This document shows, piece after piece, positions 1-64,000 of a stretch of 64,000 nt of DNA. The position numbers were made by a program, and so were the translations under genes. Below the pieces are notes generated by a model. The model did not search any database. It saw only the letters and a program-made list of their open reading frames with translations, and had not been told where the DNA came from. The DNA is from Roseimaritima multifibrata. GTDB taxonomy: Bacteria > Planctomycetota > Planctomycetia > Pirellulales > Pirellulaceae. The stretch is from positions 558,001 to 622,000 of the forward strand of contig NZ_CP036262.1 in NCBI RefSeq assembly GCF_007741495.1. The letters run 5' to 3'. The stretch's first letter is position 1, and the number at the start of each line of letters is the position of its first letter.

Positions 1-439
1 CGAATTCTAGCTGAGCAAGCATCTTTGGTGACCCAATGCCCGGCAGTGCAATGGGCAATGGAGTAAAAGGGAGGAGCGGGTCTTCGGTGTTGTCGCCGAC
101 CGTGATCGTGCTTCCGCCACCGCCTACCAAGGTTGCGGGCCAGGTATTGAGGAAGTTCGCACTGCGACCAGAAAAGACGTAGTCCCCGTTGGTGAGAAAA
201 TCTTCGCTCTGCGGATCCGTAAACACGACCCCGCCGCCGGTAATGTTCAGGCCGTAAAAATAGGAATCCAGCTCGTCGGATGAGTCACTGTAGATCAGCA
301 GATTCAGCACGCCACTGTCACCGACCTCATAGCTGGCCGCGGACGGAGTGGCGGTAATCATGATAGCGGCATTTGCGGATCTGGCTCCGCAGAGCATCAG
401 CAGGATTATCGTTAATAAAAATAGGGTTCTGGAATTCAT
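1..439 (-). CDS. Secreted protein, N-terminal part only (runs off left edge)
   Basis: Reading the minus strand from the ATG at 439 gives an open frame to the window edge with no stop. It starts MNSRTLFLLTIILLMLCGA followed by ANA, a clear signal peptide of about 25 residues. The mature part, about 120 residues visible, is beta-rich and Gly/Ser/Thr-rich, contains a VGDSGVLNLLIYSDSSDELD stretch, and resembles the planctomycete secreted proteins that usually end in a PEP-CTERM or similar tag; the C-terminus needed to check that is outside the window. An AAAGGA Shine-Dalgarno lies at about 463-468 on the minus strand, somewhat far from the ATG. It follows the giant gene at 492-10655 on the same strand by 52 bp, so it may be the last known member of that transcription unit. 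Family not recognised. Confidence 0.6.
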   Translation of the reverse strand, partial: MNSRTLFLLTIILLMLCGARSANAAIMITATPSAASYEVGDSGVLNLLIYSDSSDELDSYFYGLNITGGGVVFTDPQSEDFLTNGDYVFSGRSANFLNTWPATLVGGGGSTITVGDNTEDPLLPFTPLPIALPGIGSPKMLAQLEF

Positions 440-491
440 CGGTTTCTCGATTGGGTTGAAAGATCAAAGGAAAGTGTTTGTGGAAGGAACA

Positions 492-3400
492 TCAAGGGGT
501 GTCGTCGCCATCGGTGAGTAATCCATCCTTGAGTTTCTTGCCAAACGCTCGACTGACCAAAGCCAAGTCGGCACTATTGATCACTCCGTCTCCGTTTACA
601 TCCGAATCTGGATTCTGATTTCGCAGTGACGACATGACGGCCATCCGGTCGGCGATGTCCACCTTGCGGTCGCCGTTCAGGTCACCAAGCATGCGGTAGA
701 ACGATTGAACCGTTTCGAATTCACCGTCACCGTCTGCATCGATACCGATCTGGTAGTAGCCATCTCCGGCGTTGGAATTACGATTGCCTCCCAGGCCTTC
801 TGCGCCAAAGTCGAAGCTCAACGCGTTTCCGGATGCACTTAACTCGAATGCGGATCCGGCCATCAGCGAGCCGTTTTCGCCGTTGAGGTCATACTTCATG
901 ATCTGCACTCGGTCAGAATCGGCGAGAATTTCATCCAGGCCGTCATCGCTGCCGAACAAAATGTCCAGGTCGCGAATGTAGGACCGTTGAGTCATCCCGT
1001 TCTGCACCTCGATCGCGTCGGCGGTGTTACCGACCTTGAAGAAGTAGGTGACATCTTCGCTGGCAACTACGTCGCCGTCGGCCAGTGTGCCGCTTGCCTG
1101 GAAAGTGATCCGATAGGTTCCCATTTCTGTGAAACCAAAGTTGACGTGAGTGTGGTTGCCTTCCAGCAACTCGATCAGGTCCGTTTCGGTGATACCATCT
1201 GACGTGGCCATGGCCACCGCGGGGGATCCGTCCAGGGCTGAAGTCCACATTGAAAAATGTCCGGGACCGCTGGCTGATTCCAGACGCAGCGTCAGTGAAC
1301 CATCCAGGAACGTACCGTCCTCGATCTCTTCCGTTCCCAGTCCAAGGAAAAGAAGGTCCGGGTTTTCAACGGCAGGCAGCACGAAGACCGATTCACCGGC
1401 ATCTGTTCCGATGAAATCGTATTCCGCACCAGCAGGGCGCTGGGCGATCGCATCCATGCCGACGTAGAGCAGTGCTTCGTCGGGATGATACTCGGCCTCG
1501 CTGTCATGGTCGTGGACGTGCAGATTCCATTCGGGATCTTCTTCGCCTTCTGCGTGGTCATCATGATCGTGATCATGCCCGTCATGATCGTCTTCGTCGT
1601 GGTCTTCCTCTTCATGGTCATGGGCTCCGATGGCGACGCCGATGTCCACGTGCCCTTCCGTTAGAACGGCCTCAAACTCCCGTTCGGCAGCCGCGCTGAT
1701 CAGAACGGTCCCTGTCGACGTTCGGCCTGTTCCGTCGTTCACCGAATAGGCAAAACTGTCGGACCCATCAAAAGCGTCGGACGGTGTGTACACAAACGAT
1801 CCGTCCGGAGCGAAGCTGAGGTTCCCCTTCAACACCGTTGTCCCCAGTTCCGCGACCAGAACATCTCCATCCGGGTCCGAGTCGTTGAACAGCACATTGC
1901 CGTGGACCGCGTTGCCACGCCCGACGACGTAGGAGTCGTCGACGGTGACGGGGGCATCGTGTTCCGGTGTGACTTCAATCGTCACGGTCGCGACGTTTCC
2001 AAAGAGACGGTTGTCATTGTCGGGTGACACAGGAGTGAGCAGGTAGGCCTGGGTGGCTCCATTGAGCTTGCCGTAACCAACAATGCTGCGTCCGTTGTTG
2101 ATTCCTTCTCCGATCAGGAGCGTCCAGTCGTCGTTGTCGATCAACTCATTCAGGTCGATCATGGCCGTTTCTTCTCCGGCCAACTCACCTAAAACGGCGG
2201 CGCCGCCGAATGTCGGGTAGTTGTAGAATCCAGCCACGTAGCCGACGAATTGATCCGTCGCGTTGATGTCTTTGAGTTCACTATGGCTATAGCTCAAATA
2301 GTCCAGTGTCCCAACATCGATCATGTGCCCATCGTGATAGATGAAACCATGGTACAGGCTGGTGGAGCTGGTTGGCGAAACGGTTCCTACCACCGAAGCT
2401 CCCACTGCATTGCCGGAATCATTCACGGCATAGGTGTAGCTGTAATTGTGTTCATCCATGAGGGCTCCCATGTCGACCACGGTATAGCTATCGTCAGCTT
2501 GGCGTTCCCACAACGTTGCATGCGACAGGAACTCCGCATCATCGGCGCGGGTGACACCAACAATGAACTGACCTTCAGGACTGATTCCCCACGCTCTGCC
2601 ACTGGAAGCGGCGTTGCCAGCAATCGTTGGCAGTTCCAGCATCGCTCCGTCGACATAGACAAACGGTTTGGTTGCCGTTCCGTTGCTGCTGCTGCCGACG
2701 ATCTGGTTGAGATTGTTGATGTCGCTTGCGACGGCAGAGGTTCCGCCAAGCGTTCCAAGATTCGCGATGATACCGTTTTCCCAGCGGAAGGCCTTGGAAG
2801 CATTGTTGTCACTTTCACCAACCACAACGCCCAGGTCGTTGATCGCGTATCCGCGACTGAAGTTGTTGCTGCCGGTTCCTGCTACCACGCCTAGGTCTTC
2901 CAATCCGCCGTCCGTCCAACGGAAGGCGTGAAGTGGATTGCTGGCCCCAACGACGATGCCGGAATTGCCGCTGACCTGGTTGAGGTTGTTGACGTCCAGG
3001 GCGTAGCTGGTGGTGCCGCCGAGCGTACCAAGTGGTGTCACCTGATACCGTACGTCGGTCGTGGTGTAGGTGAAGGTGTCGCTGCCATGAAAGTTCGGAT
3101 CTGGCGTATATGTAAACGAACCGTCTGGATTGAGCGTCAGCGAACCATTCTCCGGTCCGGAAACGACCGCCGTTTTCAAAGTGTCGCCATTTGCGTCGGT
3201 ATCATTATCCAGTACTCCCGGGCCGGGCACCGTCAGGGTCCCGTCTTCGACGACCGCATAGGAGTCATCATTGGCGACAGGGGACTGATTATCGGCCGCA
3301 ATCGGGTACGGCTGCGGTCCCTCGGATGGGTCGATACTGAAGTAATAGGTGACGATGCCGCTTTCGGTGTAGCGATCGACTCCTTCGTCAAAGGTTCCGT

Positions 3401-6400
3401 TGGCGTTTCGATCCAAGAACGCGCTGGCAAATACGTCCACCTCGTAGATCCCGGGCTTGGTGAACGCCCAGTTGAGGTGGTTGTGGCTGCCGGCTTGAAT
3501 AAAGACACCGTCCTGGTCGGTGATGCCATCGCTCGTCGCGATCCACGCGTTCGGTCCCTCGAGTTCCGAGGAATAGACGCTGAACTGTCCGCCTTCGGGG
3601 CCACGCATGTCGACCAGTTGCAGCTCAACCCATGGTGCGGTTGCGTCAACGCGTGGATCGTCGCTGTGGTAGCTGGCGAGCGTCCCCGTGGCAATGCCCG
3701 AGCCACCGATGCCCAAGTCGGGGATGGTTGGAGGCACGTTGGATTGCGGCAGGACATAGATGTCCGATCCCGCCTCAGCCCCCAGGAAGTCAAACTCCGG
3801 ATCGGAGGGAGCCGTCACCTGACTGTCGGGGCCGCCGACAATCAAGACCTCATCGGCCTCAAACGGACCATCCAATGCATCGGGATTGATGTCAAGGTTC
3901 CACACGCGGTCGGCATAAGCGACGCGGATGTCGCCGTGCCCTTCGGTATAGAAGTTCGTAATTTCGCGAGCCGGACGACGATGGATCGAGAAGACCTCGC
4001 CACCAAAGAAGTCCTCGACAAGCGGATTGCCCTCTCCGTCTTCGATCGTGGCTGTGTCAAGCACTTCCAGTCCGATCGTACCGCTTCCGGTGCCGGTCGA
4101 GACCGTCACCATGTACTCGTCGCCTGATCCGCTCACGCCGGTGATTACCGCTCCGCTTACCTCGTCAAGGGTGAGACCAAAATCCTCGGTGTCGACATCG
4201 GTAACCGCTTCGCTGAACGTCACCTGGAACGTCAACTCAGCGGCCGCCGTCGGGTTTATCGTGGACGCCCGCTCGACCGTTTGGACAAAAGGCGCCGATC
4301 CATTGACCAGCACGCCGGACAGATCGACCGCTGGCAGCGTCAAGTCGACCGGATTGCCGAACGGGCCGAGGATCGAGCCGCCATTTAGATGGATCGAGCT
4401 CCCGACCAATTCAATACCGTCATTGTCAGCGTCCGTCGGTACAACCGTGTAGCGGAACAGCAGCGTCGTCGTGCCGCTGCCCGATAGGTAGGTCGCCTCG
4501 ACGTCTTGGTCCCCGACCTGCAGCGTCACACTGGGTGTCCCGGTCACCGTCACTGGGATTCCCAAGTGGATCGACAGGTCCAAGTTTTGGCCCGCTGGGT
4601 AGGTCCGAGAGATTGGCGGCTGTACGGTGGTGGCGAATTCTCCAAGCCTATTTGGAATGACGAAGACCTCGCCGCGAGCCAATGCGGCAGCCACCACGTC
4701 GGGATCGCCATCACCATCGGTGTCGGCGGTCGCGATGCCGTTGACCTGTCCGACTTCACGCGTGATCTCCATCGGGTCGCTGAAGTTGCCGCCGCCAAAA
4801 TTTTGAAGCCAGACGACGGGGCCACCATACGAACCGATCAGGACATCAAAGTCCCCGTCCTGATCAAAGTCTGCCGAGGTGGCGGCGTAGGGCGTACTCA
4901 CACTAGGCAACGCAGTGAATGGCCCGACTGTTCCGTCCGACTGACCGGGATGGAAACCGATGTCCAAGGAGTTGAGACCGACCACCAGAAGGTCGTCAAT
5001 GCCATCCCCGTTCAGGTCGTCGGCGGCGTAAACGACCGCTCCTGATGTCGAAGCGACCGTTTGCTTCGCTCCAAACGTGCCGCCGCCCTCATTGACGAAG
5101 TATGCGAGTTGGCCCGCCCCGGATTCGCCAGTGATGGCCTCAGGAAGACCGTCCCCGTTTAGGTCGCGGGCCACGAATCCAGCCGCCTCGTTCAAGCCGG
5201 TGGCGATGACGTTGCGCGAGCCGAACACGCCATCCCCTTCGTTGCGATACCAGTAGATGTCTCCGCCCATGTCTCGCGCGACGAGCACATCCAATTTTCC
5301 GTCCCCGTCAACATCGGCCGATCGGATGAACGGCCCATACAGGTCCGTGCCGATCGACTGAGCCGGGCCGAAGCTTCCGCCTAGATTTTCGTGCCAAACC
5401 AAATCGCCGAAGTATCCACCCACGATGACGTCCGGGTCGCCGTCGGCATCCAGATCGGCGAGATGAGCTTCCCATGGATAGCCCGCCGCAGCGGACACGA
5501 TTTGTTCCGGTCCATAGGTTCCGTCACCGAGGTTCTCGAACCAGACAACCTTGTCTGCCCCGAGCGATGCTGTCAAAACGTCGACGTGACCATCCCCATT
5601 GATGTCGGCAAGCTCCGGTTCAAAGACGTAATCTAAACCCGAGCCTAGCGAGTCCGGTAAACCAAATGGCACCACGTTTTTTGTAGTGATTGTCAAATTG
5701 AACGTGGTGCTGGTTTGTAGCCCACCGCCATCGGTGACCGTCACGGTGATGGTTGCGGTATCGGTTGGATCCGCAGTCGGTGTGATGGTGAGCGTCCGAT
5801 TGTCTCCGCTGCCACCAAGCACGATATTTTCATTGGGAACGACGTTGGTGTTCGACGAGGTCACCGTGACGCTCAACGCTTCGGCCGCGGTTTCAGCATC
5901 GCCGATGATCAATGGAATCGCACCGGTGGAACCTTCTTCCGTGACATGTTGATCTTCAATCACCGCAATTGTGGGAGCAATGTTCACTGGATCCACCGTT
6001 ACATCGACGGTCGCCGTGGCGATCCCACCGTGTTCGTCGGTGACGGTGTAGGTGAAGCTGTCGTTGCCGTAGAAGTCGGGATCGGGAGTGTAGGAGAGCG
6101 ATTTCCCATCGGCGGCAATTCCGACGGTACCATGCGAGGCCGCACTGGTTGACGTAATCAACAGGCTCTCGAAACCGTCGGGGTTTGACGAATCATTGGC
6201 AAGCACGTCGATTGCGAAATCGATGCTGTCTTCCGGCAACGTGGCTGCATCATCCTGCAATGCGGGCGAGTTCTCGCTACGCGAGGCATCGCCCGAGATC
6301 GTATCGACAGCAACATGGAAGGTTGTCTCGGGGCTTGTCACAAATTGGCCGTCAATACGGACGGTGGTTTGGAAAGTCAATGCGTAATTGCCAGGCTCGG

Positions 6401-9400
6401 TGAAAAACCATGCTGGGTGCGAGTGGCTATTCGAAAGAGTCCAGTACGTATCGCTCGCGTTCCCGCCGCTCGCGGTGTCGTCAGCGGAATTCAGCCCATC
6501 GAATGTATCGAAGGCTACATCACCGCCTTGAAATACCGTGGCATGCCCAGGACCCGAGAAGCCGACAAGTTGAATGGCCATCCATTCGTAATTGCCCGTC
6601 GCGCGAGCATCCCCAATCGGTGTGTAGCTGTCGATTCCGCTGGTGCTTTCGGTCGCAAATCCCAGAAACAATTTGTCTCCGCTGGCGCTGGTGGGGCCGT
6701 ACCAAATGTCGGCACCCGCTGGAACGCCCAGAACGTCGTAGAAGGCGTCATTCGGACGCGCGAGCTTCGTCGACGGATCGATAAACAGGACGCCTTCATC
6801 CGAATCAATGATTGTCGGACTATAGGTTCCGCTTTGCACCGATCCCACGATGCTCGCCCCCGTGCGGATGCGTTGGATCCATTCGCCCTCGATGTAGTCA
6901 AAGTCCATGTCGACGTGTTGGGACGCGGTCGCGGAATCGACAACCACGTAGCCGCCGATTTTGACGTACGCGATTCCCGTAAAGGAATATCCGTTGAACT
7001 CATCATCTGACGAGATCGTTACGGTGTAAGTGAATTGGTCGCTGGCAGCCGTTAGGTTCGTCGGGGTGTAACGCAGCAACTCGCCATCGGAGTCGATCTC
7101 GAGCGTTCCGTGAGCTGGACTTGATACGCTTGTTATTTCAAAGCGGTGACCGTCCATCGGCGTGACGTCGTTGGCCAGCACGTCTAACGTGCTGGTGGTG
7201 CCCGGGATGGCGAGCAGATTATTGTCCGCCACCGCTCGTGGGTTGACGCGGACGTTGAACGTCTGCGGTTCGGGAACGCCGGTTCCGGTGAAGCCCAAGG
7301 TCACCGTTGAGCTTCCATATCGGCCCGCGCTGGTGCTGAGATCGCTTGGTCGGATTCTCAATGTCCGATCGGAACCGCCCGAACTAGGGCGAGTTCGTAG
7401 ATCGCTGCTGGAACTGGTGCTGGGAGTGTTGAACAACGTCGTATTGCTGCGGCTAACCGTCGTCACCCAGGTTGGGTCGGCAACCGAATAGTTCAACGTG
7501 AACGCATCGTCCGCCGTTAACACGACGTCCGGGATGGCGTCCGGAATTGCGATGGCATTTTCCGAAGAGGTGGCTCCCACGAAGACGGCGAAGTCTCGCG
7601 TGATCGAAGCCCCATTTGCATCGGTCAGCGTAAGGTAAACCCGAGCGGTTCCTGACACGCCGGCAAGCGGCGACAGCGTGATGCTCCGTTCCGACCCGCT
7701 GCCCGCCAACAGGATTCCACTGTCGGGAAGCAGGGCGGGATTGTTGGAAACCGCCGAAACCACCAAGGCTGCGGAATCGGTTTCCGCGTCGGAAACCGTA
7801 AAGAAAATTGGTGCCGTAGAGGTGCCCATGGTCGTGGATTGGCTGGGAATTCCCGTACTAATGAATCCCGATTCCAGCTCTCTGGTAATGGCTGGCGTGT
7901 CGTTGATTGTCAACACGCTGGTCGCCTGAGCCCCAATCGTTCCCAAAGTTCCCGACAGAACTAGGCTGAACGTCTCATTAGCCTCGTCCAGTGAATTGTC
8001 GCCCAGCTGAACGGTAATAACTTTGGAGGTTTCCCCAGGGCCGAATACCAGCGTCCCTGAGGAGGCGACATAGTCATCGCTGCCTGCCGTCGCCGTGCCA
8101 TCGACGGTTTCGTAGTTGACCACAAGTGATCCCTGGGAACCGCCTGTGCGCTGGACCTTCACCGTTTGATATCCGGCTTGCTCGTTGACAAGCGTCGCCG
8201 CCGATTCAAACTCGACAACTCCCTGTCCCACCAAGACATCGAACGTCTCCGTCGCTGTCAAGGTTCCATCGCTAACCGTTAGCGTGATGGTTGTGCTGCC
8301 GGTTTGGTTTTCCGCTGGGGCGATCGTTACCGTTCGGTTCGTACCGCTGCCACCGAGCACGATATTCGCATTAGGTACAAGCGTGGTGTCGGACGACGTG
8401 GCCGTCACGCTCAGATCGCCAGCGGCGGTTTCCAGGTCACCGATAGTGAACGCAATCGCTGCCGTCGGGGTACCTTCATCGGTCGCTTGGGTTTCGATAG
8501 GCGAGATCGTCGGTCGATCGTTCACCCCACCCACCGTCAACGCGAACGTCTCCGTCGCTGTCAAGGCTCCATCGCTCACCGTCAGCGTGATGACTGTGCT
8601 TCCGGTTTGATTTTCGGCGGGGGTGATCGTTACCGTCCGGTTCGCATCGCTGCCGCCGAGGAGAATGTTCGCGTTGGGCACAAGCGTGGTGTCGGACGAG
8701 GTGGCCGTCACGGTTAAATCACCAACCGTGGTTTCGAGGTCGCCGATGGTGAACGCGATCGCACCGGTCTCCAGATCTTCGCTTGTCGATTGATTCGCAA
8801 CGCTGGAGATCGTCGGGGCGTCGTTGACGCTATCGACGGTCAGCAAAAAGTTGTCGGTCGCTGTCAGTCCCTCTTGATCGGTTACCGTGATCGTGATCGT
8901 GGTGGTTCCGAATTGATTCGGAGCTGGCGTGATCGTCGCTGTGCGATTGGCGCCACTGCCGGCGAATACGATGTTTCCCTCGGGAACCAACGCCGAATTG
9001 GAGGAGGTGGCGGTCACCGCGAGATCGCCGACCTCGGTTTCCGGATCGCCAACAACAAACCCGATGGCTGCGGTTGCGACGTCTTCATTGGTTGTTTGAT
9101 TGCTGATATCCGAAAGGGTCGGGGCGGAGTTCACCGGACTCACCTCCACGATAAACGTCTCCGTGGTGGTCCCTCCATCGCCGTCGGTGACCGCCACGGT
9201 GATCGTGGTCAGTCCGGCCTGATCGGCGGCCGGAGTGACCATCAGTGTTCGGTTTGTACCGCTGCCGCCAAGCACCAGATTTGCGTCGGGAACAACGGCT
9301 TGGTTGGAAGAGGTCGCGGTGACGGTCAATTCAGTCGCTGCTGTTTCGGCGTCGCCGACCGTAAATGTTAGATTCGGCGTTGAGCTATTTTCTGCCACCA

Positions 9401-10655
9401 CCTGATCCTCCACGTCTGAGATCGTCGGTGGCGAGTTGATTGGTTGATCGTTGTCAACGATGGTGACGATCGTCGATCCATTTGTGCCAATCAGACCGTT
9501 GGCATCCAGTTCAACCTCGCGGATGTAGCCGTCCAGGTTGCCGGGCGACGGTGAGGTAAGCACGACGTTAAAGGTTTCATTACCTTCAACGAGCAAGTCC
9601 TCGAGGATCGGAATGGTGATCGTTTGGCGAGTCTCTCCATCAAGAAACTCAAGCGACCCCGCGGCCGTCGTGTAATCACTGCCGGACGTTGCCGTACCAC
9701 TGGTGGTTGCGTAGTTCGCGCCAATCCGACCGTCGCTTCCTCCGATGCGGACGACATCGATCGACGCGGTGCCCGCATCTTCGCTCACCGAATAGCTGGA
9801 CGCGTCAAACTGCAGTTGCCCAACGCTGCTTATCGAGAAGTAAAGCGTGATGTTGTCGCTCTGACTGAACCCATCCTCATTGGGCGTTTCAGCAAGACTG
9901 TCATCGCCGAAATAGGCCGATAGTTTGACATCGACCTCATAACGCCCGGGGTCGGTAAAACCAAAGCTGAAATGGGAATGGCCGCCGTTAAGAATCCACA
10001 TCGCGTCGTCGGTGGAGATCCCATCGGTCACATCCAGCCCGTTCGCATCGGGGTTGACCACGCCGTCGTCGTAAGATGACATGGCCACCACCGCACCCCC
10101 AAACGATCCGGATTGCCACATCGAGAAGTGCCCGTCTCCGTCGGTTCCGTCTGGGTTCGTATGACGCACTTCGGAAAGAGTGGCTTTGACGTACCGACCG
10201 CTACCGGAAACCCGCCCCTTTGACTCGGTGGTGGGACTGTAGCGGTCGACCGAACCTTCTACCCCATAGGAAGCAAAACCGAGATACAGCGATTCAGGAT
10301 TCTGTGACTGAGGCATCAGGTAGAAATCCTGCCCCGGATCGACGCCAATAAAGTCATATTCTGAGCTGGCTGGCCGTGGGAAAACCGATTTTTCGCCAGC
10401 ATACAGAACCGCTTGATTGTTGTCGTATTGAACCGGTGGGTCGCCGTCGGAATTTTTGGCGCCAAGGGACCACTCGGAGCCCGACCGCTGAATGTTCAAA
10501 TCCACATGCTCAGTCGTCACAAAGCTGACCAGTTCAGCGGTCAGCAGTCGCCGCTGTTCCAGTGCCTCCACACGACACCTGTGCTTGGCTCGCGCACGGC
10601 GATTCTTCGCGGCTGTTTGTTGACGACGTTTGGATTTGCGGAATGAAGGGAACAT
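492..10655 (-). CDS. Giant LEPR-XLL surface protein with four choice-of-anchor-M domains, HAF repeats and dockerin
   Basis: 3,387 residues from the ATG at 10655. This start is chosen because it puts the basic N-terminus and the LEPR-XLL motif (VEALEQRRLL, residues 29-38) first; the open frame extends 130 codons further but over the DUF1559 gene. Order of domains: choice-of-anchor-M (TIGR03769-like) 1 at residues 45-275; Calx-beta; four tandem Ig/cadherin-like repeats of about 100 residues (nt 9435-8235); second Calx-beta; further Ig/cadherin-like modules; anchor-M 2 (nt ~6945-6290); cadherin-like modules; a seven-bladed FG-GAP/VCBS propeller with DxNGDG calcium loops (nt ~5680-4635); Big-like modules; anchor-M 3 (nt ~3968-3325); a cadherin-like domain interrupted by a HAF-repeat domain (nt ~3052-1995); anchor-M 4 with a His/Asp-rich loop (nt ~1685-1025); C-terminal dockerin type I pair (nt ~690-530). 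Each anchor-M domain ends in an H-x-H plus FT motif. It is probably a secreted, calcium-stabilised cell-surface protein. Anchor-M domains in actinobacteria accompany metal ABC transporters, and the COG0523 and MerC neighbours point to zinc (inference). Confidence 0.9.
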   Translation of the reverse strand: MFPSFRKSKRRQQTAAKNRRARAKHRCRVEALEQRRLLTAELVSFVTTEHVDLNIQRSGSEWSLGAKNSDGDPPVQYDNNQAVLYAGEKSVFPRPASSEYDFIGVDPGQDFYLMPQSQNPESLYLGFASYGVEGSVDRYSPTTESKGRVSGSGRYVKATLSEVRHTNPDGTDGDGHFSMWQSGSFGGAVVAMSSYDDGVVNPDANGLDVTDGISTDDAMWILNGGHSHFSFGFTDPGRYEVDVKLSAYFGDDSLAETPNEDGFSQSDNITLYFSISSVGQLQFDASSYSVSEDAGTASIDVVRIGGSDGRIGANYATTSGTATSGSDYTTAAGSLEFLDGETRQTITIPILEDLLVEGNETFNVVLTSPSPGNLDGYIREVELDANGLIGTNGSTIVTIVDNDQPINSPPTISDVEDQVVAENSSTPNLTFTVGDAETAATELTVTATSSNQAVVPDANLVLGGSGTNRTLMVTPAADQAGLTTITVAVTDGDGGTTTETFIVEVSPVNSAPTLSDISNQTTNEDVATAAIGFVVGDPETEVGDLAVTATSSNSALVPEGNIVFAGSGANRTATITPAPNQFGTTTITITVTDQEGLTATDNFLLTVDSVNDAPTISSVANQSTSEDLETGAIAFTIGDLETTVGDLTVTATSSDTTLVPNANILLGGSDANRTVTITPAENQTGSTVITLTVSDGALTATETFALTVGGVNDRPTISPIETQATDEGTPTAAIAFTIGDLETAAGDLSVTATSSDTTLVPNANIVLGGSGTNRTVTIAPAENQTGSTTITLTVSDGTLTATETFDVLVGQGVVEFESAATLVNEQAGYQTVKVQRTGGSQGSLVVNYETVDGTATAGSDDYVASSGTLVFGPGETSKVITVQLGDNSLDEANETFSLVLSGTLGTIGAQATSVLTINDTPAITRELESGFISTGIPSQSTTMGTSTAPIFFTVSDAETDSAALVVSAVSNNPALLPDSGILLAGSGSERSITLSPLAGVSGTARVYLTLTDANGASITRDFAVFVGATSSENAIAIPDAIPDVVLTADDAFTLNYSVADPTWVTTVSRSNTTLFNTPSTSSSSDLRTRPSSGGSDRTLRIRPSDLSTSAGRYGSSTVTLGFTGTGVPEPQTFNVRVNPRAVADNNLLAIPGTTSTLDVLANDVTPMDGHRFEITSVSSPAHGTLEIDSDGELLRYTPTNLTAASDQFTYTVTISSDDEFNGYSFTGIAYVKIGGYVVVDSATASQHVDMDFDYIEGEWIQRIRTGASIVGSVQSGTYSPTIIDSDEGVLFIDPSTKLARPNDAFYDVLGVPAGADIWYGPTSASGDKLFLGFATESTSGIDSYTPIGDARATGNYEWMAIQLVGFSGPGHATVFQGGDVAFDTFDGLNSADDTASGGNASDTYWTLSNSHSHPAWFFTEPGNYALTFQTTVRIDGQFVTSPETTFHVAVDTISGDASRSENSPALQDDAATLPEDSIDFAIDVLANDSSNPDGFESLLITSTSAASHGTVGIAADGKSLSYTPDPDFYGNDSFTYTVTDEHGGIATATVDVTVDPVNIAPTIAVIEDQHVTEEGSTGAIPLIIGDAETAAEALSVTVTSSNTNVVPNENIVLGGSGDNRTLTITPTADPTDTATITVTVTDGGGLQTSTTFNLTITTKNVVPFGLPDSLGSGLDYVFEPELADINGDGHVDVLTASLGADKVVWFENLGDGTYGPEQIVSAAAGYPWEAHLADLDADGDPDVIVGGYFGDLVWHENLGGSFGPAQSIGTDLYGPFIRSADVDGDGKLDVLVARDMGGDIYWYRNEGDGVFGSRNVIATGLNEAAGFVARDLNGDGLPEAITGESGAGQLAYFVNEGGGTFGAKQTVASTSGAVVYAADDLNGDGIDDLLVVGLNSLDIGFHPGQSDGTVGPFTALPSVSTPYAATSADFDQDGDFDVLIGSYGGPVVWLQNFGGGNFSDPMEITREVGQVNGIATADTDGDGDPDVVAAALARGEVFVIPNRLGEFATTVQPPISRTYPAGQNLDLSIHLGIPVTVTGTPSVTLQVGDQDVEATYLSGSGTTTLLFRYTVVPTDADNDGIELVGSSIHLNGGSILGPFGNPVDLTLPAVDLSGVLVNGSAPFVQTVERASTINPTAAAELTFQVTFSEAVTDVDTEDFGLTLDEVSGAVITGVSGSGDEYMVTVSTGTGSGTIGLEVLDTATIEDGEGNPLVEDFFGGEVFSIHRRPAREITNFYTEGHGDIRVAYADRVWNLDINPDALDGPFEADEVLIVGGPDSQVTAPSDPEFDFLGAEAGSDIYVLPQSNVPPTIPDLGIGGSGIATGTLASYHSDDPRVDATAPWVELQLVDMRGPEGGQFSVYSSELEGPNAWIATSDGITDQDGVFIQAGSHNHLNWAFTKPGIYEVDVFASAFLDRNANGTFDEGVDRYTESGIVTYYFSIDPSEGPQPYPIAADNQSPVANDDSYAVVEDGTLTVPGPGVLDNDTDANGDTLKTAVVSGPENGSLTLNPDGSFTYTPDPNFHGSDTFTYTTTDVRYQVTPLGTLGGTTSYALDVNNLNQVSGNSGIVVGASNPLHAFRWTDGGLEDLGVVAGTGSNNFSRGYAINDLGVVVGESDNNASKAFRWENGIIANLGTLGGTSAVASDINNLNQIVGSSSNGTATKPFVYVDGAMLELPTIAGNAASSGRAWGISPEGQFIVGVTRADDAEFLSHATLWERQADDSYTVVDMGALMDEHNYSYTYAVNDSGNAVGASVVGTVSPTSSTSLYHGFIYHDGHMIDVGTLDYLSYSHSELKDINATDQFVGYVAGFYNYPTFGGAAVLGELAGEETAMIDLNELIDNDDWTLLIGEGINNGRSIVGYGKLNGATQAYLLTPVSPDNDNRLFGNVATVTIEVTPEHDAPVTVDDSYVVGRGNAVHGNVLFNDSDPDGDVLVAELGTTVLKGNLSFAPDGSFVYTPSDAFDGSDSFAYSVNDGTGRTSTGTVLISAAAEREFEAVLTEGHVDIGVAIGAHDHEEEDHDEDDHDGHDHDHDDHAEGEEDPEWNLHVHDHDSEAEYHPDEALLYVGMDAIAQRPAGAEYDFIGTDAGESVFVLPAVENPDLLFLGLGTEEIEDGTFLDGSLTLRLESASGPGHFSMWTSALDGSPAVAMATSDGITETDLIELLEGNHTHVNFGFTEMGTYRITFQASGTLADGDVVASEDVTYFFKVGNTADAIEVQNGMTQRSYIRDLDILFGSDDGLDEILADSDRVQIMKYDLNGENGSLMAGSAFELSASGNALSFDFGAEGLGGNRNSNAGDGYYQIGIDADGDGEFETVQSFYRMLGDLNGDRKVDIADRMAVMSSLRNQNPDSDVNGDGVINSADLALVSRAFGKKLKDGLLTDGDDTP
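8235..9435 (-). repeat. Four tandem ~300-bp coding repeats (Ig/cadherin-like modules)
   Basis: Four consecutive modules of about 100 codons start near nt 9435, 9134, 8827 and 8527 of the giant gene. Each carries the series IS-x2-x-NQ, F-x-V/I-GD-x-ET, LTVTATSS, VP-x-N-I/L-V/L-x-GGS/GSG-x-NRT and TIT-x-TV-x-D. Modules three and four are the most alike, with long shared stretches such as TATSSDTTLVPNANI, indicating recent unit duplication inside the gene. Confidence 0.8.
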
Positions 10656-10675
10656 ATTGTTAATCCTGGGAAGAA

Positions 10676-11428
10676 CTATTTGACGACTGGGCAAAGATCT
10701 GGAAGAGCAAAGTTGATATTGGCTTCGGCCCACCCTTTGACGACTTGACAGGGGATCAATTCCACATGTCCATCGGCAAACAAGTAGTTGGCGTATCCGG
10801 TGCTGCGTTCGGCTGAGGGGCGGGGCTGGAGCGGGTCGCCGACACCTTGGAAACGATCCGCTTTCACGTCGGCAAGCACGCGAGCCCAATTGGTCGACTG
10901 GGGATAGCGAATCCAATTCCGTGAATGGGTGTGGTCTTCGGTGATTGCCGTACCACGCGAATCCGAGATAGTGAACACCATGATTGTGCGGTGCGTCGAC
11001 TTTAGGTGGTTGATCGACAAAGCCTGGTCCGGTCCAGCGACGCACAGGTACTCGTTGAAAATGTAGCTGGTGCCTTGGTTTTCACGACGCTCATCAATCC
11101 GTGGATCGACCGGGCAAAGCCGGATGCTGTCAACGTTTTCAAAATAGGGCGAAAGCGTGTAGATCCATGCACCTTCGATACCCGTATCATGGGTTGATTT
11201 GGGAAAGACGCCGCGATGGGTATCGCAAAAGGCATGGGTGGCGATCCCGATCTGACGCAAGTTGTTCGCATCGGTGACACGATCGGCTGCCTCGCGAGCT
11301 TTCTGAATGGCTGGCAGCAAAAGTGAAATAAGGATCGCGATCACGGTGATCACAACCAGCAACTCCACAGCTGTAAAGCCATGCCTCTGAATCAGAGCCG
11401 ATTTGCACAGCGTTGTGTTTTTGTGCAT
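10676..11428 (-). CDS. DUF1559-family protein with type IV prepilin-like N-terminus
   Basis: 250 residues from the ATG at 11428. A frame-extending ATG at 11458 lies inside a perfect 27-bp palindrome, so the inner start is preferred, although its Shine-Dalgarno (AAAAGAAA) is weak. After a short basic leader comes [20 protein letters not shown], the prepilin-peptidase/N-methylation motif and transmembrane helix (Gly-Phe junction, Glu at +5). The rest is a compact periplasmic domain ending in the DUF1559 hallmark FADGHVELI (H-x9-DG region). DUF1559 proteins are highly expanded in Planctomycetes and thought to be pseudopilin-like envelope proteins. The giant surface-protein gene follows 20 bp downstream, so the two are probably co-transcribed. 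An intrinsic terminator separates it from merC upstream, so it needs its own promoter. It is slightly shorter than the usual ~300 residues. Confidence 0.85.
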
Positions 11429-11447
11429 TTTTCTTTTGTGTAAAAAG

Positions 11448-11474
11448 TGCATTTGCATGGTGCATGCAAATGCA
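11448..11474. promoter_or_regulatory. Perfect palindromic operator in front of the DUF1559-giant unit
   Basis: Arms TGCATTTGCAT (11448-11458) and ATGCAAATGCA (11464-11474) are perfect inverted repeats around ggtgc. Within it sits TTGCA-N7-TGCAA, the same half-sites and spacing as in the dyad upstream of the COG0523 gene. It lies between the merC terminator and the DUF1559 start, where an operator overlapping a promoter would be expected. Operator function and identity of the regulator (a Zur/Fur-type protein is the obvious candidate) are inferred. Confidence 0.6.
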
Positions 11475-11499
11475 TTGGTTTGGGGAGGTAGCGGTCGCA

Positions 11500-11555
11500 G
11501 AAAAACTCTGAGCTGAATGCCTCACTGATCGTGAGGCATTGCCAATGCTCAGAGT
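11500..11555 (-). terminator. Intrinsic terminator after the MerC-like gene
   Basis: Nested stem-loop on the minus strand: outer arms at 11548-11555 and 11505-11512 (ACTCTGAG and complement), inner perfect 10-bp arms at 11531-11540 and 11516-11525 around a 5-nt loop, followed by a run of U (11504-11500). It begins 14 bp after the stop at 11570, so it ends the cobW-merC transcript. Confidence 0.8.
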
Positions 11556-11569
11556 CGTGCCTGTGAAAA

Positions 11570-12193
11570 CTATTGGTCAGTCGGTGTTTCGCAACATCCG
11601 CACGCACATCGATAACGATGGTTGAGCAGGTGGGCGGAAACCAATAGCATGCCGCCTATCGGTGTGATCCATGGAGTTAGCCCGGTTAGGTAAGTCGATG
11701 AAAAAAATGAGGCGGCGATGTGCGTGTTCTCACCGCTGAGCGTTTGTGTGTCAGTGTCGGTGACGGTGTCTGCGGCAGCGTGTTCACAGCAAGTATCGGT
11801 ACATGCCGCTACGGTCAGGTTGGTTGCTGCTGGCGACTCGCAAGCGACACAGCAATCGTCCGAGAACCCGAATGCGGCGACGGTGATCATCGACAATCCT
11901 GCGACGGCAATCGAGCCAGGCATCCAGCGTCGATGATGGCGAAATCCTGGTACAAAAGCAGCGATCGCAATCACGAAGCACGCGATAGCCATCACGCGAT
12001 GAAATCCCTCGTCGGCCAGAAAACTAACCCCAAACGCCGGCAAGAACGCGATCACGAACGGCATTGCTGCACAGTGAATCGCACAGCCGATTGACGCGAC
12101 GATGCCGACCCAGTCCTGCCAACGAGACATCGCCTCAGACTTCGACGCTGAGATGCGTGAAACGATCGAATTTGGTTCTATGGTTTCCAACAT
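11570..12193 (-). CDS. MerC-like integral membrane protein, Cys/His-rich
   Basis: 207 residues from the ATG at 12193, which overlaps the stop of the COG0523 gene (TAATG) and has a strong GAGGAGG eight bases upstream, so the two are translationally coupled. The first helices contain CAIHCAAMP, the MerC-type metal-binding motif in a membrane segment. There are four predicted transmembrane segments: about residues 28-50, 55-75, 85-105 and 165-185. A loop between the last two holds several Cys/His residues (DDCCVACES, CTDTCCEH), and the C-terminus ends in CACGCCETPTDQ. MerC proteins move mercury across the inner membrane, but many MerC-domain proteins lie next to COG0523 GTPases and are suspected of handling zinc. 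The coupling here supports a role in zinc uptake or transfer (inference). The Cys-rich loop and tail are longer than in classical MerC of about 140 residues. Confidence 0.82.
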   Translation of the reverse strand: MLETIEPNSIVSRISASKSEAMSRWQDWVGIVASIGCAIHCAAMPFVIAFLPAFGVSFLADEGFHRVMAIACFVIAIAAFVPGFRHHRRWMPGSIAVAGLSMITVAAFGFSDDCCVACESPAATNLTVAACTDTCCEHAAADTVTDTDTQTLSGENTHIAASFFSSTYLTGLTPWITPIGGMLLVSAHLLNHRYRCACGCCETPTDQ

Positions 12194-13443
12194 TACAAAA
12201 CCTCCTCTTCCACATGCTGTTCGGTGACTTCCACTTCGATAGGCGGAAACGTCGATTCCAGATTCGCCCAGTGTTCCGGTCCCTGTACATATTCCAGATC
12301 GGTCAGTAAGCAATCGTCGAGAATCTGGATGATTCGCTCCTGATTCATTGCGTTGCCGATGAACACTAATTCCTGATGCCGGTCGCCATGCTCACCGACG
12401 AACTTGGCTTGAATTTCTGCTATCGACTGGTCGTCTGCGGGCCACTGGTCGTCCGGTGCAGCGGCCCACCAGAGGCCGAGGGGAGCCATTCGAATGGAAC
12501 AACCGGCCTGCGACCAGTCGAATGCCCAGTCGTGGCGAGATGCGATCCACATCAAACCTTTGCTGCGTAATACTCCGGTGAACATGCCGGCTTCCATATC
12601 CGCGTCAAGCGCGTCCGTCAGGCGTTTGGGGTGAAACGGCCGCTCCCGCCGATAGACGAAATTCGATATTCCGTACTCTTCGGTTTCGGTCTCCTCTTCT
12701 CCACGCGGCACGGCACGCCATTCCGGTTGCGATTCAGCTTCGCTAAGCGAGAACAATCCGGTCCCCATAATTTCTGTCAAATCGACTCGGCTTTCGGTCG
12801 TGTTGAGGATTTTGGCGTTGGCGTTCAGTTGTCGTAGGATACGATTCAGTTGTTCCAGCTCATGCGGCGAAACCAAATCGGTTTTGTTAACGATGATCAC
12901 GTTTGCGAATTCGACCTGATCGACCAATAAGTCAACGATATTTCGCGTGTCCTCGTCATTGAGTCCCAATCGCCGGTCGGTAAGGTCGTCCCATGAACCA
13001 AAGTCCTTCATGAAGTTTCCGGCATCGACGACGGACACCATCGTGTCGAGCTCGGCGATCAGCGACAGACTCTGCCCTTCTTCGTCCTCGAATGTGAACG
13101 TTTCGGCAACGGGCATCGGTTCGGAGATGCCAGTTGATTCGATCAACAGATAGTCAAATCGCCCATCGCGAGCGAGTCTGCGGACTTCGACCAATAGGTC
13201 TTCTCGGAGTGTGCAGCAGATACATCCGTTGGACATCTCGACAAGCTGCTCTTCGGTGCGAGACAAGTTCGCATCTCCCGATTTAACGAGCGCCGCGTCG
13301 ATATTTACTTCGCTCATATCGTTGACGATTACGGCAACTTTTAGGTCATCTCGATTGGTCAAGATATGATTCAGCAGCGTGGTCTTTCCGGCGCCAAGGA
13401 AACCGGAAAGAACGGTGACGGGCAGGCGGTTGTGTTGATCCAT
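12193..13443 (-). CDS. COG0523 (CobW/ZagA-type) zinc metallochaperone GTPase
   Basis: 416 residues, ATG at 13443 with AAAAGG upstream. Walker [10 protein letters not shown] at residues 14-22, the family metal-binding CxCC in GCICC at 72-76, a switch/Walker B region with LLIESTG, and the guanine-specificity NKTD at 185-188. The CobW C-terminal domain begins near residue 260 and includes the [19 protein letters not shown] stretch typical of the longer YciC/ZagA/ZigA branch. This branch consists of GTP-dependent zinc metallochaperones usually induced by zinc starvation. It is the first gene of a unit coupled to a MerC-like gene and next to a surface protein with His-rich metal-binding-like segments. 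A 29-bp dyad 100-130 bp upstream is a likely operator. The CobW cobaltochelatase helper is an alternative, but no cobalamin genes are nearby. Confidence 0.9.
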
Positions 13444-13543
13444 GGAACCTTTTCGCGAGTGTGCGGGCGGCTAAGTGGGGAATGCGCACGGGGGCGTCGC
13501 CCGTGACCTCCCCCGCGTTTTTAATCCTCAACAGCCAATGCTA

Positions 13544-13572
13544 CTGTAGTTGCAAGTCGTGTGCAACTGCAG
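13544..13572. promoter_or_regulatory. Dyad operator upstream of the COG0523 gene
   Basis: Arms AGTTGCA (13548-13554) and TGCAACT (13562-13568) are perfect inverted repeats around seven bases. The symmetry continues outward as CTG/CAG (13544-13546 and 13570-13572) with one mismatch. The core TTGCA-N7-TGCAA recurs in the dyad at 11448-11474. The site is 100-130 bp upstream of the ATG at 13443. A Zur-type repressor is the natural guess given the genes controlled; this is inference. Confidence 0.6.
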
Positions 13573-14180
13573 GCGTTGGTTGTATGTGGGGTAGGGGAAA
13601 TCCCGCCCAGCTTGCTATTTCCGAGATCGCCAGTCATCGCAAACGCTGCCGGGCACGGATTTCCTAGCCGGGGAATGACTCGAGGATCGATTTGTCCTCT
13701 ATATCAAGCCACCTTTCAGCATCCGTTCCTGCTGCGCAATCAATCCCGGCGGCAGTCGGGACCACCCCCGAAAGGTCAATTTCAAATGGCAAGGAATCGA
13801 AAATGACGACGTCAGCCGCATGGGGCTGCGTGGCACTGAAGCAAACGGGCTTGCTTATGTCGCCAATTGAAGTCTCGCTGGCGGCGCACGACCGCTCGAG
13901 TCGCGCCGATTCCCGTGTATTCGGCTGCAGCAGCGAAGGCGAGGCATCGTTATTGGCTCGGCATGAAGAAACGAGCCGAACTTGAATTTCAACTACCGCG
14001 GCAACGGTGGCGACGAACCTTAATTGCGGGACGTCGCTACTCTGCATAATCTGCCACTGACGTTCAATATTGGCACGGAAATCGCAATACTGATTGATGC
14101 TGACTGGAGGCCGTGCCCACGTGAGATGGGGCGTTCATCTCGCGCGGTGAAACCACTCTTCAACTTGTGGAGACAGGACG
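13573..14180. other. Non-coding or undetermined stretch
   Basis: About 600 bp between the zinc-locus promoter and the next plus-strand gene. Two overlapping open frames of 97 and 127 codons on opposite strands (13692-13985 and 13664-14047) have no recognisable motif, no good ribosome-binding site and low-complexity composition, so I call neither. No riboswitch or tRNA was recognised. Confidence 0.5.
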
Positions 14181-14420
14181 ATGCCCGAATGGACGGACAA
14201 AGATGAACGACAGTACGAACACATTAAGGAGAGCGAGCTTGATCGTGGCAAGTCAAAAGACGACGCGAAAGAGATAGCCGCTCGGACGATCAATAAACAA
14301 CGTCGCAACGAAGGCCGGACCCCGAACAGAACGACGCAGGGGACCGGTAACCCGAACACGTCGCTTGACAAACGCACCGTCGATGAGCTTCGCAATCGAG
14401 CCGCTGAATCGAGCCGCTGA
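14181..14420 (+). CDS. Small stress/plasmid-stabilisation-like protein, C-terminus truncated by a 13-bp duplication
   Basis: 79 residues, ATG at 14181 with GGAG 8 bp upstream. The sequence (DERQYEHIKESELDRG, EIAARTINKQRRNEGRTPN, TQGTGNPNTSLDKRT-x-DELRNRA) matches a widespread family of small charged proteins annotated as plasmid-stabilisation or Rho-N-like proteins. Family members continue into a Rho_N-type tail (ELxIxGRSxMxKxELIxAIR). Here AATCGAGCCGCTG occurs twice in tandem (14394-14406, 14407-14419). The second copy shifts the frame and creates the TGA at 14418. Deleting one copy restores AAELSIKGRSKMKKQELI followed by GAIRGSS and a TGA at 14488-14490, exactly the missing tail. The gene is therefore recently frameshifted, unless it is phase-variable or a sequence error. 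Function of the family is unclear. Confidence 0.8.
   Translation: MPEWTDKDERQYEHIKESELDRGKSKDDAKEIAARTINKQRRNEGRTPNRTTQGTGNPNTSLDKRTVDELRNRAAESSR
14394..14419 (+). repeat. 13-bp tandem duplication causing a frameshift
   Basis: AATCGAGCCGCTG is present twice head-to-tail. Being 13 bp it changes the reading frame. The downstream sequence encodes the expected family C-terminus in the shifted frame up to 14490. Confidence 0.9.
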
Positions 14421-14630
14421 ATTGAGCATCAAGGGGCGAAGTAAGATGAAGAAGCAAGAATTGATCGGAGCCATCCGCGGTTCAAGCTGATGGCGAACGA
14501 TCCGCCAGGGATGTCCGGTCGGTTGAAATGTGAATTTTTTGTGGCTGCTATCCTCGGAGGAGGCGGCTAAGAAAGCGTCGTCGTTTTGCCAGTCGCCGCG
14601 TACATAACTCATTTAGGATTTGATTCCGCC

Positions 14631-15452
14631 ATGACGATGATTCCGACCCGAGATGGACAGGCGATTTACGTCAAACAGTGGGGTGACGGTCGACCGGTTG
14701 TTTTGCTCCACGGTTGGCCACTTTCGGCCGATAGCTGGGATTTTCATGCGATGAAAATCGCTGATGCTGGATACCGGGTGATCTCCTACGACCGCCGTGG
14801 CTTTGGTCGGTCGGATCAACCGTTTGGCAACTACGATTACGATTCGCTGTCGGATGACTTAAGTGATGTGATGACGGCGATGAGCGTCGAAGACGCCACG
14901 ATCATCGGTTTTTCGATGGGCGGTGGCGAAGTCGCTCGGTACATGTCACGTCATGCTGGTCGACATGTGAAGCAGTGTGGTTTGATCTCGTCGATCGTCC
15001 CGTACATGCTAAAGGGCGACGACAATCCGAACGGTGTCGACCAGTCGGTTTTTGATGAAATGACTGAATCGATGCTGACCGACCGACCGAAGTTCTTTGC
15101 TAACTTCTTCAAGGATTTCTACGGCGTCGGGGAGATGTCCCACCCCGTCAGCGATGAATACTTGCAGTGGACTCGCACGGTCGCGATGCAAGCGAGTTTG
15201 AAAGCTACGCTCGCCTGTGCAAAGTCCTTTGCGACCACCGATTTCCGTCTCGACTTGCCCGCCATCACGATTCCGACCTTAGTGATCCACGGCACCCAAG
15301 ACGCAATCGTCCCGATCGACGCCAGCGGCCGACCGGCGGCAGAAGCAATTACGTCAGCGACGTTGAAGGAATACGATGGTGCTCCGCATGGACTGTTGGC
15401 TACCCACAAAGATCAATTGGCGGACGACTTGCTCGCGTTCTTGAGAAGTTGA
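14631..15452 (+). CDS. Alpha/beta hydrolase of the non-heme chloroperoxidase/aryl esterase group
   Basis: 273 residues from the ATG at 14631, the usual length for cofactor-free haloperoxidases (about 275). An in-frame upstream start at 14586 would add 15 residues with no homology. The oxyanion segment is LLHGWPLSADSW (residues 25-36), the nucleophile elbow GFSMGG (Ser95), the acid Asp224 in HGTQDAIVP, and the catalytic His253 in GAPHG. SYDRRGFGRSDQP is the classic family motif. No signal peptide, so cytoplasmic. These enzymes hydrolyse esters and, with H2O2 and acetate, can make peracids that halogenate substrates in vitro; the physiological substrate cannot be told from sequence. It stands alone on the plus strand. 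A ribosome-binding AGGA is at about 14615, rather far from the start. Confidence 0.88.
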   Translation: MTMIPTRDGQAIYVKQWGDGRPVVLLHGWPLSADSWDFHAMKIADAGYRVISYDRRGFGRSDQPFGNYDYDSLSDDLSDVMTAMSVEDATIIGFSMGGGEVARYMSRHAGRHVKQCGLISSIVPYMLKGDDNPNGVDQSVFDEMTESMLTDRPKFFANFFKDFYGVGEMSHPVSDEYLQWTRTVAMQASLKATLACAKSFATTDFRLDLPAITIPTLVIHGTQDAIVPIDASGRPAAEAITSATLKEYDGAPHGLLATHKDQLADDLLAFLRS

Positions 15453-15463
15453 CGCGTTCGCCA

Positions 15464-15802
15464 TCAATCGGCCGCTGCAATCAAACGGGCAATTCGTCCC
15501 GAATGCCAAGGCGGATACGAAGCGGCTTTGCGCTGAACGAGAAACCTGACGTCGAACCGTTCTGTCAGGAAGTTCAATAGCGATTTTGCCTTTGCCAGTG
15601 ACTTCTCACTAAACTTGATATTCGCAATCGGCACTTCGATACAAAACGTGAAGAAGCAAAATTCACGCAGGATAATGCGTGACCATTCCACCTGAATGTG
15701 GTCTTCAATCGCTGCGAACTCCTTCTCGATACAAGCATCCCTCTCTAAACAAAAACACTTCAAGCAACGGTGCTTGGTAACACAACCCAATTTTTCGGGC
15801 AA
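15464..15802 (-). CDS. Hypothetical ORF, possibly part of a decayed gene
   Basis: 112 codons on the minus strand with no recognisable domain. A second minus-strand frame overlaps upstream (15705-15950; contains KLRGDSAPRLETKHLV and ALARKIGLCYQAPLLEVFLF) and the two could be one gene broken by a frameshift near 15710-15800. Neither has a convincing ribosome-binding site. Apart from this, 15453-16008 holds nothing I can identify. Confidence 0.25.
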   Translation of the reverse strand: MPEKLGCVTKHRCLKCFCLERDACIEKEFAAIEDHIQVEWSRIILREFCFFTFCIEVPIANIKFSEKSLAKAKSLLNFLTERFDVRFLVQRKAASYPPWHSGRIARLIAAAD

Positions 15803-16008
15803 GCGCGGTCAACGGTTGCACGTCGTCGTTTGGTTTGATTGAGTGCTTGGACCACAATTGAAACTCGTCGAATTGTCTGACCAAATGTTTGGTTTCTAAG
15901 CGGGGTGCCGAGTCGCCGCGCAGCTTGACACTGGATCGACCATCGGCCAAGTGATTCCTGAAATCGTCGTAACCTATGAGGAACCGACAAGCACGGCATG
16001 CGAACCTG

Positions 16009-16620
16009 TCACAGGATCGTCACTGGTCCCCCGATGAATTGGTATACCACCAGTCCCACGGTCGTGAAGGAAATCGCGATGGCAGCACCGGCGACCAAAC
16101 CGTCTTTTGCCATCAAAGCAATCGCAAACGCGGCAATCGCAGCGCCCGCCAAGTTCGCACTAAACGGTATGAATTCTAAGATGGGCGTTGCCATTGCGAC
16201 CAAGATACATGCGACCGCAATCAGCGTCGTGCCAGCGTGATTGACCAGCCACTGGAGTCTTGGCTTGGTGATGCGATCCAGCCAGTGCGCCGGCTTGCGT
16301 AGCCAAGAGACCATCTTTCTGGCCCGCTTTGCCTTCAACTGCCTGCGTTCCATCCAGGCTGGGATCCAAAGGTGGTCGCGATGCATGACAATCTGACTGG
16401 CAACGACAATGACCAGCAGTCCCAGAACCACAGGAACACCTGGAATATCCGCTGGCCCGGGCACCAACATGATGAAACCAATCAATAGAAGCACCGGCGC
16501 AAAACTATGCTGTCCGAGCACGTCCATCACGTTGCCAAACGTCAGTGGGTCGTGCTGGTCCGCAGCCTCGTCTAGTTGGTCCAAAACGTCTTCGGTGGGA
16601 TGAATGGATGATGCAGGCAA
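16009..16620 (-). CDS. ExoD-family membrane protein
   Basis: 203 residues starting with TTG at 16620 behind AAAGGAA seven bases upstream; no ATG gives a better start. The N-terminal region (TFGNVMDVLGQHSFAPVLLL) and the following GLLVIVVASQIVMHRDHLWIP are typical of ExoD (PF06055). Hydrophobic segments lie near residues 40-75 and 130-200, with a basic linker (ERRQLKAKRARK) between. ExoD was named for a Rhizobium exopolysaccharide mutant, but its molecular role is unknown. The gene follows the DUF421 gene by 17 bp on the same strand, so the two form an operon of small envelope proteins. Confidence 0.88.
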   Translation of the reverse strand: MPASSIHPTEDVLDQLDEAADQHDPLTFGNVMDVLGQHSFAPVLLLIGFIMLVPGPADIPGVPVVLGLLVIVVASQIVMHRDHLWIPAWMERRQLKAKRARKMVSWLRKPAHWLDRITKPRLQWLVNHAGTTLIAVACILVAMATPILEFIPFSANLAGAAIAAFAIALMAKDGLVAGAAIAISFTTVGLVVYQFIGGPVTIL

Positions 16621-16637
16621 TGAACCGTTCCTTTGAA

Positions 16638-17198
16638 TTACACATTAGGCGTCCCGTCGATGCCCAGATTTCTCAACTCTTCGGCCGATGCGGGGCCTTC
16701 CGGGATGACCGATAGCGTTCCTTCGGTTTCGATAACGACTGCTGCCACTTCGCTGGGCTGGGCAATTTTGCTTTGACGCATCGCTGCAAGAATCTCTTCC
16801 TTCGTTACACGCTGCTTCTTCATGGCTTCACGGAGACAACGCCCCTGAAAGAAGACTAATGCGGGTTCGGACTTGACCAGTTTTGAATACCATCGGTAGC
16901 GGACGGCAAGCCAAGTCGAGACGAGCTGCAGGAGGACCAATAGCCCCAAGGCGGTGATCCCTTGGACAAGTGATACGCTCTGTGACGTGAGCGCCGAAGC
17001 CAGCGTCGACCCCAGTGCAATCGTCACGATGAAGTCGAACGCATTCATTTTTGAAAGCGTTCGCTTGCCGCTAACCCGTAAGATCAGGATCAACGCCGCG
17101 TAGCCGATCGTGCCAAGTACCAGCGTTCGAACGACCGGTGCCCACCCATCGAAAAACATTTTGCCGCTGATAAAGTTGGCCAACAATGTCGTCTCCAT
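16638..17198 (-). CDS. DUF421 (YetF-like) membrane protein
   Basis: 186 residues, ATG at 17198. Three transmembrane segments fall in the first 100 residues. The second contains the family signature RVSGKRTLSKMNAFDFIVTIALGS (split here as RVSGKRTLSKMN then FDFIVTIALGS). A soluble DUF421 domain follows with LVKSEPALVFFQG and REAMKKQRVTKEEILAAMRQ, ending in VIPEGP. DUF421 proteins such as YetF are inner-membrane proteins of unclear function. Operon with the downstream exoD-like gene. A pair of tandem short palindromes at 17308-17341 lies 110-143 bp upstream and may control it. Confidence 0.88.
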   Translation of the reverse strand: METTLLANFISGKMFFDGWAPVVRTLVLGTIGYAALILILRVSGKRTLSKMNAFDFIVTIALGSTLASALTSQSVSLVQGITALGLLVLLQLVSTWLAVRYRWYSKLVKSEPALVFFQGRCLREAMKKQRVTKEEILAAMRQSKIAQPSEVAAVVIETEGTLSVIPEGPASAEELRNLGIDGTPNV

Positions 17199-17307
17199 GA
17201 TGGTTGACCCGATCTGTTTTCTTCATGAGATCGCTCGTCCTATCAATAAACCAGACAAACGCAAAAGTACCGTCGGCTAGACGGAGTCCCAATGCTTGCC
17301 GCCGCAG

Positions 17308-17341
17308 CCTAGACATCTAGGCCAGCCCTAGATATCTATGG
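17308..17341. promoter_or_regulatory. Two tandem short palindromes upstream of the DUF421-exoD operon
   Basis: CCTAGA-ca-TCTAGG at 17308-17321 is perfect. CCTAGA-ta-TCTATGG at 17327-17341 is the same dyad with an imperfect end. Their centres are 19 bp apart, about two helical turns, as for cooperative repressor or activator dimers. The gap lies upstream of the operon starting at 17198 and just downstream of the DUF892 gene. Function inferred. Confidence 0.4.
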
Positions 17342-17377
17342 CTATGACGCTCTTAGCAGATTTTGATGTTCAACTCT

Positions 17378-17890
17378 TTATGCCTGAGCGGCCGCTGAAT
17401 TGATCGACGATTCGGCAATCTGCGTTAGCTTCTTGTTGGCATCCCCCTCTTCTTGAAGAGTTTGCTGTAGGAGATCGGCAACGTCTTGGCGACCACATCG
17501 CTGGGCAAAGTTTCGCGCCGATCCGTAGCCAGCCATCTCATAGTGTTCGACTCGTTGTGCCGCCGCGATTAGCGCTGCATCCTTGATCGCCGCATCGCCC
17601 TTGGCCCCGATCATTTCGTCGCCTTCTGAGACCAGTCCTTTCATCGCGTCACACGTTTTACGTTTGGCTGACGCATCCAAGAGTTGAAAGGCTTCTTCAA
17701 GTCGATTGACATGTCCTTTGGTTTCGTCCAAATGGCCGCGGAAGGCTTGTTTCAACTCCGGCGACGAAGCGGCGTCGGCCATTTTGGGCAACGCATCCAC
17801 CAGCCTGCTTTCGGCGTCATACAGGTCTTGCAGTTGGTCGACAAGCAAGCATTCGAGTGAATCAAATTCGGTACTGGTAAAGAGTCCCAT
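17378..17890 (-). CDS. DUF892 (YciE/YciF) ferritin-like protein
   Basis: 170 residues from the ATG at 17890, preceded by AAGGAGC at a good distance; the longer open frame to 18037 has no support. MGLFTSTEFDSLECLLVDQL followed by QDLYDAESRLVDALPKMADAAS is the YciF-type start. Helical segments carry the metal-ligand pattern of DUF892: E near LYDAE, E/H in DETKGHVNRLEEAF, the HYEMAGY motif, and EEGDANKKL. These proteins form four-helix ferritin-like bundles induced by osmotic, heat or oxidative stress and are often found next to other stress genes. It lacks a signal peptide. Neighbouring genes on the same strand are well separated, so it is probably a single-gene unit. Confidence 0.9.
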   Translation of the reverse strand: MGLFTSTEFDSLECLLVDQLQDLYDAESRLVDALPKMADAASSPELKQAFRGHLDETKGHVNRLEEAFQLLDASAKRKTCDAMKGLVSEGDEMIGAKGDAAIKDAALIAAAQRVEHYEMAGYGSARNFAQRCGRQDVADLLQQTLQEEGDANKKLTQIAESSINSAAAQA

Positions 17891-18527
17891 TGGTTTGGCT
17901 CCTTGCTGAGGATGAAGAGTTTGACTGAAAACTTGTGTGTCAGAAACGCTGCAACTGACGTTCCAAAACCGCGGACCGGAGCCTCCGCACGTGATCATGA
18001 CTTGCCCCCACGCGACGAAGCGATAGAAGAACCACAACAGAAGTGCTGCGGAATCGCTTAAGCAAAAGCCGCCCCGTCATGCGGCTACACGAACTGCTTC
18101 CCATCAGACTCGATCGACGAGAATATTTTGCACAACGCTTGAGTGTTGGATTCCGATGTCGCAGGACCGATCTAATTGAGCGATGAGACACCAATGATGA
18201 TTCAGGATGACGGGATTCAACGCAATATGACCAGCGGTGCGAAAATGGGGCGATGCCCAATCGCCCCAGTGCATGCACGTGTGCGATCACCGTCATGGCG
18301 ATACCGGGATACGACAGAGACGCAGGCAATTGCAAGGTGTTCGGGAAAGGACGCATCAAACAGCTTTGAGTCCAAGAGAGACGGCGTGGTTGCTTGATGG
18401 TGTTACAGGACAAGCTGAAAGCGAAACCGTCGTGCCAACGGGCATAGCATTTGCTTCGGGCATGACCGGTATGAAGTGAGAACACCGAATTCACATATGC
18501 TCAGCATCTAAGCGATGGATTTTGCAA
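17891..18527. other. Intergenic stretch with one perfect hairpin
   Basis: No convincing gene in about 640 bp; the 184-codon minus-strand frame at 17940-18494 has no domain and unusual composition. A perfect 9-bp hairpin, TGGGGCGAT (18246-18254) and ATCGCCCCA (18260-18268) around gccca, has no U-tract, so it could be a small structured RNA or a factor-binding dyad. Confidence 0.4.
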
Positions 18528-18899
18528 ATGAGCGCCCTCTCCGCCTCGCAAATTCGCCCAGACTTGCGACGTGACCCAAACGCTCCTGCCAGGGTTTCAT
18601 TGCATGGATCATCGTCTGATCAGCAAGGACAAAAATCGCTGAACGTTGGATCGAAGGAGCGAAAGATTGCAACCTTCGGCGGCTCGGCTTTGGTTTTTGG
18701 CGGGACTGTCGCCGTGTTCTGCGGTAGCGGCTGCATCGCCTGTATCGCGGCGAGCGTTCTGCAGCAAAACGGGTTCGCAACTGTTCACGACCTGCCTGGC
18801 AGCGTGTCGGCATGGAAGAAAGCCGGCTTCGAGTTGGTGACATCGTCTGACGCAAAACCAATGACTCGTGAGACAAACAAACTAAAAACGGATTACTAG
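18528..18899 (+). CDS. Rhodanese-like fragment
   Basis: 123 residues from the ATG at 18528 (an in-frame TTG lies two codons upstream). Only the second half looks like a known domain: AVFCGSGCIACIAASVLQQN and GFATVHDLPGSVSAWKKAGF correspond to the active-site loop (Cys in CGSGCIA) and the C-terminal helix of a rhodanese. The upstream 50 residues are Ser/Arg-rich and do not resemble the N-terminal strands of the fold. A normal single rhodanese domain needs about 100 structured residues including the DxR/E motif, which is absent, so this is likely a truncated or decayed gene. It sits 55 bp upstream of the diheme cytochrome gene on the same strand. Rhodaneses transfer sulfane sulfur; activity here is doubtful. 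Confidence 0.5.
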   Translation: MSALSASQIRPDLRRDPNAPARVSLHGSSSDQQGQKSLNVGSKERKIATFGGSALVFGGTVAVFCGSGCIACIAASVLQQNGFATVHDLPGSVSAWKKAGFELVTSSDAKPMTRETNKLKTDY

Positions 18900-18954
18900 A
18901 TCCGGTGACTTACAGATTCCTCTATCTGATCTTTACTAACAAAGGAGAAGTTCA

Positions 18955-20505
18955 ATGTGCAAACGACTAAGTTGCTGGGCCGTAATGGCGGCCATGATCC
19001 TGACCGGCGGGTTGGCACCTGTCGCCGCACAACAGAGTGAAAAGCAAACTCCTAAGGAAGCTCCCGCAGGGGATGCTGTCGCCGACGCGCAGGCATCTCG
19101 AGAAGTTCCAGTCAAGCGGCCGGAGCAGAGAAAGAACGAACATGATCGCTCAGACGTCTTTGACGCTCGGAAAGCTTGGCCCTCGTCCCCGGTCTTCGAA
19201 AAACAGCCAAAGGAAGGAAAAATCTCGGGCTTTGATTTCTATCGCGATCCGCTGAACTCCGACCGACCATACCAAACGTTTGAGGAAATCTTCGAAAAGG
19301 AGAATGCTGGAAAGCCGAATGTAATGGAGGCCCAGCGAGCGTTCTTGGAGAGCCGCTACGTCTTGGAGCCACGATTCGACGCCAAGGCAACGATGTCGCG
19401 AGGGAAACCGCTATGCGTGGGGCCGACGGCGAGACTGCCGAACGGGATGACATGGGAACAGCTTACCGAGATGACGCCAGAGGAGATCCAGAAGCAAGGC
19501 GTCTTCCCCTATCCATCGCTCCCTCATCCGCTCCAAACCAACGGAGGTCAGGTCTTCCCGCGGATGCAGATCGATATGTTTCCACGATTGGAGCGATTTG
19601 ACGTGGACCACGACCTGCCCGAGGCGTTCTTGCCAGAATTCCCGCCCGCCATTTACCTCAACAGTCGGCCGGAACTGGGCGACGTCTCACGCGGTGAGGT
19701 CGTTTCGATCAACAACTACTACCGGCTGTTCAAGGACATACTGACACCCGTGCAACTCGACGGACTGCGCCTGCTTGTCACGCCATTTCCGCAGGAGGAG
19801 TTCAATCCAACCGATGACCGCAAGAGTGCTCAACCAAGCCTGGGCGTGACTTGCTTAGATTGCCATGTCAACGGCCACACGACCGGCCAGTTCCACCTCA
19901 ACCCGGACATGCGTCCCGAAGAGCGGCGGATGCGGCTGGACACGACCAGTTTGCGGGGAATGTTCAACCAGCAGATCCACGGGTCGAAACGGAGCCTGCG
20001 CAGTGTCGAGGACTTCACCGAGTTCGAGCAGCGGACAGCGTACTTCAACGGCGATGAAATCCACGCCATCAAGAAGGGAATGAACATCCTGGACAGGATT
20101 CAGGTCAGCCACATGGCTCAGATGCAGAATATGTTCGATTTTCCCCCTGCACCGAAGTTGGACCCGATTACCGGACGGCTTGATTCCAAAAAGGCGAGCG
20201 AAAGAGAACTCCGGGGTGAAAAATTGTTCTTCGGTAAGGCAGGGTGCGCCCTATGCCATCCAGCCCCCTTCTATCTGGACGACAAGATGCATGACCTTCA
20301 CCTGGAACGATTCCTCAAGAATGAACCGGGCGATGGACCGATCAAGACATTCACGCTGCGTGGTATTAAGGACAGCCCGCCCTACCTGCATGACGGTCGC
20401 TGTCTCACTCTGGAAGATACCGTCGAATTCTTCAACCTCGTTCAAGGACTAAAGATGACTTCTGAAGAGAAGAGCGATCTAGTCGCCTTTTTACGTTGTC
20501 TCTAA
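18955..20505 (+). CDS. Periplasmic diheme c-type cytochrome (cytochrome c peroxidase-like)
   Basis: 516 residues, ATG at 18955 behind AAAGGAGAAG. Signal peptide of about 26 residues ends in VAAQ. Two heme c attachment sites: CLDCH at residues 300-304 and CALCH at 431-435. The second lies in a GEKLFFGKAGCALCHPAPFY context and is followed by FTLRGIKDSPPYLHDGRCLT and LEDTVEFFN, the MauG/diheme peroxidase C-terminal pattern. The ~280-residue N-terminal part is Pro-rich and unassigned. In planctomycetes such proteins are often annotated cytochrome B6, which is misleading since they have no membrane helices. Likely role: periplasmic electron transfer or peroxide reduction; the exact reaction cannot be read from the sequence. 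Convergent with the porin gene downstream; both may use the hairpin at 20660-20697. Confidence 0.82.
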   Translation: MCKRLSCWAVMAAMILTGGLAPVAAQQSEKQTPKEAPAGDAVADAQASREVPVKRPEQRKNEHDRSDVFDARKAWPSSPVFEKQPKEGKISGFDFYRDPLNSDRPYQTFEEIFEKENAGKPNVMEAQRAFLESRYVLEPRFDAKATMSRGKPLCVGPTARLPNGMTWEQLTEMTPEEIQKQGVFPYPSLPHPLQTNGGQVFPRMQIDMFPRLERFDVDHDLPEAFLPEFPPAIYLNSRPELGDVSRGEVVSINNYYRLFKDILTPVQLDGLRLLVTPFPQEEFNPTDDRKSAQPSLGVTCLDCHVNGHTTGQFHLNPDMRPEERRMRLDTTSLRGMFNQQIHGSKRSLRSVEDFTEFEQRTAYFNGDEIHAIKKGMNILDRIQVSHMAQMQNMFDFPPAPKLDPITGRLDSKKASERELRGEKLFFGKAGCALCHPAPFYLDDKMHDLHLERFLKNEPGDGPIKTFTLRGIKDSPPYLHDGRCLTLEDTVEFFNLVQGLKMTSEEKSDLVAFLRCL

Positions 20506-20659
20506 TCATGAGAAATGAGACTTCCCCCAGTGAACCTGGGCAGTGAGCCAGTGTTGTCCGAAATGACCTCCGCCGCATTGCGTTCAGAAGCTCAGGCGAC
20601 ACACCTCCCGTCAACACGGATGACCACATGTTTGGACTGTGACGACGGTGGCTACATGA

Positions 20660-20697
20660 AAAAGCCTTGCGATTGCTTTCGCAAACGTAAGGCTTTT
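20660..20697. terminator. Bidirectional intrinsic terminator between cytochrome and porin 1
   Basis: Arms AAAAGCCTTGCG (20660-20671) and CGTAAGGCTTTT (20686-20697) pair with a single mismatch; runs of A before and T after give U-tracts in both directions. A relative with the same stem sequence follows porin 2 at 32450-32487. Confidence 0.8.
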
Positions 20698-20725
20698 CGT
20701 CGTCGAGATAACTGATTGTTGGTGG

Positions 20726-21751
20726 TTAGAAGTGATACTCGACACGGGTTACGAAACCGTCGAATGTGAAGTCGTCACTGAGGTCACGGTAGTTGCCCGC
20801 GTTGTTTTGTACCGCTCCGATCCAATCCTCTGTTTTGACTGTTCCCATCCACGAGTTGAACATGTAGCCCGCCGTGACTCGCAGTCCACAGCAATGCTGC
20901 CAGCCTGCTCCGACTTCCAGATCGAGCATTGAAACCATGCGGCCTGCATCCCATCCGGAGGAAACTCGAATTGGGTCAACGTTGCTTGAGTGCAGGTAGG
21001 ACGCGTCGAATTTGCCAGCCAACAAGCTGGCGTTTGTTTTGCCGTAAAGGAATGTACCGCGGCGCAAGTGATGCTCGATGTCGGCACCCAAGCGAAGGCC
21101 GGCACCGTTGAATTCAATGTCGCTTGTCACGGTTTCCGTCAGGCCCGCGCCGGTATAGACAACGCTCAGGTCCTGATCCAAACGACCGTATCGAGCACCG
21201 ATCGTTAGGTTCGCTGCCGTGCACGCGTTTGACAAGACAATAAATCGATAGTCTAAATCGGCAAGCTGGAAGTCGATGTCGTAGCTGCCAGAAGCGGAGA
21301 GAACATTTGCGGCGGCATTCGCTTCGTTTGGATGAACCAGCAACTTGGCCAACGAAAGAGGAGCGTTCACATCGACTTGATCGGATTGGCTGCTGCTGTA
21401 ACCGGTGTAGGACAACGAGAAACTGCTGCAGTGGTCGAGTGCTTTGGTCAGTCCCACGCGAAAGCCTAGCTCGGCTTCTGGATCCAGAATTCCGACGTCG
21501 CCTTGGGGTACGTTGCCATTGACCGGCAAAGCGTAGGAGATTTCGGCGTCGCGGGCGCGAAGGACGAGCAGTTCGCCAAAGACGCCAGAGCGATGAGCCC
21601 AGGCGGGCGTTTGATAAACGGGCGAACCGCTATTGAAAGCTGCCGGTTGGACGGCCGAACCGTTCAGGTCCACCGGCTCGTTTGCTGCAGCCAAACCGCT
21701 GTTCAACGCGAGCAAACCGAACATCGCGCCGAAAAGTGCTTTGATTTTCAT
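20726..21751 (-). CDS. Lpg1974-family outer-membrane beta-barrel porin, copy 1
   Basis: 341 residues, ATG at 21751 with AGGAAAAATC upstream. Signal peptide to about residue 23 (SGLAAANE). The rest has alternating-hydrophobic strands with family landmarks GELLVLRARDAEISYALPV, GFRVGLTKALDH, DLDYRF, IGARYGRLDQDL, GAGLRLGADIEHHL, LYGKTNASLLAGKFDASYL and terminal VTRVEYHF ending in Phe, the BAM recognition signal. This is the Legionella_OMP/Lpg1974 family (PF05150), abundant in Planctomycetes, presumed pore-forming outer-membrane proteins. A CC pair in WQHCCGLRVTAGYMFNSWMG is conserved in the second copy. Divergent from the giant exoprotein gene at 22385; nearly the same gene pair is repeated at 32519/33937. 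Confidence 0.9.
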   Translation of the reverse strand: MKIKALFGAMFGLLALNSGLAAANEPVDLNGSAVQPAAFNSGSPVYQTPAWAHRSGVFGELLVLRARDAEISYALPVNGNVPQGDVGILDPEAELGFRVGLTKALDHCSSFSLSYTGYSSSQSDQVDVNAPLSLAKLLVHPNEANAAANVLSASGSYDIDFQLADLDYRFIVLSNACTAANLTIGARYGRLDQDLSVVYTGAGLTETVTSDIEFNGAGLRLGADIEHHLRRGTFLYGKTNASLLAGKFDASYLHSSNVDPIRVSSGWDAGRMVSMLDLEVGAGWQHCCGLRVTAGYMFNSWMGTVKTEDWIGAVQNNAGNYRDLSDDFTFDGFVTRVEYHF

Positions 21752-21889
21752 GATTTTTCCTGATTATTATCCAAGCCGTTTCCTGTACAGCCTCGCCTGA
21801 TAAAGGCTGTTATCGGCAAGCCGCCTTGGGGGGCATTACACCACACGGTTTCCCTCTTACATTCGCTGTAACCGTGCGTTTCATATGAT

Positions 21890-22081
21890 TTGGTGCACCG
21901 CTCGCTAAGAGGAGAGGATGATTCCCAATTAATTTACGCAAGTCTGATAACTGCTACTCGGGGATCGCAATCGGGCATCCTCTTTGGGAAACCGGCAATG
22001 TTGGGCGATGAATTCGACGGCGATGAAGAGGGCGATCTTGAGTCGTTGGTCGATTTGATCGCGATGCGTTTGTCAAGCTGA
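21890..22081 (+). pseudogene. Relic of the C-terminus of a third giant exoprotein
   Basis: The open frame ends DEFDGDEEGDLESLVDLIAM then RLSS and stop (22007-22081). This matches the acidic tail and last residues of both giant proteins (SDEDEEDDLEQLVDLIALGL; DDDEEVDLEQLVDLIALGL), and the DNA is also alike (for example GTCGATTTGATCGC). No dockerin or other domain precedes it, and the N-terminal part of the frame has no homology, so it is a remnant, not a functional gene. It lies between porin 1 and giant 1. Confidence 0.7.
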
Positions 22082-22384
22082 AATTTAATAAAACGATTTA
22101 AAAGACTAGCTTTTGCAAATCCCGCACTTTACTATGCCTTCCCGGGTTGCCTGTATTGCGTAGTCCGCGAGCGGGGCATGTGGGCACGCCAGGTTTCACT
22201 TTGAAGACTCGAACGGACGCTAAAGTCCGCGCATCTATTTACCGCATCAGCACCAGTGTCGTCTCTGCGAGCGTGCTCGCACCATCACGACTGCACCTGT
22301 TTCCTCGAATAATCCCACCTTCACATCAAGAGCAGCGTCTCAACAAGCGGCCTATCCGCTTCCAGCCCGTTGAGGAACATCGCC
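22082..22384. other. 5' region of giant gene 1
   Basis: About 300 bp without a gene. The first part is AT-rich (TTTAATAAAACGATTTAAAAG at 22084-22104) and is the likeliest promoter. An AGGA at 22373-22376 serves the ATG at 22385. Further upstream, the porin 1 5' region holds an inverted repeat CACGGTT/AACCGTG (21844-21850, 21870-21876) of unknown role. Confidence 0.4.
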
Positions 22385-25300
22385 ATGAAAAATAATAATC
22401 GTCGAAGAAATCGTATTCATTTGTCCAGTGCTGAGAAGCAACGTCGCGCGATTAGGCGTCGGCGGGAATCGAAACTGCGATTCGAAACCTTGGAAGATCG
22501 CCGGTTGCTGGCAACGTTTGCCGAGGCAGGTGCGATTCTAAATCTGGAATTAGAAGCCGGCGAATCGGTCGGCATTGTTGCGAATGCGAATACCTATGAA
22601 CTGACGATCACAGGTGGCACGGGAAATTGGACTGGAAGCAATAGCGGCAATGTCACCGGCGCCGGTAGCAACCCACTCACCGTCACGGCGGCCGGTCAGA
22701 TCCAGTTTGATACGATCAACATCACAGATGCCGGCACAAACGCGAATACGTCGGTAACATTTGATGGCGGTGTCGGTGATTACACAGATGCCTTCTCCAT
22801 TGCGCTGACCGACGCCCTCGCCGGCAATATCACCTTCGCGGCCAACAGCAATTTTGATACAGCCGATGGGATCTTAACCGCTCAAACCACCGCTGCCATT
22901 ACCGTGAATGCCGGCGTAGGTGTGACGCAGACAAACGGAACGTTATCGCTGAGCGCGGGCACCAGCATCACGGCGCCTGGAATTGACAATGGGATAGCAG
23001 ATATCACGGCACCAACCATTTCACTTGCTGCTGGTGGAACTGCGGCGATTGGCAACAGTGCCGCCAATCGCGTGGAAGTGGATGCTGGAACACTGAACGC
23101 AACGACTGTGGGAAATCACATTTGGCTGGCAGACACAGCGGGTGGTGTTGCGCTCGGGAACCTGGATGCTGGCAGTGCGATGATCCTGCTGGACGTCAAC
23201 GGCCCCATCACCGATGGTAACGGGCCTGCAGTGAACTTGACCGCAGGCAATGGAGTCAACCTGACGACCACCGGGCCTGGTAGCGCAATCGGTACGGTTG
23301 GTGATCCGATCGAGACCGCGATCGGGGCGCTCTCGGCGACGACTAACGATGGGGGCATCTTTGTTGCCGATTCAAATGCCCCGGGACTGATCGTCAACGC
23401 CGTCGTGGCCAAACAGGGTGGCAAAACTCCGTTCATCGGCGGCAGCAATGAGGTTGTGGTGGACCTTCCAGCGGTCAGCGGTACCCATGACGTTTCCATT
23501 ACCGCTCAGGGACCCGTCATGCTCAACAGCGTTGTCGCCCCGGACGCGGTGACGCTTAGCTCCGCAACCGGCGTCATTCTGGACATGAACCAGGAAGCGA
23601 ACGATATCCTTGCCCAAAGCGTGACCCTGATCGCCGATGGTGCGGTCGGCCAAATCACCGACCCGATTGAAATGACGGTCGAGCGTTTCAGTGCCAACAC
23701 GACCGACGGCGATATTTTCCTTTCGCAAGGAATCGTCGGTACGGCGACATCTGTTGTTGCGGGTGGCGCAAACAATGATGTGGTGGTGAAAAGTGCAGCG
23801 GAAACCTTGCGAATCAAGGTCATCGCAGCACAAGGAAACGTCACCGTGCGGAACGCCGTTGGATCTTTATTAGATGACAACGGTGGAGCGGTAAATATCT
23901 CCGGACAGGTCGTCGACTTGTCGGGAGCGACCGGCATTGGAACTACCGGTGATCCGCTGGAGACAACCGCTGTCGATCTGGTCGCAACCGTCACGGATTC
24001 AGCTGCTCCTATTTTCATCGCGGAGACGAACGGACTCAATTCGGTCGCGGCCAAAACCAACGCTGGCGACGTGACGATCACCTTCACCGGCGGGCCGCTT
24101 CAGTATACGGCAAGTACGGAAGTGCTTTCCGCATCCGGCGCAGCTGTGACCTTTGAGACAACGTCCGGAAATGTCAAATTAGACGTCGTCGACGCGGGAG
24201 CAGGCGACGTGATGGTCACTGCGCCCGGAGCGATCACAGATGACACTAGCGATAGCTTGCTGGACCTCCGCGGTGGGACGGTCACGCTGCTTGCGGGTAC
24301 CGGCATCGGTGCTTTGGGAAATGAAATCGACACGGAAGTTGCGACACTGATCGCGACGACCACAAGTGGAGGTGTCTTTATTCGAGAAACCAATGCACTT
24401 TCGTTGACTGCTTCGACGCTTGGCGGGGATATTGATGTACGCACCGCGACCGCTGACATGACCCTGGGGCAGGTCTCGGCGACTGGCCTGGTAACTCTGC
24501 ATGCCGGCGGCGCCATTCTGGACGGAAATGCTAACACCGACAATGTCTCAGCAGACACGCTGGACCTTGTCGCGTCGAGCGGAATTGGAACCGTCGGCGA
24601 TGGGCTGGAGACGTCGGTCAACGATCTGACGGCCAGCGGAGGCGCGGGCGGAGGGCTATTTCTTAGCAATAACAAAACGTTGACGCTAACTTCGGCGTCG
24701 GCAACCGGAGGGAACGTCTCCGTCGCGGCCGCCGGAAACCTGACGCTCGCCGGCGCGTTGACCGCGACCGGTCAGGATGTTGTGTTGTCTGCCATCGGCG
24801 AATTGATTGACATGAATGTCGTCGGCGATGATATCACCGCCAACCTCGCCACATTGAATGCGGCCAAAATCGGCGTCTCTGGCGACAAGATTGAAACCCG
24901 TCTAACAGGCATTACCGCGGCAACGACATCTGGCGGCATTTTCGTAAGCAACACCGGCACGAATCTTGCGCTAGTCGCGACGGCGCTTGGACAGTCGGCC
25001 AATATCGATATCAACACCACGGGCGATATCGTGTTGGATACGGCCACAGCGCAAGGGGACACGGTCAAGCTTCGAGCGGGCGGGGCGATTACCGACGGCA
25101 ACGATCCTCCGCCGCCCACCCAGGTCAACATCACCGCCAAGACGCTTGATATTGCCGCTCCCGGCGGCATCGCGACGACTTTTAATCCGTTGGAAGTGGA
25201 CGTGGATCAGGTTGCCACCGTGGACGGCGGAACGAACGGCGCCAGCGTGACCAATGCCGGCCCGCTGTTGCTGACCGAAGCAGCCATCCAATCTGCAGGT

Positions 25301-28300
25301 GTGGGCACCCTGGCGTTCGATGCCGAGTCGATCACCATTGAAGATATCGGCGACGACATGGCAACGCTGGCAGCTAACCGATCGCTGGAACTGCGCACGC
25401 AGACGGGCGATATCGTTTTTCTCGATTCAGCCGACACGATTGAAACCAATGGCGTAGGCACGATCACCATCCAAGCCGGAATGATTACGGGTAGTGGCGG
25501 GGTGGCCGTGCTGGGCAATCTAAAGACGGCCGGCGGCGACATCTTGGTCACTGCCGATAAGCACATCACGATCGGGCAACTAGACGCGGGCAGCGGAGAT
25601 GTCACGGTCCAATCACTTTCCGGAATCATCCTGGATGGCAACGGCGCAACAATCAACGTGATCGCCGGGACGACGACGCTGGTCGGTGCCGCACCGACGG
25701 CTCGCGAGGCCGAACTTCACGAAGAGTTCAAAATCGCAGAGGCGGCGGCCGCGAGCGCAGAGGCGGCCGCAAAAGAAACTTCGGCGGAGGCTTTCGGCAG
25801 TGGATCGGAAATCGTGGCTGCCGCGACGGTTCAGGCTCAGGCGGCGGTTAATAGTGCGATTACGTTGGTCGCCACCAAGCAAGCCATTTATGACCCACTT
25901 AATCAAACTGCGTCGGACTTGGAAATCGCCATCGAGGTATCTTCAGGGATCGCTTTCGGTTTGGATATCGGAGCCACTGCGGCAGAAACAGCCGCCGCAG
26001 TAGCCCAAGTCATTCCGCTTACTGGTGACGGAGGGGCGGCAACCGTTGCGTCGGTAATCATTATCGCTTCCAAGGTCGCCGACGCGGCCGTGCTGGCGGA
26101 AACGATTGCGAAAGATAAGATTGATACGAAAAAAGGAAATGCGGAGACGGCGCTGACGGAAGCGAAAGGGGAACTTGCCGCAGCTAGATCTACCTTGACA
26201 TTGGCGACGCAGACTAGAAATGCGTTCCAAGAGTCCTTCTCTATCGCCGATGCATCGGCGATCAAGGCAGGGATTGTTCGTGACGCTTCGGCACGTGTTC
26301 GCGACCAGGCAGTCCTGGCCCGCGATCAGGCCAATGTGATTGGCACCTTCGCTGACCCGCTGGGCCTACAGATAACAGGCGTTATTAATGTGACTGCCGG
26401 CCCGACCGACAGTTACCTGCAGGTTGTGGGCGACACCGCCGTGGATTTGATTCAGGCTACCGGCAGTGTCACGTTGATTTCGACCGGAGTGATCAGCGAT
26501 GCCGACGCGGGTGGTGGCGCGGACATCACTGGATTGGGGCTGACAACGATCGCGGTCGGTGGCATCGGGACCGCCGCCGATCCGCTTGAGACTCGCGTCG
26601 ACACGCTCAACGCCAGCAACACGACCGGGGGCGATATCGCGATTGCCAACACCGTTGGCGCGCCGGCAGCCCTCGACATTACGGGTATCTCGAATGTTGG
26701 TGGCGGCGATGTGATTATCTCGAATCAGGGTAGTACCGCCGCTGGGCAAGGTATCACGATCAGTGGTCCAGTTAGTGCGGCCGGAGCTGGAGCAGGAGTC
26801 ACGATCGATTCCGGTAGCCCGCTGACGGTGGCCGCCGACGTGTCGGCAGCCGGTCCTGTCACACTGACTGCGGCGGAAACCGCAGGGGCCGGCGACGACT
26901 TGACTGTCAATGCTGGCGTGACGATCGAATCGACGGGTGCGTCTGTTTTGTTGCGTGCCGGTGACAATATCAACGTTGCCTCGACAGCGACGATCAAGGC
27001 CGTTACCGATATCACGATCACCGCCAATTTCAACGACGACGCTGCCGATACAGCGGGTGCGGAAGTGGTTGTCGCTGGATCGCTGATCGCCCCCTCGGCA
27101 TTGATCAATGTCGACCCAGCGGCCGATGACGATGACACGTTCATCATTACGCCTTCGGTTTCTACTCCGATCACGGTGGATGCCGAAGACGGTAGCGACA
27201 CACTTAACTTTGTTGCCGATGGCCTAGCCGTCACGATCCTCGGCAACACGATCACGGCCGCTGGCCGAGCCGCGGTGACATTCAATAACTTTGAGTTCGT
27301 GAATATTCTGAATTCGGGCGGCGACGGCAGCGTCACGCTGCTGACGGCCCCCGGCGACGCCGACGTGATGGTCCTGACCGGAACCGGTCAGGGAGCGGGC
27401 ACGTTCACGTTGAATGGAGGCATCCCCATCTCGTTCAGTGGCACGACCAGCTTCACCTTCAACGCTGGCGACATGGACGACGCGATCACCGTGTCCCCGT
27501 TCGCTACTTCGGTGTTGCCCTGGAATGTCGCAGTGACCATCGATGGTGGCGCCGGCACCGACCGCATCACGTACAACAACGTGGTGGGATTGTTCGATCA
27601 TACAATTGTGACGGCAACCGCTCCCGGAGCGGGGCACATCGATTCACCCGGCGTGACGTCGGCGTTGAACAGCCAATTGGTCTCGTTCACAAACGTTGAA
27701 GACATCACGGCCAACGCCAATCCCGGTGAAGACGAGAGCCTGACGGTGAACCACCGCGACACCTCGGCTGTCGATACAACCTCGTTGCTCTTCGATCCCG
27801 CCCCGGGTGGCGATGATCTCCAGCTTGACGGGTTGTTTGACATGGTCATCGACACGGACAACTACGTTGGCCTAACGATCAACGGCAGGGGAGGCGACGA
27901 CACCTTCAACGTGACGCCCGGTCCCATTCCTGTACGCATCGATGGCGGCGACCCTGTCGGTTCGACCGCTGGCGATCTGATTAACTTTACGCCTTCTAGC
28001 GTCTTCATTATCGAACCTGGTCCGGAAAACGATGAGGGTGGATTTAACGCGATTGGCAGCCAGCGAGTCAGTTGGGACCACATTGAGGAAATCTCTGTCA
28101 CCGGTGGCGGCCCCAGCGTCTTTCTGGGAACCAATGGTGACGACGACATCACCATCATTGCGCGAGACAGTTCAACCCACGCTGCGGCGGACGGTGTGCA
28201 AGACTTTACCGTCAGCCTGAATAACGGGCCGAGCATCCTGTATCTGGACTCCCCGGTCTTCTTCGTCGATGCCCTGGGTGGGGACGATGATGTTGTGGTT

Positions 28301-31300
28301 CGCGAGGCGGCGCCCAACGGCGCTGCCTGGAATGTGCAACTGTTCGTCGCTCAAGGGACCCCGGGCATGCCGACCGGTGACCAAGGCGACGTGTTCGCTT
28401 TGGAAACGCCCGGCACTCAGACCGTTGACTTTACACCTAACCCAGCTTCCTTCACGATCCCCACGCTGCCCGCTGGCGTAACGCTCACCATCCCCTCCCC
28501 CTCGGGCGTTGATACGGCCATCGTCAACGATGCTACCAACACGTCTGTAATATCGCTGACGCCATTTAATCTCAGCGTTCCGCTGGCGAATTTCGTCTTC
28601 ACTTCGTCGCCGGGCGGTGTTGACACGATCCTTTATAACGGTCTGGGCGGTGGGGATGCCCTGACCATGCATGGCAGCGCCTTTGACGACACCTTCATCA
28701 TTAATCCAAGCAACGGTGGCAGCGGCAGTTTCCGCTCCGACCTCTCTCCTACGTTCGACTTTACTGGCGCCGACGCGATCACCGCGACAGGCGGCAGCGG
28801 CGGTTCGGACGAAGTGATTGTTGAGGGAACCAACAGTAACGATGTGATTACGGCATCGGCCGCGACGCGGATGGTGACCGTCACCGATTCCACGGGGACA
28901 ACGCTGAATCCAGTTGTCCTGGGAGCAGGTATCGATATCGCGACGATCGAAGCCAAAAAGGGAGACGATTTGATCTTGGCGTCGCCTGATCCGGTAGGCG
29001 GGGCAACGGTGCAGTTCAACATCCATGGCGACCTGCCCAATGCCAGCGACCGATTGGTTGTCGAGGATCAAGGCATTGGAAACACGGTTCAACACCATCA
29101 GGGTACCGATGGGCGAAGTGGTTCGGTGATCGTGGGGGCTTGGCCGCCAGTATCGTACGAAGGTATCGAATACATCGATATCTTGCCGCTTGACGACGAC
29201 AGTAGCAGTCCGACGTTTGGTGGTACTGGCTCCGATGGACTGGGACGCATCGTTGTGTTCCATCCAGATCCGTTCTCACAAAACAACAGCTTCCGTAATC
29301 CCACGGAATTGCCCGACTTGGCCCAGCATACGGCCAAGCCGAACATCAGTCCCGGTGGCTTGGCCGATCCGTTTGGACCGGGCTTTGACTTGCCAGGCGA
29401 CGTGGACTGGTACCGATTCATCGCTCCGAAGACCGGGACTTTTCGGTTTGACGTGCTGTTCGATACGGTTGGCACTTTAGCAAATGGCCAGCCCGGATTG
29501 CCTGGTGACGGATTGCTTCGCGTTGATATGTTTGAAAGCGATGGGACGGCGATCGTTCGCTTGCCTACCGAGACTGACGCAAACATGCAGACGATTGGTG
29601 TCGAAGAGGGCCTGAGCTACTTATTGCGTGTGCAGGGGCAGACTGTCGATTCGATCAACTTGTACGACATCAACGTGGTCGATCTGGACTTGTTGGGGCC
29701 GCAAGTCTTTGATCCGGACGGGCCAGGTCCTCTGCACGCCGTACAGATCACTGACAATCCGACGTACAACCTCTTTGATGTCAAGCCTATCAGCCAAGGG
29801 CCAACGCCACTGGTTCATAGCTTGACCGTCAATATTCAAGATTTGCCGATTCGGTTTCCTGGGTTTGTCTACGGCGCACTAGACGCCGACGTTTCGTCAG
29901 CGGTTGGGCATTATCAGGTGGTTGGCGATCACAACGGAATCGTTGCAATCTCGAAGGTGATTGTGCGAAATGCTCCTGCCGTGCAAGGCGAATTAGCGAC
30001 CGCTACGATTGAAATCCAGTTTGAGCAACCGCTTCCGGACGACCGCTTCACACTCACGATCTCCGATTCGGTTGTGGATCCTGGCGGAAACAAGTTAGAC
30101 GGTGAAGGAAATGCCCAAGAACCGCAAGGCACGCCAGCCTTCCCGACTGGCGACACCATCGCCGGAGGGGATTTTGTGGCTCGCTTTACTGTCGATAGCC
30201 GAGCGGAAATTGGAGTTGCAGCTCTGGGAAGCGTCTACGTCGATACCAACGGCAACAACCTGTTCGATCCCGAAGCGGTGAACAGCGACGATACCAATGA
30301 AGACATCGTTTACAAACTGGGCTTCCAGACCGACAACACCTTTGCCGGCAATTTTGCTGCCCCTGGTGATGTGGCTGATGGCTTCGACAAACTGGGCAGC
30401 TACGGTCAGGTCGCCGGTCAGTACCGCTGGTTGATCGATACGAATAACAACGGCGTCGCTGATTTGGTGATCGCCGATCCTGCTCAGGTGAATGGTCGGC
30501 CGGTGGCTGGTAACTTCGATGGTAACGTTGCTAACGGCGACGACGTCGGATTGAAGGATGGCACGATTTGGTATCTGGACACCAGCCATGATTTCCAGGT
30601 CGATACCACGCTCAACGGCGACATGGTTGGCCTACCAATCGTGGGCGACTTCGACGGTGACGGCATCGACGATTTGGGAGCCTGGGCCGATGACGTTTTC
30701 TCGCTGGACTTGAGCGCCGACGGGATCGATGGATTTACGGACCAGCAGTTCACGTTTGGCTTCCCCGGAGTTCGCGAGATTCCCATCGCTGCGGACTTCA
30801 ACGGCGATGGACTGGATGATATCGGATTATGGAATCCCGATGGCGGTGGCGTAGCTCCTGGGGAGCAGTCGGATTGGATGATCCTGCTCAGTCAACCGGC
30901 ATCGAACGTTCAGTTGGACACAGGCGTCTTTAACGGGGTGGATTCGATTAGTTCGGCCAATCCGCAAGGAACCTTTCTGGCGGACGACTTTGTCCCCGTC
31001 GACCCCAGTCAAGAGTATCACCTGTCCGGTCAGGCTCGATCTGGCGACGGAGCGGGTGGCCAATTCGAAGCGAATAACCGCCAGTACTTTGGCTTTGCCA
31101 GCTACGATTCCGATCAATTACAAATTGTTCCGTTCCATGTGAATCGGTTTGCCAATGCGGCCGATACGCAGCTAGCCGCACCGCTGAATCCGGGCGATAC
31201 GCAAATCGTTCTGCAAGATGCGAGCGGCTGGGCCAATGCTGGGGCCGCCCATCATCGCAGTCTTGCCTGGTATGGGTACACCAACAGCGATGGCTATACC

Positions 31301-32350
31301 TATCCCGACTACACCTACACTCGTAACGTAGCCAGCAATTTGACGACCGGCCTGTGGAGTGCCGGTGGGATTGCGGGGAATGTGATCACGCTGAACCAAC
31401 CTTGGGCAGGACCTGCGATTCCCGCCGGAATGGCGGTTCGCAATACGATGTCTGGTGGGACGTACAGCTACGCTGCACTTTCCTACCAATCGGTTCCCGA
31501 ACAGTGGACAGAGTATGGCGCGACGCTGTCGGGCAGCGGTATGGGTCTTACCCAGTTCCGCCCCGGTACAGCCTTTATTAAACCGGTTATGCTGACCAAC
31601 TTCGTTGCAGGTTCGACCAACCTGATCAACTGGCGAAACGTAGAAGTCAGTGTATCCACCGCGGCAGTGCCGGTCACCGATCGGATTGTTCCGAACCCGC
31701 AAGGGGCTGGCAACGTGATCGATTTTACTCCTGAACCGTTTGGCCCTGACTTGTATGCCAGTTACGGAGATGCTTTTGCTTTGCCGGTTGTTGGTAACTT
31801 TGATCCGCCCGTCGTTCCGGCGTCGGGCTCGATCGATCCGGTCGTGGTCGTCGGCTTGAACGCCACGAACGCTGTGGATGCTTACGATGTGGATGGCAGC
31901 GGGACTGTGGAGCCGAGGGATGCTTTGGCGGTGATCAACTATCTGAATCGTCACGGTAGTGGTGCCTACGGTGAAGGCGTGCAAGTTGAAGCGAGCGGGA
32001 TCCAACAGAGCTTTGGTTCAATGCCGGACGTCAATGGCGACGGCAGGGTCGAACCTCAAGACGCACTGCGAGTGATCAATCGACTGAACCGTTTGAGCCG
32101 CGATGCTGCGTTGCAGGGGGAGATCGCTGCAGGACTTTCGGCGAGGGTGACAGCAGAGGACAAGGACGCTTCGCTGCAAGCCGGCGATGAACTTGCCGTG
32201 CTGGATGCCTCGACGCGCAAGTTGACGCAGTCGGACACCGAGGAGGTCTTTTCGCAGTGGCCCGCGGATCTAGCGTTTGACTCTGAATCGGACGAGGATG
32301 AAGAAGACGATTTGGAGCAGCTGGTCGATTTGATCGCCCTGGGACTGTAG
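22385..32350 (+). CDS. Giant LEPR-XLL exoprotein 1: beta-helix repeats, helical insert, FG-GAP-like platform, dockerin
   Basis: 3,321 residues from the ATG at 22385, eight bases after AGGA; an in-frame TTG at 22370 is less likely. A basic N-terminus with LRFETLEDRRLLATF (LEPR-XLL) is followed by about 1,700 residues of filamentous-haemagglutinin-like beta-helix. The recurring unit is GIGTxGDPLETxVxxLxAxT then GGIFIxxT, with SxGAITD and LDxN-G turns. A helical Ala-rich segment (nt ~25696-26335, residues ~1105-1317) breaks into the helix. Next come calcium-type GGDGDDxF repeats, a pre-peptidase-like domain (DVDWYRFIAPKTGTFRFDV), a domain with FTLTISDSVVDPGGN, and an FG-GAP-like platform (DFDGDGIDDLGAW; DFNGDGLDDIGLW). 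A carbohydrate-binding-like domain is inserted in that platform (nt ~30887-31665). A dockerin pair (DVDGSGTVEPRDAL; DVNGDGRVEPQDAL) precedes an acidic tail ending LEQLVDLIALGL. Secreted surface or matrix protein; export route unknown. Paired with porin 1. Confidence 0.88.
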   Translation: MKNNNRRRNRIHLSSAEKQRRAIRRRRESKLRFETLEDRRLLATFAEAGAILNLELEAGESVGIVANANTYELTITGGTGNWTGSNSGNVTGAGSNPLTVTAAGQIQFDTINITDAGTNANTSVTFDGGVGDYTDAFSIALTDALAGNITFAANSNFDTADGILTAQTTAAITVNAGVGVTQTNGTLSLSAGTSITAPGIDNGIADITAPTISLAAGGTAAIGNSAANRVEVDAGTLNATTVGNHIWLADTAGGVALGNLDAGSAMILLDVNGPITDGNGPAVNLTAGNGVNLTTTGPGSAIGTVGDPIETAIGALSATTNDGGIFVADSNAPGLIVNAVVAKQGGKTPFIGGSNEVVVDLPAVSGTHDVSITAQGPVMLNSVVAPDAVTLSSATGVILDMNQEANDILAQSVTLIADGAVGQITDPIEMTVERFSANTTDGDIFLSQGIVGTATSVVAGGANNDVVVKSAAETLRIKVIAAQGNVTVRNAVGSLLDDNGGAVNISGQVVDLSGATGIGTTGDPLETTAVDLVATVTDSAAPIFIAETNGLNSVAAKTNAGDVTITFTGGPLQYTASTEVLSASGAAVTFETTSGNVKLDVVDAGAGDVMVTAPGAITDDTSDSLLDLRGGTVTLLAGTGIGALGNEIDTEVATLIATTTSGGVFIRETNALSLTASTLGGDIDVRTATADMTLGQVSATGLVTLHAGGAILDGNANTDNVSADTLDLVASSGIGTVGDGLETSVNDLTASGGAGGGLFLSNNKTLTLTSASATGGNVSVAAAGNLTLAGALTATGQDVVLSAIGELIDMNVVGDDITANLATLNAAKIGVSGDKIETRLTGITAATTSGGIFVSNTGTNLALVATALGQSANIDINTTGDIVLDTATAQGDTVKLRAGGAITDGNDPPPPTQVNITAKTLDIAAPGGIATTFNPLEVDVDQVATVDGGTNGASVTNAGPLLLTEAAIQSAGVGTLAFDAESITIEDIGDDMATLAANRSLELRTQTGDIVFLDSADTIETNGVGTITIQAGMITGSGGVAVLGNLKTAGGDILVTADKHITIGQLDAGSGDVTVQSLSGIILDGNGATINVIAGTTTLVGAAPTAREAELHEEFKIAEAAAASAEAAAKETSAEAFGSGSEIVAAATVQAQAAVNSAITLVATKQAIYDPLNQTASDLEIAIEVSSGIAFGLDIGATAAETAAAVAQVIPLTGDGGAATVASVIIIASKVADAAVLAETIAKDKIDTKKGNAETALTEAKGELAAARSTLTLATQTRNAFQESFSIADASAIKAGIVRDASARVRDQAVLARDQANVIGTFADPLGLQITGVINVTAGPTDSYLQVVGDTAVDLIQATGSVTLISTGVISDADAGGGADITGLGLTTIAVGGIGTAADPLETRVDTLNASNTTGGDIAIANTVGAPAALDITGISNVGGGDVIISNQGSTAAGQGITISGPVSAAGAGAGVTIDSGSPLTVAADVSAAGPVTLTAAETAGAGDDLTVNAGVTIESTGASVLLRAGDNINVASTATIKAVTDITITANFNDDAADTAGAEVVVAGSLIAPSALINVDPAADDDDTFIITPSVSTPITVDAEDGSDTLNFVADGLAVTILGNTITAAGRAAVTFNNFEFVNILNSGGDGSVTLLTAPGDADVMVLTGTGQGAGTFTLNGGIPISFSGTTSFTFNAGDMDDAITVSPFATSVLPWNVAVTIDGGAGTDRITYNNVVGLFDHTIVTATAPGAGHIDSPGVTSALNSQLVSFTNVEDITANANPGEDESLTVNHRDTSAVDTTSLLFDPAPGGDDLQLDGLFDMVIDTDNYVGLTINGRGGDDTFNVTPGPIPVRIDGGDPVGSTAGDLINFTPSSVFIIEPGPENDEGGFNAIGSQRVSWDHIEEISVTGGGPSVFLGTNGDDDITIIARDSSTHAAADGVQDFTVSLNNGPSILYLDSPVFFVDALGGDDDVVVREAAPNGAAWNVQLFVAQGTPGMPTGDQGDVFALETPGTQTVDFTPNPASFTIPTLPAGVTLTIPSPSGVDTAIVNDATNTSVISLTPFNLSVPLANFVFTSSPGGVDTILYNGLGGGDALTMHGSAFDDTFIINPSNGGSGSFRSDLSPTFDFTGADAITATGGSGGSDEVIVEGTNSNDVITASAATRMVTVTDSTGTTLNPVVLGAGIDIATIEAKKGDDLILASPDPVGGATVQFNIHGDLPNASDRLVVEDQGIGNTVQHHQGTDGRSGSVIVGAWPPVSYEGIEYIDILPLDDDSSSPTFGGTGSDGLGRIVVFHPDPFSQNNSFRNPTELPDLAQHTAKPNISPGGLADPFGPGFDLPGDVDWYRFIAPKTGTFRFDVLFDTVGTLANGQPGLPGDGLLRVDMFESDGTAIVRLPTETDANMQTIGVEEGLSYLLRVQGQTVDSINLYDINVVDLDLLGPQVFDPDGPGPLHAVQITDNPTYNLFDVKPISQGPTPLVHSLTVNIQDLPIRFPGFVYGALDADVSSAVGHYQVVGDHNGIVAISKVIVRNAPAVQGELATATIEIQFEQPLPDDRFTLTISDSVVDPGGNKLDGEGNAQEPQGTPAFPTGDTIAGGDFVARFTVDSRAEIGVAALGSVYVDTNGNNLFDPEAVNSDDTNEDIVYKLGFQTDNTFAGNFAAPGDVADGFDKLGSYGQVAGQYRWLIDTNNNGVADLVIADPAQVNGRPVAGNFDGNVANGDDVGLKDGTIWYLDTSHDFQVDTTLNGDMVGLPIVGDFDGDGIDDLGAWADDVFSLDLSADGIDGFTDQQFTFGFPGVREIPIAADFNGDGLDDIGLWNPDGGGVAPGEQSDWMILLSQPASNVQLDTGVFNGVDSISSANPQGTFLADDFVPVDPSQEYHLSGQARSGDGAGGQFEANNRQYFGFASYDSDQLQIVPFHVNRFANAADTQLAAPLNPGDTQIVLQDASGWANAGAAHHRSLAWYGYTNSDGYTYPDYTYTRNVASNLTTGLWSAGGIAGNVITLNQPWAGPAIPAGMAVRNTMSGGTYSYAALSYQSVPEQWTEYGATLSGSGMGLTQFRPGTAFIKPVMLTNFVAGSTNLINWRNVEVSVSTAAVPVTDRIVPNPQGAGNVIDFTPEPFGPDLYASYGDAFALPVVGNFDPPVVPASGSIDPVVVVGLNATNAVDAYDVDGSGTVEPRDALAVINYLNRHGSGAYGEGVQVEASGIQQSFGSMPDVNGDGRVEPQDALRVINRLNRLSRDAALQGEIAAGLSARVTAEDKDASLQAGDELAVLDASTRKLTQSDTEEVFSQWPADLAFDSESDEDEEDDLEQLVDLIALGL

Positions 32351-32444
32351 GGTTCAGGCGATCCTGTTCACGGAGACAAGCTTTTCGATGCTCGTCAGCG
32401 CGTGGTCAGGCCCAAAATTTCCACCGTCTGGCAACGATAGCTAC
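30560..32444 (+). repeat. Duplicated 3' tract, copy 1
   Basis: Nearly identical to 39958-41842 at a constant offset of 9,398 bp with no insertion or deletion. It covers the C-terminal ~600 codons of giant 1, the stop codon and about 94 bp downstream. Similarity drops sharply before 30560 and after the GATAGCTAC at 32436-32444. Differences inspected are scattered single bases, mostly silent. Confidence 0.9.
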
Positions 32445-32449
32445 ATGGA

Positions 32450-32487
32450 AAAAGCCTTGCGAATACATTTGCATTCGTAAGGCTTTT
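32450..32487. terminator. Bidirectional intrinsic terminator between giant 1 and porin 2
   Basis: Fifteen-base arms AAAAGCCTTGCGAAT (32450-32464) and ATTCGTAAGGCTTTT (32473-32487), one mismatch, loop of eight, with flanking A/T runs. The left half is the same as in the terminator at 20660-20697, marking the repeat boundary of the two units. Confidence 0.8.
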
Positions 32488-32518
32488 CGTTGAAGGACAA
32501 TCGCTGATTGTCGCTTGT

Positions 32519-33553
32519 TTAGAAGCGGTACTCGAAGCGAGTCACGAAACCGTCAAACGTGAAGTCATCACTGAGATCACGGTAGTTGCCCGCGTTGTTT
32601 TGTACGGCTCCGATCCAATCCTCTGTCTTGACGGTTCCCATCCACGAGTTGAACATGTAGCCCGCCGTGACTCGCAGTCCACAGCAATGCTGCCAGCCTG
32701 CTCCGACTTCCAGATCGAGCATTGAAACCATGCGGCCTGCATCCCATCCGGAAGAAACTCGAATCGGGTCAACGTTGCTTGAGTGCAGGTAGGAAGCGTC
32801 GAATTTGCCAGCCAGCAAGCTGGCGTTTGTTTTGCCGTAAAGGAACGTACCGCGGCGCAAGTGATGCTCGATGTCGGCACCCAAGCGAAGACCGGCACCG
32901 TTGAATTCGATGTCGGTTGTCACGGTTTCGGTCAATCCCGCGCCTGTATAGACAACGCTCATGTCTTGATCTAAACGACCATATCGGGCACCGATCGTGA
33001 AGTTCGCCGCGGTGCACGCGTTTGATAAGACGACAAATCGATAATCCAAATCGGCAAGCTGGAAATCGATGTCGTAGCTTCCAAAGGCTGTCGGAACATT
33101 GGCGGCGGCATTCAATTCGTTCGGATGAACCAACAGCTTGGCAAGCGAAAAGGGAGCGTTCACATCGACTCGATCGGATTGGTTGCTGCTGTAGCCCGTG
33201 TAAGCCAACGAGAAACTGCTGCGGTGATCCAGTGCCTTGGTCAACCCAACGCGAAACCCTAGGTCGGCTTCTGGGTCCAGAATCCCCACGTCGCCTTGGG
33301 GTACGTTGCCATTGACCGGCAAAGCGTAGGAGATTTCGGCGTCACGGGCGCGAAGGACTAACAGTTCACCGTACAGACCGCTGCGGTGTGCCCACGGTGG
33401 ACTGCATGAAACGGGCGCGCACTCTTCGTACGCTAAATGACTCTGCTGCTGGATAAGTGGCTGATCCAACGCGGCTGGGGATTCCGCGGAGGCGGAAACG
33501 CAGGTGGTTATTAGAAAGCCAAGCAGCACTCCATGGCGAATATTGTTGGTCAT
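32519..33553 (-). CDS. Lpg1974-family outer-membrane beta-barrel porin, copy 2
   Basis: 344 residues, ATG at 33553. From WAHRSG (about residue 53) onward the protein is almost identical to copy 1 (20726-21751), including LDYRF, IGARYGRLDQD, CCGLRVTAGYMFNSWMG and the terminal Phe, here VTRFEYRF. The first 50 residues are unrelated in sequence: a different signal peptide (VLLGFLITTCVSASAE) and a Cys-containing segment (EECAPVSCSPP). So the signal region was replaced or has diverged freely while the barrel has been kept homogeneous. It diverges from giant gene 2 at 33937 as copy 1 does from giant gene 1. Same presumed function: outer-membrane pore. Confidence 0.9.
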   Translation of the reverse strand: MTNNIRHGVLLGFLITTCVSASAESPAALDQPLIQQQSHLAYEECAPVSCSPPWAHRSGLYGELLVLRARDAEISYALPVNGNVPQGDVGILDPEADLGFRVGLTKALDHRSSFSLAYTGYSSNQSDRVDVNAPFSLAKLLVHPNELNAAANVPTAFGSYDIDFQLADLDYRFVVLSNACTAANFTIGARYGRLDQDMSVVYTGAGLTETVTTDIEFNGAGLRLGADIEHHLRRGTFLYGKTNASLLAGKFDASYLHSSNVDPIRVSSGWDAGRMVSMLDLEVGAGWQHCCGLRVTAGYMFNSWMGTVKTEDWIGAVQNNAGNYRDLSDDFTFDGFVTRFEYRF

Positions 33554-33936
33554 TTTTATCGTCCGAATTGATATGAGCGGTCCGTCAGATGTGAGGGGTA
33601 TTCAAGGGGCTTCATCGGAAGGGTACGGACCCCTCATGCACCACCGAGTGCTGTGGTGAGAAAACCGTAATAACTGGACTAGTTTGCCACGGATTGCCCG
33701 TAAAGCTGAGATCTGAGGGAAATAGGCAGGAAGGGTAAGAATTCGCATGGTGGCATGCGCCCACCAATTCAGGCTGGAAACGCCTATTAGCAATTCGATT
33801 AAGTCAAATGTTTTTTAACGATTATCCGAATTTGATTGACTTTGCGGATTGTCAAAATTAGCCTCGTTGGTTGCCTCTGGTTATTCGCTAGAGGGGGGGC
33901 GTGGTGTTGCAACTTTGATTTTTTCGGGAGATTGGT
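33554..33936. other. Divergent promoter region of porin 2 and giant 2
   Basis: About 380 bp without a gene. A small hairpin CACCAC (33640-33645) and GTGGTG (33654-33659) and an AT-rich stretch around 33795-33845 are the only structures seen. GGGAG at 33926-33930 is the ribosome-binding site for 33937. Confidence 0.4.
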
Positions 33937-36900
33937 ATGTTGATTCGGAGCGAACGCTTATCGAGAACCTCGGTTGGAATGAGGCGAACCGAGCGTCATA
34001 TTCGCCGCCAACGTCGTCTGATAGTGGAATCTCTGGAAGATCGGCGATTGCTGGCGGTGTTTACCGAAGGCATCGATTTCTGGGGGCCTCAAGGACCTCA
34101 GCCGACGATTAATGCTCAGGTCGAAAACATCCCCAGCACGGGCGCTGGTGCGAATCCTGTTGTTGGTGCCGTCCACACGGTCCTCCCCGATCCGACTGAC
34201 GCAGATGTCCTGTACCTAGGCGCGACGAACGGCGGAATCTGGAAGACCACCGACGCGACTGCAGCCAGTCCAACTTGGACGCCACTTACGGATCAGTTCG
34301 CGTCATTGTCAACCGGAGCGATGGAGTTTGACACGACTGATGGTACTAACCAAACGATTTTGGTTGGCATCGGACACACTAGCAGTTGGAGCAGGATCGG
34401 CGGCGCGCTGACCGGTCTGTTGCGGACAACGGACGGTGGAGCAACATGGGATCCGTTAGGTCAAGATGATTTGATCGGTCGAAATGTTGTTGGTGTGGCG
34501 ATCCGTGGCAACACAATGGTCGTGGCTGCAAACAATTTTGGTGGCGGTGTGGGGGGAGGGATTTATCGTAGCGATGACGGTGGTGTGTCTTTCGACTTGG
34601 TTTCGGGCACTGCAGGTTTGCCGACGGGTGCTGCGTTTGACTTGGTCAGTGACCCAACCGATAGCAACCGACTGTATGCATCGGTAAGCGGCATTGGATT
34701 GTTTCGAACAGATGACCTCGGAGTCACTTGGAACAACATCACGTCAGGGGATGCATCGCAAAACGCCGCTTTTACGGCGCTGGGGAACAATAATGGCGAA
34801 ATGTCCGTCGCTTCCAATGGACGCGTGTATGTGGGCGTGATCGCAAATGGACAGCCCAATTACCTTGGCTATTCCGATGACCCCACATCTCCTGCGCCGA
34901 CTTGGATGGAAATGGATTTACCGGTTACGCAAGAAAGTGACGGTGATTTTGAAGGACTTAGTCCTCGCTCCAAACCTGGTGGCCAGGGGGCCATTCACTT
35001 TTCGATTTTGGCCGATCCTAATAATCCAAGTATTGTCTATGTCGGCGGTGATCGACAGGATTCACCATTCGTTAATGCAATCGGCTCAAATAACTTCACA
35101 GGCCGCTTGTTCCGAGGCGATACTACGATCGCATCGATTAACCCTGGATCGACAACAAACATTCTGTCGCCCCAGTGGGAACATTTAACCAATGTGCAAG
35201 ATATGGGGTTCGTTGATGGCGGGACGGCCAGCAATAGCTCGCCACATGCGGATTCGAGAGAAATGGTATTTGATGCCAACGGAGATTTGATCGAAACCGA
35301 CGACGGGGGGATTTACCGACGGACTAGTCCCACCGACAACACCGGTGACTGGTTTTCCCTCGTCGGCAACCTCCAGATCACCGAATTTCATGACATCGCC
35401 TACGATTCAAATTCGGATATTATTATCGGCGGTGCTCAGGATACCGGAACTCCCGAGCAAACTGCCACGGGTTCGCTTACCTACGACAGTGTGACGCAAG
35501 CCGATGGTGGGGATGTTGCTGTCGATACGCTTGTCGGAGGTGGCAACTCCCTGCGGTACGCGAGTACGCAGAACTTTACGACTTCGTTTCGCTACCGCGT
35601 TTTCGACGCTGGAAATAGTCAGGTCGGTGCGACAGTCTTTCCATCGCTGGCGGTCGGCGGCGGGGGGGCTGCGATTACCAGTCAGTTCGCAACTCCCGTC
35701 ATCACCAATGCGGTTGCTCCGAACCGCTTGATTTTGGGCGGCGGAAATTCGACCTATGAATCGATGGACCGCGGCGAGAATCTGACCGAGATCGCGCCAG
35801 GGTTGGTCATCAATGCGCCTGGTAATGGAGACCGAGATGGGATTCCTGTGGTTTACGGGGGACGCCTGAACAACGTGGACAATCCTGAAATCCTGTACGT
35901 TGGCTCAGGCAACCAAGTCTTTTTGCGAACCACTGCTGCCGGGCCATTGAATGCCACGGCAGCCTTGCCTGCGGGGGCTACGAATGTTCAAGGGATTGCC
36001 GTCGATCCAGAGAACTGGATGACGGTTTACGTCGTCGATTCGGACCAAGTCTTCCGTAGTTTCGATGCGGGGGACGCCTGGGAAGAGGTTTCAGGGAACC
36101 TCAATGATTTCTTGTTGCGAACGGTTCGTGTTGTTAACGGACCGGGAAGCGACGCGGTGCTGGTGGGCGGTGCCAACGGCGTTTATCGAATGCTGACAAC
36201 CAGTGACCAAGTTTGGACCGAATACGGTGCGGGACTGCCAAACGCGCCAGTGTCGGAGCTAGTTTACGACACGACCGACGACCTGTTTCTTGCGGGGACC
36301 TTGGGAAGGGGAGCCTGGACCGTTGACTCACCCATCAATTTGTTCACACCAAGCGTGCTCACCGTCTGTGGCGACGACGATCACCTTAACCAAGACGATC
36401 AGATTCGATTGATGCTGAATGCGGGAAACCCGACACTGCTGGATGTGTTCGTTAACAATCCGGGGACCGTCCCCGATTTTCAGATGCCGATCGGGTTATT
36501 TCAGCAGATCAACGTTTTTGGAGTCGGAGGAAATGATGAATTGATTATCGATTCTTCAAACGGTTTGCTAAGCCTGCCTATGGGGATTCGTTACAGTGGT
36601 GACGGCGTGTGTACAAGTCGCGAGGGTGACGCTGCGGATCCGATTGTTGGACTAGATAGAGGTTTTGATAGGCTGACGATTACGACGGTAGACAGCGGAA
36701 CCGAATACGTCAGTGAAGAAGTCGCAGTCGGTCAGCTCCCCGGTTCAGGACGACATTCGATCAATGATGCGTCGGGCAGCCAAGTCGTTTGGTTTGAAGA
36801 ACTCGAACCGGTAACGACGATCGTGAATGCGGCAACGTTTGCGATCACCAGCATTCCGGGGCTCGCCAGTTTGCTGCAAGACGACAACCATGTCACCTAC

Positions 36901-39900
36901 GAAGCGCCGCAAATCTTGCCGGCGCCTGCAGGACGCGTGACGGTCGACAACTTTGAACCAATCGAGTTTTCCAATAAGGCGAACGTGACCATCAATCTCG
37001 GTTCGGGGGACGATTTCTTTGTCGGGAATCACAACGGTTTGCCGACCGGGCTAGAAACTCTCACGGTTAACGGCGATGCAGGCGACGATTCCGTTCAATT
37101 CGAAAACATTCCCGACGCGAGTTCGACCTCGTTTGTTTCGGTGACGATCAACGGAGGTGTCGGTGACGACTTGCTGGATGCTCGCGAGGTACAAGTGGAA
37201 ACAGCGTTTGCCTTGCGTGGAGATCAGGGCCGCGACACGTTGGTCGGCGGGCGAGGCGATGATTCGCTACAAGGTGGCGACGGTGACGACTTGATGGTCG
37301 GCGGCGATCCACGGGCGTTTGCTGCGGGATTTTTGATTGGTGACAACACGTATGACGGCGGCGCTGGTTTCGACCAAATGGGCATTTACGGGACGGATCA
37401 GCTCAGTCCGTTTTTCGATGATGCGATTGCGGTGACGCAGAGTAGCACCTCGTCGCTGGTTCGCAACTTTAACGGCAACTCTGCGATTGAAACGTTTAGC
37501 GGGCTTGAGGAAGTTCGCATCGATTTGTTTGCTGGTGATGACCTGGTGACGATCAATATCGACGATTCGCTGTTCGATATTGGCAATGACCCTCGTCCCG
37601 ACGTGTTGCGATACCATGTGGTTGGGGGAGACTCCAACACTGGCGATTTGTTGCGGGTCGTTGACGATGGGATTGGCGATACCATCCTGCAGAGAATCGC
37701 TCATGATCGTCAATCAGGTACCTTTACGATCGCCCCAAATCACTCATCCGTGACGCCTTTCGCGATGCCTTCGCAAATTGTCTATGAGGGTATCGCGTTC
37801 GCTGAAGTTGCAAATGCCGATCCGGTCAGCGGTGGTACCGGCACGGACGGTGCGGGACGTTGGGTGGTTTTTAAACCTGATCCCTTTGAGTCCAACAACA
37901 CGCTTCCTAACGCCACGTTCTTGGGGGCGGGAGCCACGATTAACGTCGATCCAACAATTGATGGATCCCTGGCCTTGGACCGCGACTTCTATCAAATCAC
38001 GGCCGCCTCCACTGGCGTGCTTGATTATCGCGTCTATTTTGAAACCCTTCCTACGCTCGCAAATGGTCGTGGCGGGTTGCCGGGCAATGGCGAATTAAGG
38101 GCGCGAGTCTACGATTCAGACGGAACGCTCGTTGGCGTCAGCACCAATCTGTTGGATGCTGCTGGCAATATGATCGGATTAAGGTTCACGCACGGTGCGG
38201 TCGAAGATCAGACCTATTACTTGCGCGTCGAAGGACAAACGAACGCAGCCCTCAATGTCTATAGCGTTGCGGTTGAAAATGAAGTGGCGCCGGTCCCTTC
38301 GGTTGTCGATTTGCAGGCGGCGTCTGATTCGGGACGCCACGATAGTGATAACATCACGAACGTCGTTACCTCCACCTTCGACATCCTTTTAGATGACGAT
38401 CGATTGGACACTTTTCTAAATCTGGATTTGTTGCCCGATACGTCCGATGACAATACGGCCAATGCCGCGTTCGACTATGGCGTCGAAGTCTTTAACAACG
38501 AAGTCTCGCTTGGCTTTGCATTCTACACCGGTGTTGGCAACACTTGGCGATTCACGGCCGCCCCTGGTGATTTGCTGGAAGGTCACAATAACTTTGTTGA
38601 AGCCGCCGTCTGGGTCCGCGACAGCGCAACGCCTGAACAAATTGGGCGTGGCGAATTAGGTGGGACCCTTCAGGTGACGTTAGATACGGTTGCTCCTCCT
38701 GTCAGTATTGTCGGTATCAATCCAGGGCAGACCGACACCGGCGTTATCCCCCAGGCTCTTACCTTCACTGACCGGATTACCTCCGATGCGGAAACAGGTT
38801 TCTGGGGAATTGCCGAAGCCGATGCGATTGTGCGTCTGTATGTGGACGGACTTCAAACCATCAATAATGACAATAACCTAGTCGACAATCCTGGCGAGTT
38901 TCGATTGACTGTTGCCTCCCCGCTTGACGGTGATGAGGTTTTCGAAGTGGGGCAATGGCAAGCTAGCTTTATCCGCAATCTAAATGACCCTGCGTTCTTT
39001 GATTACGATGGCCTTCGGGAGGTGCTGGTCACCGCCGAAGACCTTGCTGGAAACGTGAATACAGTTAACGATGCCAATGGAGATGACGGGCAAGTGCTCG
39101 ATGTTTTCATCGACACACAAGGCCCACAGGTTACGGATATCGAGATCACGGGGCATTCGGCTTACGATTTGTTCGATATCAAGCCGGCACAAGGTCCGAC
39201 GCCGCTTGTCAATGCGCTGACGGTGTCCGTGCAGGACTTGCCGGATCGCATCATTCAATTTCTCTATGACGCTTTGGAATCGGAGACGGCCAATAGTCCT
39301 GGCCATTATCAAGTCATTGGGGATCACAATGGCAGCATTGCTATCGATAGTGTCGCGTTCACACCCGATGTGCCTGTCCCCGGTAGTCCAGCGACCGGAA
39401 AAATTCAGATCAATTTTGCCAATCCCCTGCCCGATGATCGATTTACGTTAACGATCTCCGATGCAGTGGTCGATCCTGCGGGCAACGCCTTGGACGGTGA
39501 TTCCAATGCCAGCCAACCCAACGAAGCTCCGGTATTCCCAAGCGGCGATGGTCAACCCGGCGGTGACTTTGTGGCTCGCTTTACCGTGGATTCTCGAGCC
39601 GAAATCGGCACCTTTGCGTTTGGAGGCGTCTATATCGACACCAATGGTAATAACGTCTTCGATCCCGAAGACATCAATAGTGACGATACCAATGAAGACA
39701 TCGTCTACAAGCTGGGTTTCCAGACCGACAACGTATTCGCGGGTAACTTTGTCGCCGGTGCGGGGGACGTCGCCGATGGCTTCGCTAAGCTGGCGGCTTA
39801 TGGTCAAGTCGCTGGTCAGTTCCGCTGGTTGATCGATACGAATAACAATAGCGTCACCGATTTGGTGGTCGCCGATCCTGCTCAGGTGAATGGTCGTCCC

Positions 39901-41748
39901 GTCGCTGGTAATTTTGATGGCAACGCCGTCAATGGCGATGAAGTGGGATTGAAGGACGGCACGATTTGGTATCTGGACACCAGCCATGATTTCCAGGTCG
40001 ATACCACGCTCAACGGCGACATGGTTGGCCTACCAATCGTGGGCGACTTCGACGGTGACGGCATCGACGATTTGGGAGCCTGGGCCGATGATGTCTTCTC
40101 ACTGGACCTGAGCGCCGACGGGATCGACGGCTTTACGGACCAGCAGTTCACGTTTGGCTTCCCCGGGGTTCGCGAAATTCCCGTCGCTGCGGACTTCAAC
40201 GGCGATGGACTGGATGACATCGGATTATGGAATCCCGATGGCGGTGGCGTAGCTCCTGGCGAGCAAGCGGATTGGATGATCCTGCTCAGTCAACCGGCAT
40301 CGAACGTCCAGTTGGACACAGGCGTCTTTAACGGGGTGGATTCGATTAGTTCGGCCAATCCGCAAGGAACCTTTCTGGCGGACGACTTTGTCCCCGTCGA
40401 CCCCAGTCAAGAGTATCATCTGTCCGGTCAGGCTCGATCTGGCGACGGAGTGGGTGGCCAATTCGAAGCGAATAACCGCCAGTACTTTGGCTTTGCCAGC
40501 TACGATTCCGATCAATTACAAATTGTTCCGTTCCATGTGAATCGGTTTGCCAATGCGGCCGATACGCAGCTAGCCGCACCGCTGAATCCGGGCGATACGC
40601 AAATCGTTCTGCAAGATGCGAGCGGCTGGGCCAACGCTGGGGCCGCCCATCATCGCAGTCTTGCCTGGTACGGGTACACCAACAGCGATGGCTATACCTA
40701 TCCCGACTACACCTACACTCGTAACGTAGCCAGCAATTTGACGACCGGCCTGTGGAGTGCTGGCGGGATTGCGGGGAATGTGATTACGCTGAACCAACCT
40801 TGGGCAGGACCTGCGATTCCCGCCGGAATGGCGGTTCGCAATACGATGTCTGGTGGGACGTACAGCTACGCTGCACTTTCCTACCAATCGGTTCCCGAAC
40901 AGTGGACAGAGTATGGCGCGACGCTGTCGGGCAGCGGTATGGGTCTTACCCAGTTCCGCCCCGGTACAGCCTTTATTAAACCGGTTATGCTGACCAACTT
41001 CGTTGCAGGTTCGACCAACCTGATCAACTGGCGAAACGTAGAAGTCAGTGTATCCACCGCGGCAGTGCCGGTCACCGATCGGATTGTGCCGAACCCGCAA
41101 GGGGCTGGCAACGTGATCGATTTTACTCCTGAACCGTTTGGCCCTGACTTGTATGCCAGTTACGGAGATGCTTTTGCTTTGCCGGTTGTTGGTAACTTTG
41201 ATCCGCCCGTCGTCCCCGCGTCGGGATCGATCGATCCCGTCGTGGTCGTCGGACTGAACGCCACGAACGCTGTGGATGCTTACGATGTGGATGGCAGCGG
41301 GACTGTGGAGCCGAGGGATGCTTTGGCGGTGATCAACTATCTGAATCGTCACGGTAGTGGTGCCTACGGTGAAGGCGTGCAAGTTGAAGCGAGCGGGATC
41401 CAACAGAGCTTCGGTGCAATGCCGGACGTCAATGGCGACGGCAGGGTCGAACCTCAAGACGCACTGCGAGTGATCAATCGACTGAACCGTTTGAGCCGCG
41501 ATGCTGCGTTGCAGGGGGAGATCGCTGCAGGACTTTCGGCGACGGTGACAGCAGAGGACAAGGACGCTTCGCTGCAAGCCGGCGATGAACTTGCCGTGCT
41601 GGACGCCTCGACGCGCAAGTTGACGCAGTCGGACACCGCGGAGGTCTTTTCGCAGTGGCCCGTGGATCTAACGATCGATTCGAAGTTGGACGATGATGAA
41701 GAAGTTGATTTGGAGCAGCTGGTCGATTTGATCGCCCTGGGACTGTAG
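33937..41748 (+). CDS. Giant LEPR-XLL exoprotein 2: BNR-like propeller, RTX-like repeats, FG-GAP-like platform, dockerin
   Basis: 2,603 residues, ATG at 33937 after GGGAG. Basic N-terminus with LIVESLEDRRLLAVF (LEPR-XLL). Residues ~45-810 form a sialidase/VPS10-like BNR propeller: NGGIWKTTDA, GLLRTTDGGATWDPL, GGIYRSDDGGVSFDLV, GLFRTDDLGVTWNNI, QVFRSFDAGDAWEEV. Then come a region with GGNDELIID, RTX-like nonapeptides (GDQGRDTLVGGRGDDSLQGG, split by variants), a pre-peptidase-like domain, Big-like domains (GTLQVTLDTVAPPVSIVG), and the platform shared with giant 1 (VDSRAEIG, SDDTNEDIVYKLGFQTDN). The inserted carbohydrate-binding-like domain (nt ~40285-41063), dockerin pair and C-terminal LEQLVDLIALGL follow. 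The last ~600 residues are nearly identical to giant 1, earlier parts only moderately similar or unrelated. BNR propellers often bind or cleave glycans, but no sialidase catalytic set (RIP, Arg triad) is evident, so a binding role is more likely. Confidence 0.88.
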   Translation: MLIRSERLSRTSVGMRRTERHIRRQRRLIVESLEDRRLLAVFTEGIDFWGPQGPQPTINAQVENIPSTGAGANPVVGAVHTVLPDPTDADVLYLGATNGGIWKTTDATAASPTWTPLTDQFASLSTGAMEFDTTDGTNQTILVGIGHTSSWSRIGGALTGLLRTTDGGATWDPLGQDDLIGRNVVGVAIRGNTMVVAANNFGGGVGGGIYRSDDGGVSFDLVSGTAGLPTGAAFDLVSDPTDSNRLYASVSGIGLFRTDDLGVTWNNITSGDASQNAAFTALGNNNGEMSVASNGRVYVGVIANGQPNYLGYSDDPTSPAPTWMEMDLPVTQESDGDFEGLSPRSKPGGQGAIHFSILADPNNPSIVYVGGDRQDSPFVNAIGSNNFTGRLFRGDTTIASINPGSTTNILSPQWEHLTNVQDMGFVDGGTASNSSPHADSREMVFDANGDLIETDDGGIYRRTSPTDNTGDWFSLVGNLQITEFHDIAYDSNSDIIIGGAQDTGTPEQTATGSLTYDSVTQADGGDVAVDTLVGGGNSLRYASTQNFTTSFRYRVFDAGNSQVGATVFPSLAVGGGGAAITSQFATPVITNAVAPNRLILGGGNSTYESMDRGENLTEIAPGLVINAPGNGDRDGIPVVYGGRLNNVDNPEILYVGSGNQVFLRTTAAGPLNATAALPAGATNVQGIAVDPENWMTVYVVDSDQVFRSFDAGDAWEEVSGNLNDFLLRTVRVVNGPGSDAVLVGGANGVYRMLTTSDQVWTEYGAGLPNAPVSELVYDTTDDLFLAGTLGRGAWTVDSPINLFTPSVLTVCGDDDHLNQDDQIRLMLNAGNPTLLDVFVNNPGTVPDFQMPIGLFQQINVFGVGGNDELIIDSSNGLLSLPMGIRYSGDGVCTSREGDAADPIVGLDRGFDRLTITTVDSGTEYVSEEVAVGQLPGSGRHSINDASGSQVVWFEELEPVTTIVNAATFAITSIPGLASLLQDDNHVTYEAPQILPAPAGRVTVDNFEPIEFSNKANVTINLGSGDDFFVGNHNGLPTGLETLTVNGDAGDDSVQFENIPDASSTSFVSVTINGGVGDDLLDAREVQVETAFALRGDQGRDTLVGGRGDDSLQGGDGDDLMVGGDPRAFAAGFLIGDNTYDGGAGFDQMGIYGTDQLSPFFDDAIAVTQSSTSSLVRNFNGNSAIETFSGLEEVRIDLFAGDDLVTINIDDSLFDIGNDPRPDVLRYHVVGGDSNTGDLLRVVDDGIGDTILQRIAHDRQSGTFTIAPNHSSVTPFAMPSQIVYEGIAFAEVANADPVSGGTGTDGAGRWVVFKPDPFESNNTLPNATFLGAGATINVDPTIDGSLALDRDFYQITAASTGVLDYRVYFETLPTLANGRGGLPGNGELRARVYDSDGTLVGVSTNLLDAAGNMIGLRFTHGAVEDQTYYLRVEGQTNAALNVYSVAVENEVAPVPSVVDLQAASDSGRHDSDNITNVVTSTFDILLDDDRLDTFLNLDLLPDTSDDNTANAAFDYGVEVFNNEVSLGFAFYTGVGNTWRFTAAPGDLLEGHNNFVEAAVWVRDSATPEQIGRGELGGTLQVTLDTVAPPVSIVGINPGQTDTGVIPQALTFTDRITSDAETGFWGIAEADAIVRLYVDGLQTINNDNNLVDNPGEFRLTVASPLDGDEVFEVGQWQASFIRNLNDPAFFDYDGLREVLVTAEDLAGNVNTVNDANGDDGQVLDVFIDTQGPQVTDIEITGHSAYDLFDIKPAQGPTPLVNALTVSVQDLPDRIIQFLYDALESETANSPGHYQVIGDHNGSIAIDSVAFTPDVPVPGSPATGKIQINFANPLPDDRFTLTISDAVVDPAGNALDGDSNASQPNEAPVFPSGDGQPGGDFVARFTVDSRAEIGTFAFGGVYIDTNGNNVFDPEDINSDDTNEDIVYKLGFQTDNVFAGNFVAGAGDVADGFAKLAAYGQVAGQFRWLIDTNNNSVTDLVVADPAQVNGRPVAGNFDGNAVNGDEVGLKDGTIWYLDTSHDFQVDTTLNGDMVGLPIVGDFDGDGIDDLGAWADDVFSLDLSADGIDGFTDQQFTFGFPGVREIPVAADFNGDGLDDIGLWNPDGGGVAPGEQADWMILLSQPASNVQLDTGVFNGVDSISSANPQGTFLADDFVPVDPSQEYHLSGQARSGDGVGGQFEANNRQYFGFASYDSDQLQIVPFHVNRFANAADTQLAAPLNPGDTQIVLQDASGWANAGAAHHRSLAWYGYTNSDGYTYPDYTYTRNVASNLTTGLWSAGGIAGNVITLNQPWAGPAIPAGMAVRNTMSGGTYSYAALSYQSVPEQWTEYGATLSGSGMGLTQFRPGTAFIKPVMLTNFVAGSTNLINWRNVEVSVSTAAVPVTDRIVPNPQGAGNVIDFTPEPFGPDLYASYGDAFALPVVGNFDPPVVPASGSIDPVVVVGLNATNAVDAYDVDGSGTVEPRDALAVINYLNRHGSGAYGEGVQVEASGIQQSFGAMPDVNGDGRVEPQDALRVINRLNRLSRDAALQGEIAAGLSATVTAEDKDASLQAGDELAVLDASTRKLTQSDTAEVFSQWPVDLTIDSKLDDDEEVDLEQLVDLIALGL

Positions 41749-41842
41749 GGTTCAGGCGATCCTGTTCACGGAGACAAGCTTTTCGATGCTTGTCAGCGCG
41801 TGGTCAGGCCCAAAATTTCCACCGTCTGGTGACGATAGCTAC
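39958..41842 (+). repeat. Duplicated 3' tract, copy 2
   Basis: Partner of 30560-32444 (offset 9,398 bp, indel-free). Includes the giant 2 C-terminus, stop codon and about 94 bp of shared 3' flank, after which the sequences part: terminator and porin 2 follow copy 1, whereas unrelated sequence and the phosphatase gene follow copy 2. Confidence 0.9.
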
Positions 41843-41889
41843 GTTTGCCAGAGGGTGGTTCTCCGTCAAGGGACAGGGATTGAACGGCG

Positions 41890-43845
41890 TTAGGCTCCCC
41901 GTTCGTGCAAGCGATTCGTTTGATAGGCTTCGATCAAACGCTTGAGCATCTGGATTCGATATCGAATTCGCTGGCCACGTTCGGTGTCGCCTGTGCATCG
42001 TGGAGAATCGTAAACACGGATGTTCTGCACCTTCGGCACAATGTCGACTCCGTCTCGGATCGCTGCTTCGACTGAGTCGAAATGGGAGTGTTGTGCTAAT
42101 ACGATGCGATTGGGTTCTAACACCAACGTGTAACCGTAATCGCCATAAGCTTCCGAGAATGCTCCGTCGATGGTGATCGCTTTACCGCTCCGCTTGAGCG
42201 GCGATTCGCCTTCTTCGACCTTGACGGGGACGTGTCCGTTGACAATTAAACCGCCTGCGGTCTCCATACCAAATTCGGTCAACACTTTATCGCAGAAGTC
42301 TGTTTCGTGGATCAGTGAGAAATAGGGGTCCTTTATCTCTCGATGAGATGTCTTGTCTGCGATGAAGTCGCGCTCCAGGGTGGCGATTCGGTCTTTGCCG
42401 AAAAGTGGAGACCGTGGCCCGCTCCAGAGATACCAGAGGAAATCCAGGTCGGATTGTTCTGAGTCGACAATCGCGCGCCTGACCACCTTTTCGATTTCTT
42501 CAAACAGTTCGCGACCCGACAACGCTTGCCCATCCACTTCAAGCGGAAGAAAGTTCCCCTCGGCATCGACGGGAACACACCCATGAAAGATCAGGCATTC
42601 GTCCCGTTTTAGATACATTGAACCATGCCCAACCATGAACCGCATTTGCTCACGCAGCTTTTGGCTGTTTAGGAAGGAGTGCTTAAGACATGTTAGGCAA
42701 CTCGCTTCTTCTTCGGATAGCTGGTACGGGTTTTCGGGATCGACGGTGGGGAAGTTTGTATCGAGAAGTTCATAGGTTTTGCCGTCGATGATGATGGTTC
42801 CCTTTTCGTGATCGATGCGGTGCATCAGCCGTCGGTGGTCCAAGTCCCAGTTTGGGTTTCGCTGGATCATTTGACCTTCCAGCTTGAATTGCATCACCGC
42901 AGCCGCCTTTTGCATCCTTGCGACCACTTCGTTTGGTCGCATCCCTTCCCCTTTGGGCATGAAGTGTTCGGCAGGGTCGTTCGCGTAGATCGTTCTCGCT
43001 AGATGTTCCAGTGGCGTTAGCGGTACGCTGTATCCTTCATCCAGTTGTCCTAGTCGTCGGTACCTCAACGAGACCCGCAGGACCGTGCAAATGAGTGCTT
43101 CGTGGCCGAGCGATGCGCCCAGCCACAGAACATCGTGATTTCCCCAAATCAGTTCGACGTTTGGCTGCAGGCGGAGGTAGTCCATCACGCGATCGCCGCG
43201 TGGGCCTCGGTCCCACAGGTCACCCGCAATAATCAGTTCATCAACTGCAAGGTTGCGAATAAGACGCCCGAGAAGGTGGATCAAATGTAACGCTCGATCG
43301 CGTCGGACAAGTTCATTAAGCATCGCCCCTACAAACTCGGGGCCCCGTTCGGTGGAAGGGGCATGCATGATTTCCAGTAACAGTTCACGATACTCGGCCG
43401 GGAACACGTCGGTTGCCAGTCGCAGGCTGAAATTGGAAACCAGGTATCGCAGCAGTTCAAGTTGTGGCCCTAGCATCCGCAGTGCGTATGCTCGAATTTC
43501 GTCAGGATGAGTCAACGTTTCGCCGACTCGTTTGGTCACCTCCGCGGGATAGAAGGTGAGCGTCAGAAACTCTTCCATATCCTCATCGTTCATGCTTCCT
43601 GCAAACAGTTCTTCGATCAGCGGTCGCAGGGTTCCCGAAGCATTGTTGATAATGTGCTGAAGTTTTTTGTCTTCACCATGAATGTCGCTGATCACATGCA
43701 CTACTCCTTTGGGCAGTGTCTGCACGGCGGTAAGTCGTGCGGATTCAGCGATCGCCGCGTCGACATTTGGGTACTGCACCGCGAGCAACTCCAGGATGGC
43801 GAGGTCGGCTTCAGGACGTTTGAAGGAGTGAGAAGGGTTTTGCAC
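41890..43845 (-). CDS. fbp: Fructose-1,6-bisphosphatase, class III
   Basis: 651 residues, GTG start at 43845 (no ATG nearby; ribosome-binding site weak). Class III FBPase (PF06874) of about 640-670 residues. The calcineurin-type metal centre shows as SDIHGE (53-58), GDLWDRGP (208-215) and GNHD (235-238), with further histidines in HGSMYLKRDECLIFHG and VNGHVPVKVEEGESPLK. The conserved C-terminal block AITIDGAFSEAYGDYGYTLV is present. It hydrolyses fructose-1,6-bisphosphate to fructose-6-phosphate in gluconeogenesis, in the cytoplasm. Stands alone, convergent with the giant exoprotein 2 gene, 141 bp from its stop. Confidence 0.95.
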   Translation of the reverse strand: MQNPSHSFKRPEADLAILELLAVQYPNVDAAIAESARLTAVQTLPKGVVHVISDIHGEDKKLQHIINNASGTLRPLIEELFAGSMNDEDMEEFLTLTFYPAEVTKRVGETLTHPDEIRAYALRMLGPQLELLRYLVSNFSLRLATDVFPAEYRELLLEIMHAPSTERGPEFVGAMLNELVRRDRALHLIHLLGRLIRNLAVDELIIAGDLWDRGPRGDRVMDYLRLQPNVELIWGNHDVLWLGASLGHEALICTVLRVSLRYRRLGQLDEGYSVPLTPLEHLARTIYANDPAEHFMPKGEGMRPNEVVARMQKAAAVMQFKLEGQMIQRNPNWDLDHRRLMHRIDHEKGTIIIDGKTYELLDTNFPTVDPENPYQLSEEEASCLTCLKHSFLNSQKLREQMRFMVGHGSMYLKRDECLIFHGCVPVDAEGNFLPLEVDGQALSGRELFEEIEKVVRRAIVDSEQSDLDFLWYLWSGPRSPLFGKDRIATLERDFIADKTSHREIKDPYFSLIHETDFCDKVLTEFGMETAGGLIVNGHVPVKVEEGESPLKRSGKAITIDGAFSEAYGDYGYTLVLEPNRIVLAQHSHFDSVEAAIRDGVDIVPKVQNIRVYDSPRCTGDTERGQRIRYRIQMLKRLIEAYQTNRLHERGA

Positions 43846-44379
43846 AGAAGAGCTCGGTCCAGAATAGAACGTTTAGTACTAGAAATCACGTTTTCGCGGT
43901 CTCATTCTATGCCACTTCGCAGGATCGTGCTCCCGCAGGTTCGAGCACTAAAAACTGAACGGTCTTTGCGGCGGCAATCACCTCGCCCATGCGGACTTCT
44001 TCACGTATGCCGCGTATCCTCGTCTGCCCGAGACGAGGATTCTCGCCGTTTACAAGCACGAATCGCAAGCGAGTATTCAGGACCGTCACGAATGCGATTA
44101 AATTGACTGGTTTACGGGCCGGAGGGCTCGCGCCCTTCCGCTAAGAATTTGAGTTCGTGATCACATCTCAGCGGAAGCATGCTGGACCGGCAATACGTCA
44201 CCAATGAATTTCGCGTCCCGAGCGAAAGGCGACAATCGGTAAATCGATAAGCCGAAGAGTCTGGGCGATCTGCGGTTGGTTGATGGCTGTCCGCAGCTTC
44301 TTTTTTACCGGGACCGGAGCCAATTAACTTACTTCGCTGGCTCGGTTGATTGCTGCCGTGCTGATCGGCAGGTGCGTTC
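43846..44379. other. Intergenic stretch
   Basis: About 530 bp. No supported gene; open frames here are antisense extensions of neighbours. A short hairpin CGGAGGGC/GCCCTTCCG (44120-44127, 44132-44140, loop tcgc) without a U-tract lies 240 bp past the histidine kinase stop. Confidence 0.4.
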
Positions 44380-45114
44380 TTATCGCGGAATGAGCACTTG
44401 CACCTCGACGCCACCGCCCGGATGGTTTGCTATGTTGATTTCGCCGCCGTGGGCTTTGACGATCCGCCGGCTGGTGGCCAGGCCCAATCCCACGCCCCGT
44501 TGCTTGGTTGTCACGAACGGTTCAAACAGTTGGCTTTTAATCGAGGAATCCAATCCGCTGCCGTGGTCACGAATTCGGATTTCTATCGCGGGCTGGTCAT
44601 CAAGTTCGATTTCGTGGCAATGCACTTCGATCCGAGTGTCGTTGTCGCTCGCGGCGATCGCATTGCGGAACACATTTCGCAGCACCAATCGCAGCTGCGT
44701 CGAATCGACCATCGTTTTGCCGCAGGGGGGCTTCTCAATGAAATCTAACGATGCGCGTTTACCAGCAACGGAACCAGCCACCTCATCAAACACCGACTGG
44801 CAGAGCTGTTTTAGATCGGTCAGCGAGTATGTCAGCTTAATTGGCGTGGCGTACGTTTTGACGTCTTCATACGTCTGGTGCAAATCTGCGAGCGCGAGGT
44901 GGATGCTGGCGGTCAGCTTCTGTTGCTCCTCATCATCGCTCGCGCCCAGTTCAAGCAGTTCCAAGCACGACTGAGCGCGTTGAATCGCATTGCGGCTTTC
45001 ATGAGCCAGCCCGCTGATCATTTGCAAAACGGCCGATAAGCGTTCGGCTTCGATCCGCTGGGTATCTTCGGCATTGGCATTTTTCGCAGTTGCATTTCTG
45101 GATGAAGATGACAT
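44380..45114 (-). CDS. Small soluble orphan histidine kinase
   Basis: 244 residues. Only a transmitter module: HisKA-like helix with phospho-acceptor His38 in ISGLAHESRNAIQ, N box LRNVFRNAIAAS (about 145-156), G1 DHGSGL (183-188), F box LFEPFVTTK (197-204), G2 GVGLGLA (207-213) and HGGEINIANHPGGG. There is no transmembrane segment, PAS, GAF or receiver domain, and no response regulator next to it, so it must receive its signal through a partner protein or act on a distant regulator. The E-x-x-N after the His (HESRNA) resembles the NtrB/AtoS group. Its upstream region carries two copies of the ATCGG-N-CCGAT type dyad shared with the neighbouring stress genes. Confidence 0.88.
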   Translation of the reverse strand: MSSSSRNATAKNANAEDTQRIEAERLSAVLQMISGLAHESRNAIQRAQSCLELLELGASDDEEQQKLTASIHLALADLHQTYEDVKTYATPIKLTYSLTDLKQLCQSVFDEVAGSVAGKRASLDFIEKPPCGKTMVDSTQLRLVLRNVFRNAIAASDNDTRIEVHCHEIELDDQPAIEIRIRDHGSGLDSSIKSQLFEPFVTTKQRGVGLGLATSRRIVKAHGGEINIANHPGGGVEVQVLIPR

Positions 45115-45187
45115 GAGGCAAAACCAGGACGGCTAGCCGTCTGCAAACGAATGTTTTTCTAAAACGGCCTGACAAGGAGACGGCAAA

Positions 45188-45237
45188 GATCGGCCCGATC
45201 CGTCAAATCTTTCGGATCCGACAACTCCGACCGATCA
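45188..45237. promoter_or_regulatory. Clustered ATCGG-N-CCGAT dyads upstream of the histidine kinase
   Basis: GATCGG-c-CCGATC at 45188-45200 is a perfect 13-bp palindrome, 74-86 bp upstream of the ATG at 45114. A second, imperfect copy (CTCCG-a-CCGAT) is at 45226-45236 and a GGATCC-centred dyad lies between. The same dyad type occurs before several nearby stress genes. Could alternatively serve as terminator for the GSSGG gene, but no U-tract follows. Confidence 0.5.
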
Positions 45238-45259
45238 TGCTGCCCCAGCCGGTCGCAGA

Positions 45260-45655
45260 CTACCAACTGCCACCGGATGAACCACCTGACGAGCCGTGAC
45301 TTCGAACGCGGTAGCCGCCGCTGCTGCCACCACTACTTCCGCCATAACCTCGGTATGCGCTGGTGTATCCGCCCGAGCTACCACCGTTGCTGCCACCGGA
45401 ACTCCCATAGCTCGCGCGGCGGGCAGCGGCGCGACTACGAATTCGCGAGACAATCCCGCCAGAACTGCCGCCGCTGCTGCCGTAGCTTCGCGAAACGTAA
45501 CCGCCACTACTGCCACCTGAACTTGCGTAGCTGGCGACACTCCCGCCGCTGCTACCGCCTGAACTTCCACCACTGCTACCCCAACCAGCGTCGGCGGTAT
45601 TGCTCAACGCTACCATTGCGATAGACATAGTGATTGTTAGTGCAAGTTTCTTCAT
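45260..45655 (-). CDS. Secreted Gly/Ser-rich GSSGG-repeat protein
   Basis: 131 residues, ATG at 45655 with AAGGAA upstream. Signal peptide MKKLALTITMSIAMVALS then NTADAG. The mature ~108 residues are almost wholly GSSGGSSGG units separated by short YxSR/Y, Arg-rich or aromatic linkers (SYASSGGSSGGYVSRSYG; RIRSRAAARRAS; YTSAYRGYGG). No catalytic domain. Proteins of this kind are extracellular low-complexity chains, possibly a flexible surface or matrix component; no precise family recognised. It precedes the histidine kinase gene on the same strand by about 145 bp, with a dyad cluster between. Confidence 0.75.
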   Translation of the reverse strand: MKKLALTITMSIAMVALSNTADAGWGSSGGSSGGSSGGSVASYASSGGSSGGYVSRSYGSSGGSSGGIVSRIRSRAAARRASYGSSGGSNGGSSGGYTSAYRGYGGSSGGSSGGYRVRSHGSSGGSSGGSW

Positions 45656-45774
45656 GAGCTGAATTCCTTATGGGTTTAATCTGAACTGGTTCTTCGATTC
45701 GACAAGTAGCGAAAATCTCCAAGAATTTCGCTTGGGTGCTGATTGTGGATCGCCGAGACTATTGACGACTTCCG

Positions 45775-45987
45775 CTACGGTTTGCTTTCTTCGGTTGCGG
45801 GTTTTTCTTTCGACGTGTCGACCGTCGTTTTCTCGGCCGTTTCGTCTGTCGCTGGTTCCGTCACTTCGGGAGTGTCCGCTGAGTCGGCTGTCGGCGTTTG
45901 GGCTGCTGGTTCGCTGGCCGTTTGGTTGCAGCCGATTAGTCCCAGTAAGCCAGTGCACAGCACGCACGTGGCTAGCAAATGTTTCAT
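45775..45987 (-). CDS. Small acidic Thr/Glu-rich lipoprotein
   Basis: 70 residues from the ATG at 45987 with AAAGGA upstream; the longer frame to 46182 is unsupported. Lipoprotein signal peptide with lipobox LIGC (Cys19). The mature part is a disordered chain rich in Thr, Glu, Pro and Ala (TPEVTEPATDETAEKTT), like many small planctomycete lipoproteins. Function unknown. It lies 119 bp upstream of the GSSGG gene on the same strand, possibly the same unit. Confidence 0.7.
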   Translation of the reverse strand: MKHLLATCVLCTGLLGLIGCNQTASEPAAQTPTADSADTPEVTEPATDETAEKTTVDTSKEKPATEESKP

Positions 45988-46724
45988 GTCAGTATCCTTT
46001 CTTTTGATGGAGCATTGACCGCGTTTGCACAAGCACAAGCGATCCTCAAAAACTTTTCGACAACGAATAACACTGCGAGGTAAAGTACCGTCGTTGGTAT
46101 AAGCACGTCGCATGCCGAAGAGTCGACATATGCTGGTGCACTTGAGTTGACATCGCGTTTGAATCTCCATTGCACGAGCCATATCATGCTGGTCGGGTGC
46201 TTCGGGAAGAGTGTTTGCAAAAAAGATAGATATGAATACTGCTACCTACTCGCAATCCCGTATCCATCCAGAGGAACCGATGCGCACATTGTGGCACGCC
46301 ACTTCCGCACAGGCGTGCGTTTGATACCCGTGGTGTCGTGTTCGTCGGCGACAACATTCAATCTCAAATGCCCTCGCATATAACTCGACGCCAACACTGC
46401 GTCGAAGAACTTGAAACCAACATGGCGAACTGCTGGCACCAACTCCATTTCTGCGACCGAAGGCGAGGTAACCGAGTCAGGTTGCGTTTGACGTTTTTAA
46501 TAGATGACGGAGGCCAAACGTTTGGGGGCGCTCGTTCAATTTCGAACCTTGCCTTGGCATTCATCGATCGAAGTGCTTTGACAGGTGCGGAATGCCATCA
46601 TGCCATTTCTGATCGGCCGTTGTACGTCGATCGCGCGCTGGCAACAATGCAGCATCACATGCCCCGGAAAACGGCCAAGTGATGGCATGGCTTGAAGGTC
46701 GGATTTGTGCTGGAGCAACGCGAA
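45988..46724. other. Intergenic stretch, nothing recognised
   Basis: About 740 bp with only short, overlapping open frames on both strands, none with a ribosome-binding site or known motif. No structured RNA or repeat noticed. Confidence 0.4.
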
Positions 46725-47180
46725 TCAGTAGAAATAGGGACCGTACGGCGTTGGAGCGGGCTGGACGACCGAGTAGTGCGATTCTAGAAAGGTCACAATG
46801 TCGACCAGTTGTTGGATCGTCATTTCGTCGTTGTATAACCTCATTTTTGACTGGCCGTCCTGTGCCACGTCTTCTTCTTCATATCCTTTTGCAAATCGGT
46901 GCGACGGGTTGATGATCGATGTAACCAAGTCGCCGTAAGTTTGAACTTTCGTTTTGGCACCGCCCAATGCGATGATCTTTTGATCCGTTAACGTTTCGGT
47001 ATCATCAAATGTCACACCTGCGACGGTGTGGCACGCTTGGCAATTTAGTTGTGCAAACGTTTGTTGTCCTCGCTCGATGTTTCCCTCGGGCAACGTAAAA
47101 CCTTTTCCGGATTTGGGGTCGGGCGTGCATCCGGCTTGTGCGAGTAGGAGCAAGCCAATGGCAATCATGCGGACATTCAT
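46725..47180 (-). CDS. Monoheme c-type cytochrome lipoprotein
   Basis: 151 residues, ATG at 47180. Lipobox LAQAGC with Cys18. One heme c site CQACH (47-51) in GQQTFAQLNCQACHTVAG. The distal axial Met is probably in SKMRLYNDEMTIQQL, followed by the last helix LVDIVTFLESHY, a typical class I cytochrome c domain. Membrane-anchored periplasmic electron carrier. The NPSHRFAKGYEEEDVAQDG segment resembles the cytochrome-oxidase-associated domains. No oxidase gene is adjacent. A degenerate ATTGGGATCCGAT dyad lies about 85-97 bp upstream. Confidence 0.85.
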   Translation of the reverse strand: MNVRMIAIGLLLLAQAGCTPDPKSGKGFTLPEGNIERGQQTFAQLNCQACHTVAGVTFDDTETLTDQKIIALGGAKTKVQTYGDLVTSIINPSHRFAKGYEEEDVAQDGQSKMRLYNDEMTIQQLVDIVTFLESHYSVVQPAPTPYGPYFY

Positions 47181-47380
47181 TTCAGCAACTCTCGAGGTAA
47201 ACGGATTGTGATGCGAATTCGTTGAACCGCAATCTCTGTGCCGGTTTCCGTCGCTTTCAACGCGATTGGGATCCGATATGAAAACAACTCCCGCGGGAGC
47301 CTGTCCGCGGCGGTTGCTGGCATGTTCGCTTGCGGGACAGAGTATGTCAGCGTTGCCGCGACAAATTAGATCGATTTGTT

Positions 47381-48349
47381 CTACGCCGTATCCTTTTCGT
47401 CGTCGATTTCACCGACCAGCTGTTCCAGCACATCTTCCAGTGTGACGATACCGAGAGTCTTTCCGGCGGATTGGACCACGGCAAGATGCACACGTTGATC
47501 GCGAAACAGGACTAAAAGGTCATCGCTGCGAGTTTTCGCGTCAACGATCATCGGATCAACCACCAGCGAAAGCACTGTATGCTGCGAGTCGCCGTGAATG
47601 ATCGCCTTCAGCAAATCTCGACTGAGCAAGATGCCTTGAACATCGTCGATGGTCGAACCGAATACGGGGTAACGCGAAAATTCGCTGCGCTCGACTTCCG
47701 TTACAGCTTGTGAAATAAGACTCGATGCCGCGATCGCTCGGACCTGGTCGATCGGTGTCATTATGTCACATGCCATGCGATCATTGAGCACGAACGCACG
47801 GTGAATCAATTGATTTTCATCGGTTTCAATGTGCCCGGCTTGATGCCCCATGCGCACGAGTGATCGAATTTGTGACTCGGTACCGAGTTGCCGTGTGCCC
47901 GGCGTAAATCGCTTGGTCAACCAACCCAGTGGAATCACCAGCGGAAACAACACGCGCTCGCTTGCCAGGATTGTAGGAGCGGAAAGTCGGGCCACCAAGG
48001 GAGCGAAATGGTTGCCGATTGCTTTGGGAAGAATCTCCGAAAAGACGATCGTTCCCAGCGTCAACACGATCGTCACCACCACGACTCCGCGTGACGAGAA
48101 TAATTCGAACGCTTGGTGGCTGACGATCACCGGTCCGAGCACGTTGATTGTGTTGGTGGCGATCACGATCACTACGACCGCATCACGAATGCGGTGCTTG
48201 ACTTCACGTAGGCGTTTCGCGCCGTAGCATTGCTGATGAATCAGCTCCTCGACTTCCGGTCCCGTCACGCTCAGCATCGCGGCGTCGATCGCAGCCATCA
48301 GGCCCGATAGTGCGAAGAAAATGACAATCATCAAGATCAGTGTTAACAC
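47381..48349 (-). CDS. CNNM (DUF21)/CBS-pair membrane protein
   Basis: 322 residues, GTG start at 48349 with AAGGAT upstream. N-terminal DUF21/CNNM membrane domain with four hydrophobic segments: 1-25 (FFALSGLMAAIDAAMLSVTG), 58-80, 88-110 (LTLGTIVFSEILPKAIG) and 125-145. Two CBS domains follow (MTPIDQVRAI to GILLSRDLL; VDPMIVDAKTRSDDLLVLF to LGIVTLEDVLEQLVGEIDDE). It lacks the C-terminal CorC_HlyC transporter-associated domain, as in the shorter members. The family includes magnesium exporters or Mg/Co homeostasis proteins (CorB/CNNM); CBS pairs bind ATP-Mg. Transcribed alone. Confidence 0.88.
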   Translation of the reverse strand: MLTLILMIVIFFALSGLMAAIDAAMLSVTGPEVEELIHQQCYGAKRLREVKHRIRDAVVVIVIATNTINVLGPVIVSHQAFELFSSRGVVVVTIVLTLGTIVFSEILPKAIGNHFAPLVARLSAPTILASERVLFPLVIPLGWLTKRFTPGTRQLGTESQIRSLVRMGHQAGHIETDENQLIHRAFVLNDRMACDIMTPIDQVRAIAASSLISQAVTEVERSEFSRYPVFGSTIDDVQGILLSRDLLKAIIHGDSQHTVLSLVVDPMIVDAKTRSDDLLVLFRDQRVHLAVVQSAGKTLGIVTLEDVLEQLVGEIDDEKDTA

Positions 48350-48523
48350 TTCGCATCCTTGGTAGCGGAAGTCGAGATGACTTTTGTTAAGTAACGCCGA
48401 GACTGGGTGATGAGAATATAGTGTGCGGGAATGGCGGATGCCTGAAACGGACGATGCATATATTGCAACTAACGGACCGAAGTGGCCTGTTTTTTGCTCT
48501 CCTCACGATACGGAGGTTTCCCA

Positions 48524-49450
48524 ATGAATGACTCACCACAACTTAATCGTCCCTGGTTGATCGCTGTCTGGCCTGGTATGGGGCATGTCGCCTTGAGCGC
48601 CGGGTATTACTTGATGTCCAAGTTGCGTATGAATCTGCTTGCCGAATTCGAAGCGAGCGAACTATTTGACGTGGACGCGGCGATCGTGAAAAACGGATTG
48701 GTACAAAAACCGCAGCGACCGCGTAGCCGCTTGTTCGCATGGAAGGCGCCCCCAGGGGGACGCGACGTGATCGTGTTCATCGGTGAATCGCAGATTCAGC
48801 AGGACAAACTGGCGTTTTGCGAGCAGTTGATCGACTTTGCTCGCGATCAGGGCGTCGAACGGTTGTTCACTTTTGCCGCGATGGCAACCGATATGCAGCC
48901 CGGAACCGATGCCCGCATTTTTGCAGCCGCAACTCAGCAGTCACTGCTCGATGAGATGAGCGGCTTTAACGTGCAAGTCCTTGATGATGGACACGTCGGC
49001 GGACTTAACGGTGTGTTGTTGGCGGCGGCAGCGGAAAAAGGAATGCCCGGCGTCTGCTTGCTTGGCGAGATGCCACATATTTTTGTTCAGTTGCTGTACC
49101 CGAAAGCATCATTGGCGGTGCTTCGTGTCTTCTTGAAGATGGCGGAGATCGATTTGGACTTGGCTGAATTGGCACAGCACTCTGAGCAAACAGAGCATCG
49201 GTTGGGACAGATCGTCGCCGAGATGCGGCGACGCTTGGAACCGGAACCCGACGAGGGTGAAGAGACGACGGGCGAAGATTGGAAATCGGCGTCACAACTT
49301 TCACCCGAAGATGAACAGCACATTGAATCGTTGTTCAAAATCGCCGCGGCAGACCGAAGCCGGGCGTTCGAGCTAAAAAGCGAACTGGATCGACTAGGTG
49401 TTTTTGAGGACTACGAAGACCGGTTCCTGGATTTATTCAAGACGCCCTAA
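48524..49450 (+). CDS. PAC2-family protein (proteasome-assembly-chaperone-like)
   Basis: 308 residues from the ATG at 48524 behind CGGAGGT; the open frame starts 14 codons earlier without a ribosome-binding site. PAC2 fold features: LIAVWPGMGHVALSAGYYL, then a Rossmann-like core VIVFIGESQIQ, RLFTFAAMATDMQPG, VQVLDDGHVGGLNGVLLAAA and GVCLLGEMPHIFVQLLYPKA. A Glu-rich helical C-terminus follows (PEPDEGEETTGED). Bacterial PAC2 proteins are of unknown function; some occur with ATP-grasp or ubiquitin-like systems, absent here. It points toward the Hsp20 cluster, with a shared terminator. Confidence 0.85.
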   Translation: MNDSPQLNRPWLIAVWPGMGHVALSAGYYLMSKLRMNLLAEFEASELFDVDAAIVKNGLVQKPQRPRSRLFAWKAPPGGRDVIVFIGESQIQQDKLAFCEQLIDFARDQGVERLFTFAAMATDMQPGTDARIFAAATQQSLLDEMSGFNVQVLDDGHVGGLNGVLLAAAAEKGMPGVCLLGEMPHIFVQLLYPKASLAVLRVFLKMAEIDLDLAELAQHSEQTEHRLGQIVAEMRRRLEPEPDEGEETTGEDWKSASQLSPEDEQHIESLFKIAAADRSRAFELKSELDRLGVFEDYEDRFLDLFKTP

Positions 49451-49491
49451 GGGAGCGAAAGTCGCAAAGAGTTTCGGCCCGCATTCCTAAA

Positions 49492-49530
49492 AAAAGATCG
49501 GCCGGATCCTATTGATCCGACCGATCTTTT
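49492..49530. terminator. Bidirectional terminator between PAC2 and Hsp20 genes
   Basis: Arms AAAAGATCGGCCGGATC (49492-49508) and GATCCGACCGATCTTTT (49514-49530), one mismatch, 5-nt loop, with A and T runs giving U-tracts both ways. The right arm contains ATCCGACCGAT, a near match to the dyad found before neighbouring genes. Confidence 0.85.
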
Positions 49531-49546
49531 GCCTCGCGAGCTCGCG

Positions 49547-50017
49547 TTACTTCGCTTGCACTGCGATTCGTTTTGACTTCGCTTCTTCGCCCTTGGGCAG
49601 GTGAACCTCCAAGACGCCGTTCTTGTACTTGGCTTCGATTTTTTCCGCTTCGATGCCTGCTGGTACGCTCATTGCGCGGTAGAATTTGCCGTAGCTGCTG
49701 TAGTGACCGTTGCCGTTTTCGTGCGTTTGCTGCTCGGTCTTGTGTTCGGCTTGCATGACCAATCGCCCCGCTGACAAACGCACGTCGATTTCTTCGGGTT
49801 CAAAGCCAGGAGCTTCGGCACGGACAACGATTTCGTTTTCGGCATCTTGCACGTCGCAGCCCCAGCCTTGGTTCCAGGCGTCATCCAAATCGCCGGCCCA
49901 CATCTTGTTAAGCATGCGATCAAAGTTGGCACGGAGCTGTGCCAATTCGGTCTTGGGGTCGACTTCCATCATTTCGGTGTCGTTCTGGTTTGTCCAAGGG
50001 ATTAGGTTTTTAAACAT
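49547..50017 (-). CDS. Hsp20/alpha-crystallin small heat-shock protein 1
   Basis: 156 residues, ATG at 50017 with AAGGAAA upstream. Variable N-terminus (about 50 residues, with DDAWNQGWGCDVQDAE), then the alpha-crystallin domain: EIVVRAEAPGFEPEEIDVRL, GKFYRAMSVPAGI, and the GVLEVHLPK signature. The C-terminal IAV replaces the usual I-x-I anchor. ATP-independent holdase that binds unfolding proteins in oligomers. First of three tandem, same-strand but clearly diverged sHSP genes. A dyad lies 66-76 bp upstream of its start. Confidence 0.93.
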   Translation of the reverse strand: MFKNLIPWTNQNDTEMMEVDPKTELAQLRANFDRMLNKMWAGDLDDAWNQGWGCDVQDAENEIVVRAEAPGFEPEEIDVRLSAGRLVMQAEHKTEQQTHENGNGHYSSYGKFYRAMSVPAGIEAEKIEAKYKNGVLEVHLPKGEEAKSKRIAVQAK

Positions 50018-50081
50018 GGTTAGATTTCCTTAAAGGTTCGTTTGGTATTCAAGAAAACACTCAGAATTAACAGATTGAACT

Positions 50082-50094
50082 AATCGGTCCGATC
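50082..50094. promoter_or_regulatory. ATCGG-N-CCGAT dyad upstream of Hsp20 gene 1
   Basis: AATCGG-t-CCGATC: an 11-bp perfect palindrome (50083-50093) plus one outer mismatch, 66-76 bp upstream of the ATG at 50017, between two Hsp20 genes. It differs from the copy at 45188-45200 only in the centre and one end base. Confidence 0.5.
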
Positions 50095-50108
50095 TTCGCT
50101 TGCGACAA

Positions 50109-50501
50109 TCAGATCGCTTTGACGGTAATTCGCTTGGGCTTGGCCGCTTCCGCTTTGGGCAAATGCACGATCAAGACACCGTTGTGAACCTCTGCATTGA
50201 TCGCGTCAGCTTCAATCGACTCGCCGATCGTGAACGTGCGTTGAAAATCACCAATACCATATTCTTGATGCAGAACTTGCAATTCTTGATTGCGGGCCGC
50301 AACCTTGCCGGAAATATGGAGTTGCTCGTTCTCGTAGCGAATGTCCAATTCGTCTTGTTGGACGCCTGGCAAGTCGCCGTAGAGTGTCAGTTCGTTCTCG
50401 TTTTCGGTGATGTCAAAACGAGGTTGGAACAACGGTACCTGACGAGTCGGTTCGGCCGAGGCTTGCGCAGGAGTGGTTTTTGTAAGTGTGGTTTCTACCA
50501 T
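50109..50501 (-). CDS. Hsp20/alpha-crystallin small heat-shock protein 2
   Basis: 130 residues, ATG at 50501. Short N-terminal arm (Thr/Ala-rich), alpha-crystallin domain with ENELTLYGDLPGVQQDELDI, GDFQRTFTIGESIEADAINA and NGVLIVHLPKAE, and C-terminal ITV motif. The signature matches the group of sHSPs with RxFxIGEsID. Only about a third similar to its two neighbours, so the array is an old family expansion, not a recent duplication. Same strand, 91 bp upstream of Hsp20 gene 1; its own upstream region contains CCGATCCG and GACCGATC half-sites (50560-50568, 50612-50619). Confidence 0.92.
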   Translation of the reverse strand: MVETTLTKTTPAQASAEPTRQVPLFQPRFDITENENELTLYGDLPGVQQDELDIRYENEQLHISGKVAARNQELQVLHQEYGIGDFQRTFTIGESIEADAINAEVHNGVLIVHLPKAEAAKPKRITVKAI

Positions 50502-50627
50502 GGTATTGGTCCTCGTGGTTTAGGTCGTTTAAGTACGGGCGGTTCGGTCACAAATTTGAACCGATCCGTCTGTTCGAAAAGGGGAATCCATCGAAACGGC
50601 CAGACCAAGCTGACCGATCTTGCTTTT

Positions 50628-51053
50628 CTAACCTGCTGCGACTTCAATTCGTCGCGGTTTGGCTTCGGGCTTTTTCGGCAGTGTGATCTTTAGCACGCCA
50701 GCGACGTACTCCGCAGTCGTCGCATCGCCATCGACAAGCGACGGCAGTGCGATCATTCGCGAAAAGCGACCGAAGACTCGTTCCTCGCGGTGCCGCGCCG
50801 TCGTTCCGCCATTGGGTTGCTTGCGTTCGCCCTGCAGCGTCAACTGGTTTTCAGCATTGACAAACAACTCAAACTGGTCCAGCTCCATGCCAGGAATCTC
50901 AGCCTCGACGTATAAGTTGTCGTCGTCTTCGAGCACATTGATTGCCGGATACGCTTGCGGCCGAGTGAGCGACCCGTTGCCGCGACCAAACAGTTGGTCC
51001 ATCTCGCTTTGCAGTCGGTTAAGTTCGCGCGGCCAAGTGAACTGAAACGCCAT
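50628..51053 (-). CDS. Hsp20/alpha-crystallin small heat-shock protein 3
   Basis: 141 residues, ATG at 51053. Starts MAFQFTWPRELNRLQSEMDQ, then PAINVLEDDDNLYVEAEIPG followed by MELDQFELFV, FGRFSRMIALPSLVDGD and AGVLKITLPKKPEAKPRRIEV, a complete alpha-crystallin domain with C-terminal I-x-V. Probably a holdase like its neighbours. The N-terminal RELNRLQSEMDQLFG helix is of the IbpA/Hsp16-type. No dyad of the ATCGG type was seen directly upstream, unlike the other two. Confidence 0.92.
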   Translation of the reverse strand: MAFQFTWPRELNRLQSEMDQLFGRGNGSLTRPQAYPAINVLEDDDNLYVEAEIPGMELDQFELFVNAENQLTLQGERKQPNGGTTARHREERVFGRFSRMIALPSLVDGDATTAEYVAGVLKITLPKKPEAKPRRIEVAAG

Positions 51054-51525
51054 CTTGTTTCTCCTATTGAATTGGTTTCGTAGCGGAAGCCGTTAAGGCT
51101 TTCGGCGGACACATGACGAAACTCATGTCGAGTTCCACTATCAAAAACCGTTCGCAATTTTTGTACCAATGTCTATTCCGCACATCGTCCTTTCCATCGC
51201 GGTCGTGTGAGCCGCTGGCCAGGAAGACAGCTCTTTTGCTGCGTTGTTCCGGCGCTCGTCCAATTTCTGAAAGCAAGTCAGCAATCTGTTTGGACGCGCC
51301 CAGTGCATCGACTTGTTCAGGTTTCACGATTGCAACGTCATCGGTCACCATTTCCAGGTCGCTTTGCTAGTAGCGATCGTCGGGGTGAGATTGGGAGATG
51401 GAGCTCAGGTTGTTAGGCGTTGGCTGCATCCCTGTCCAATAAGAAGGGGCCTTGTTCTCCCTGGATCACTAGCAGCAGCTAGCTGCATGCATACGAATCA
51501 CCGCTTGCAGGTTATCAATATGGAT
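51054..51525. other. Intergenic stretch
   Basis: About 470 bp. A 95-codon minus-strand frame (51064-51351) starts with VTDDVAIVKPEQVDAL but has no recognisable domain or ribosome-binding site, and I do not call it. Short overlapping palindromes (AGCAGCTAGCTGCATGCAT, 51472-51490) are present; role unknown. Confidence 0.35.
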
Positions 51526-51720
51526 TCATCGAAGCGGAACCTGATTAACCGTTTTGGAATGGGGTAAACCGCGGGCAGGTCGGTCGGCATCATCACGCGC
51601 CACGGTGACGGCGGTGCAATGCCCGCACGTGATCTCTTTGCCAAGCAACATGATTTGCACACGCATTCGACGATCGCAAACCAGACAAACTAGGTTGAAG
51701 TAGAGTTGGCTTGGTTGCAT
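51526..51720 (-). CDS. Small zinc-ribbon-like protein
   Basis: 64 residues, ATG at 51720. Two CxxC knuckles, CLVC and CGHC, 20 residues apart (YFNLVCLVCDRRMRVQIMLL then GKEITCGHC), are arranged like the MJ0042/zinc-ribbon finger seen at the N-terminus of many planctomycete proteins. The C-terminal 25 residues are without motif, so it could be a stand-alone finger or the truncated start of a longer protein. Weak ribosome-binding site (GAAAGA). Function unknown. Confidence 0.5.
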   Translation of the reverse strand: MQPSQLYFNLVCLVCDRRMRVQIMLLGKEITCGHCTAVTVARDDADRPARGLPHSKTVNQVPLR

Positions 51721-51834
51721 CGTGATCTTTCAGTGTGGTGAGGTAAAGTGGCCCTGCCCAACCACAAGAGAAGTGTGGAGGAAATGCATGCGACCTTCGG
51801 ACACCGTCCCGTCGCGAACCACTGAAGCGGAGTG

Positions 51835-53466
51835 TTAGGAGTTTTCTGGTGGATGGATGTGCGCTGAACTTGTGTCAGCATTCCTCCGCATCGCGATTCG
51901 TTTCAGCTCGCCAAGGTCAAGTTTTCCTAAGCTGGATACTGGGATTTCGGCGACCTCGATGAAGTCGGCGGGTTTAGGAATCCAAATCGCAGGGAAATGT
52001 TTTGAGTCAAAAAGTTTTCTGGCGATGTCGGTGGCCGAGGTGTGCTCCAGCGGGGTGTGAACAACGATCAGTCGCTCACCTTTGCTCGGGTCAGGAATCG
52101 CAGTGACCGCAACCTGCCGCACTTCATCATCCGTATTGGTGCGAATCAAGTCAGCAATTGCGTCTTCCACCGCAGCATGGGGGACCATTTCACCACCGAT
52201 TTTTGAAAAGCGATGCTGTCTTCCGGTGATGGTGATGAATCCGTCTTCGTCGATATTCGCAAAGTCACCCGTGTCATACCAACCATCGTGAATCACCTCG
52301 GCAGTCTTGTCGGGCTGATTCAAATATCCCAGCATCACGTTTTCGCCGCGAACCAGAAGTAAACCTTGTTTGCCAGTAGGCAATTCGGCGCGCGTTTCGG
52401 GATCAATAATCCGAATTTGCACACCTGGGGCGGGTTGTCCGACGGTTCCCCCTTTGTACGCGGGTTCCAGTGCAGAGATCGTACGATGTGCAGGCACGTT
52501 GACTGACGCCCAGGGTGATAGCTCCGTCGTCCCGTAGCCTTCAGCCGGTGCGACCCCAAATTTCTCGGTAAACGATTTTGCTAGGCTCGCGTCCAGTGGT
52601 TCACCACCGACAACGGCTACGTCTAACGCTGGGAAATCGTCCGCATGGCAACGACGCAAGTAAAGCTTTAAGAAAGTCGGCGTCGCGAATAGAACGGTGA
52701 CGCGATACTTTCGAGCCAGCTCGCCGATCGCTTTCGCCGCGAAAGGATTGAAGTGGTAGGCTGCTGCCATGTTTAATCCGAACGGTAGCCACAATGCGGC
52801 TGAGTATCCGAAAGCGTGGAAGAACGGCAGGATGCCCAGAGTGACATCATCGGGGCGAGTGCGGTAGAGTCGCCGAATCGCGTTGATGCTAGCGGCGATG
52901 TTTCCGTGCGATAGCATCACGCCTTTGGGATCGGCTGTCGTGCCCGAGGTGAACAGCACCGTCATTAAGTCGTCGGACTTGGTGCGTTGCAGCCCGAGCA
53001 TGCGGTCGAGAAGAAAGCTAGGCAGTCCGTATGCGGTAAGTCCGCAAACCAGTTTGTCCCACCAAGTGGCCTGCCGAGCTAGGTCTTCCATGCAGACAAA
53101 TTTTGCAGAAAGTTCAAAGGGTCGCCGTTTCATGAATTGACGGCTGGTAATAACGTGCGAAATCGCGCATGCGGTGAGACATTTTTCGACACGCTCATCG
53201 GTAAGCGTGTAGTTTAAGTTCACCGTTGCCTTGCCGGACAGGCCGATGGCTGTGTTGGCGATCACGGCGGCGACCGACGGTGGCAACAGCACACCGACCA
53301 TGGCCTCCGCTTCGTTCACCACGCCCGATCGCGCTAGCAATCGCCGTGTGACCAGCACCGCTGTCAATAAACGCCCACCGGTCAGGTCCACCCCTGTTGA
53401 ATCAACAGCCTGCCGCCGGAAAAGACGCGATCGGCAAGTGCGGATAAAATCTCGCAACGGGAACAT
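51835..53466 (-). CDS. AMP-forming acyl-CoA/acyl-ACP ligase (Aas C-terminal-like)
   Basis: 543 residues from the ATG at 53466 with AGGT upstream; the open frame extends to a TTG at 53532. Adenylation-domain motifs: A3 LFTSGTTADPKGVMLSHGN, A5 GYGTTELSPW, A7 YDTGDFANIDEDGFITITGR and A10-like lysine in VSSLGKLDLGEL. It resembles the acyl-ACP synthetase half of Aas (2-acylglycerophosphoethanolamine acyltransferase/acyl-ACP synthetase); the acyltransferase half is missing. It would activate a fatty acid with ATP for transfer to CoA or ACP, probably in phospholipid repair. N-terminal segment VGVLLPPSVAAVIANTAIGL followed by SGKATVNLNYTLT is typical. Same strand, downstream of the CBS-protein gene by 73 bp, with a dyad between. 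Confidence 0.88.
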   Translation of the reverse strand: MFPLRDFIRTCRSRLFRRQAVDSTGVDLTGGRLLTAVLVTRRLLARSGVVNEAEAMVGVLLPPSVAAVIANTAIGLSGKATVNLNYTLTDERVEKCLTACAISHVITSRQFMKRRPFELSAKFVCMEDLARQATWWDKLVCGLTAYGLPSFLLDRMLGLQRTKSDDLMTVLFTSGTTADPKGVMLSHGNIAASINAIRRLYRTRPDDVTLGILPFFHAFGYSAALWLPFGLNMAAAYHFNPFAAKAIGELARKYRVTVLFATPTFLKLYLRRCHADDFPALDVAVVGGEPLDASLAKSFTEKFGVAPAEGYGTTELSPWASVNVPAHRTISALEPAYKGGTVGQPAPGVQIRIIDPETRAELPTGKQGLLLVRGENVMLGYLNQPDKTAEVIHDGWYDTGDFANIDEDGFITITGRQHRFSKIGGEMVPHAAVEDAIADLIRTNTDDEVRQVAVTAIPDPSKGERLIVVHTPLEHTSATDIARKLFDSKHFPAIWIPKPADFIEVAEIPVSSLGKLDLGELKRIAMRRNADTSSAHIHPPENS

Positions 53467-53495
53467 GGTTTTGACCTGCGGCGTTGAGGAAAACA

Positions 53496-53508
53496 GATTG
53501 GTCGGATC
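53496..53508. promoter_or_regulatory. Imperfect ATCGG-type dyad upstream of the acyl ligase
   Basis: GATTGG-t-CGGATC, two mismatches to the perfect palindrome at 45188-45200, located 30-42 bp upstream of the ATG at 53466 and flanked by GATCAAACTGATC (53514-53526), another dyad. Confidence 0.35.
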
Positions 53509-53539
53509 CGCCAGATCAAACTGATCATTCAAGGAAGCG

Positions 53540-53977
53540 TTATGCTTCCAAGATCGGTTGGCAAGGCTGGGACACCCGTTCGATCAGTTCCGCTGACAAG
53601 CCTTGTTGGTTTGATTTTGCGACGATATCGCCTAGTGAAACGATGCCGACGATCGTATTGTCTTCGCCGCCGACCAAAACTCGTCTAATCTGGCGTTGCT
53701 CCATTTCCTGGGACGCGTCTTCGATCGAAGTCGTTTCGGGCAGCGAACACAGGTTGTCACTCATTATTTTTTCCACCGGCTTTTGAGAACAATCACACCC
53801 GCTAGCAACCGCTCGGACCGTAATGTCACGATCGGTAACGATGCCGACGGGTTGTCCGTCGCGGAATACGGGTAGCGACCCGATGCGCATTCGACTCATC
53901 ATCTCCGCAGCCTCGCGTACGCTTTGATTCGCGGAGATTCCTCGCACGTGCGTCGTCATTACATCTTTCAGTTGCAT
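53540..53977 (-). CDS. CBS-domain pair protein
   Basis: 145 residues from the ATG at 53977 with AAGGAA upstream; the longer frame to 54055 has no support. Two CBS domains: MTTHVRGISANQSVREAAEM to GIVTDRDITVRAVASG, and IMSDNLCSLPETTSIEDASQ to GIVSLGDIVAKSNQ. A CDCSQKP linker has two cysteines. Stand-alone CBS pairs bind adenosine nucleotides and act as energy or redox-linked regulators of partner enzymes. Context (BON, DUF389, sHSPs) fits a general stress module. Probably co-transcribed with the acyl ligase downstream. Confidence 0.9.
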   Translation of the reverse strand: MQLKDVMTTHVRGISANQSVREAAEMMSRMRIGSLPVFRDGQPVGIVTDRDITVRAVASGCDCSQKPVEKIMSDNLCSLPETTSIEDASQEMEQRQIRRVLVGGEDNTIVGIVSLGDIVAKSNQQGLSAELIERVSQPCQPILEA

Positions 53978-54205
53978 CGGTAGGTTCCTTGCATATCTGG
54001 GTAAGAAAAGCAGTGCCATTCGATTGAAGCTTCTCGCGAGGAACCAGACTTGCAAACGGTGTTCCGCATTGTGGCAACCGACGTGGGGTCAGGGGCATCC
54101 CCGCTGGATGGCGCGATGGCAGGACGATAAGGTTGACAAGCGAAGTTGCTAGCCAAAAGTCTTAACGGCTTCCGATATGTGGGTATGGCGGTAGCCGCTG
54201 GTGGG

Positions 54206-54466
54206 TTAGGTCGTCACAAAAATGTTGTTGACGATATGCGTCACGCCGTCGACGCGGCGAGCGTGTTCCTGGGCAAGTTGCTTTAGGAAGTATGTGTCGA
54301 CTTGCCCCATTAAGTACAGGATGCCATGCCGATAGTCACAGCGGATGTGACGAAGGGGCGCGCGGTTGGTGTTGGCAAGTTCTTGCTCAACTTCGGTTCG
54401 AATTCGAGCCGCATTGGAGGAACTAGAATGGGATGAGAGTTGTGCGATTTCGAGCAGAGCGTTCAT
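54206..54466 (-). CDS. BON-domain protein
   Basis: 86 residues from the ATG at 54466; the frame to 54898 is an artefact of a long open frame. BON (OsmY-type) core: RIRTEVEQELANTN, LRHIRCDYRHGILYLMGQVD, TYFLKQLAQEHARRVDGVTH and IVNNIFV. No signal peptide, so possibly cytoplasmic, unlike secreted OsmY. BON domains bind phospholipid or act in osmotic-shock protection. Upstream, a shared divergent region with the DUF389 gene carries an extended ATCGG-type dyad. Confidence 0.85.
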   Translation of the reverse strand: MNALLEIAQLSSHSSSSNAARIRTEVEQELANTNRAPLRHIRCDYRHGILYLMGQVDTYFLKQLAQEHARRVDGVTHIVNNIFVTT

Positions 54467-54550
54467 TCGGAAGCCTTCGGGATAGATGTGGGGGAGCGGC
54501 GATGACGAAGACGCAAACTGTGTGCCACACGGTAGTGATTGACGCCGGCT

Positions 54551-54569
54551 CAATCGATCCGACCGATTG
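54551..54569. promoter_or_regulatory. Extended dyad in the divergent BON/DUF389 promoter region
   Basis: CAATCG and CGATTG flank a core ATCCG-a-CCGAT (54557-54567, one mismatch). 91-101 bp upstream of the BON start and 109-119 bp upstream of the DUF389 start, so it could serve both. Shares the exact 12-mer GATCCGACCGAT with the terminator right arm at 49514. Confidence 0.5.
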
Positions 54570-54675
54570 CCCCACTCGAACGTATAAAGAAAGATCCTCT
54601 TCAAGCGATGGCCGTGATCGCGATTACAGCCATAGTATTTGAACAATCGTGCTAATATTTCAACGAAAGTAACCG

Positions 54676-55677
54676 GTGGCATTACGCCTGATTGAACTGA
54701 TTTTGCCCGCCGATGCGGCGGTGGATATCGAGAAGCTAACGCGCATCGATGAAGTGCTTGAACGCTGGGACGATTCTTTGTCCGGTGGCATGATGTTGGT
54801 ACGGATGTTAGTCCGCACCGAACAGACCGAGATGCTTCTTGACCAACTGGAAAGCCGATTCGGCAATATCGATGGTTTCCGAGTGATATTGTTGCCAATC
54901 GAAGCGACGCTACCTCGTGTTCAAGATCGACGGCTGGACAAAGAACTTAAATCAGTAGAAAAGATTTCGCAGCGAATCAGTCGCGAAGAGTTGTACACCG
55001 ACATCGTCGAAAGCGCTAAGCTTTCGCGAGTGTTCCTGGCCTCGACCGTGCTGGCGACACTGGTTGCCGCCGTGGGACTCATGCGAGACGACACGGCGAT
55101 CATCATCGGTGCCATGGTAATTGCACCGCTGCTTGGCCCTAATATGTCGCTGTGTCTGGCGACGGCACTCGGTGATATCGATCTTGCCATCAAATCGCTG
55201 CGTACCAACGCGGTCGGTTTGCTGTTTGCACTGGTGGTCTCTTTTTTGGCGGGCAGTTTCTTGACCCTGGATTGCACTAGCCATAGCGTGCTCGATCGCA
55301 CGAGTGTGAACATGGGCGATGTCGTTTTGGCACTGGCCGCAGGAACTGCAGGAGTGCTGGCGTTCACGACCGGTGCGCCCTCTTCGTTGATCGGCGTTAT
55401 GGTCGCGGTCGCCTTGCTGCCGCCGTTCGCTGTATTCGGTTTGCTACTCGCGAACGGCGAATTTGCACTGGCACGAGGCGCGATCATGCTGGTCGCGACC
55501 AACGTGATCTGTGTCAACTTAGCTGGCGTGTTGACGTTTGTAGTCCAAGGTATCCGCCCACGGACTTGGTGGGAGGCCGAGCGAGCCACCAAGTCAACGC
55601 GAATCGCCGTCGCCGTTTGGGTCACTTTGTTGGCGGTTCTGATCGTGCTGATCACTATGGAAAGTCGCACACCATAG
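54676..55677 (+). CDS. DUF389 integral membrane protein
   Basis: 333 residues, GTG start at 54676, weak ribosome-binding site. A soluble N-terminal domain of about 115 residues (MALRLIELILPADAAVDIEK; ERWDDSLSGGMMLV) is followed by six or so hydrophobic segments with the DUF389/TIGR00341 signature: LVAAVGLMRDDTAIIIGAMV then IAPLLGPNMSLCLATALGD and GAPSSLIGVMVAVALLPPFA. Uncharacterised inner-membrane family, possibly transport. Divergent from the BON gene with which it shares a regulatory dyad. Confidence 0.9.
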   Translation: MALRLIELILPADAAVDIEKLTRIDEVLERWDDSLSGGMMLVRMLVRTEQTEMLLDQLESRFGNIDGFRVILLPIEATLPRVQDRRLDKELKSVEKISQRISREELYTDIVESAKLSRVFLASTVLATLVAAVGLMRDDTAIIIGAMVIAPLLGPNMSLCLATALGDIDLAIKSLRTNAVGLLFALVVSFLAGSFLTLDCTSHSVLDRTSVNMGDVVLALAAGTAGVLAFTTGAPSSLIGVMVAVALLPPFAVFGLLLANGEFALARGAIMLVATNVICVNLAGVLTFVVQGIRPRTWWEAERATKSTRIAVAVWVTLLAVLIVLITMESRTP

Positions 55678-55723
55678 ACAACTTTCCATTCAGCTGGCCG
55701 TTTGATTCGCGGCAACGCTAACG

Positions 55724-55834
55724 GGCAAAAGAATGGGGGCAAGAAAATACGGATGCTGGTAGCTTTTGCAGATCAGGATTCACGCACTCACCATGGCATC
55801 CGGTCTTTTATTTTCTTGCCCCCATTTTCTTGCC
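55724..55834. repeat. Long inverted repeat, REP/MITE-like element
   Basis: Left arm 55724-55755 and right arm 55796-55834 are near-perfect inverted copies around GGCAAGAAAATGGGGGCAAG-type sequence, extended by GGATGC/GCATCC next to a ~40-bp spacer; the right arm has an extra ~7 bases. Each arm itself is a direct repeat of GGCAAGAAAAT-type units. No open frame inside. Located between the DUF389 stop and the convergent PhoD-like gene. Confidence 0.75.
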
Positions 55835-55880
55835 AAATTTCGGTGATCAGTTGTTACCGGTGCGATTGGCGGCTGAGTGC

Positions 55881-56918
55881 TTATTTGGGTTGGAGCTTAC
55901 TCAAGCGATACGAGCCTTGGATCTGCGGTTGGTTGTCTGTGTCTCGGATTTCGAAATTTATTGTTGGATCGGAGGAATCCCAGTCAATCGACAAAACGCC
56001 AAAGTTGGCTTTGTGGTAAGTGGTATTGATCGAACGGAATTGATTTTCGGTAGGCGTGCCACGGGGATGGATTTGGTTAAGACTGCTGGAGGTAATGTCC
56101 AGCAGAGGATAGGCCGTTTGTTCCTCCGTCACCGAAACTTCGGACCAATGTCGATCCCCACTTAAAATAACCACACCGCCAGCGCGGGTTTCACGAATCA
56201 AATCGATTAGCCGTTGGCGTTCACGCGGCAAATTTGCCCACGCTTCTTGGCCGGCTGCGGAGGGAACAAATTGAATGCTGGAACCGATCACGCGAATTTC
56301 GGCAGGCATTCGCAATTGCTTTTCAAGCCATTTCCACTGCGCGTCGCCCAGCATCGTTTTTTGGGGATCATCGTCCGCCGTGTAGGGGCCACCGACTCTT
56401 CGAGGCCCCTTTTTAAGCGGCGAGCGAAAGTACCGGGTGTCCAGCATGATCACTTGCAGCCGTTTTCCCTCGGGCCCAAAGATTTTGGCATCGTACACTC
56501 CCGCTTGCCTACGCCGGGGCGAATCGGTTGGCTCGTCCCAGAAATCTAAGAACGCTTCTTGAGCCTTGTCACGGAGGGGGAAATCTGCGCCGCCATCGTT
56601 CAAGCCGTAGTCGTGATCGTCCCAGGTGGCCAGTATCGGACAGGCCGACCGCAACGCGATGAATTCCTGTTTGGCACCCAGTTGCTTGTATTTGGCACGC
56701 ATTACGTCGATGTCGGATGTATCCGCATAGATGTTGTCTCCCAAAAGTAACAGCAGCTGTGGCTTGGCTGACAGCATCGTGTTCAGGATCGGCATCGGGC
56801 GATCCTGTTGGATACAAGATCCGAACAACAGTCGTGAAATCGGTTGGTCAGGAGCCTGCCCAGGGGACATGGTGGCGCAGGCTAATAAAAGGGAACCGCA
56901 AAGCAGAATTCGCAACAT
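55881..56918 (-). CDS. PhoD-like metallophosphatase, secreted
   Basis: 345 residues from the ATG at 56918 (an in-frame TTG four codons upstream is less likely). Signal peptide MLRILLCGSLLLACATMSPG. Motifs of the PhoD/alkaline phosphatase D superfamily: FGSCIQQDRP, LLLGDNIYADTSD, ATWDDHDYGLNDGG, VIMLDTRYFRSP, VIGSSIQFVPSAAGQEAW, VVILSGDRHWSEVS, ending with a small beta domain. The metal ligands D, N, D, H in GDN, DDHD and GDRH are all present. Calcium/iron-dependent phosphodi- or monoesterase in the periplasm; such proteins give phosphate in phosphate-limited marine bacteria. No Pho box identified. Confidence 0.88.
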   Translation of the reverse strand: MLRILLCGSLLLACATMSPGQAPDQPISRLLFGSCIQQDRPMPILNTMLSAKPQLLLLLGDNIYADTSDIDVMRAKYKQLGAKQEFIALRSACPILATWDDHDYGLNDGGADFPLRDKAQEAFLDFWDEPTDSPRRRQAGVYDAKIFGPEGKRLQVIMLDTRYFRSPLKKGPRRVGGPYTADDDPQKTMLGDAQWKWLEKQLRMPAEIRVIGSSIQFVPSAAGQEAWANLPRERQRLIDLIRETRAGGVVILSGDRHWSEVSVTEEQTAYPLLDITSSSLNQIHPRGTPTENQFRSINTTYHKANFGVLSIDWDSSDPTINFEIRDTDNQPQIQGSYRLSKLQPK

Positions 56919-57085
56919 GGGAGTACTCAAGCAATCACCGAGGTAGGAAAAGTATCAGGGCGTCAAACGGAACCAGGTCAATAGACTCGCTCAAAGACGT
57001 TCGGGACGGACGAACAGCGTGATGACTATTCGACAATTTGGGATTGCAATTGGTGCTCCGTTGGTCGGAGCCGTCTGCGATCGTT

Positions 57086-57769
57086 TCAAGTATCCAAATC
57101 AGGTGGGAGTGTTTCTATCAAACCGGCGTTCAGTTTTCCGCCCAGCATCTTGTTGTTCTTTCCGTCCCCCAGGTTGGTAGCCAAGGCTTCCATTGTACGC
57201 CGAATCATATCTGGGCTATCGTTGGGCCCGGGGATGAAACAGGGTTCGCCATCTTTGCCGAAACTGAATTCGCGGTCGCATTGCGTCTGGTCGACATCCG
57301 CCCAGATTTTACTGACGGTCGTATAGTCCTGATGGGGCACGAGCCCAAATTGTTCTGCCCACAGAACGGAATCGACAACATACTTCTTTGCGAATGCGGG
57401 GTCGCACCGGCGAAGATCCGAACGTTCACTCAACCCGCTGATATGATCTGAAAACTGGCGTGGAGTTACCGCCCGCGCAAATGCATCTTTCACACCCAAG
57501 CAAAATTGATCGACTAGGAAGCAAGCGAATAGGATGTTTCCATCGGGTAGCAGTCGACCAGCGATCACAGCCCCAATTCCGGTACCGTCCTTCTCTAAGA
57601 GGGTCTCATAGATATAACATTGATGAAATTTCCCCCGGGAAGCCGCTGCGATTTGTCCTCCAATAGAGTTCAATGCATTTTTCTCAGCCGCTAACTGTTT
57701 TCGTTTTGCGATTTCTTTACTACGCTTTTTAGCGAGTTTCTTCTGACGACTTTGTTCAGACTTGGCCAT
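57086..57769 (-). CDS. Protein of unknown function with Lys-rich N-terminus
   Basis: 227 residues, ATG at 57769 with GAAAG upstream. The first 40 residues are a Lys/Arg-rich coil (QKKLAKKRSKEIAKRKQLAA), like those in small nucleic-acid-binding proteins. The remaining ~185 residues form an unassigned globular domain with FHQCYIYETLLEKDGTGIGA, ILFACFLVDQFCLGVKDAFA, a HQDYTTVSKIWADVD segment and FIPGPNDSPDMIRRTM. No signal peptide. Follows the DUF1501 gene by 26 bp on the same strand, but its role there is unclear. Confidence 0.7.
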   Translation of the reverse strand: MAKSEQSRQKKLAKKRSKEIAKRKQLAAEKNALNSIGGQIAAASRGKFHQCYIYETLLEKDGTGIGAVIAGRLLPDGNILFACFLVDQFCLGVKDAFARAVTPRQFSDHISGLSERSDLRRCDPAFAKKYVVDSVLWAEQFGLVPHQDYTTVSKIWADVDQTQCDREFSFGKDGEPCFIPGPNDSPDMIRRTMEALATNLGDGKNNKMLGGKLNAGLIETLPPDLDT

Positions 57770-57795
57770 TATTTCTTTCCGGTGCTCTGGCTAAA

Positions 57796-59334
57796 TCAAC
57801 GCAGCAGTTCCCGCACGACGTGGGCTTTTTCAACTCCGGTTAACTTTTGTTCCAGTCCTTGCATTTTAAACGTTAGCCGCTGGTGGTCGATACCCAAGCA
57901 GTGCAATATGGTCGCGTTTAGATCGCGAATGTGAACCGGATCCTCGGTGATCGAGAATGAGAAATCGTCGGTGGCGCCCCGTGAGATTCCCCCGCGGATT
58001 CCGCCGCCGGCCATCCATAGGCTAAAGCACTTGGCATGGTGATCGCGGCCGTAATTGTCGCGGGACAGGCCGCCTTGGGAATAGATGGTCCGGCCGAATT
58101 CACCGCCCCAGATCACTAGGGTGTCATCCAGCAGGCCTCGCTGTTTTAGGTCGGCGACCAACGCGTGCGTTGCGGCGTCGGTTTCCGCACACAGTTTGGG
58201 CAAATCACCGACGACATTCCCGTGAACGTCCCAGCCTCGTTTGTAGACCTGAGTAAATGGTACGCCACGTTCGGCAAGTCGGCGGGCCATCAAGCAGTTG
58301 AAGGCAAAGCTGCCAGGCTGTTTAGCGGTTTCGCCATACAGGTCCCAGGTGCTTTGGGGTTCATCCGAAAAATCGGTTAGTTCCGGGACGCTGGTTTGCA
58401 TCCTAGCAGCCATTTCGTATTGGCTGATCCGCGACTGGGTTTCTGGGTCGCCCAATTCATCGAAAGTTTGTTGGTTTAAGCTCGCGACGGCGTCCAGCAT
58501 TGTGCGGCGAACGTTGCGGTCCATGCCTTTCGGGTCTTGCAGGTAGAGCACCGGATCTTTGGCCGATCGCAGCAGTACGCCAGCGTGTCGCGAAGAGAGA
58601 AAACCGCTGCCCCACAGTCGTGAATTAATCGGTTGAGGGTTGCCGACGGTGAACTTTGAATTGAGCACCACAAAGGCTGGGAGGTTCTCGTTGGTGCTCC
58701 CCAATCCGTATGACATCCAAGCGCCCAACGATGGTTTACCCGGGATCATGTTGCCGGTATTCATCAGCAGGATCGCTGGTTCGTGGTTGATCGCATCGGT
58801 GTGCATCGAACGGATCACGGCGATGTCGTCGACTGATTTAGCTGTCGCAGGTAGCAGGTCGCTGACCCAACGTCCGCATTGACCGTGTTGTTTAAAACCC
58901 CATTTCGACGGAGCGACAGGGAATCGGGTTTGCCCAGCCGTCATGCCCGTTGGCATGGCCGTACCACGAATCGATTCCGGTAGATCTTTGTCGAACCATT
59001 TGGCTAGATTGGGTTTGTAGTCCCACATGTCCATCTGCGGGGGACCGCCGGACATGAACAAATAGATGACGCGTTTGGCAGTCGGTTTGAAGTGTGGGCC
59101 ATCCAGGATGCCACCTTGGCCGCTGGTGGCTGCCGCGGTTGCCCGTTGTTCGCCGGACAAGCCACCCGCCAGCAACGAAGCCATCGCCGCCCAACCGAGC
59201 GCGTTGCTGCCCCGTCCGAGGAAGTGACGCCGCGTTTCCAGTTTTTTCCACTCTTGCTTCAGTTCCAAGGGGATTGGCAAGTCGCAAGGGGACGGGCCGT
59301 AACCATGGTTGTCAGAGCATTGGGGATGATTCAT
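57796..59334 (-). CDS. DUF1501 (sulfatase-like) protein
   Basis: 512 residues, ATG at 59334 after AGGAAA. The N-terminus has a Tat-type signal, TRRHFLGRGSNALGWAAMAS. Conserved blocks include KRVIYLFMSGGPPQMDMWDY followed by KPNLAKWFDK, IRSMHTDAINHEPAILLMNT, DTLVIWGGEFGRT, GRDHHAKCFSLWMAGGG and VHIRDLNATILHCLGID, typical of DUF1501, a planctomycete expansion of the alkaline-phosphatase/sulfatase fold. Twelve bases after the PSD1 gene: the standard PSD1-DUF1501 pair found in many copies per genome, thought to act on polysaccharide or sulfated substrates in the periplasm, not proven. Confidence 0.93.
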   Translation of the reverse strand: MNHPQCSDNHGYGPSPCDLPIPLELKQEWKKLETRRHFLGRGSNALGWAAMASLLAGGLSGEQRATAAATSGQGGILDGPHFKPTAKRVIYLFMSGGPPQMDMWDYKPNLAKWFDKDLPESIRGTAMPTGMTAGQTRFPVAPSKWGFKQHGQCGRWVSDLLPATAKSVDDIAVIRSMHTDAINHEPAILLMNTGNMIPGKPSLGAWMSYGLGSTNENLPAFVVLNSKFTVGNPQPINSRLWGSGFLSSRHAGVLLRSAKDPVLYLQDPKGMDRNVRRTMLDAVASLNQQTFDELGDPETQSRISQYEMAARMQTSVPELTDFSDEPQSTWDLYGETAKQPGSFAFNCLMARRLAERGVPFTQVYKRGWDVHGNVVGDLPKLCAETDAATHALVADLKQRGLLDDTLVIWGGEFGRTIYSQGGLSRDNYGRDHHAKCFSLWMAGGGIRGGISRGATDDFSFSITEDPVHIRDLNATILHCLGIDHQRLTFKMQGLEQKLTGVEKAHVVRELLR

Positions 59335-59346
59335 CGAATTTCCTGG

Positions 59347-62300
59347 TTACTTGTTGATCGCCGCATCACTGTTCATCACCGTCGATGCCATCATCATCCA
59401 AACCGCCAACTCCGTCGCTGCGATCCCATCTTGCGCGGTTACCGGAGCGGCCTTGGGAAATGCCATCACTTCTACTAAATGCCGTCCGGGATTGGCCGAG
59501 TTGTACGTTTGGTTGACGCGGATGTATCGCACCTCCCGCGGTTCGAATTGACAGTCGATTCCCTGTGGAGTCGATGGCTGCTTATTGTCGCGATGGTCGG
59601 CGACCAGGTCCCACTGCTTGCCGTCCAGTGAAGTTTCGACCGTGAAACCGTAGTGGCGTGAATCACCAAAGTAACCGACTACCACCACACTTCCGACCTC
59701 GGTCGGCGTTTCCAGGTCGACCTCCCACCAAACGGGTTTTCCACTTCTTGAATCCATCGACCAATAGCTGTCGGTATCGTTGCGAATACCATCGTTAGCC
59801 CGCGAAGGGTGATGAGGGGCTTGGAAATCGGAGCTTCGCGAAGGTTTGCCGGTTGTTAAGCTTGGTAGATCGGGAATTTCTCGGGCCGAAGATTCGCCGA
59901 TCGAAGTTAACGCGACAGCATCGTTTGGGGTTTGGGAAAGGCTGGCGGTGAAGCGATCGTAGGCGGATCGCAGCGTCTGTTTGTCCGTGTTGGAGAAGCC
60001 GCGTGAAAGTAGGATTCGGCCGAGGAAGTCAATCCGCTCTGCCGTTGTCTCGCCGCCCTCTCGTATCGTGCGTTCACCGAGGTGGCGGGCCGCTTCTAGG
60101 TATTGCGGATCGTTCATCAGAACCAACGCGGCCAGCGGAGTGTTGGTGCGTTGTCGCCGCACGCAGGTAGCCGATCGATCGGTTGCATCAAACGCTTCCA
60201 GATTGGGCATCGGCGCCATGCGTTTGGTGAACGTGTATAGGCTCCGGCGATATAAATCATCACCGTGGTCTTGTTTGTAAATGCGTGTGTTGCTGCCTCC
60301 GTAACTGCCCGTCTCCCACACGCCTTCAGGTTGATACGGTTTGACGCTGGGACCGCCTAGCTTTTCCACCAGCAATCCGCTCGCCTGCAAGGCACAGTCA
60401 CGCAGCATTTCGCCATCCATTCGGAAGCGTGGTCCGCGCGCGAGCAGACGGTTGTCCGGATCGAGTGCCGCCATTTCAGCGGATGCTTTAGGAGACTGTC
60501 GATAGGTGGCCGACATCACGATCGTCTTGTACAGTCGCTTGATTCGCCAACCGCTGTCGACAAATTCGACCGCCAGCCAATCTAATAAATCGGGGTGGGA
60601 GGGTGGTTCGCCCACGGTGCCAAAATCGTCGCTGGTGGCTACTAACCCGATGCCGAATAATTCCTGCCAGATTCGATTCACTGTAACTCTGGCGGTCAGC
60701 GGGTTTTCAGGCGACACGACCCACTCGGCCAGCCCCAAGCGATTATGCGGTGCTTCCGGTGGCAAAGATGGCAAGAATTTTGGCGCGTCGGCTAGGACTC
60801 GCTTAGCACGGTCGTTGAAGACGCCGCGGGTGAGCACATCGGCGTATGCCAGCCCGGTTTTTTCGCGACAGACCAATGAAATCGCACCGCCAGCCGATAG
60901 CCGTACCAGTTCCGCATCCAACGCGGGCAGTTGCTCGTTCAAAGCGATCGATTCGGAATCTACCGTTGCAAAGAAATGGTCTTCGATTACTTTTCGCTCA
61001 TCGATCGTCCACGTTTCAGGTTCCTTGTTGGCGACGATTTCCGCGGCGTAATCTTCTCGTGGCAGGCGGGCGACTTCGGCTGCTGATAGTTCACGTTCAT
61101 AGATTCGCATGTCTTGATACGCGGTCGCCTGCATCGGATCGCCGTCGTGCCGGCGGCCCAGCCACAGCGGGGCCGGAGTGCGGATGGAGCCGGTTAAAGC
61201 ATCCCCCACAACTTTTACTTTTTGCAGCAGGCCATTGACGTAGATTTTGACGCCTGCAGCCTTGCCGGATCCATCGTAGGTAAAGCAGACATGGGACCAA
61301 CCGCCGCGAGGCAGCGTGACGTCCGGTTCGGTCCCTTCATAAGAACCTTCGGGCAGTCGGAAGGGACTGCGGTATTCGGTTGTTCCTACGGTCTCCAGCG
61401 AGATCAGATCGTCGGGCCATTGATGAATCAGTTGGACGTGCAGCGGCCCGCCGGAGTAATAAAGGTTCCAACCACGATAGCCATTGTCGATATCCATTTT
61501 CGCGATTAGTGCACCGGCTTTGGTGTTCCATGATTTGCCGCCGGGCACGTTACGCGGCTTGATCCAACCGCCGCAGGAGAAGGGTTGATCTTTATCGAAG
61601 TCAGCGGCCTGTCCAAGGTTGACTTTGGTGTTGGTTTCCAGGCGAAAGCTCGGCCATAAACAGGTCTCTTCACCCCATTGAGGGGCGGGGCCGGTGGCGG
61701 TGAATTCTGACGCTACAGCGTCGGGGGCTGTGTTGTGCAACACCTTCTTTTGCTTCTCGCCGGTTTGAAGATTTTCGTCTAATCGAAGGTGTAGTTGCAA
61801 GCCGTCTTCGGCTACTGCGATCGGGCGGTTTCCGCCCTGTAGCCATGCTTTCAGTAATTCGTCGGCGCGGTTGCGACGTTGTTCCAATTGCCGTAGTACG
61901 TCGGCTTTTTGGGCTAACACGTTGTCGTATGCCGCTGCGTTTTCCGTTTTCGGAACCGTTACATTTGGCGGCCAGTCCGCGCGGTCGTCGCAGGAGGCCT
62001 TTTCGGTCAGATTGTTGAAAAATGCCGTCAACGCATAAAAGTCCTGTTGGCTAATCGGGTCGTACTTGTGGTCGTGGCAGGCGGCACAGCCGGTGGTCAT
62101 TCCCAGGTAGACGGCGCCAAACATTTCGGCTCGTTCGCGGCTGAGGTTGGTTTTTAATTCCTCGATAATCGTACCTCCTTCGCCGGTCGCGATGCCACAT
62201 CGGATCAGTCCGGTTGCCACCAGCTGATTGATCCGCCGGGGCGGCAATAAATCACCTGCCAATTGCTCGCGAGTGAACTGGTCATAAGGCATGTCGTCGT

Positions 62301-63105
62301 TGAACGCGTTGATGACGTAATCACGGTAGGGCCAGCGGCTCTGGTAGTTGTCGACGTGTAACCCTTGCGTGTCGCCGTATCGGGCATAATCCATCCAGTA
62401 ACGCGCACGGTGTTCGCCAAAGCGTGGTGAATTCAGTAATCGGTCGACTACTGTTTCGTAGGCATTGGCGGAGGTGTCGGAAACAAACGCGTCGACTTCG
62501 GTCAACGTTGGCAGCACACCGGTTAAATCGAGGGTCAGTCGACGAAGTAAATCGCTACGCTGCGTTGGCGAGTTGGGAACCAGATGACCTTGATCCAGCC
62601 TCGCCATCACAAAGCGGTCGATGGGGTTGTTGCACCACTGGGGAGACGAAACGTCGGGCAAGGCAGGTTTCTGCGGCCGCACAAATGCCCAGTGGTCCCC
62701 CCACGAAGCCCCTTCGGCGATCCAGCGCCGCAGCAATTCGATCTGGTCGTCTGTCAGGCGTTCGCCGTTGTCGCTGGGGGGCATGACTTCATCCGCATCA
62801 TGAGAGCGGACACGCGTTAACAACAGGCTTTGGCCCGGTTTGCCCGGTGCGATCAACGCTCCCTCGTCGCGGTCGGCAAACATCCCGTCTTGCGTATCCA
62901 GACGCAAGTCGGCCTCGCGATGCGCTTCGTCAGGACCATGGCAGGTGAAGCAGTTGGCCGACAGGATGGGCCGGATGTCATGGTTGAAACTGACGGCAGC
63001 CTGGGGCGAATCGTCGGCCGCATGTGAGAAGGCGACACCAAAGCAGTAGATCGTCGCAACCATCAGCAGGGTAGACAATGGTCGGACACGAGAGAGGCAA
63101 ATCAT
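59347..63105 (-). CDS. PSD1 protein with planctomycete cytochrome C, LamG-like and F5/8C-like domains
   Basis: 1,252 residues, ATG at 63105. Signal peptide to about residue 29. PSCyt1 heme site CFTCH (52-56) in the CFTCHGPDEAHREADLRLD family motif; DUF1549 with WCNNPIDRFVMARLD and LLRRLTLDLTGVLPTLTEVD; a LamG/concanavalin-like domain (LRLDENLQ, CFTYDGSGKAAGVKIYVNG, IYERELSAAEVARL); DUF1553 with NPLTARVTVNRIWQELFGIG and LDWLAVEFVDSGWRIKRLYK; and a C-terminal F5/8-type C or CBM32 domain (YWSMDSRSGKPVWWEVDL; RYIRVNQTYNSANPGRHLVE). A periplasmic or surface cytochrome-linked multidomain protein of the planctomycete polysaccharide machinery. In an operon with DUF1501 12 bp downstream. Insertion of LamG inside the DUF1549-DUF1553 span is a common variant. 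Confidence 0.92.
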   Translation of the reverse strand: MICLSRVRPLSTLLMVATIYCFGVAFSHAADDSPQAAVSFNHDIRPILSANCFTCHGPDEAHREADLRLDTQDGMFADRDEGALIAPGKPGQSLLLTRVRSHDADEVMPPSDNGERLTDDQIELLRRWIAEGASWGDHWAFVRPQKPALPDVSSPQWCNNPIDRFVMARLDQGHLVPNSPTQRSDLLRRLTLDLTGVLPTLTEVDAFVSDTSANAYETVVDRLLNSPRFGEHRARYWMDYARYGDTQGLHVDNYQSRWPYRDYVINAFNDDMPYDQFTREQLAGDLLPPRRINQLVATGLIRCGIATGEGGTIIEELKTNLSRERAEMFGAVYLGMTTGCAACHDHKYDPISQQDFYALTAFFNNLTEKASCDDRADWPPNVTVPKTENAAAYDNVLAQKADVLRQLEQRRNRADELLKAWLQGGNRPIAVAEDGLQLHLRLDENLQTGEKQKKVLHNTAPDAVASEFTATGPAPQWGEETCLWPSFRLETNTKVNLGQAADFDKDQPFSCGGWIKPRNVPGGKSWNTKAGALIAKMDIDNGYRGWNLYYSGGPLHVQLIHQWPDDLISLETVGTTEYRSPFRLPEGSYEGTEPDVTLPRGGWSHVCFTYDGSGKAAGVKIYVNGLLQKVKVVGDALTGSIRTPAPLWLGRRHDGDPMQATAYQDMRIYERELSAAEVARLPREDYAAEIVANKEPETWTIDERKVIEDHFFATVDSESIALNEQLPALDAELVRLSAGGAISLVCREKTGLAYADVLTRGVFNDRAKRVLADAPKFLPSLPPEAPHNRLGLAEWVVSPENPLTARVTVNRIWQELFGIGLVATSDDFGTVGEPPSHPDLLDWLAVEFVDSGWRIKRLYKTIVMSATYRQSPKASAEMAALDPDNRLLARGPRFRMDGEMLRDCALQASGLLVEKLGGPSVKPYQPEGVWETGSYGGSNTRIYKQDHGDDLYRRSLYTFTKRMAPMPNLEAFDATDRSATCVRRQRTNTPLAALVLMNDPQYLEAARHLGERTIREGGETTAERIDFLGRILLSRGFSNTDKQTLRSAYDRFTASLSQTPNDAVALTSIGESSAREIPDLPSLTTGKPSRSSDFQAPHHPSRANDGIRNDTDSYWSMDSRSGKPVWWEVDLETPTEVGSVVVVGYFGDSRHYGFTVETSLDGKQWDLVADHRDNKQPSTPQGIDCQFEPREVRYIRVNQTYNSANPGRHLVEVMAFPKAAPVTAQDGIAATELAVWMMMASTVMNSDAAINK

Positions 63106-63257
63106 GCCAGTGTTCGACTTGTTTAGTAAGGACGGGACTGAAGACGGAGGGGGAACGGTCCATCATAGTCTTCTGCAGCCCAACAACCAAGTTATCCGCT
63201 TCTGTATCGTTTGCGGGCACCTCTTTCGTAGGGGCAGAACGGTCTTTACCCCCACCC

Positions 63258-63296
63258 AAAAAAAACGCCTCATGTCAGGCATGCTGACATGAGGCG
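63258..63296 (-). terminator. Strong intrinsic terminator of the fasciclin gene
   Basis: Perfect 13-bp stem CGCCTCATGTCAG (63266-63278) and CTGACATGAGGCG (63284-63296), 5-nt loop, followed on the minus strand by eight U (63258-63265). 27 bp after the stop at 63324. Confidence 0.93.
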
Positions 63297-63323
63297 GGCA
63301 AGACAGTCGTGATTCTGGCTGCT

Positions 63324-63824
63324 CTATTCCTTACTTGCGGGAGGAAGCAAAACTTTGTCGATGACGTGGATGACGCCATTGCTGCACATCACGTCCGCTT
63401 TTGCGACCTTGGCATTGTTGATCATGACCGCTCCATCGACGACCGAGATCTTTACGTCATTGCCCTCAAGCGTTGGTGCTTTGTCTAATTTGACCACTTG
63501 TTTCGCGGTCACTTTTCCGGATACGACATGGTACTTGAGAATTGCCTGCAGCTTGGCTTTGTTGGCGGGTTCTAGCAGGCTTTCAACGGTTCCGGCGGGC
63601 AGTGCTGCGAACGCTTCGTCCGTTGGCGCAAATACGGTAAACGGTCCATCACCCTTGAGAGCTTCCACCAACCCGCCTGCTTTGACAGCAGCGACAAGGG
63701 TATTGAATTTTGCCGCTACCGCCGTGTCGACAATGTCTTTGTGGTCATGGTGATCCGCCTGTGCTTTGGGAATTGCGGTCAGAGCAAGAGCGGCCAGACA
63801 GAGAGCGAAAATAAAGCGTTTCAT
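63324..63824 (-). CDS. Secreted fasciclin-domain (FAS1) protein
   Basis: 166 residues, ATG at 63824 with GAGGA upstream. Signal peptide [19 protein letters not shown] then KAQA. A short His-rich start of the mature chain (DHHDHKD) precedes one FAS1 domain with the H1 motif [29 protein letters not shown], and the H2-like motif [17 protein letters not shown]1 domains mediate weak adhesion and are found secreted in many bacteria. Single-gene unit closed by a strong terminator. Confidence 0.95.
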
Positions 63825-63923
63825 AGTGTTTAAATCCTCGAAATGTGAAACTGATTGGGAGACGTTTCACATTAGGAGGACGGCAAGACCTCGCCCAGAA
63901 AATAAACGGTTTTTGGGGAGACA

Positions 63924-64000
63924 CTACTGCTTCGCGGGGACGACATCGCGGATGACGCCGTCTAAGTAGGCTTTCAATTCAGGGTTCTGGTCCGCGATTT
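63924..64000 (-). CDS. C-terminal end of a protein (runs off right edge)
   Basis: The minus strand from 64000 reads IADQNPELKAYLDGVIRDVV then PAKQ and a TAG stop at 63924-63926. Only 24 residues are visible, so no family can be assigned. It is on the same strand as the fasciclin gene, 99 bp upstream of that gene's start, and may be part of its transcription unit. Confidence 0.55.
   Translation of the reverse strand, partial: IADQNPELKAYLDGVIRDVVPAKQ

Follow-up and report, generated by a model that had tools for sequence, protein, structure and literature searches.

Do two neighbouring gene pairs of Roseimaritima multifibrata, one encoding a COG0523 GTPase and a MerC-like membrane protein, the other a DUF1559 pseudopilin and a giant surface protein, form a zinc-handling system, as proposed in an earlier note made from the DNA letters alone? 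If so, what holds the two pairs together, and do they travel together in other genomes? These questions were addressed in the 64,000-nucleotide window (the whole stretch of DNA that was analysed) and in loci fetched from other bacteria. Sequence comparison indicates that the locus probably belongs to a zinc-starvation regulon of Planctomycetota and Verrucomicrobiota, and the role of the individual parts can be proposed with less assurance.

Two gene units and their products

All four genes were confirmed on the minus strand at the positions first given for them, in two units: the GTPase (12193–13443, 416 aa) with the MerC-domain protein (11570–12193, 207 aa), and the DUF1559 pseudopilin (10676–11428) with the giant (492–10655). 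The stop and start codons of the first pair do overlap in TAATG, and the terminator proposed between the units was borne out by folding as a minus-strand hairpin 3' of the MerC gene (11488–11560, -33.9 kcal/mol, z -5.8), with none of 200 shuffles equally good. No promoter-like sites were found at 10400–14000. The GTPase is indeed a COG0523/CobW G3E protein (cobW 193.2 bits and CobW_C 85 bits, both above cut-off) with the motif NGCICC. Its nearest NCBIfam model is ZigA (NF038288), at 593.6 bits against 178 for the second best; since this score falls 6.4 bits below the curated cut-off of 600, which is surpassed in 26 of 148 class genomes, the protein is labelled ZigA-like and not ZigA. The MerC-like protein, with its CAIHC motif, matches PF03203 at 82.6 bits (cut-off 27.6).

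The DUF1559 protein is pseudopilin-like as described and of the D-H-T-H type; its scores exceed the cut-offs of PF07596 (40.8 bits) and N_methyl (24.2 bits), and the C-terminal H-X9-DG motif (TIGR04294) stays below its own (16.5 vs 19 bits). Its start is more likely at 11428 than at the listed ATG at 11458, because the latter falls within the palindrome described below. For the fold of its globular part, 36 PDB matches were obtained at E ≤10 and none at 0.001, and the profile matches span the N-terminal pilin helix. When short-type pseudopilins paired with giants were aligned, the rows being chosen without reference to the motif, His80 and D-H-T-H were present in 16/16 and H221 in 15/16, the remaining one (L113) having Arg. 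In a larger alignment, D-H-T-H occurs in 52/52 rows by construction, as rows were picked by that motif from loci themselves chosen by DHTHSRNW or YL[FY][AV]DGHV, and H80 is the only unselected position of the set.

The giant has the announced 3387 residues and four choice_anch_M (anchor-M) stretches (NF038134, 341.4 bits, domain cut-off 55), located on the minus strand at 9903–10520, 6306–6926, 3420–3950 and 1032–1571, each with the H-x-H previously seen (residues 226, 1411, 2391 and 3168). At E 0.001 the genome has four TIGR03769 matches, all in this protein and three of them above cut-off. Ig/cadherin-like, Calx-beta and FG-GAP repeats occur among the anchor-M domains. Across 119 anchor-M domains compared, H-x-H and G-H-x-D are conserved. 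The giant scores below the equivalog cut-offs of TIGR03773 (156.2 vs 190.3 bits) and TIGR03772 (104.5 vs 350.5 bits), families which we take to lie next to anchor-M and to include the TroA-type products of Corynebacterium diphtheriae. No profile match was obtained for anchor-M. A beta-strand model was predicted (pLDDT 89) from an incomplete construct, which begins at residue 3015 and therefore lacks the domain's own GHVD; this model gave one match (E 7.3e-4, TM 0.29).

Several features had escaped the earlier note: the two palindromes discussed in the next section, a His/Asp-rich stretch on the minus strand at the start of the fourth anchor-M domain (approximately 1540–1625; 11 His in 52 residues from residue 2998), a type I dockerin with which the giant ends (546–689, minus strand; PF00404 28.1 bits, cut-off 22.9), and a minus-strand PEP-CTERM-type protein 3' of the giant, of which the window holds the first 146 of 220 aa (2–439). 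A search for a cohesin in this neighbour gave no Pfam match at E 0.05 and none among solved structures.

A shared palindrome and its candidate regulator

One 27-bp palindrome with the core TTGCAA-N5-TTGCAA lies upstream of both units, as a candidate operator: at 13545–13571 before the GTPase-MerC unit, where it reads TGCAGTTGCA-CACGACT-TGCAACTACA, and at 11448–11474 before the DUF1559-giant unit, where it is a perfect 12-bp inverted repeat with a 3-bp spacer. These are the only sites with at most one mismatch in the 7.2-Mb genome. A matrix that took the window motif as its seed and was trained on the regions before related COG0523 genes found, in separately fetched loci, 9 sites against 0 in the reversed letters, and 22 against 0, at 20 bits or more; matches exceeded the reversed controls in three locus sets, one of which includes the training regions. 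The boxes adjoin COG0523, MerC, DUF1559, anchor-M and Fur-family genes, a conserved operator at several genes, as looked for in a Zur regulon. Upstream of D-H-T-H pseudopilin genes a box is present in 18/63 (1/63 in reversed sequence) and absent in 45/63, and 35 of 53 GTPase upstream regions are without one at 16 bits. At the ZnuA loci of 19 Planctomycetia genomes, none of 27 had a box at 14 bits, and reversal of these loci produced two at 14.5. A genome-wide scan with model R1 missed the 11448 site, and its result is not the full regulon, because 150 candidates were scored of the 311 to 3303 in each genome. NicO-like genes were also seen near some boxes.

Which protein could read this palindrome? 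A Fur-family gene adjoins the box in several genomes, and the window genome's own Fur-family gene (C1:5417512-5417820), which has relatives in L103 and L262, groups with these box-linked genes (support 97/91); the box-linked protein and the other Fur of the genome are different proteins. The surroundings of C1:5417512 yielded no box, nor did its product match any NCBIfam Zur model at E 0.01; solved iron-type Fur proteins match the box-linked group better than FurB does. We regard the box-linked protein as a putative Zur.

Recurrence in other genomes

The earlier note had looked to a conserved neighbourhood of all four families. Members of these families are indeed found together again in further genera and phyla, but the exact order GTPase-MerC-DUF1559-anchor-M was present in no other fetched locus, and a single other locus (L298) has all four above cut-off within 20 kb. 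What recurs most clearly is the second unit: of 67 anchor-M loci, 51 have a DUF1559 gene no more than 1 kb from anchor-M, against 3 of 43 control loci anchored on GTPase genes. The controls exclude L081, L111 and L113, which hold anchor-M, and the 67 leave aside three loci with weaker anchor-M matches (L069, L070, L071); the anchor-M genomes G414, G545, G314 and G257 are not among the fetched loci. Anchor-M itself occurs in just 7 of 199 genomes of a phylum sample. The near relative Allorhodopirellula solitaria retains the DUF1559 gene and the giant, with no GTPase or MerC match in the 20.7-kb stretch fetched. Cerasicoccus frondis has genes of all four kinds, DUF1559, anchor-M, MerC and GTPase. 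A search for relatives by DHTHSRNW or YL[FY][AV]DGHV matched 269, of which the best 80 were listed. Planctomycetota, Verrucomicrobiota and Armatimonadota encode DHTHSRNW pseudopilins together with surface proteins of the anchor-M kind.

In two Verrucomicrobia (L262, L263) the operon continues into MerC and ZnuABC-like genes, the clusters holding a ZnuA-type binding protein, an ABC ATPase, an ABC-3 permease, a HisI-like protein and a second COG0523 gene. MerC-domain genes, all above the Pfam cut-off, recur with a box or with DUF1559/anchor-M units in eight loci (L103, L262, L263, L271, L298, L307, L317, L320). DUF1559 with anchor-M is the steady unit of the proposed regulon, to which the GTPase and MerC also belong as its movable members. 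The locus sets L169-L228 and L229-L308 share planctomycete records (for example L113 = L233, L176 = L230, L211 = L235); the 136-locus set contains such duplicates, and several loci lie on short contigs. An accidental neighbourhood was ruled out by the pairing counts together with the operator controls.

A zinc regulon and the alternatives

The claim of a zinc system stands in part: the pieces look like one system, given the shared operator, the recurrence, the Fur gene and the ZnuABC- and HisI-like genes of two Verrucomicrobia; a conserved four-gene order is not supported. Could the palindromes be terminators or chance, with no common regulator? This is the least probable of the readings considered: the 11448–11474 palindrome is followed by CTTTTT and has a terminator-like score, but it is immediately preceded by a strong terminator, a T run is missing at the GTPase site, the dyad is retained in A. 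solitaria with no T run and with the upstream gene on the opposite strand, and the excess over reversed sequence noted above also speaks against it. Scarcely more probable is a role of the MerC-domain protein in mercury or toxic-metal resistance, with an accidental neighbourhood. PF03203 takes its name from mercury resistance, yet the protein scores far under the cut-offs of the NCBIfam MerC equivalogs (organomercurial transporter MerC; 20.6 vs 170 and 16.9 vs 140 bits), and the eight recurrent loci argue against such a role.

That the regulon senses manganese, iron, nickel or copper through Fur, Mur or Nur rather than Zur is unlikely, without being negligible. The closeness of the linked Fur group to iron-type Fur, the NicO-like genes and the boxless ZnuA loci of Planctomycetia would fit it; against it stand the affinity of the GTPase for the ZigA model, the pairing of a HisI-like paralogue with COG0523, a mark of proteobacterial Zur regulons in the available part of one account (PMC2770081), and the control by C. 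diphtheriae Zur of anchored-repeat proteins and a GTP-binding protein, as far as described in the available text (PMC6711530). A more serious alternative, still improbable on balance, keeps the zinc regulon and drops metal capture: the DUF1559 protein would export the giant, an adhesin or matrix protein made in zinc shortage, and the histidines would be structural. The adjacency of the two genes, the pilin-type N-terminus and the richness of the giant in Ig/cadherin-like and FG-GAP repeats with a dockerin agree with this, whereas the conserved H80, D-H-T-H and mostly conserved H221 of the pseudopilins, the H-x-H and G-H-x-D of anchor-M, and the ZnuABC-like genes of L262 and L263 do not.

Under the favoured reading of a zinc-starvation regulon, the putative Zur would repress both units when zinc is present, and both would switch on in shortage. 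The ZigA-like GTPase may then hand zinc to client enzymes, and the MerC-domain protein may pass metal through the inner membrane. The second unit would supply a surface set, namely the pseudopilin with its conserved histidines and the giant, which might bind zinc through its four His-bearing anchor-M domains and His-rich stretch; dockerin and PEP-CTERM-type neighbour may hold it at the surface. The pseudopilin could either aid export of the giant by a type II-like system or relay metal from it. A bolder version, which we put forward tentatively and consider rather doubtful, is a zinc-capture pseudopilus in which the histidines of DHTHSRNW pseudopilins form a metal site, zinc moves from giant collectors to the periplasm, import falls to MerC or ZnuABC and distribution to the ZigA-like GTPase, and a new Zur operator governs the whole; cells whose envelope is unusual would in that case use machinery of the pilus type to take up metal. 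If the regulon is correctly read, both phyla gain a testable metal operator and a candidate regulator, one recognisable subset of DUF1559 proteins gains a likely role, and choice-of-anchor M domains are set in a zinc context outside Actinobacteria.

The earlier statement that no description of this set was known holds for these phyla in our searches of open-access literature, which turned up no publication describing a Zur regulon for either Planctomycetota or Verrucomicrobiota; an actinobacterial analogue under Zur has been published (PMC6711530). According to the available part of that report, the C. diphtheriae Zur regulon comprises the troA-dip0445 anchored-repeat cluster, CmrA, CmrA2 and Zrg, whose products are induced together on low zinc or zur deletion (PMC6711530). 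By likeness of its parts it is the closest analogue, as it too combines large surface proteins and anchored-repeat ABC transporter proteins with a GTP-binding protein; unlike the present case it belongs to a Gram-positive with sortase anchoring, and the text available names neither a DUF1559 pseudopilin nor a MerC-domain protein (PMC6711530). For Rhodopirellula baltica, 74 DUF1559 (PF07596) genes are reported, and the window protein shares with planctomycete DUF1559 proteins the Pfam family and the pilin-like N-terminus; the D-H-T-H subfamily, the anchor-M pairing and the operator do not appear in the accessible portion of that account, and its text nowhere uses the word zinc (PMC2754498). Haas et al. 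2009 describe Zur regulons with COG0523 and zinc-enzyme paralogues; Planctomycetes, Verrucomicrobia and Rhodopirellula are not mentioned in their text, nor is an anchor-M or DUF1559 partner in the part available (PMC2770081). Their examples include COG0523 genes controlled from a Zur site, sometimes accompanied by a HisI paralogue (PMC2770081), and the loci L262, L263 and L307 similarly have adjacent HisI-like, COG0523 and Fur genes.

The two units of the window and their palindromic operator

The window spans 558001-622000 on one contig of 7,216,590 bases, and profile searches together with sequence reading bear out the minus-strand genes described in the earlier note: a COG0523 GTPase gene (12193-13443, profile search), a MerC-domain gene (11570-12193) overlapping it by TAATG, a DUF1559 gene, and the gene of a giant surface protein of 3387 residues with four anchor-M domains (492-10655, profile search). 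The TAATG coupling is confirmed, as is the strong terminator between the MerC-domain gene and the second unit, in which the DUF1559 gene is followed by the giant. Among named relatives, the closest to the DUF1559 protein comes from Rhodopirellula (now Allorhodopirellula) solitaria CA85, with 87% identity. All four TIGR03769 matches in this genome fall within the giant, and three exceed the cut-off.

A perfect palindrome, TGCATTTGCATG-CAC-CATGCAAATGCA (11448-11474), precedes the DUF1559 gene, and a sister site, TGCAGTTGCACACGACTTGCAACTACA (13545-13571), is located about 100 bp before the GTPase gene. The joint pattern matches twice in the window, versus 0.01 expected; genome-wide, with up to three mismatches, it gives 10 sites versus 8 for the reversed pattern, the eight outside the window pair all carrying 3 mismatches. 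A looser pattern with up to two mismatches gives 4 sites versus 1 reversed, the two besides the window pair having 2 mismatches each. Shortly beyond the giant, a further box of this genome (C1:554375-554397 in contig coordinates, 9376-9398 of the fetched own locus L021; 19.4 bits against the operator matrix), about 3.6 kb past the low edge of the window, precedes a 584-aa ORF, for which no family match was found, and then a NicO-like gene (NicO/DsbD_2-like membrane protein, L021 11788-12495). In A. solitaria, the listed start of the DUF1559-giant unit is overlain by TGCA-N2-TGCA-N7-TGCA-N2-TGCA (no mismatches, with 0 such sites expected), and the T run responsible for the terminator-like look of the window site is absent there.

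Judged from sequence, the putative palindromic operator is general, extending beyond the window. The matrix was derived from the upstream regions of 53 GTPase genes scoring at least 300 bits against that of the window (included), using a palindromic EM motif finder seeded with the window motif; the resulting core, TTGCAA-N5-TTGCAA, scored 263.6 versus 96.5, 111.5 and 106.9 in three shuffles. Eighteen of the 53 rows reach at least 16 bits, two of these being one site fetched twice. At 20 bits or more, there are 9 sites versus 0 reversed in loci fetched by anchor-M (980,558 bases), and 22 versus 0 in loci fetched by DUF1559 (1,222,476 bases). Boxes are found ahead of GTPase, DUF1559 and MerC genes (the last in L317 and L320, both over the Pfam cut-off), and in locus L113 one separates a small anchor-M gene from a GTPase gene; a NicO-like gene lies about 270 bp from the box of L103, and about 1.2 kb from that of L318.

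Other gene arrangements were observed around these boxes and the GTPase genes. One box lies between a MerC-domain gene and the divergent gene of a His-rich lipoprotein-like protein (L320 3941-5244), and four precede DUF1559 genes of about 320 aa (L085 768, L093 850, L310 4807, L311 4871), no anchor-M match being found in L085 and L093. In two families, the GTPase region is followed by the gene of a Pyr_redox_3 oxidoreductase whose tail is rich in Cys (CCGEEC; L103 9640-10821, scanned with Pfam; L111 10654-11790, scanned with NCBIfam, where the nearest model, YpdA, is below cut-off).

The pairing of pseudopilins with anchor-M proteins

Of the 397 genomes searched in the class, 60 have anchor-M, as do 7 of the 199 searched in the phylum. 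The earlier note looked to a conserved neighbourhood of all four families; what stands is the DUF1559/anchor-M pair, with a DUF1559 gene within 1 kb in 51 of 67 anchor-M loci (within 300 bp in 42) versus 3 of 43 control loci anchored on GTPases and lacking anchor-M (Fisher p 2e-13); a GTPase of at least 350 bits occurs in 9 of the 67, window included. Across 136 anchor-M loci, duplicates included, the commonest partner cluster is DUF1559 (98), followed by an unassigned mixed cluster (15), GTPase (14), ABC-type (12) and a fused spermine-synthase-like protein (12). All four families are present in L298 (Cerasicoccus frondis); in L307 all but anchor-M occur (DUF1559, MerC and GTPase), and L244 has two Fur genes along with GTPase, DUF1559 and anchor-M, its MerC candidate being below the Pfam cut-off.

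The D-H-T-H DUF1559 proteins are, from their sequences, a distinct predicted pseudopilin. In short-type rows, picked by HMM type independently of the motif, H80 and D165-H166-T167-H168 are kept in 16/16 and H221 in 15/16, while the five long-type rows are without D-H-T-H; H80 is also invariant in 52 rows that were selected for D-H-T-H. Two patterns from this family, run against 84,980 species genomes, returned 269 relatives, the best 80 of which belong to Planctomycetota, Verrucomicrobiota, Fimbriimonadaceae (Armatimonadota) and Kiritimatiellae. Among these best 80 of 269, 63 loci encode D-H-[TS]-H on the expected strand, and 61 of them contain anchor-M (57 within 300 bp), versus 4 of the other 17 (Fisher p 7e-10). 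The AlphaFold2 model (pLDDT 92) combines a long helix at the N-terminus with a compact globular part, and a comparison with PDB structures gave no match at E 0.001. In 119 anchor-M domains, G-H-x-D is kept (H 96%, D 98%), as is H-x-H (96 and 93%).

Near their anchor-M genes, 12 of the 136 loci, from two phyla, also encode a Spermine_synth-domain membrane protein of some 850 aa, which scores 71.8 and 60.3 bits in the two cases scanned (L065 6718-9297, L262 17451-20027, L068, L179, L185, L198, L200, L210, L217, L244, L268, L298); speculatively, its product might be a polyamine-like carrier of metal.

A candidate regulator and a possible link to zinc import

At least one Fur-family gene occurs in each of 16 genomes tested. 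A second Fur type adjoins box and GTPase in L103, L088 and L106, and has DUF1559 or anchor-M genes nearby in L187, L188, L244, L262, L263 and L307; boxes also occur inside the fetched stretches of Fur genes in L157, L159, L163 and L168. A 47-row tree places the own gene C1:5417512 with L103, L088, L187, L188, L244 (both), L262, L263 and L307 in a 12-member group (support 97/91); L106 and L159 are just outside, within a wider group of weak support, and the other own gene, C1:6017175, lies elsewhere. Other Fur-family genes near the unit (L069, L271, L272, L274, on its far side, L278, L284) form long or separate branches. Identity of the C1:5417512 protein to nine rows of the same type is 53-64%, and to the other Fur 23%. 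The label Zur rests on gene company, since none of the NCBIfam models identifies this protein as Zur and solved Fur proteins match the profile of its group better than FurB.

The box of L262 and L263, both from Verrucomicrobia, is flanked on one side by genes for Fur, HisI-like and COG0523 proteins; the other side has DUF1559, anchor-M and MerC genes together with those for a ZnuA-type binding protein, an ABC ATPase and a permease (profile scans covered the ATPase of L262 and the permease of L263, their counterparts being assigned by position and N-terminus). L272 also has a ZnuA-type gene (195 bits). Against the link to zinc import suggested by these clusters counts the absence of boxes at 14 bits from ZnuA loci in 19 Planctomycetia genomes, own included (0/27).

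A model of the locus

The genes, operator, pairing and conserved residues are the observed part of the model. The locus probably works through a repressor acting on giant, pseudopilin, MerC and GTPase: the zinc-loaded regulator would repress both units, and under zinc shortage the giant would gather zinc via its His-bearing domains and a stretch of 11 His, the pseudopilin might export the giant or relay metal, MerC would move metal inward and the GTPase would deliver it. The earlier note knew of no description of this set. In the open-access papers searched, that holds for these phyla, and none joins DUF1559 with zinc, but the Zur regulon of C. diphtheriae is the closest published system (PMC6711530). 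Open-access papers yielded none combining Zur, Planctomycetes, zinc and COG0523, the phrase Zur regulon is absent from those listed for the two phyla, and four papers mention anchor-M. Words in Planctomyc- or Verrucomicrob- are absent from the main texts of Haas et al. 2009 (PMC2770081) and of a Zur review (PMC6103462).

The dockerin of the giant and its PEP-CTERM-type neighbour, relatives of which also lie behind giants in L081, L176, L183, L184 and L185, suggest attachment; comparison with solved structures showed no cohesin in this neighbour. Two further giant ORFs of the window (22370-32350, 3326 aa; 33937-41748, 2603 aa) carry C-terminal dockerins of type I (50.6 and 51.9 bits), and each adjoins a Legionella_OMP-like gene (20726-21751, 32519-33553).
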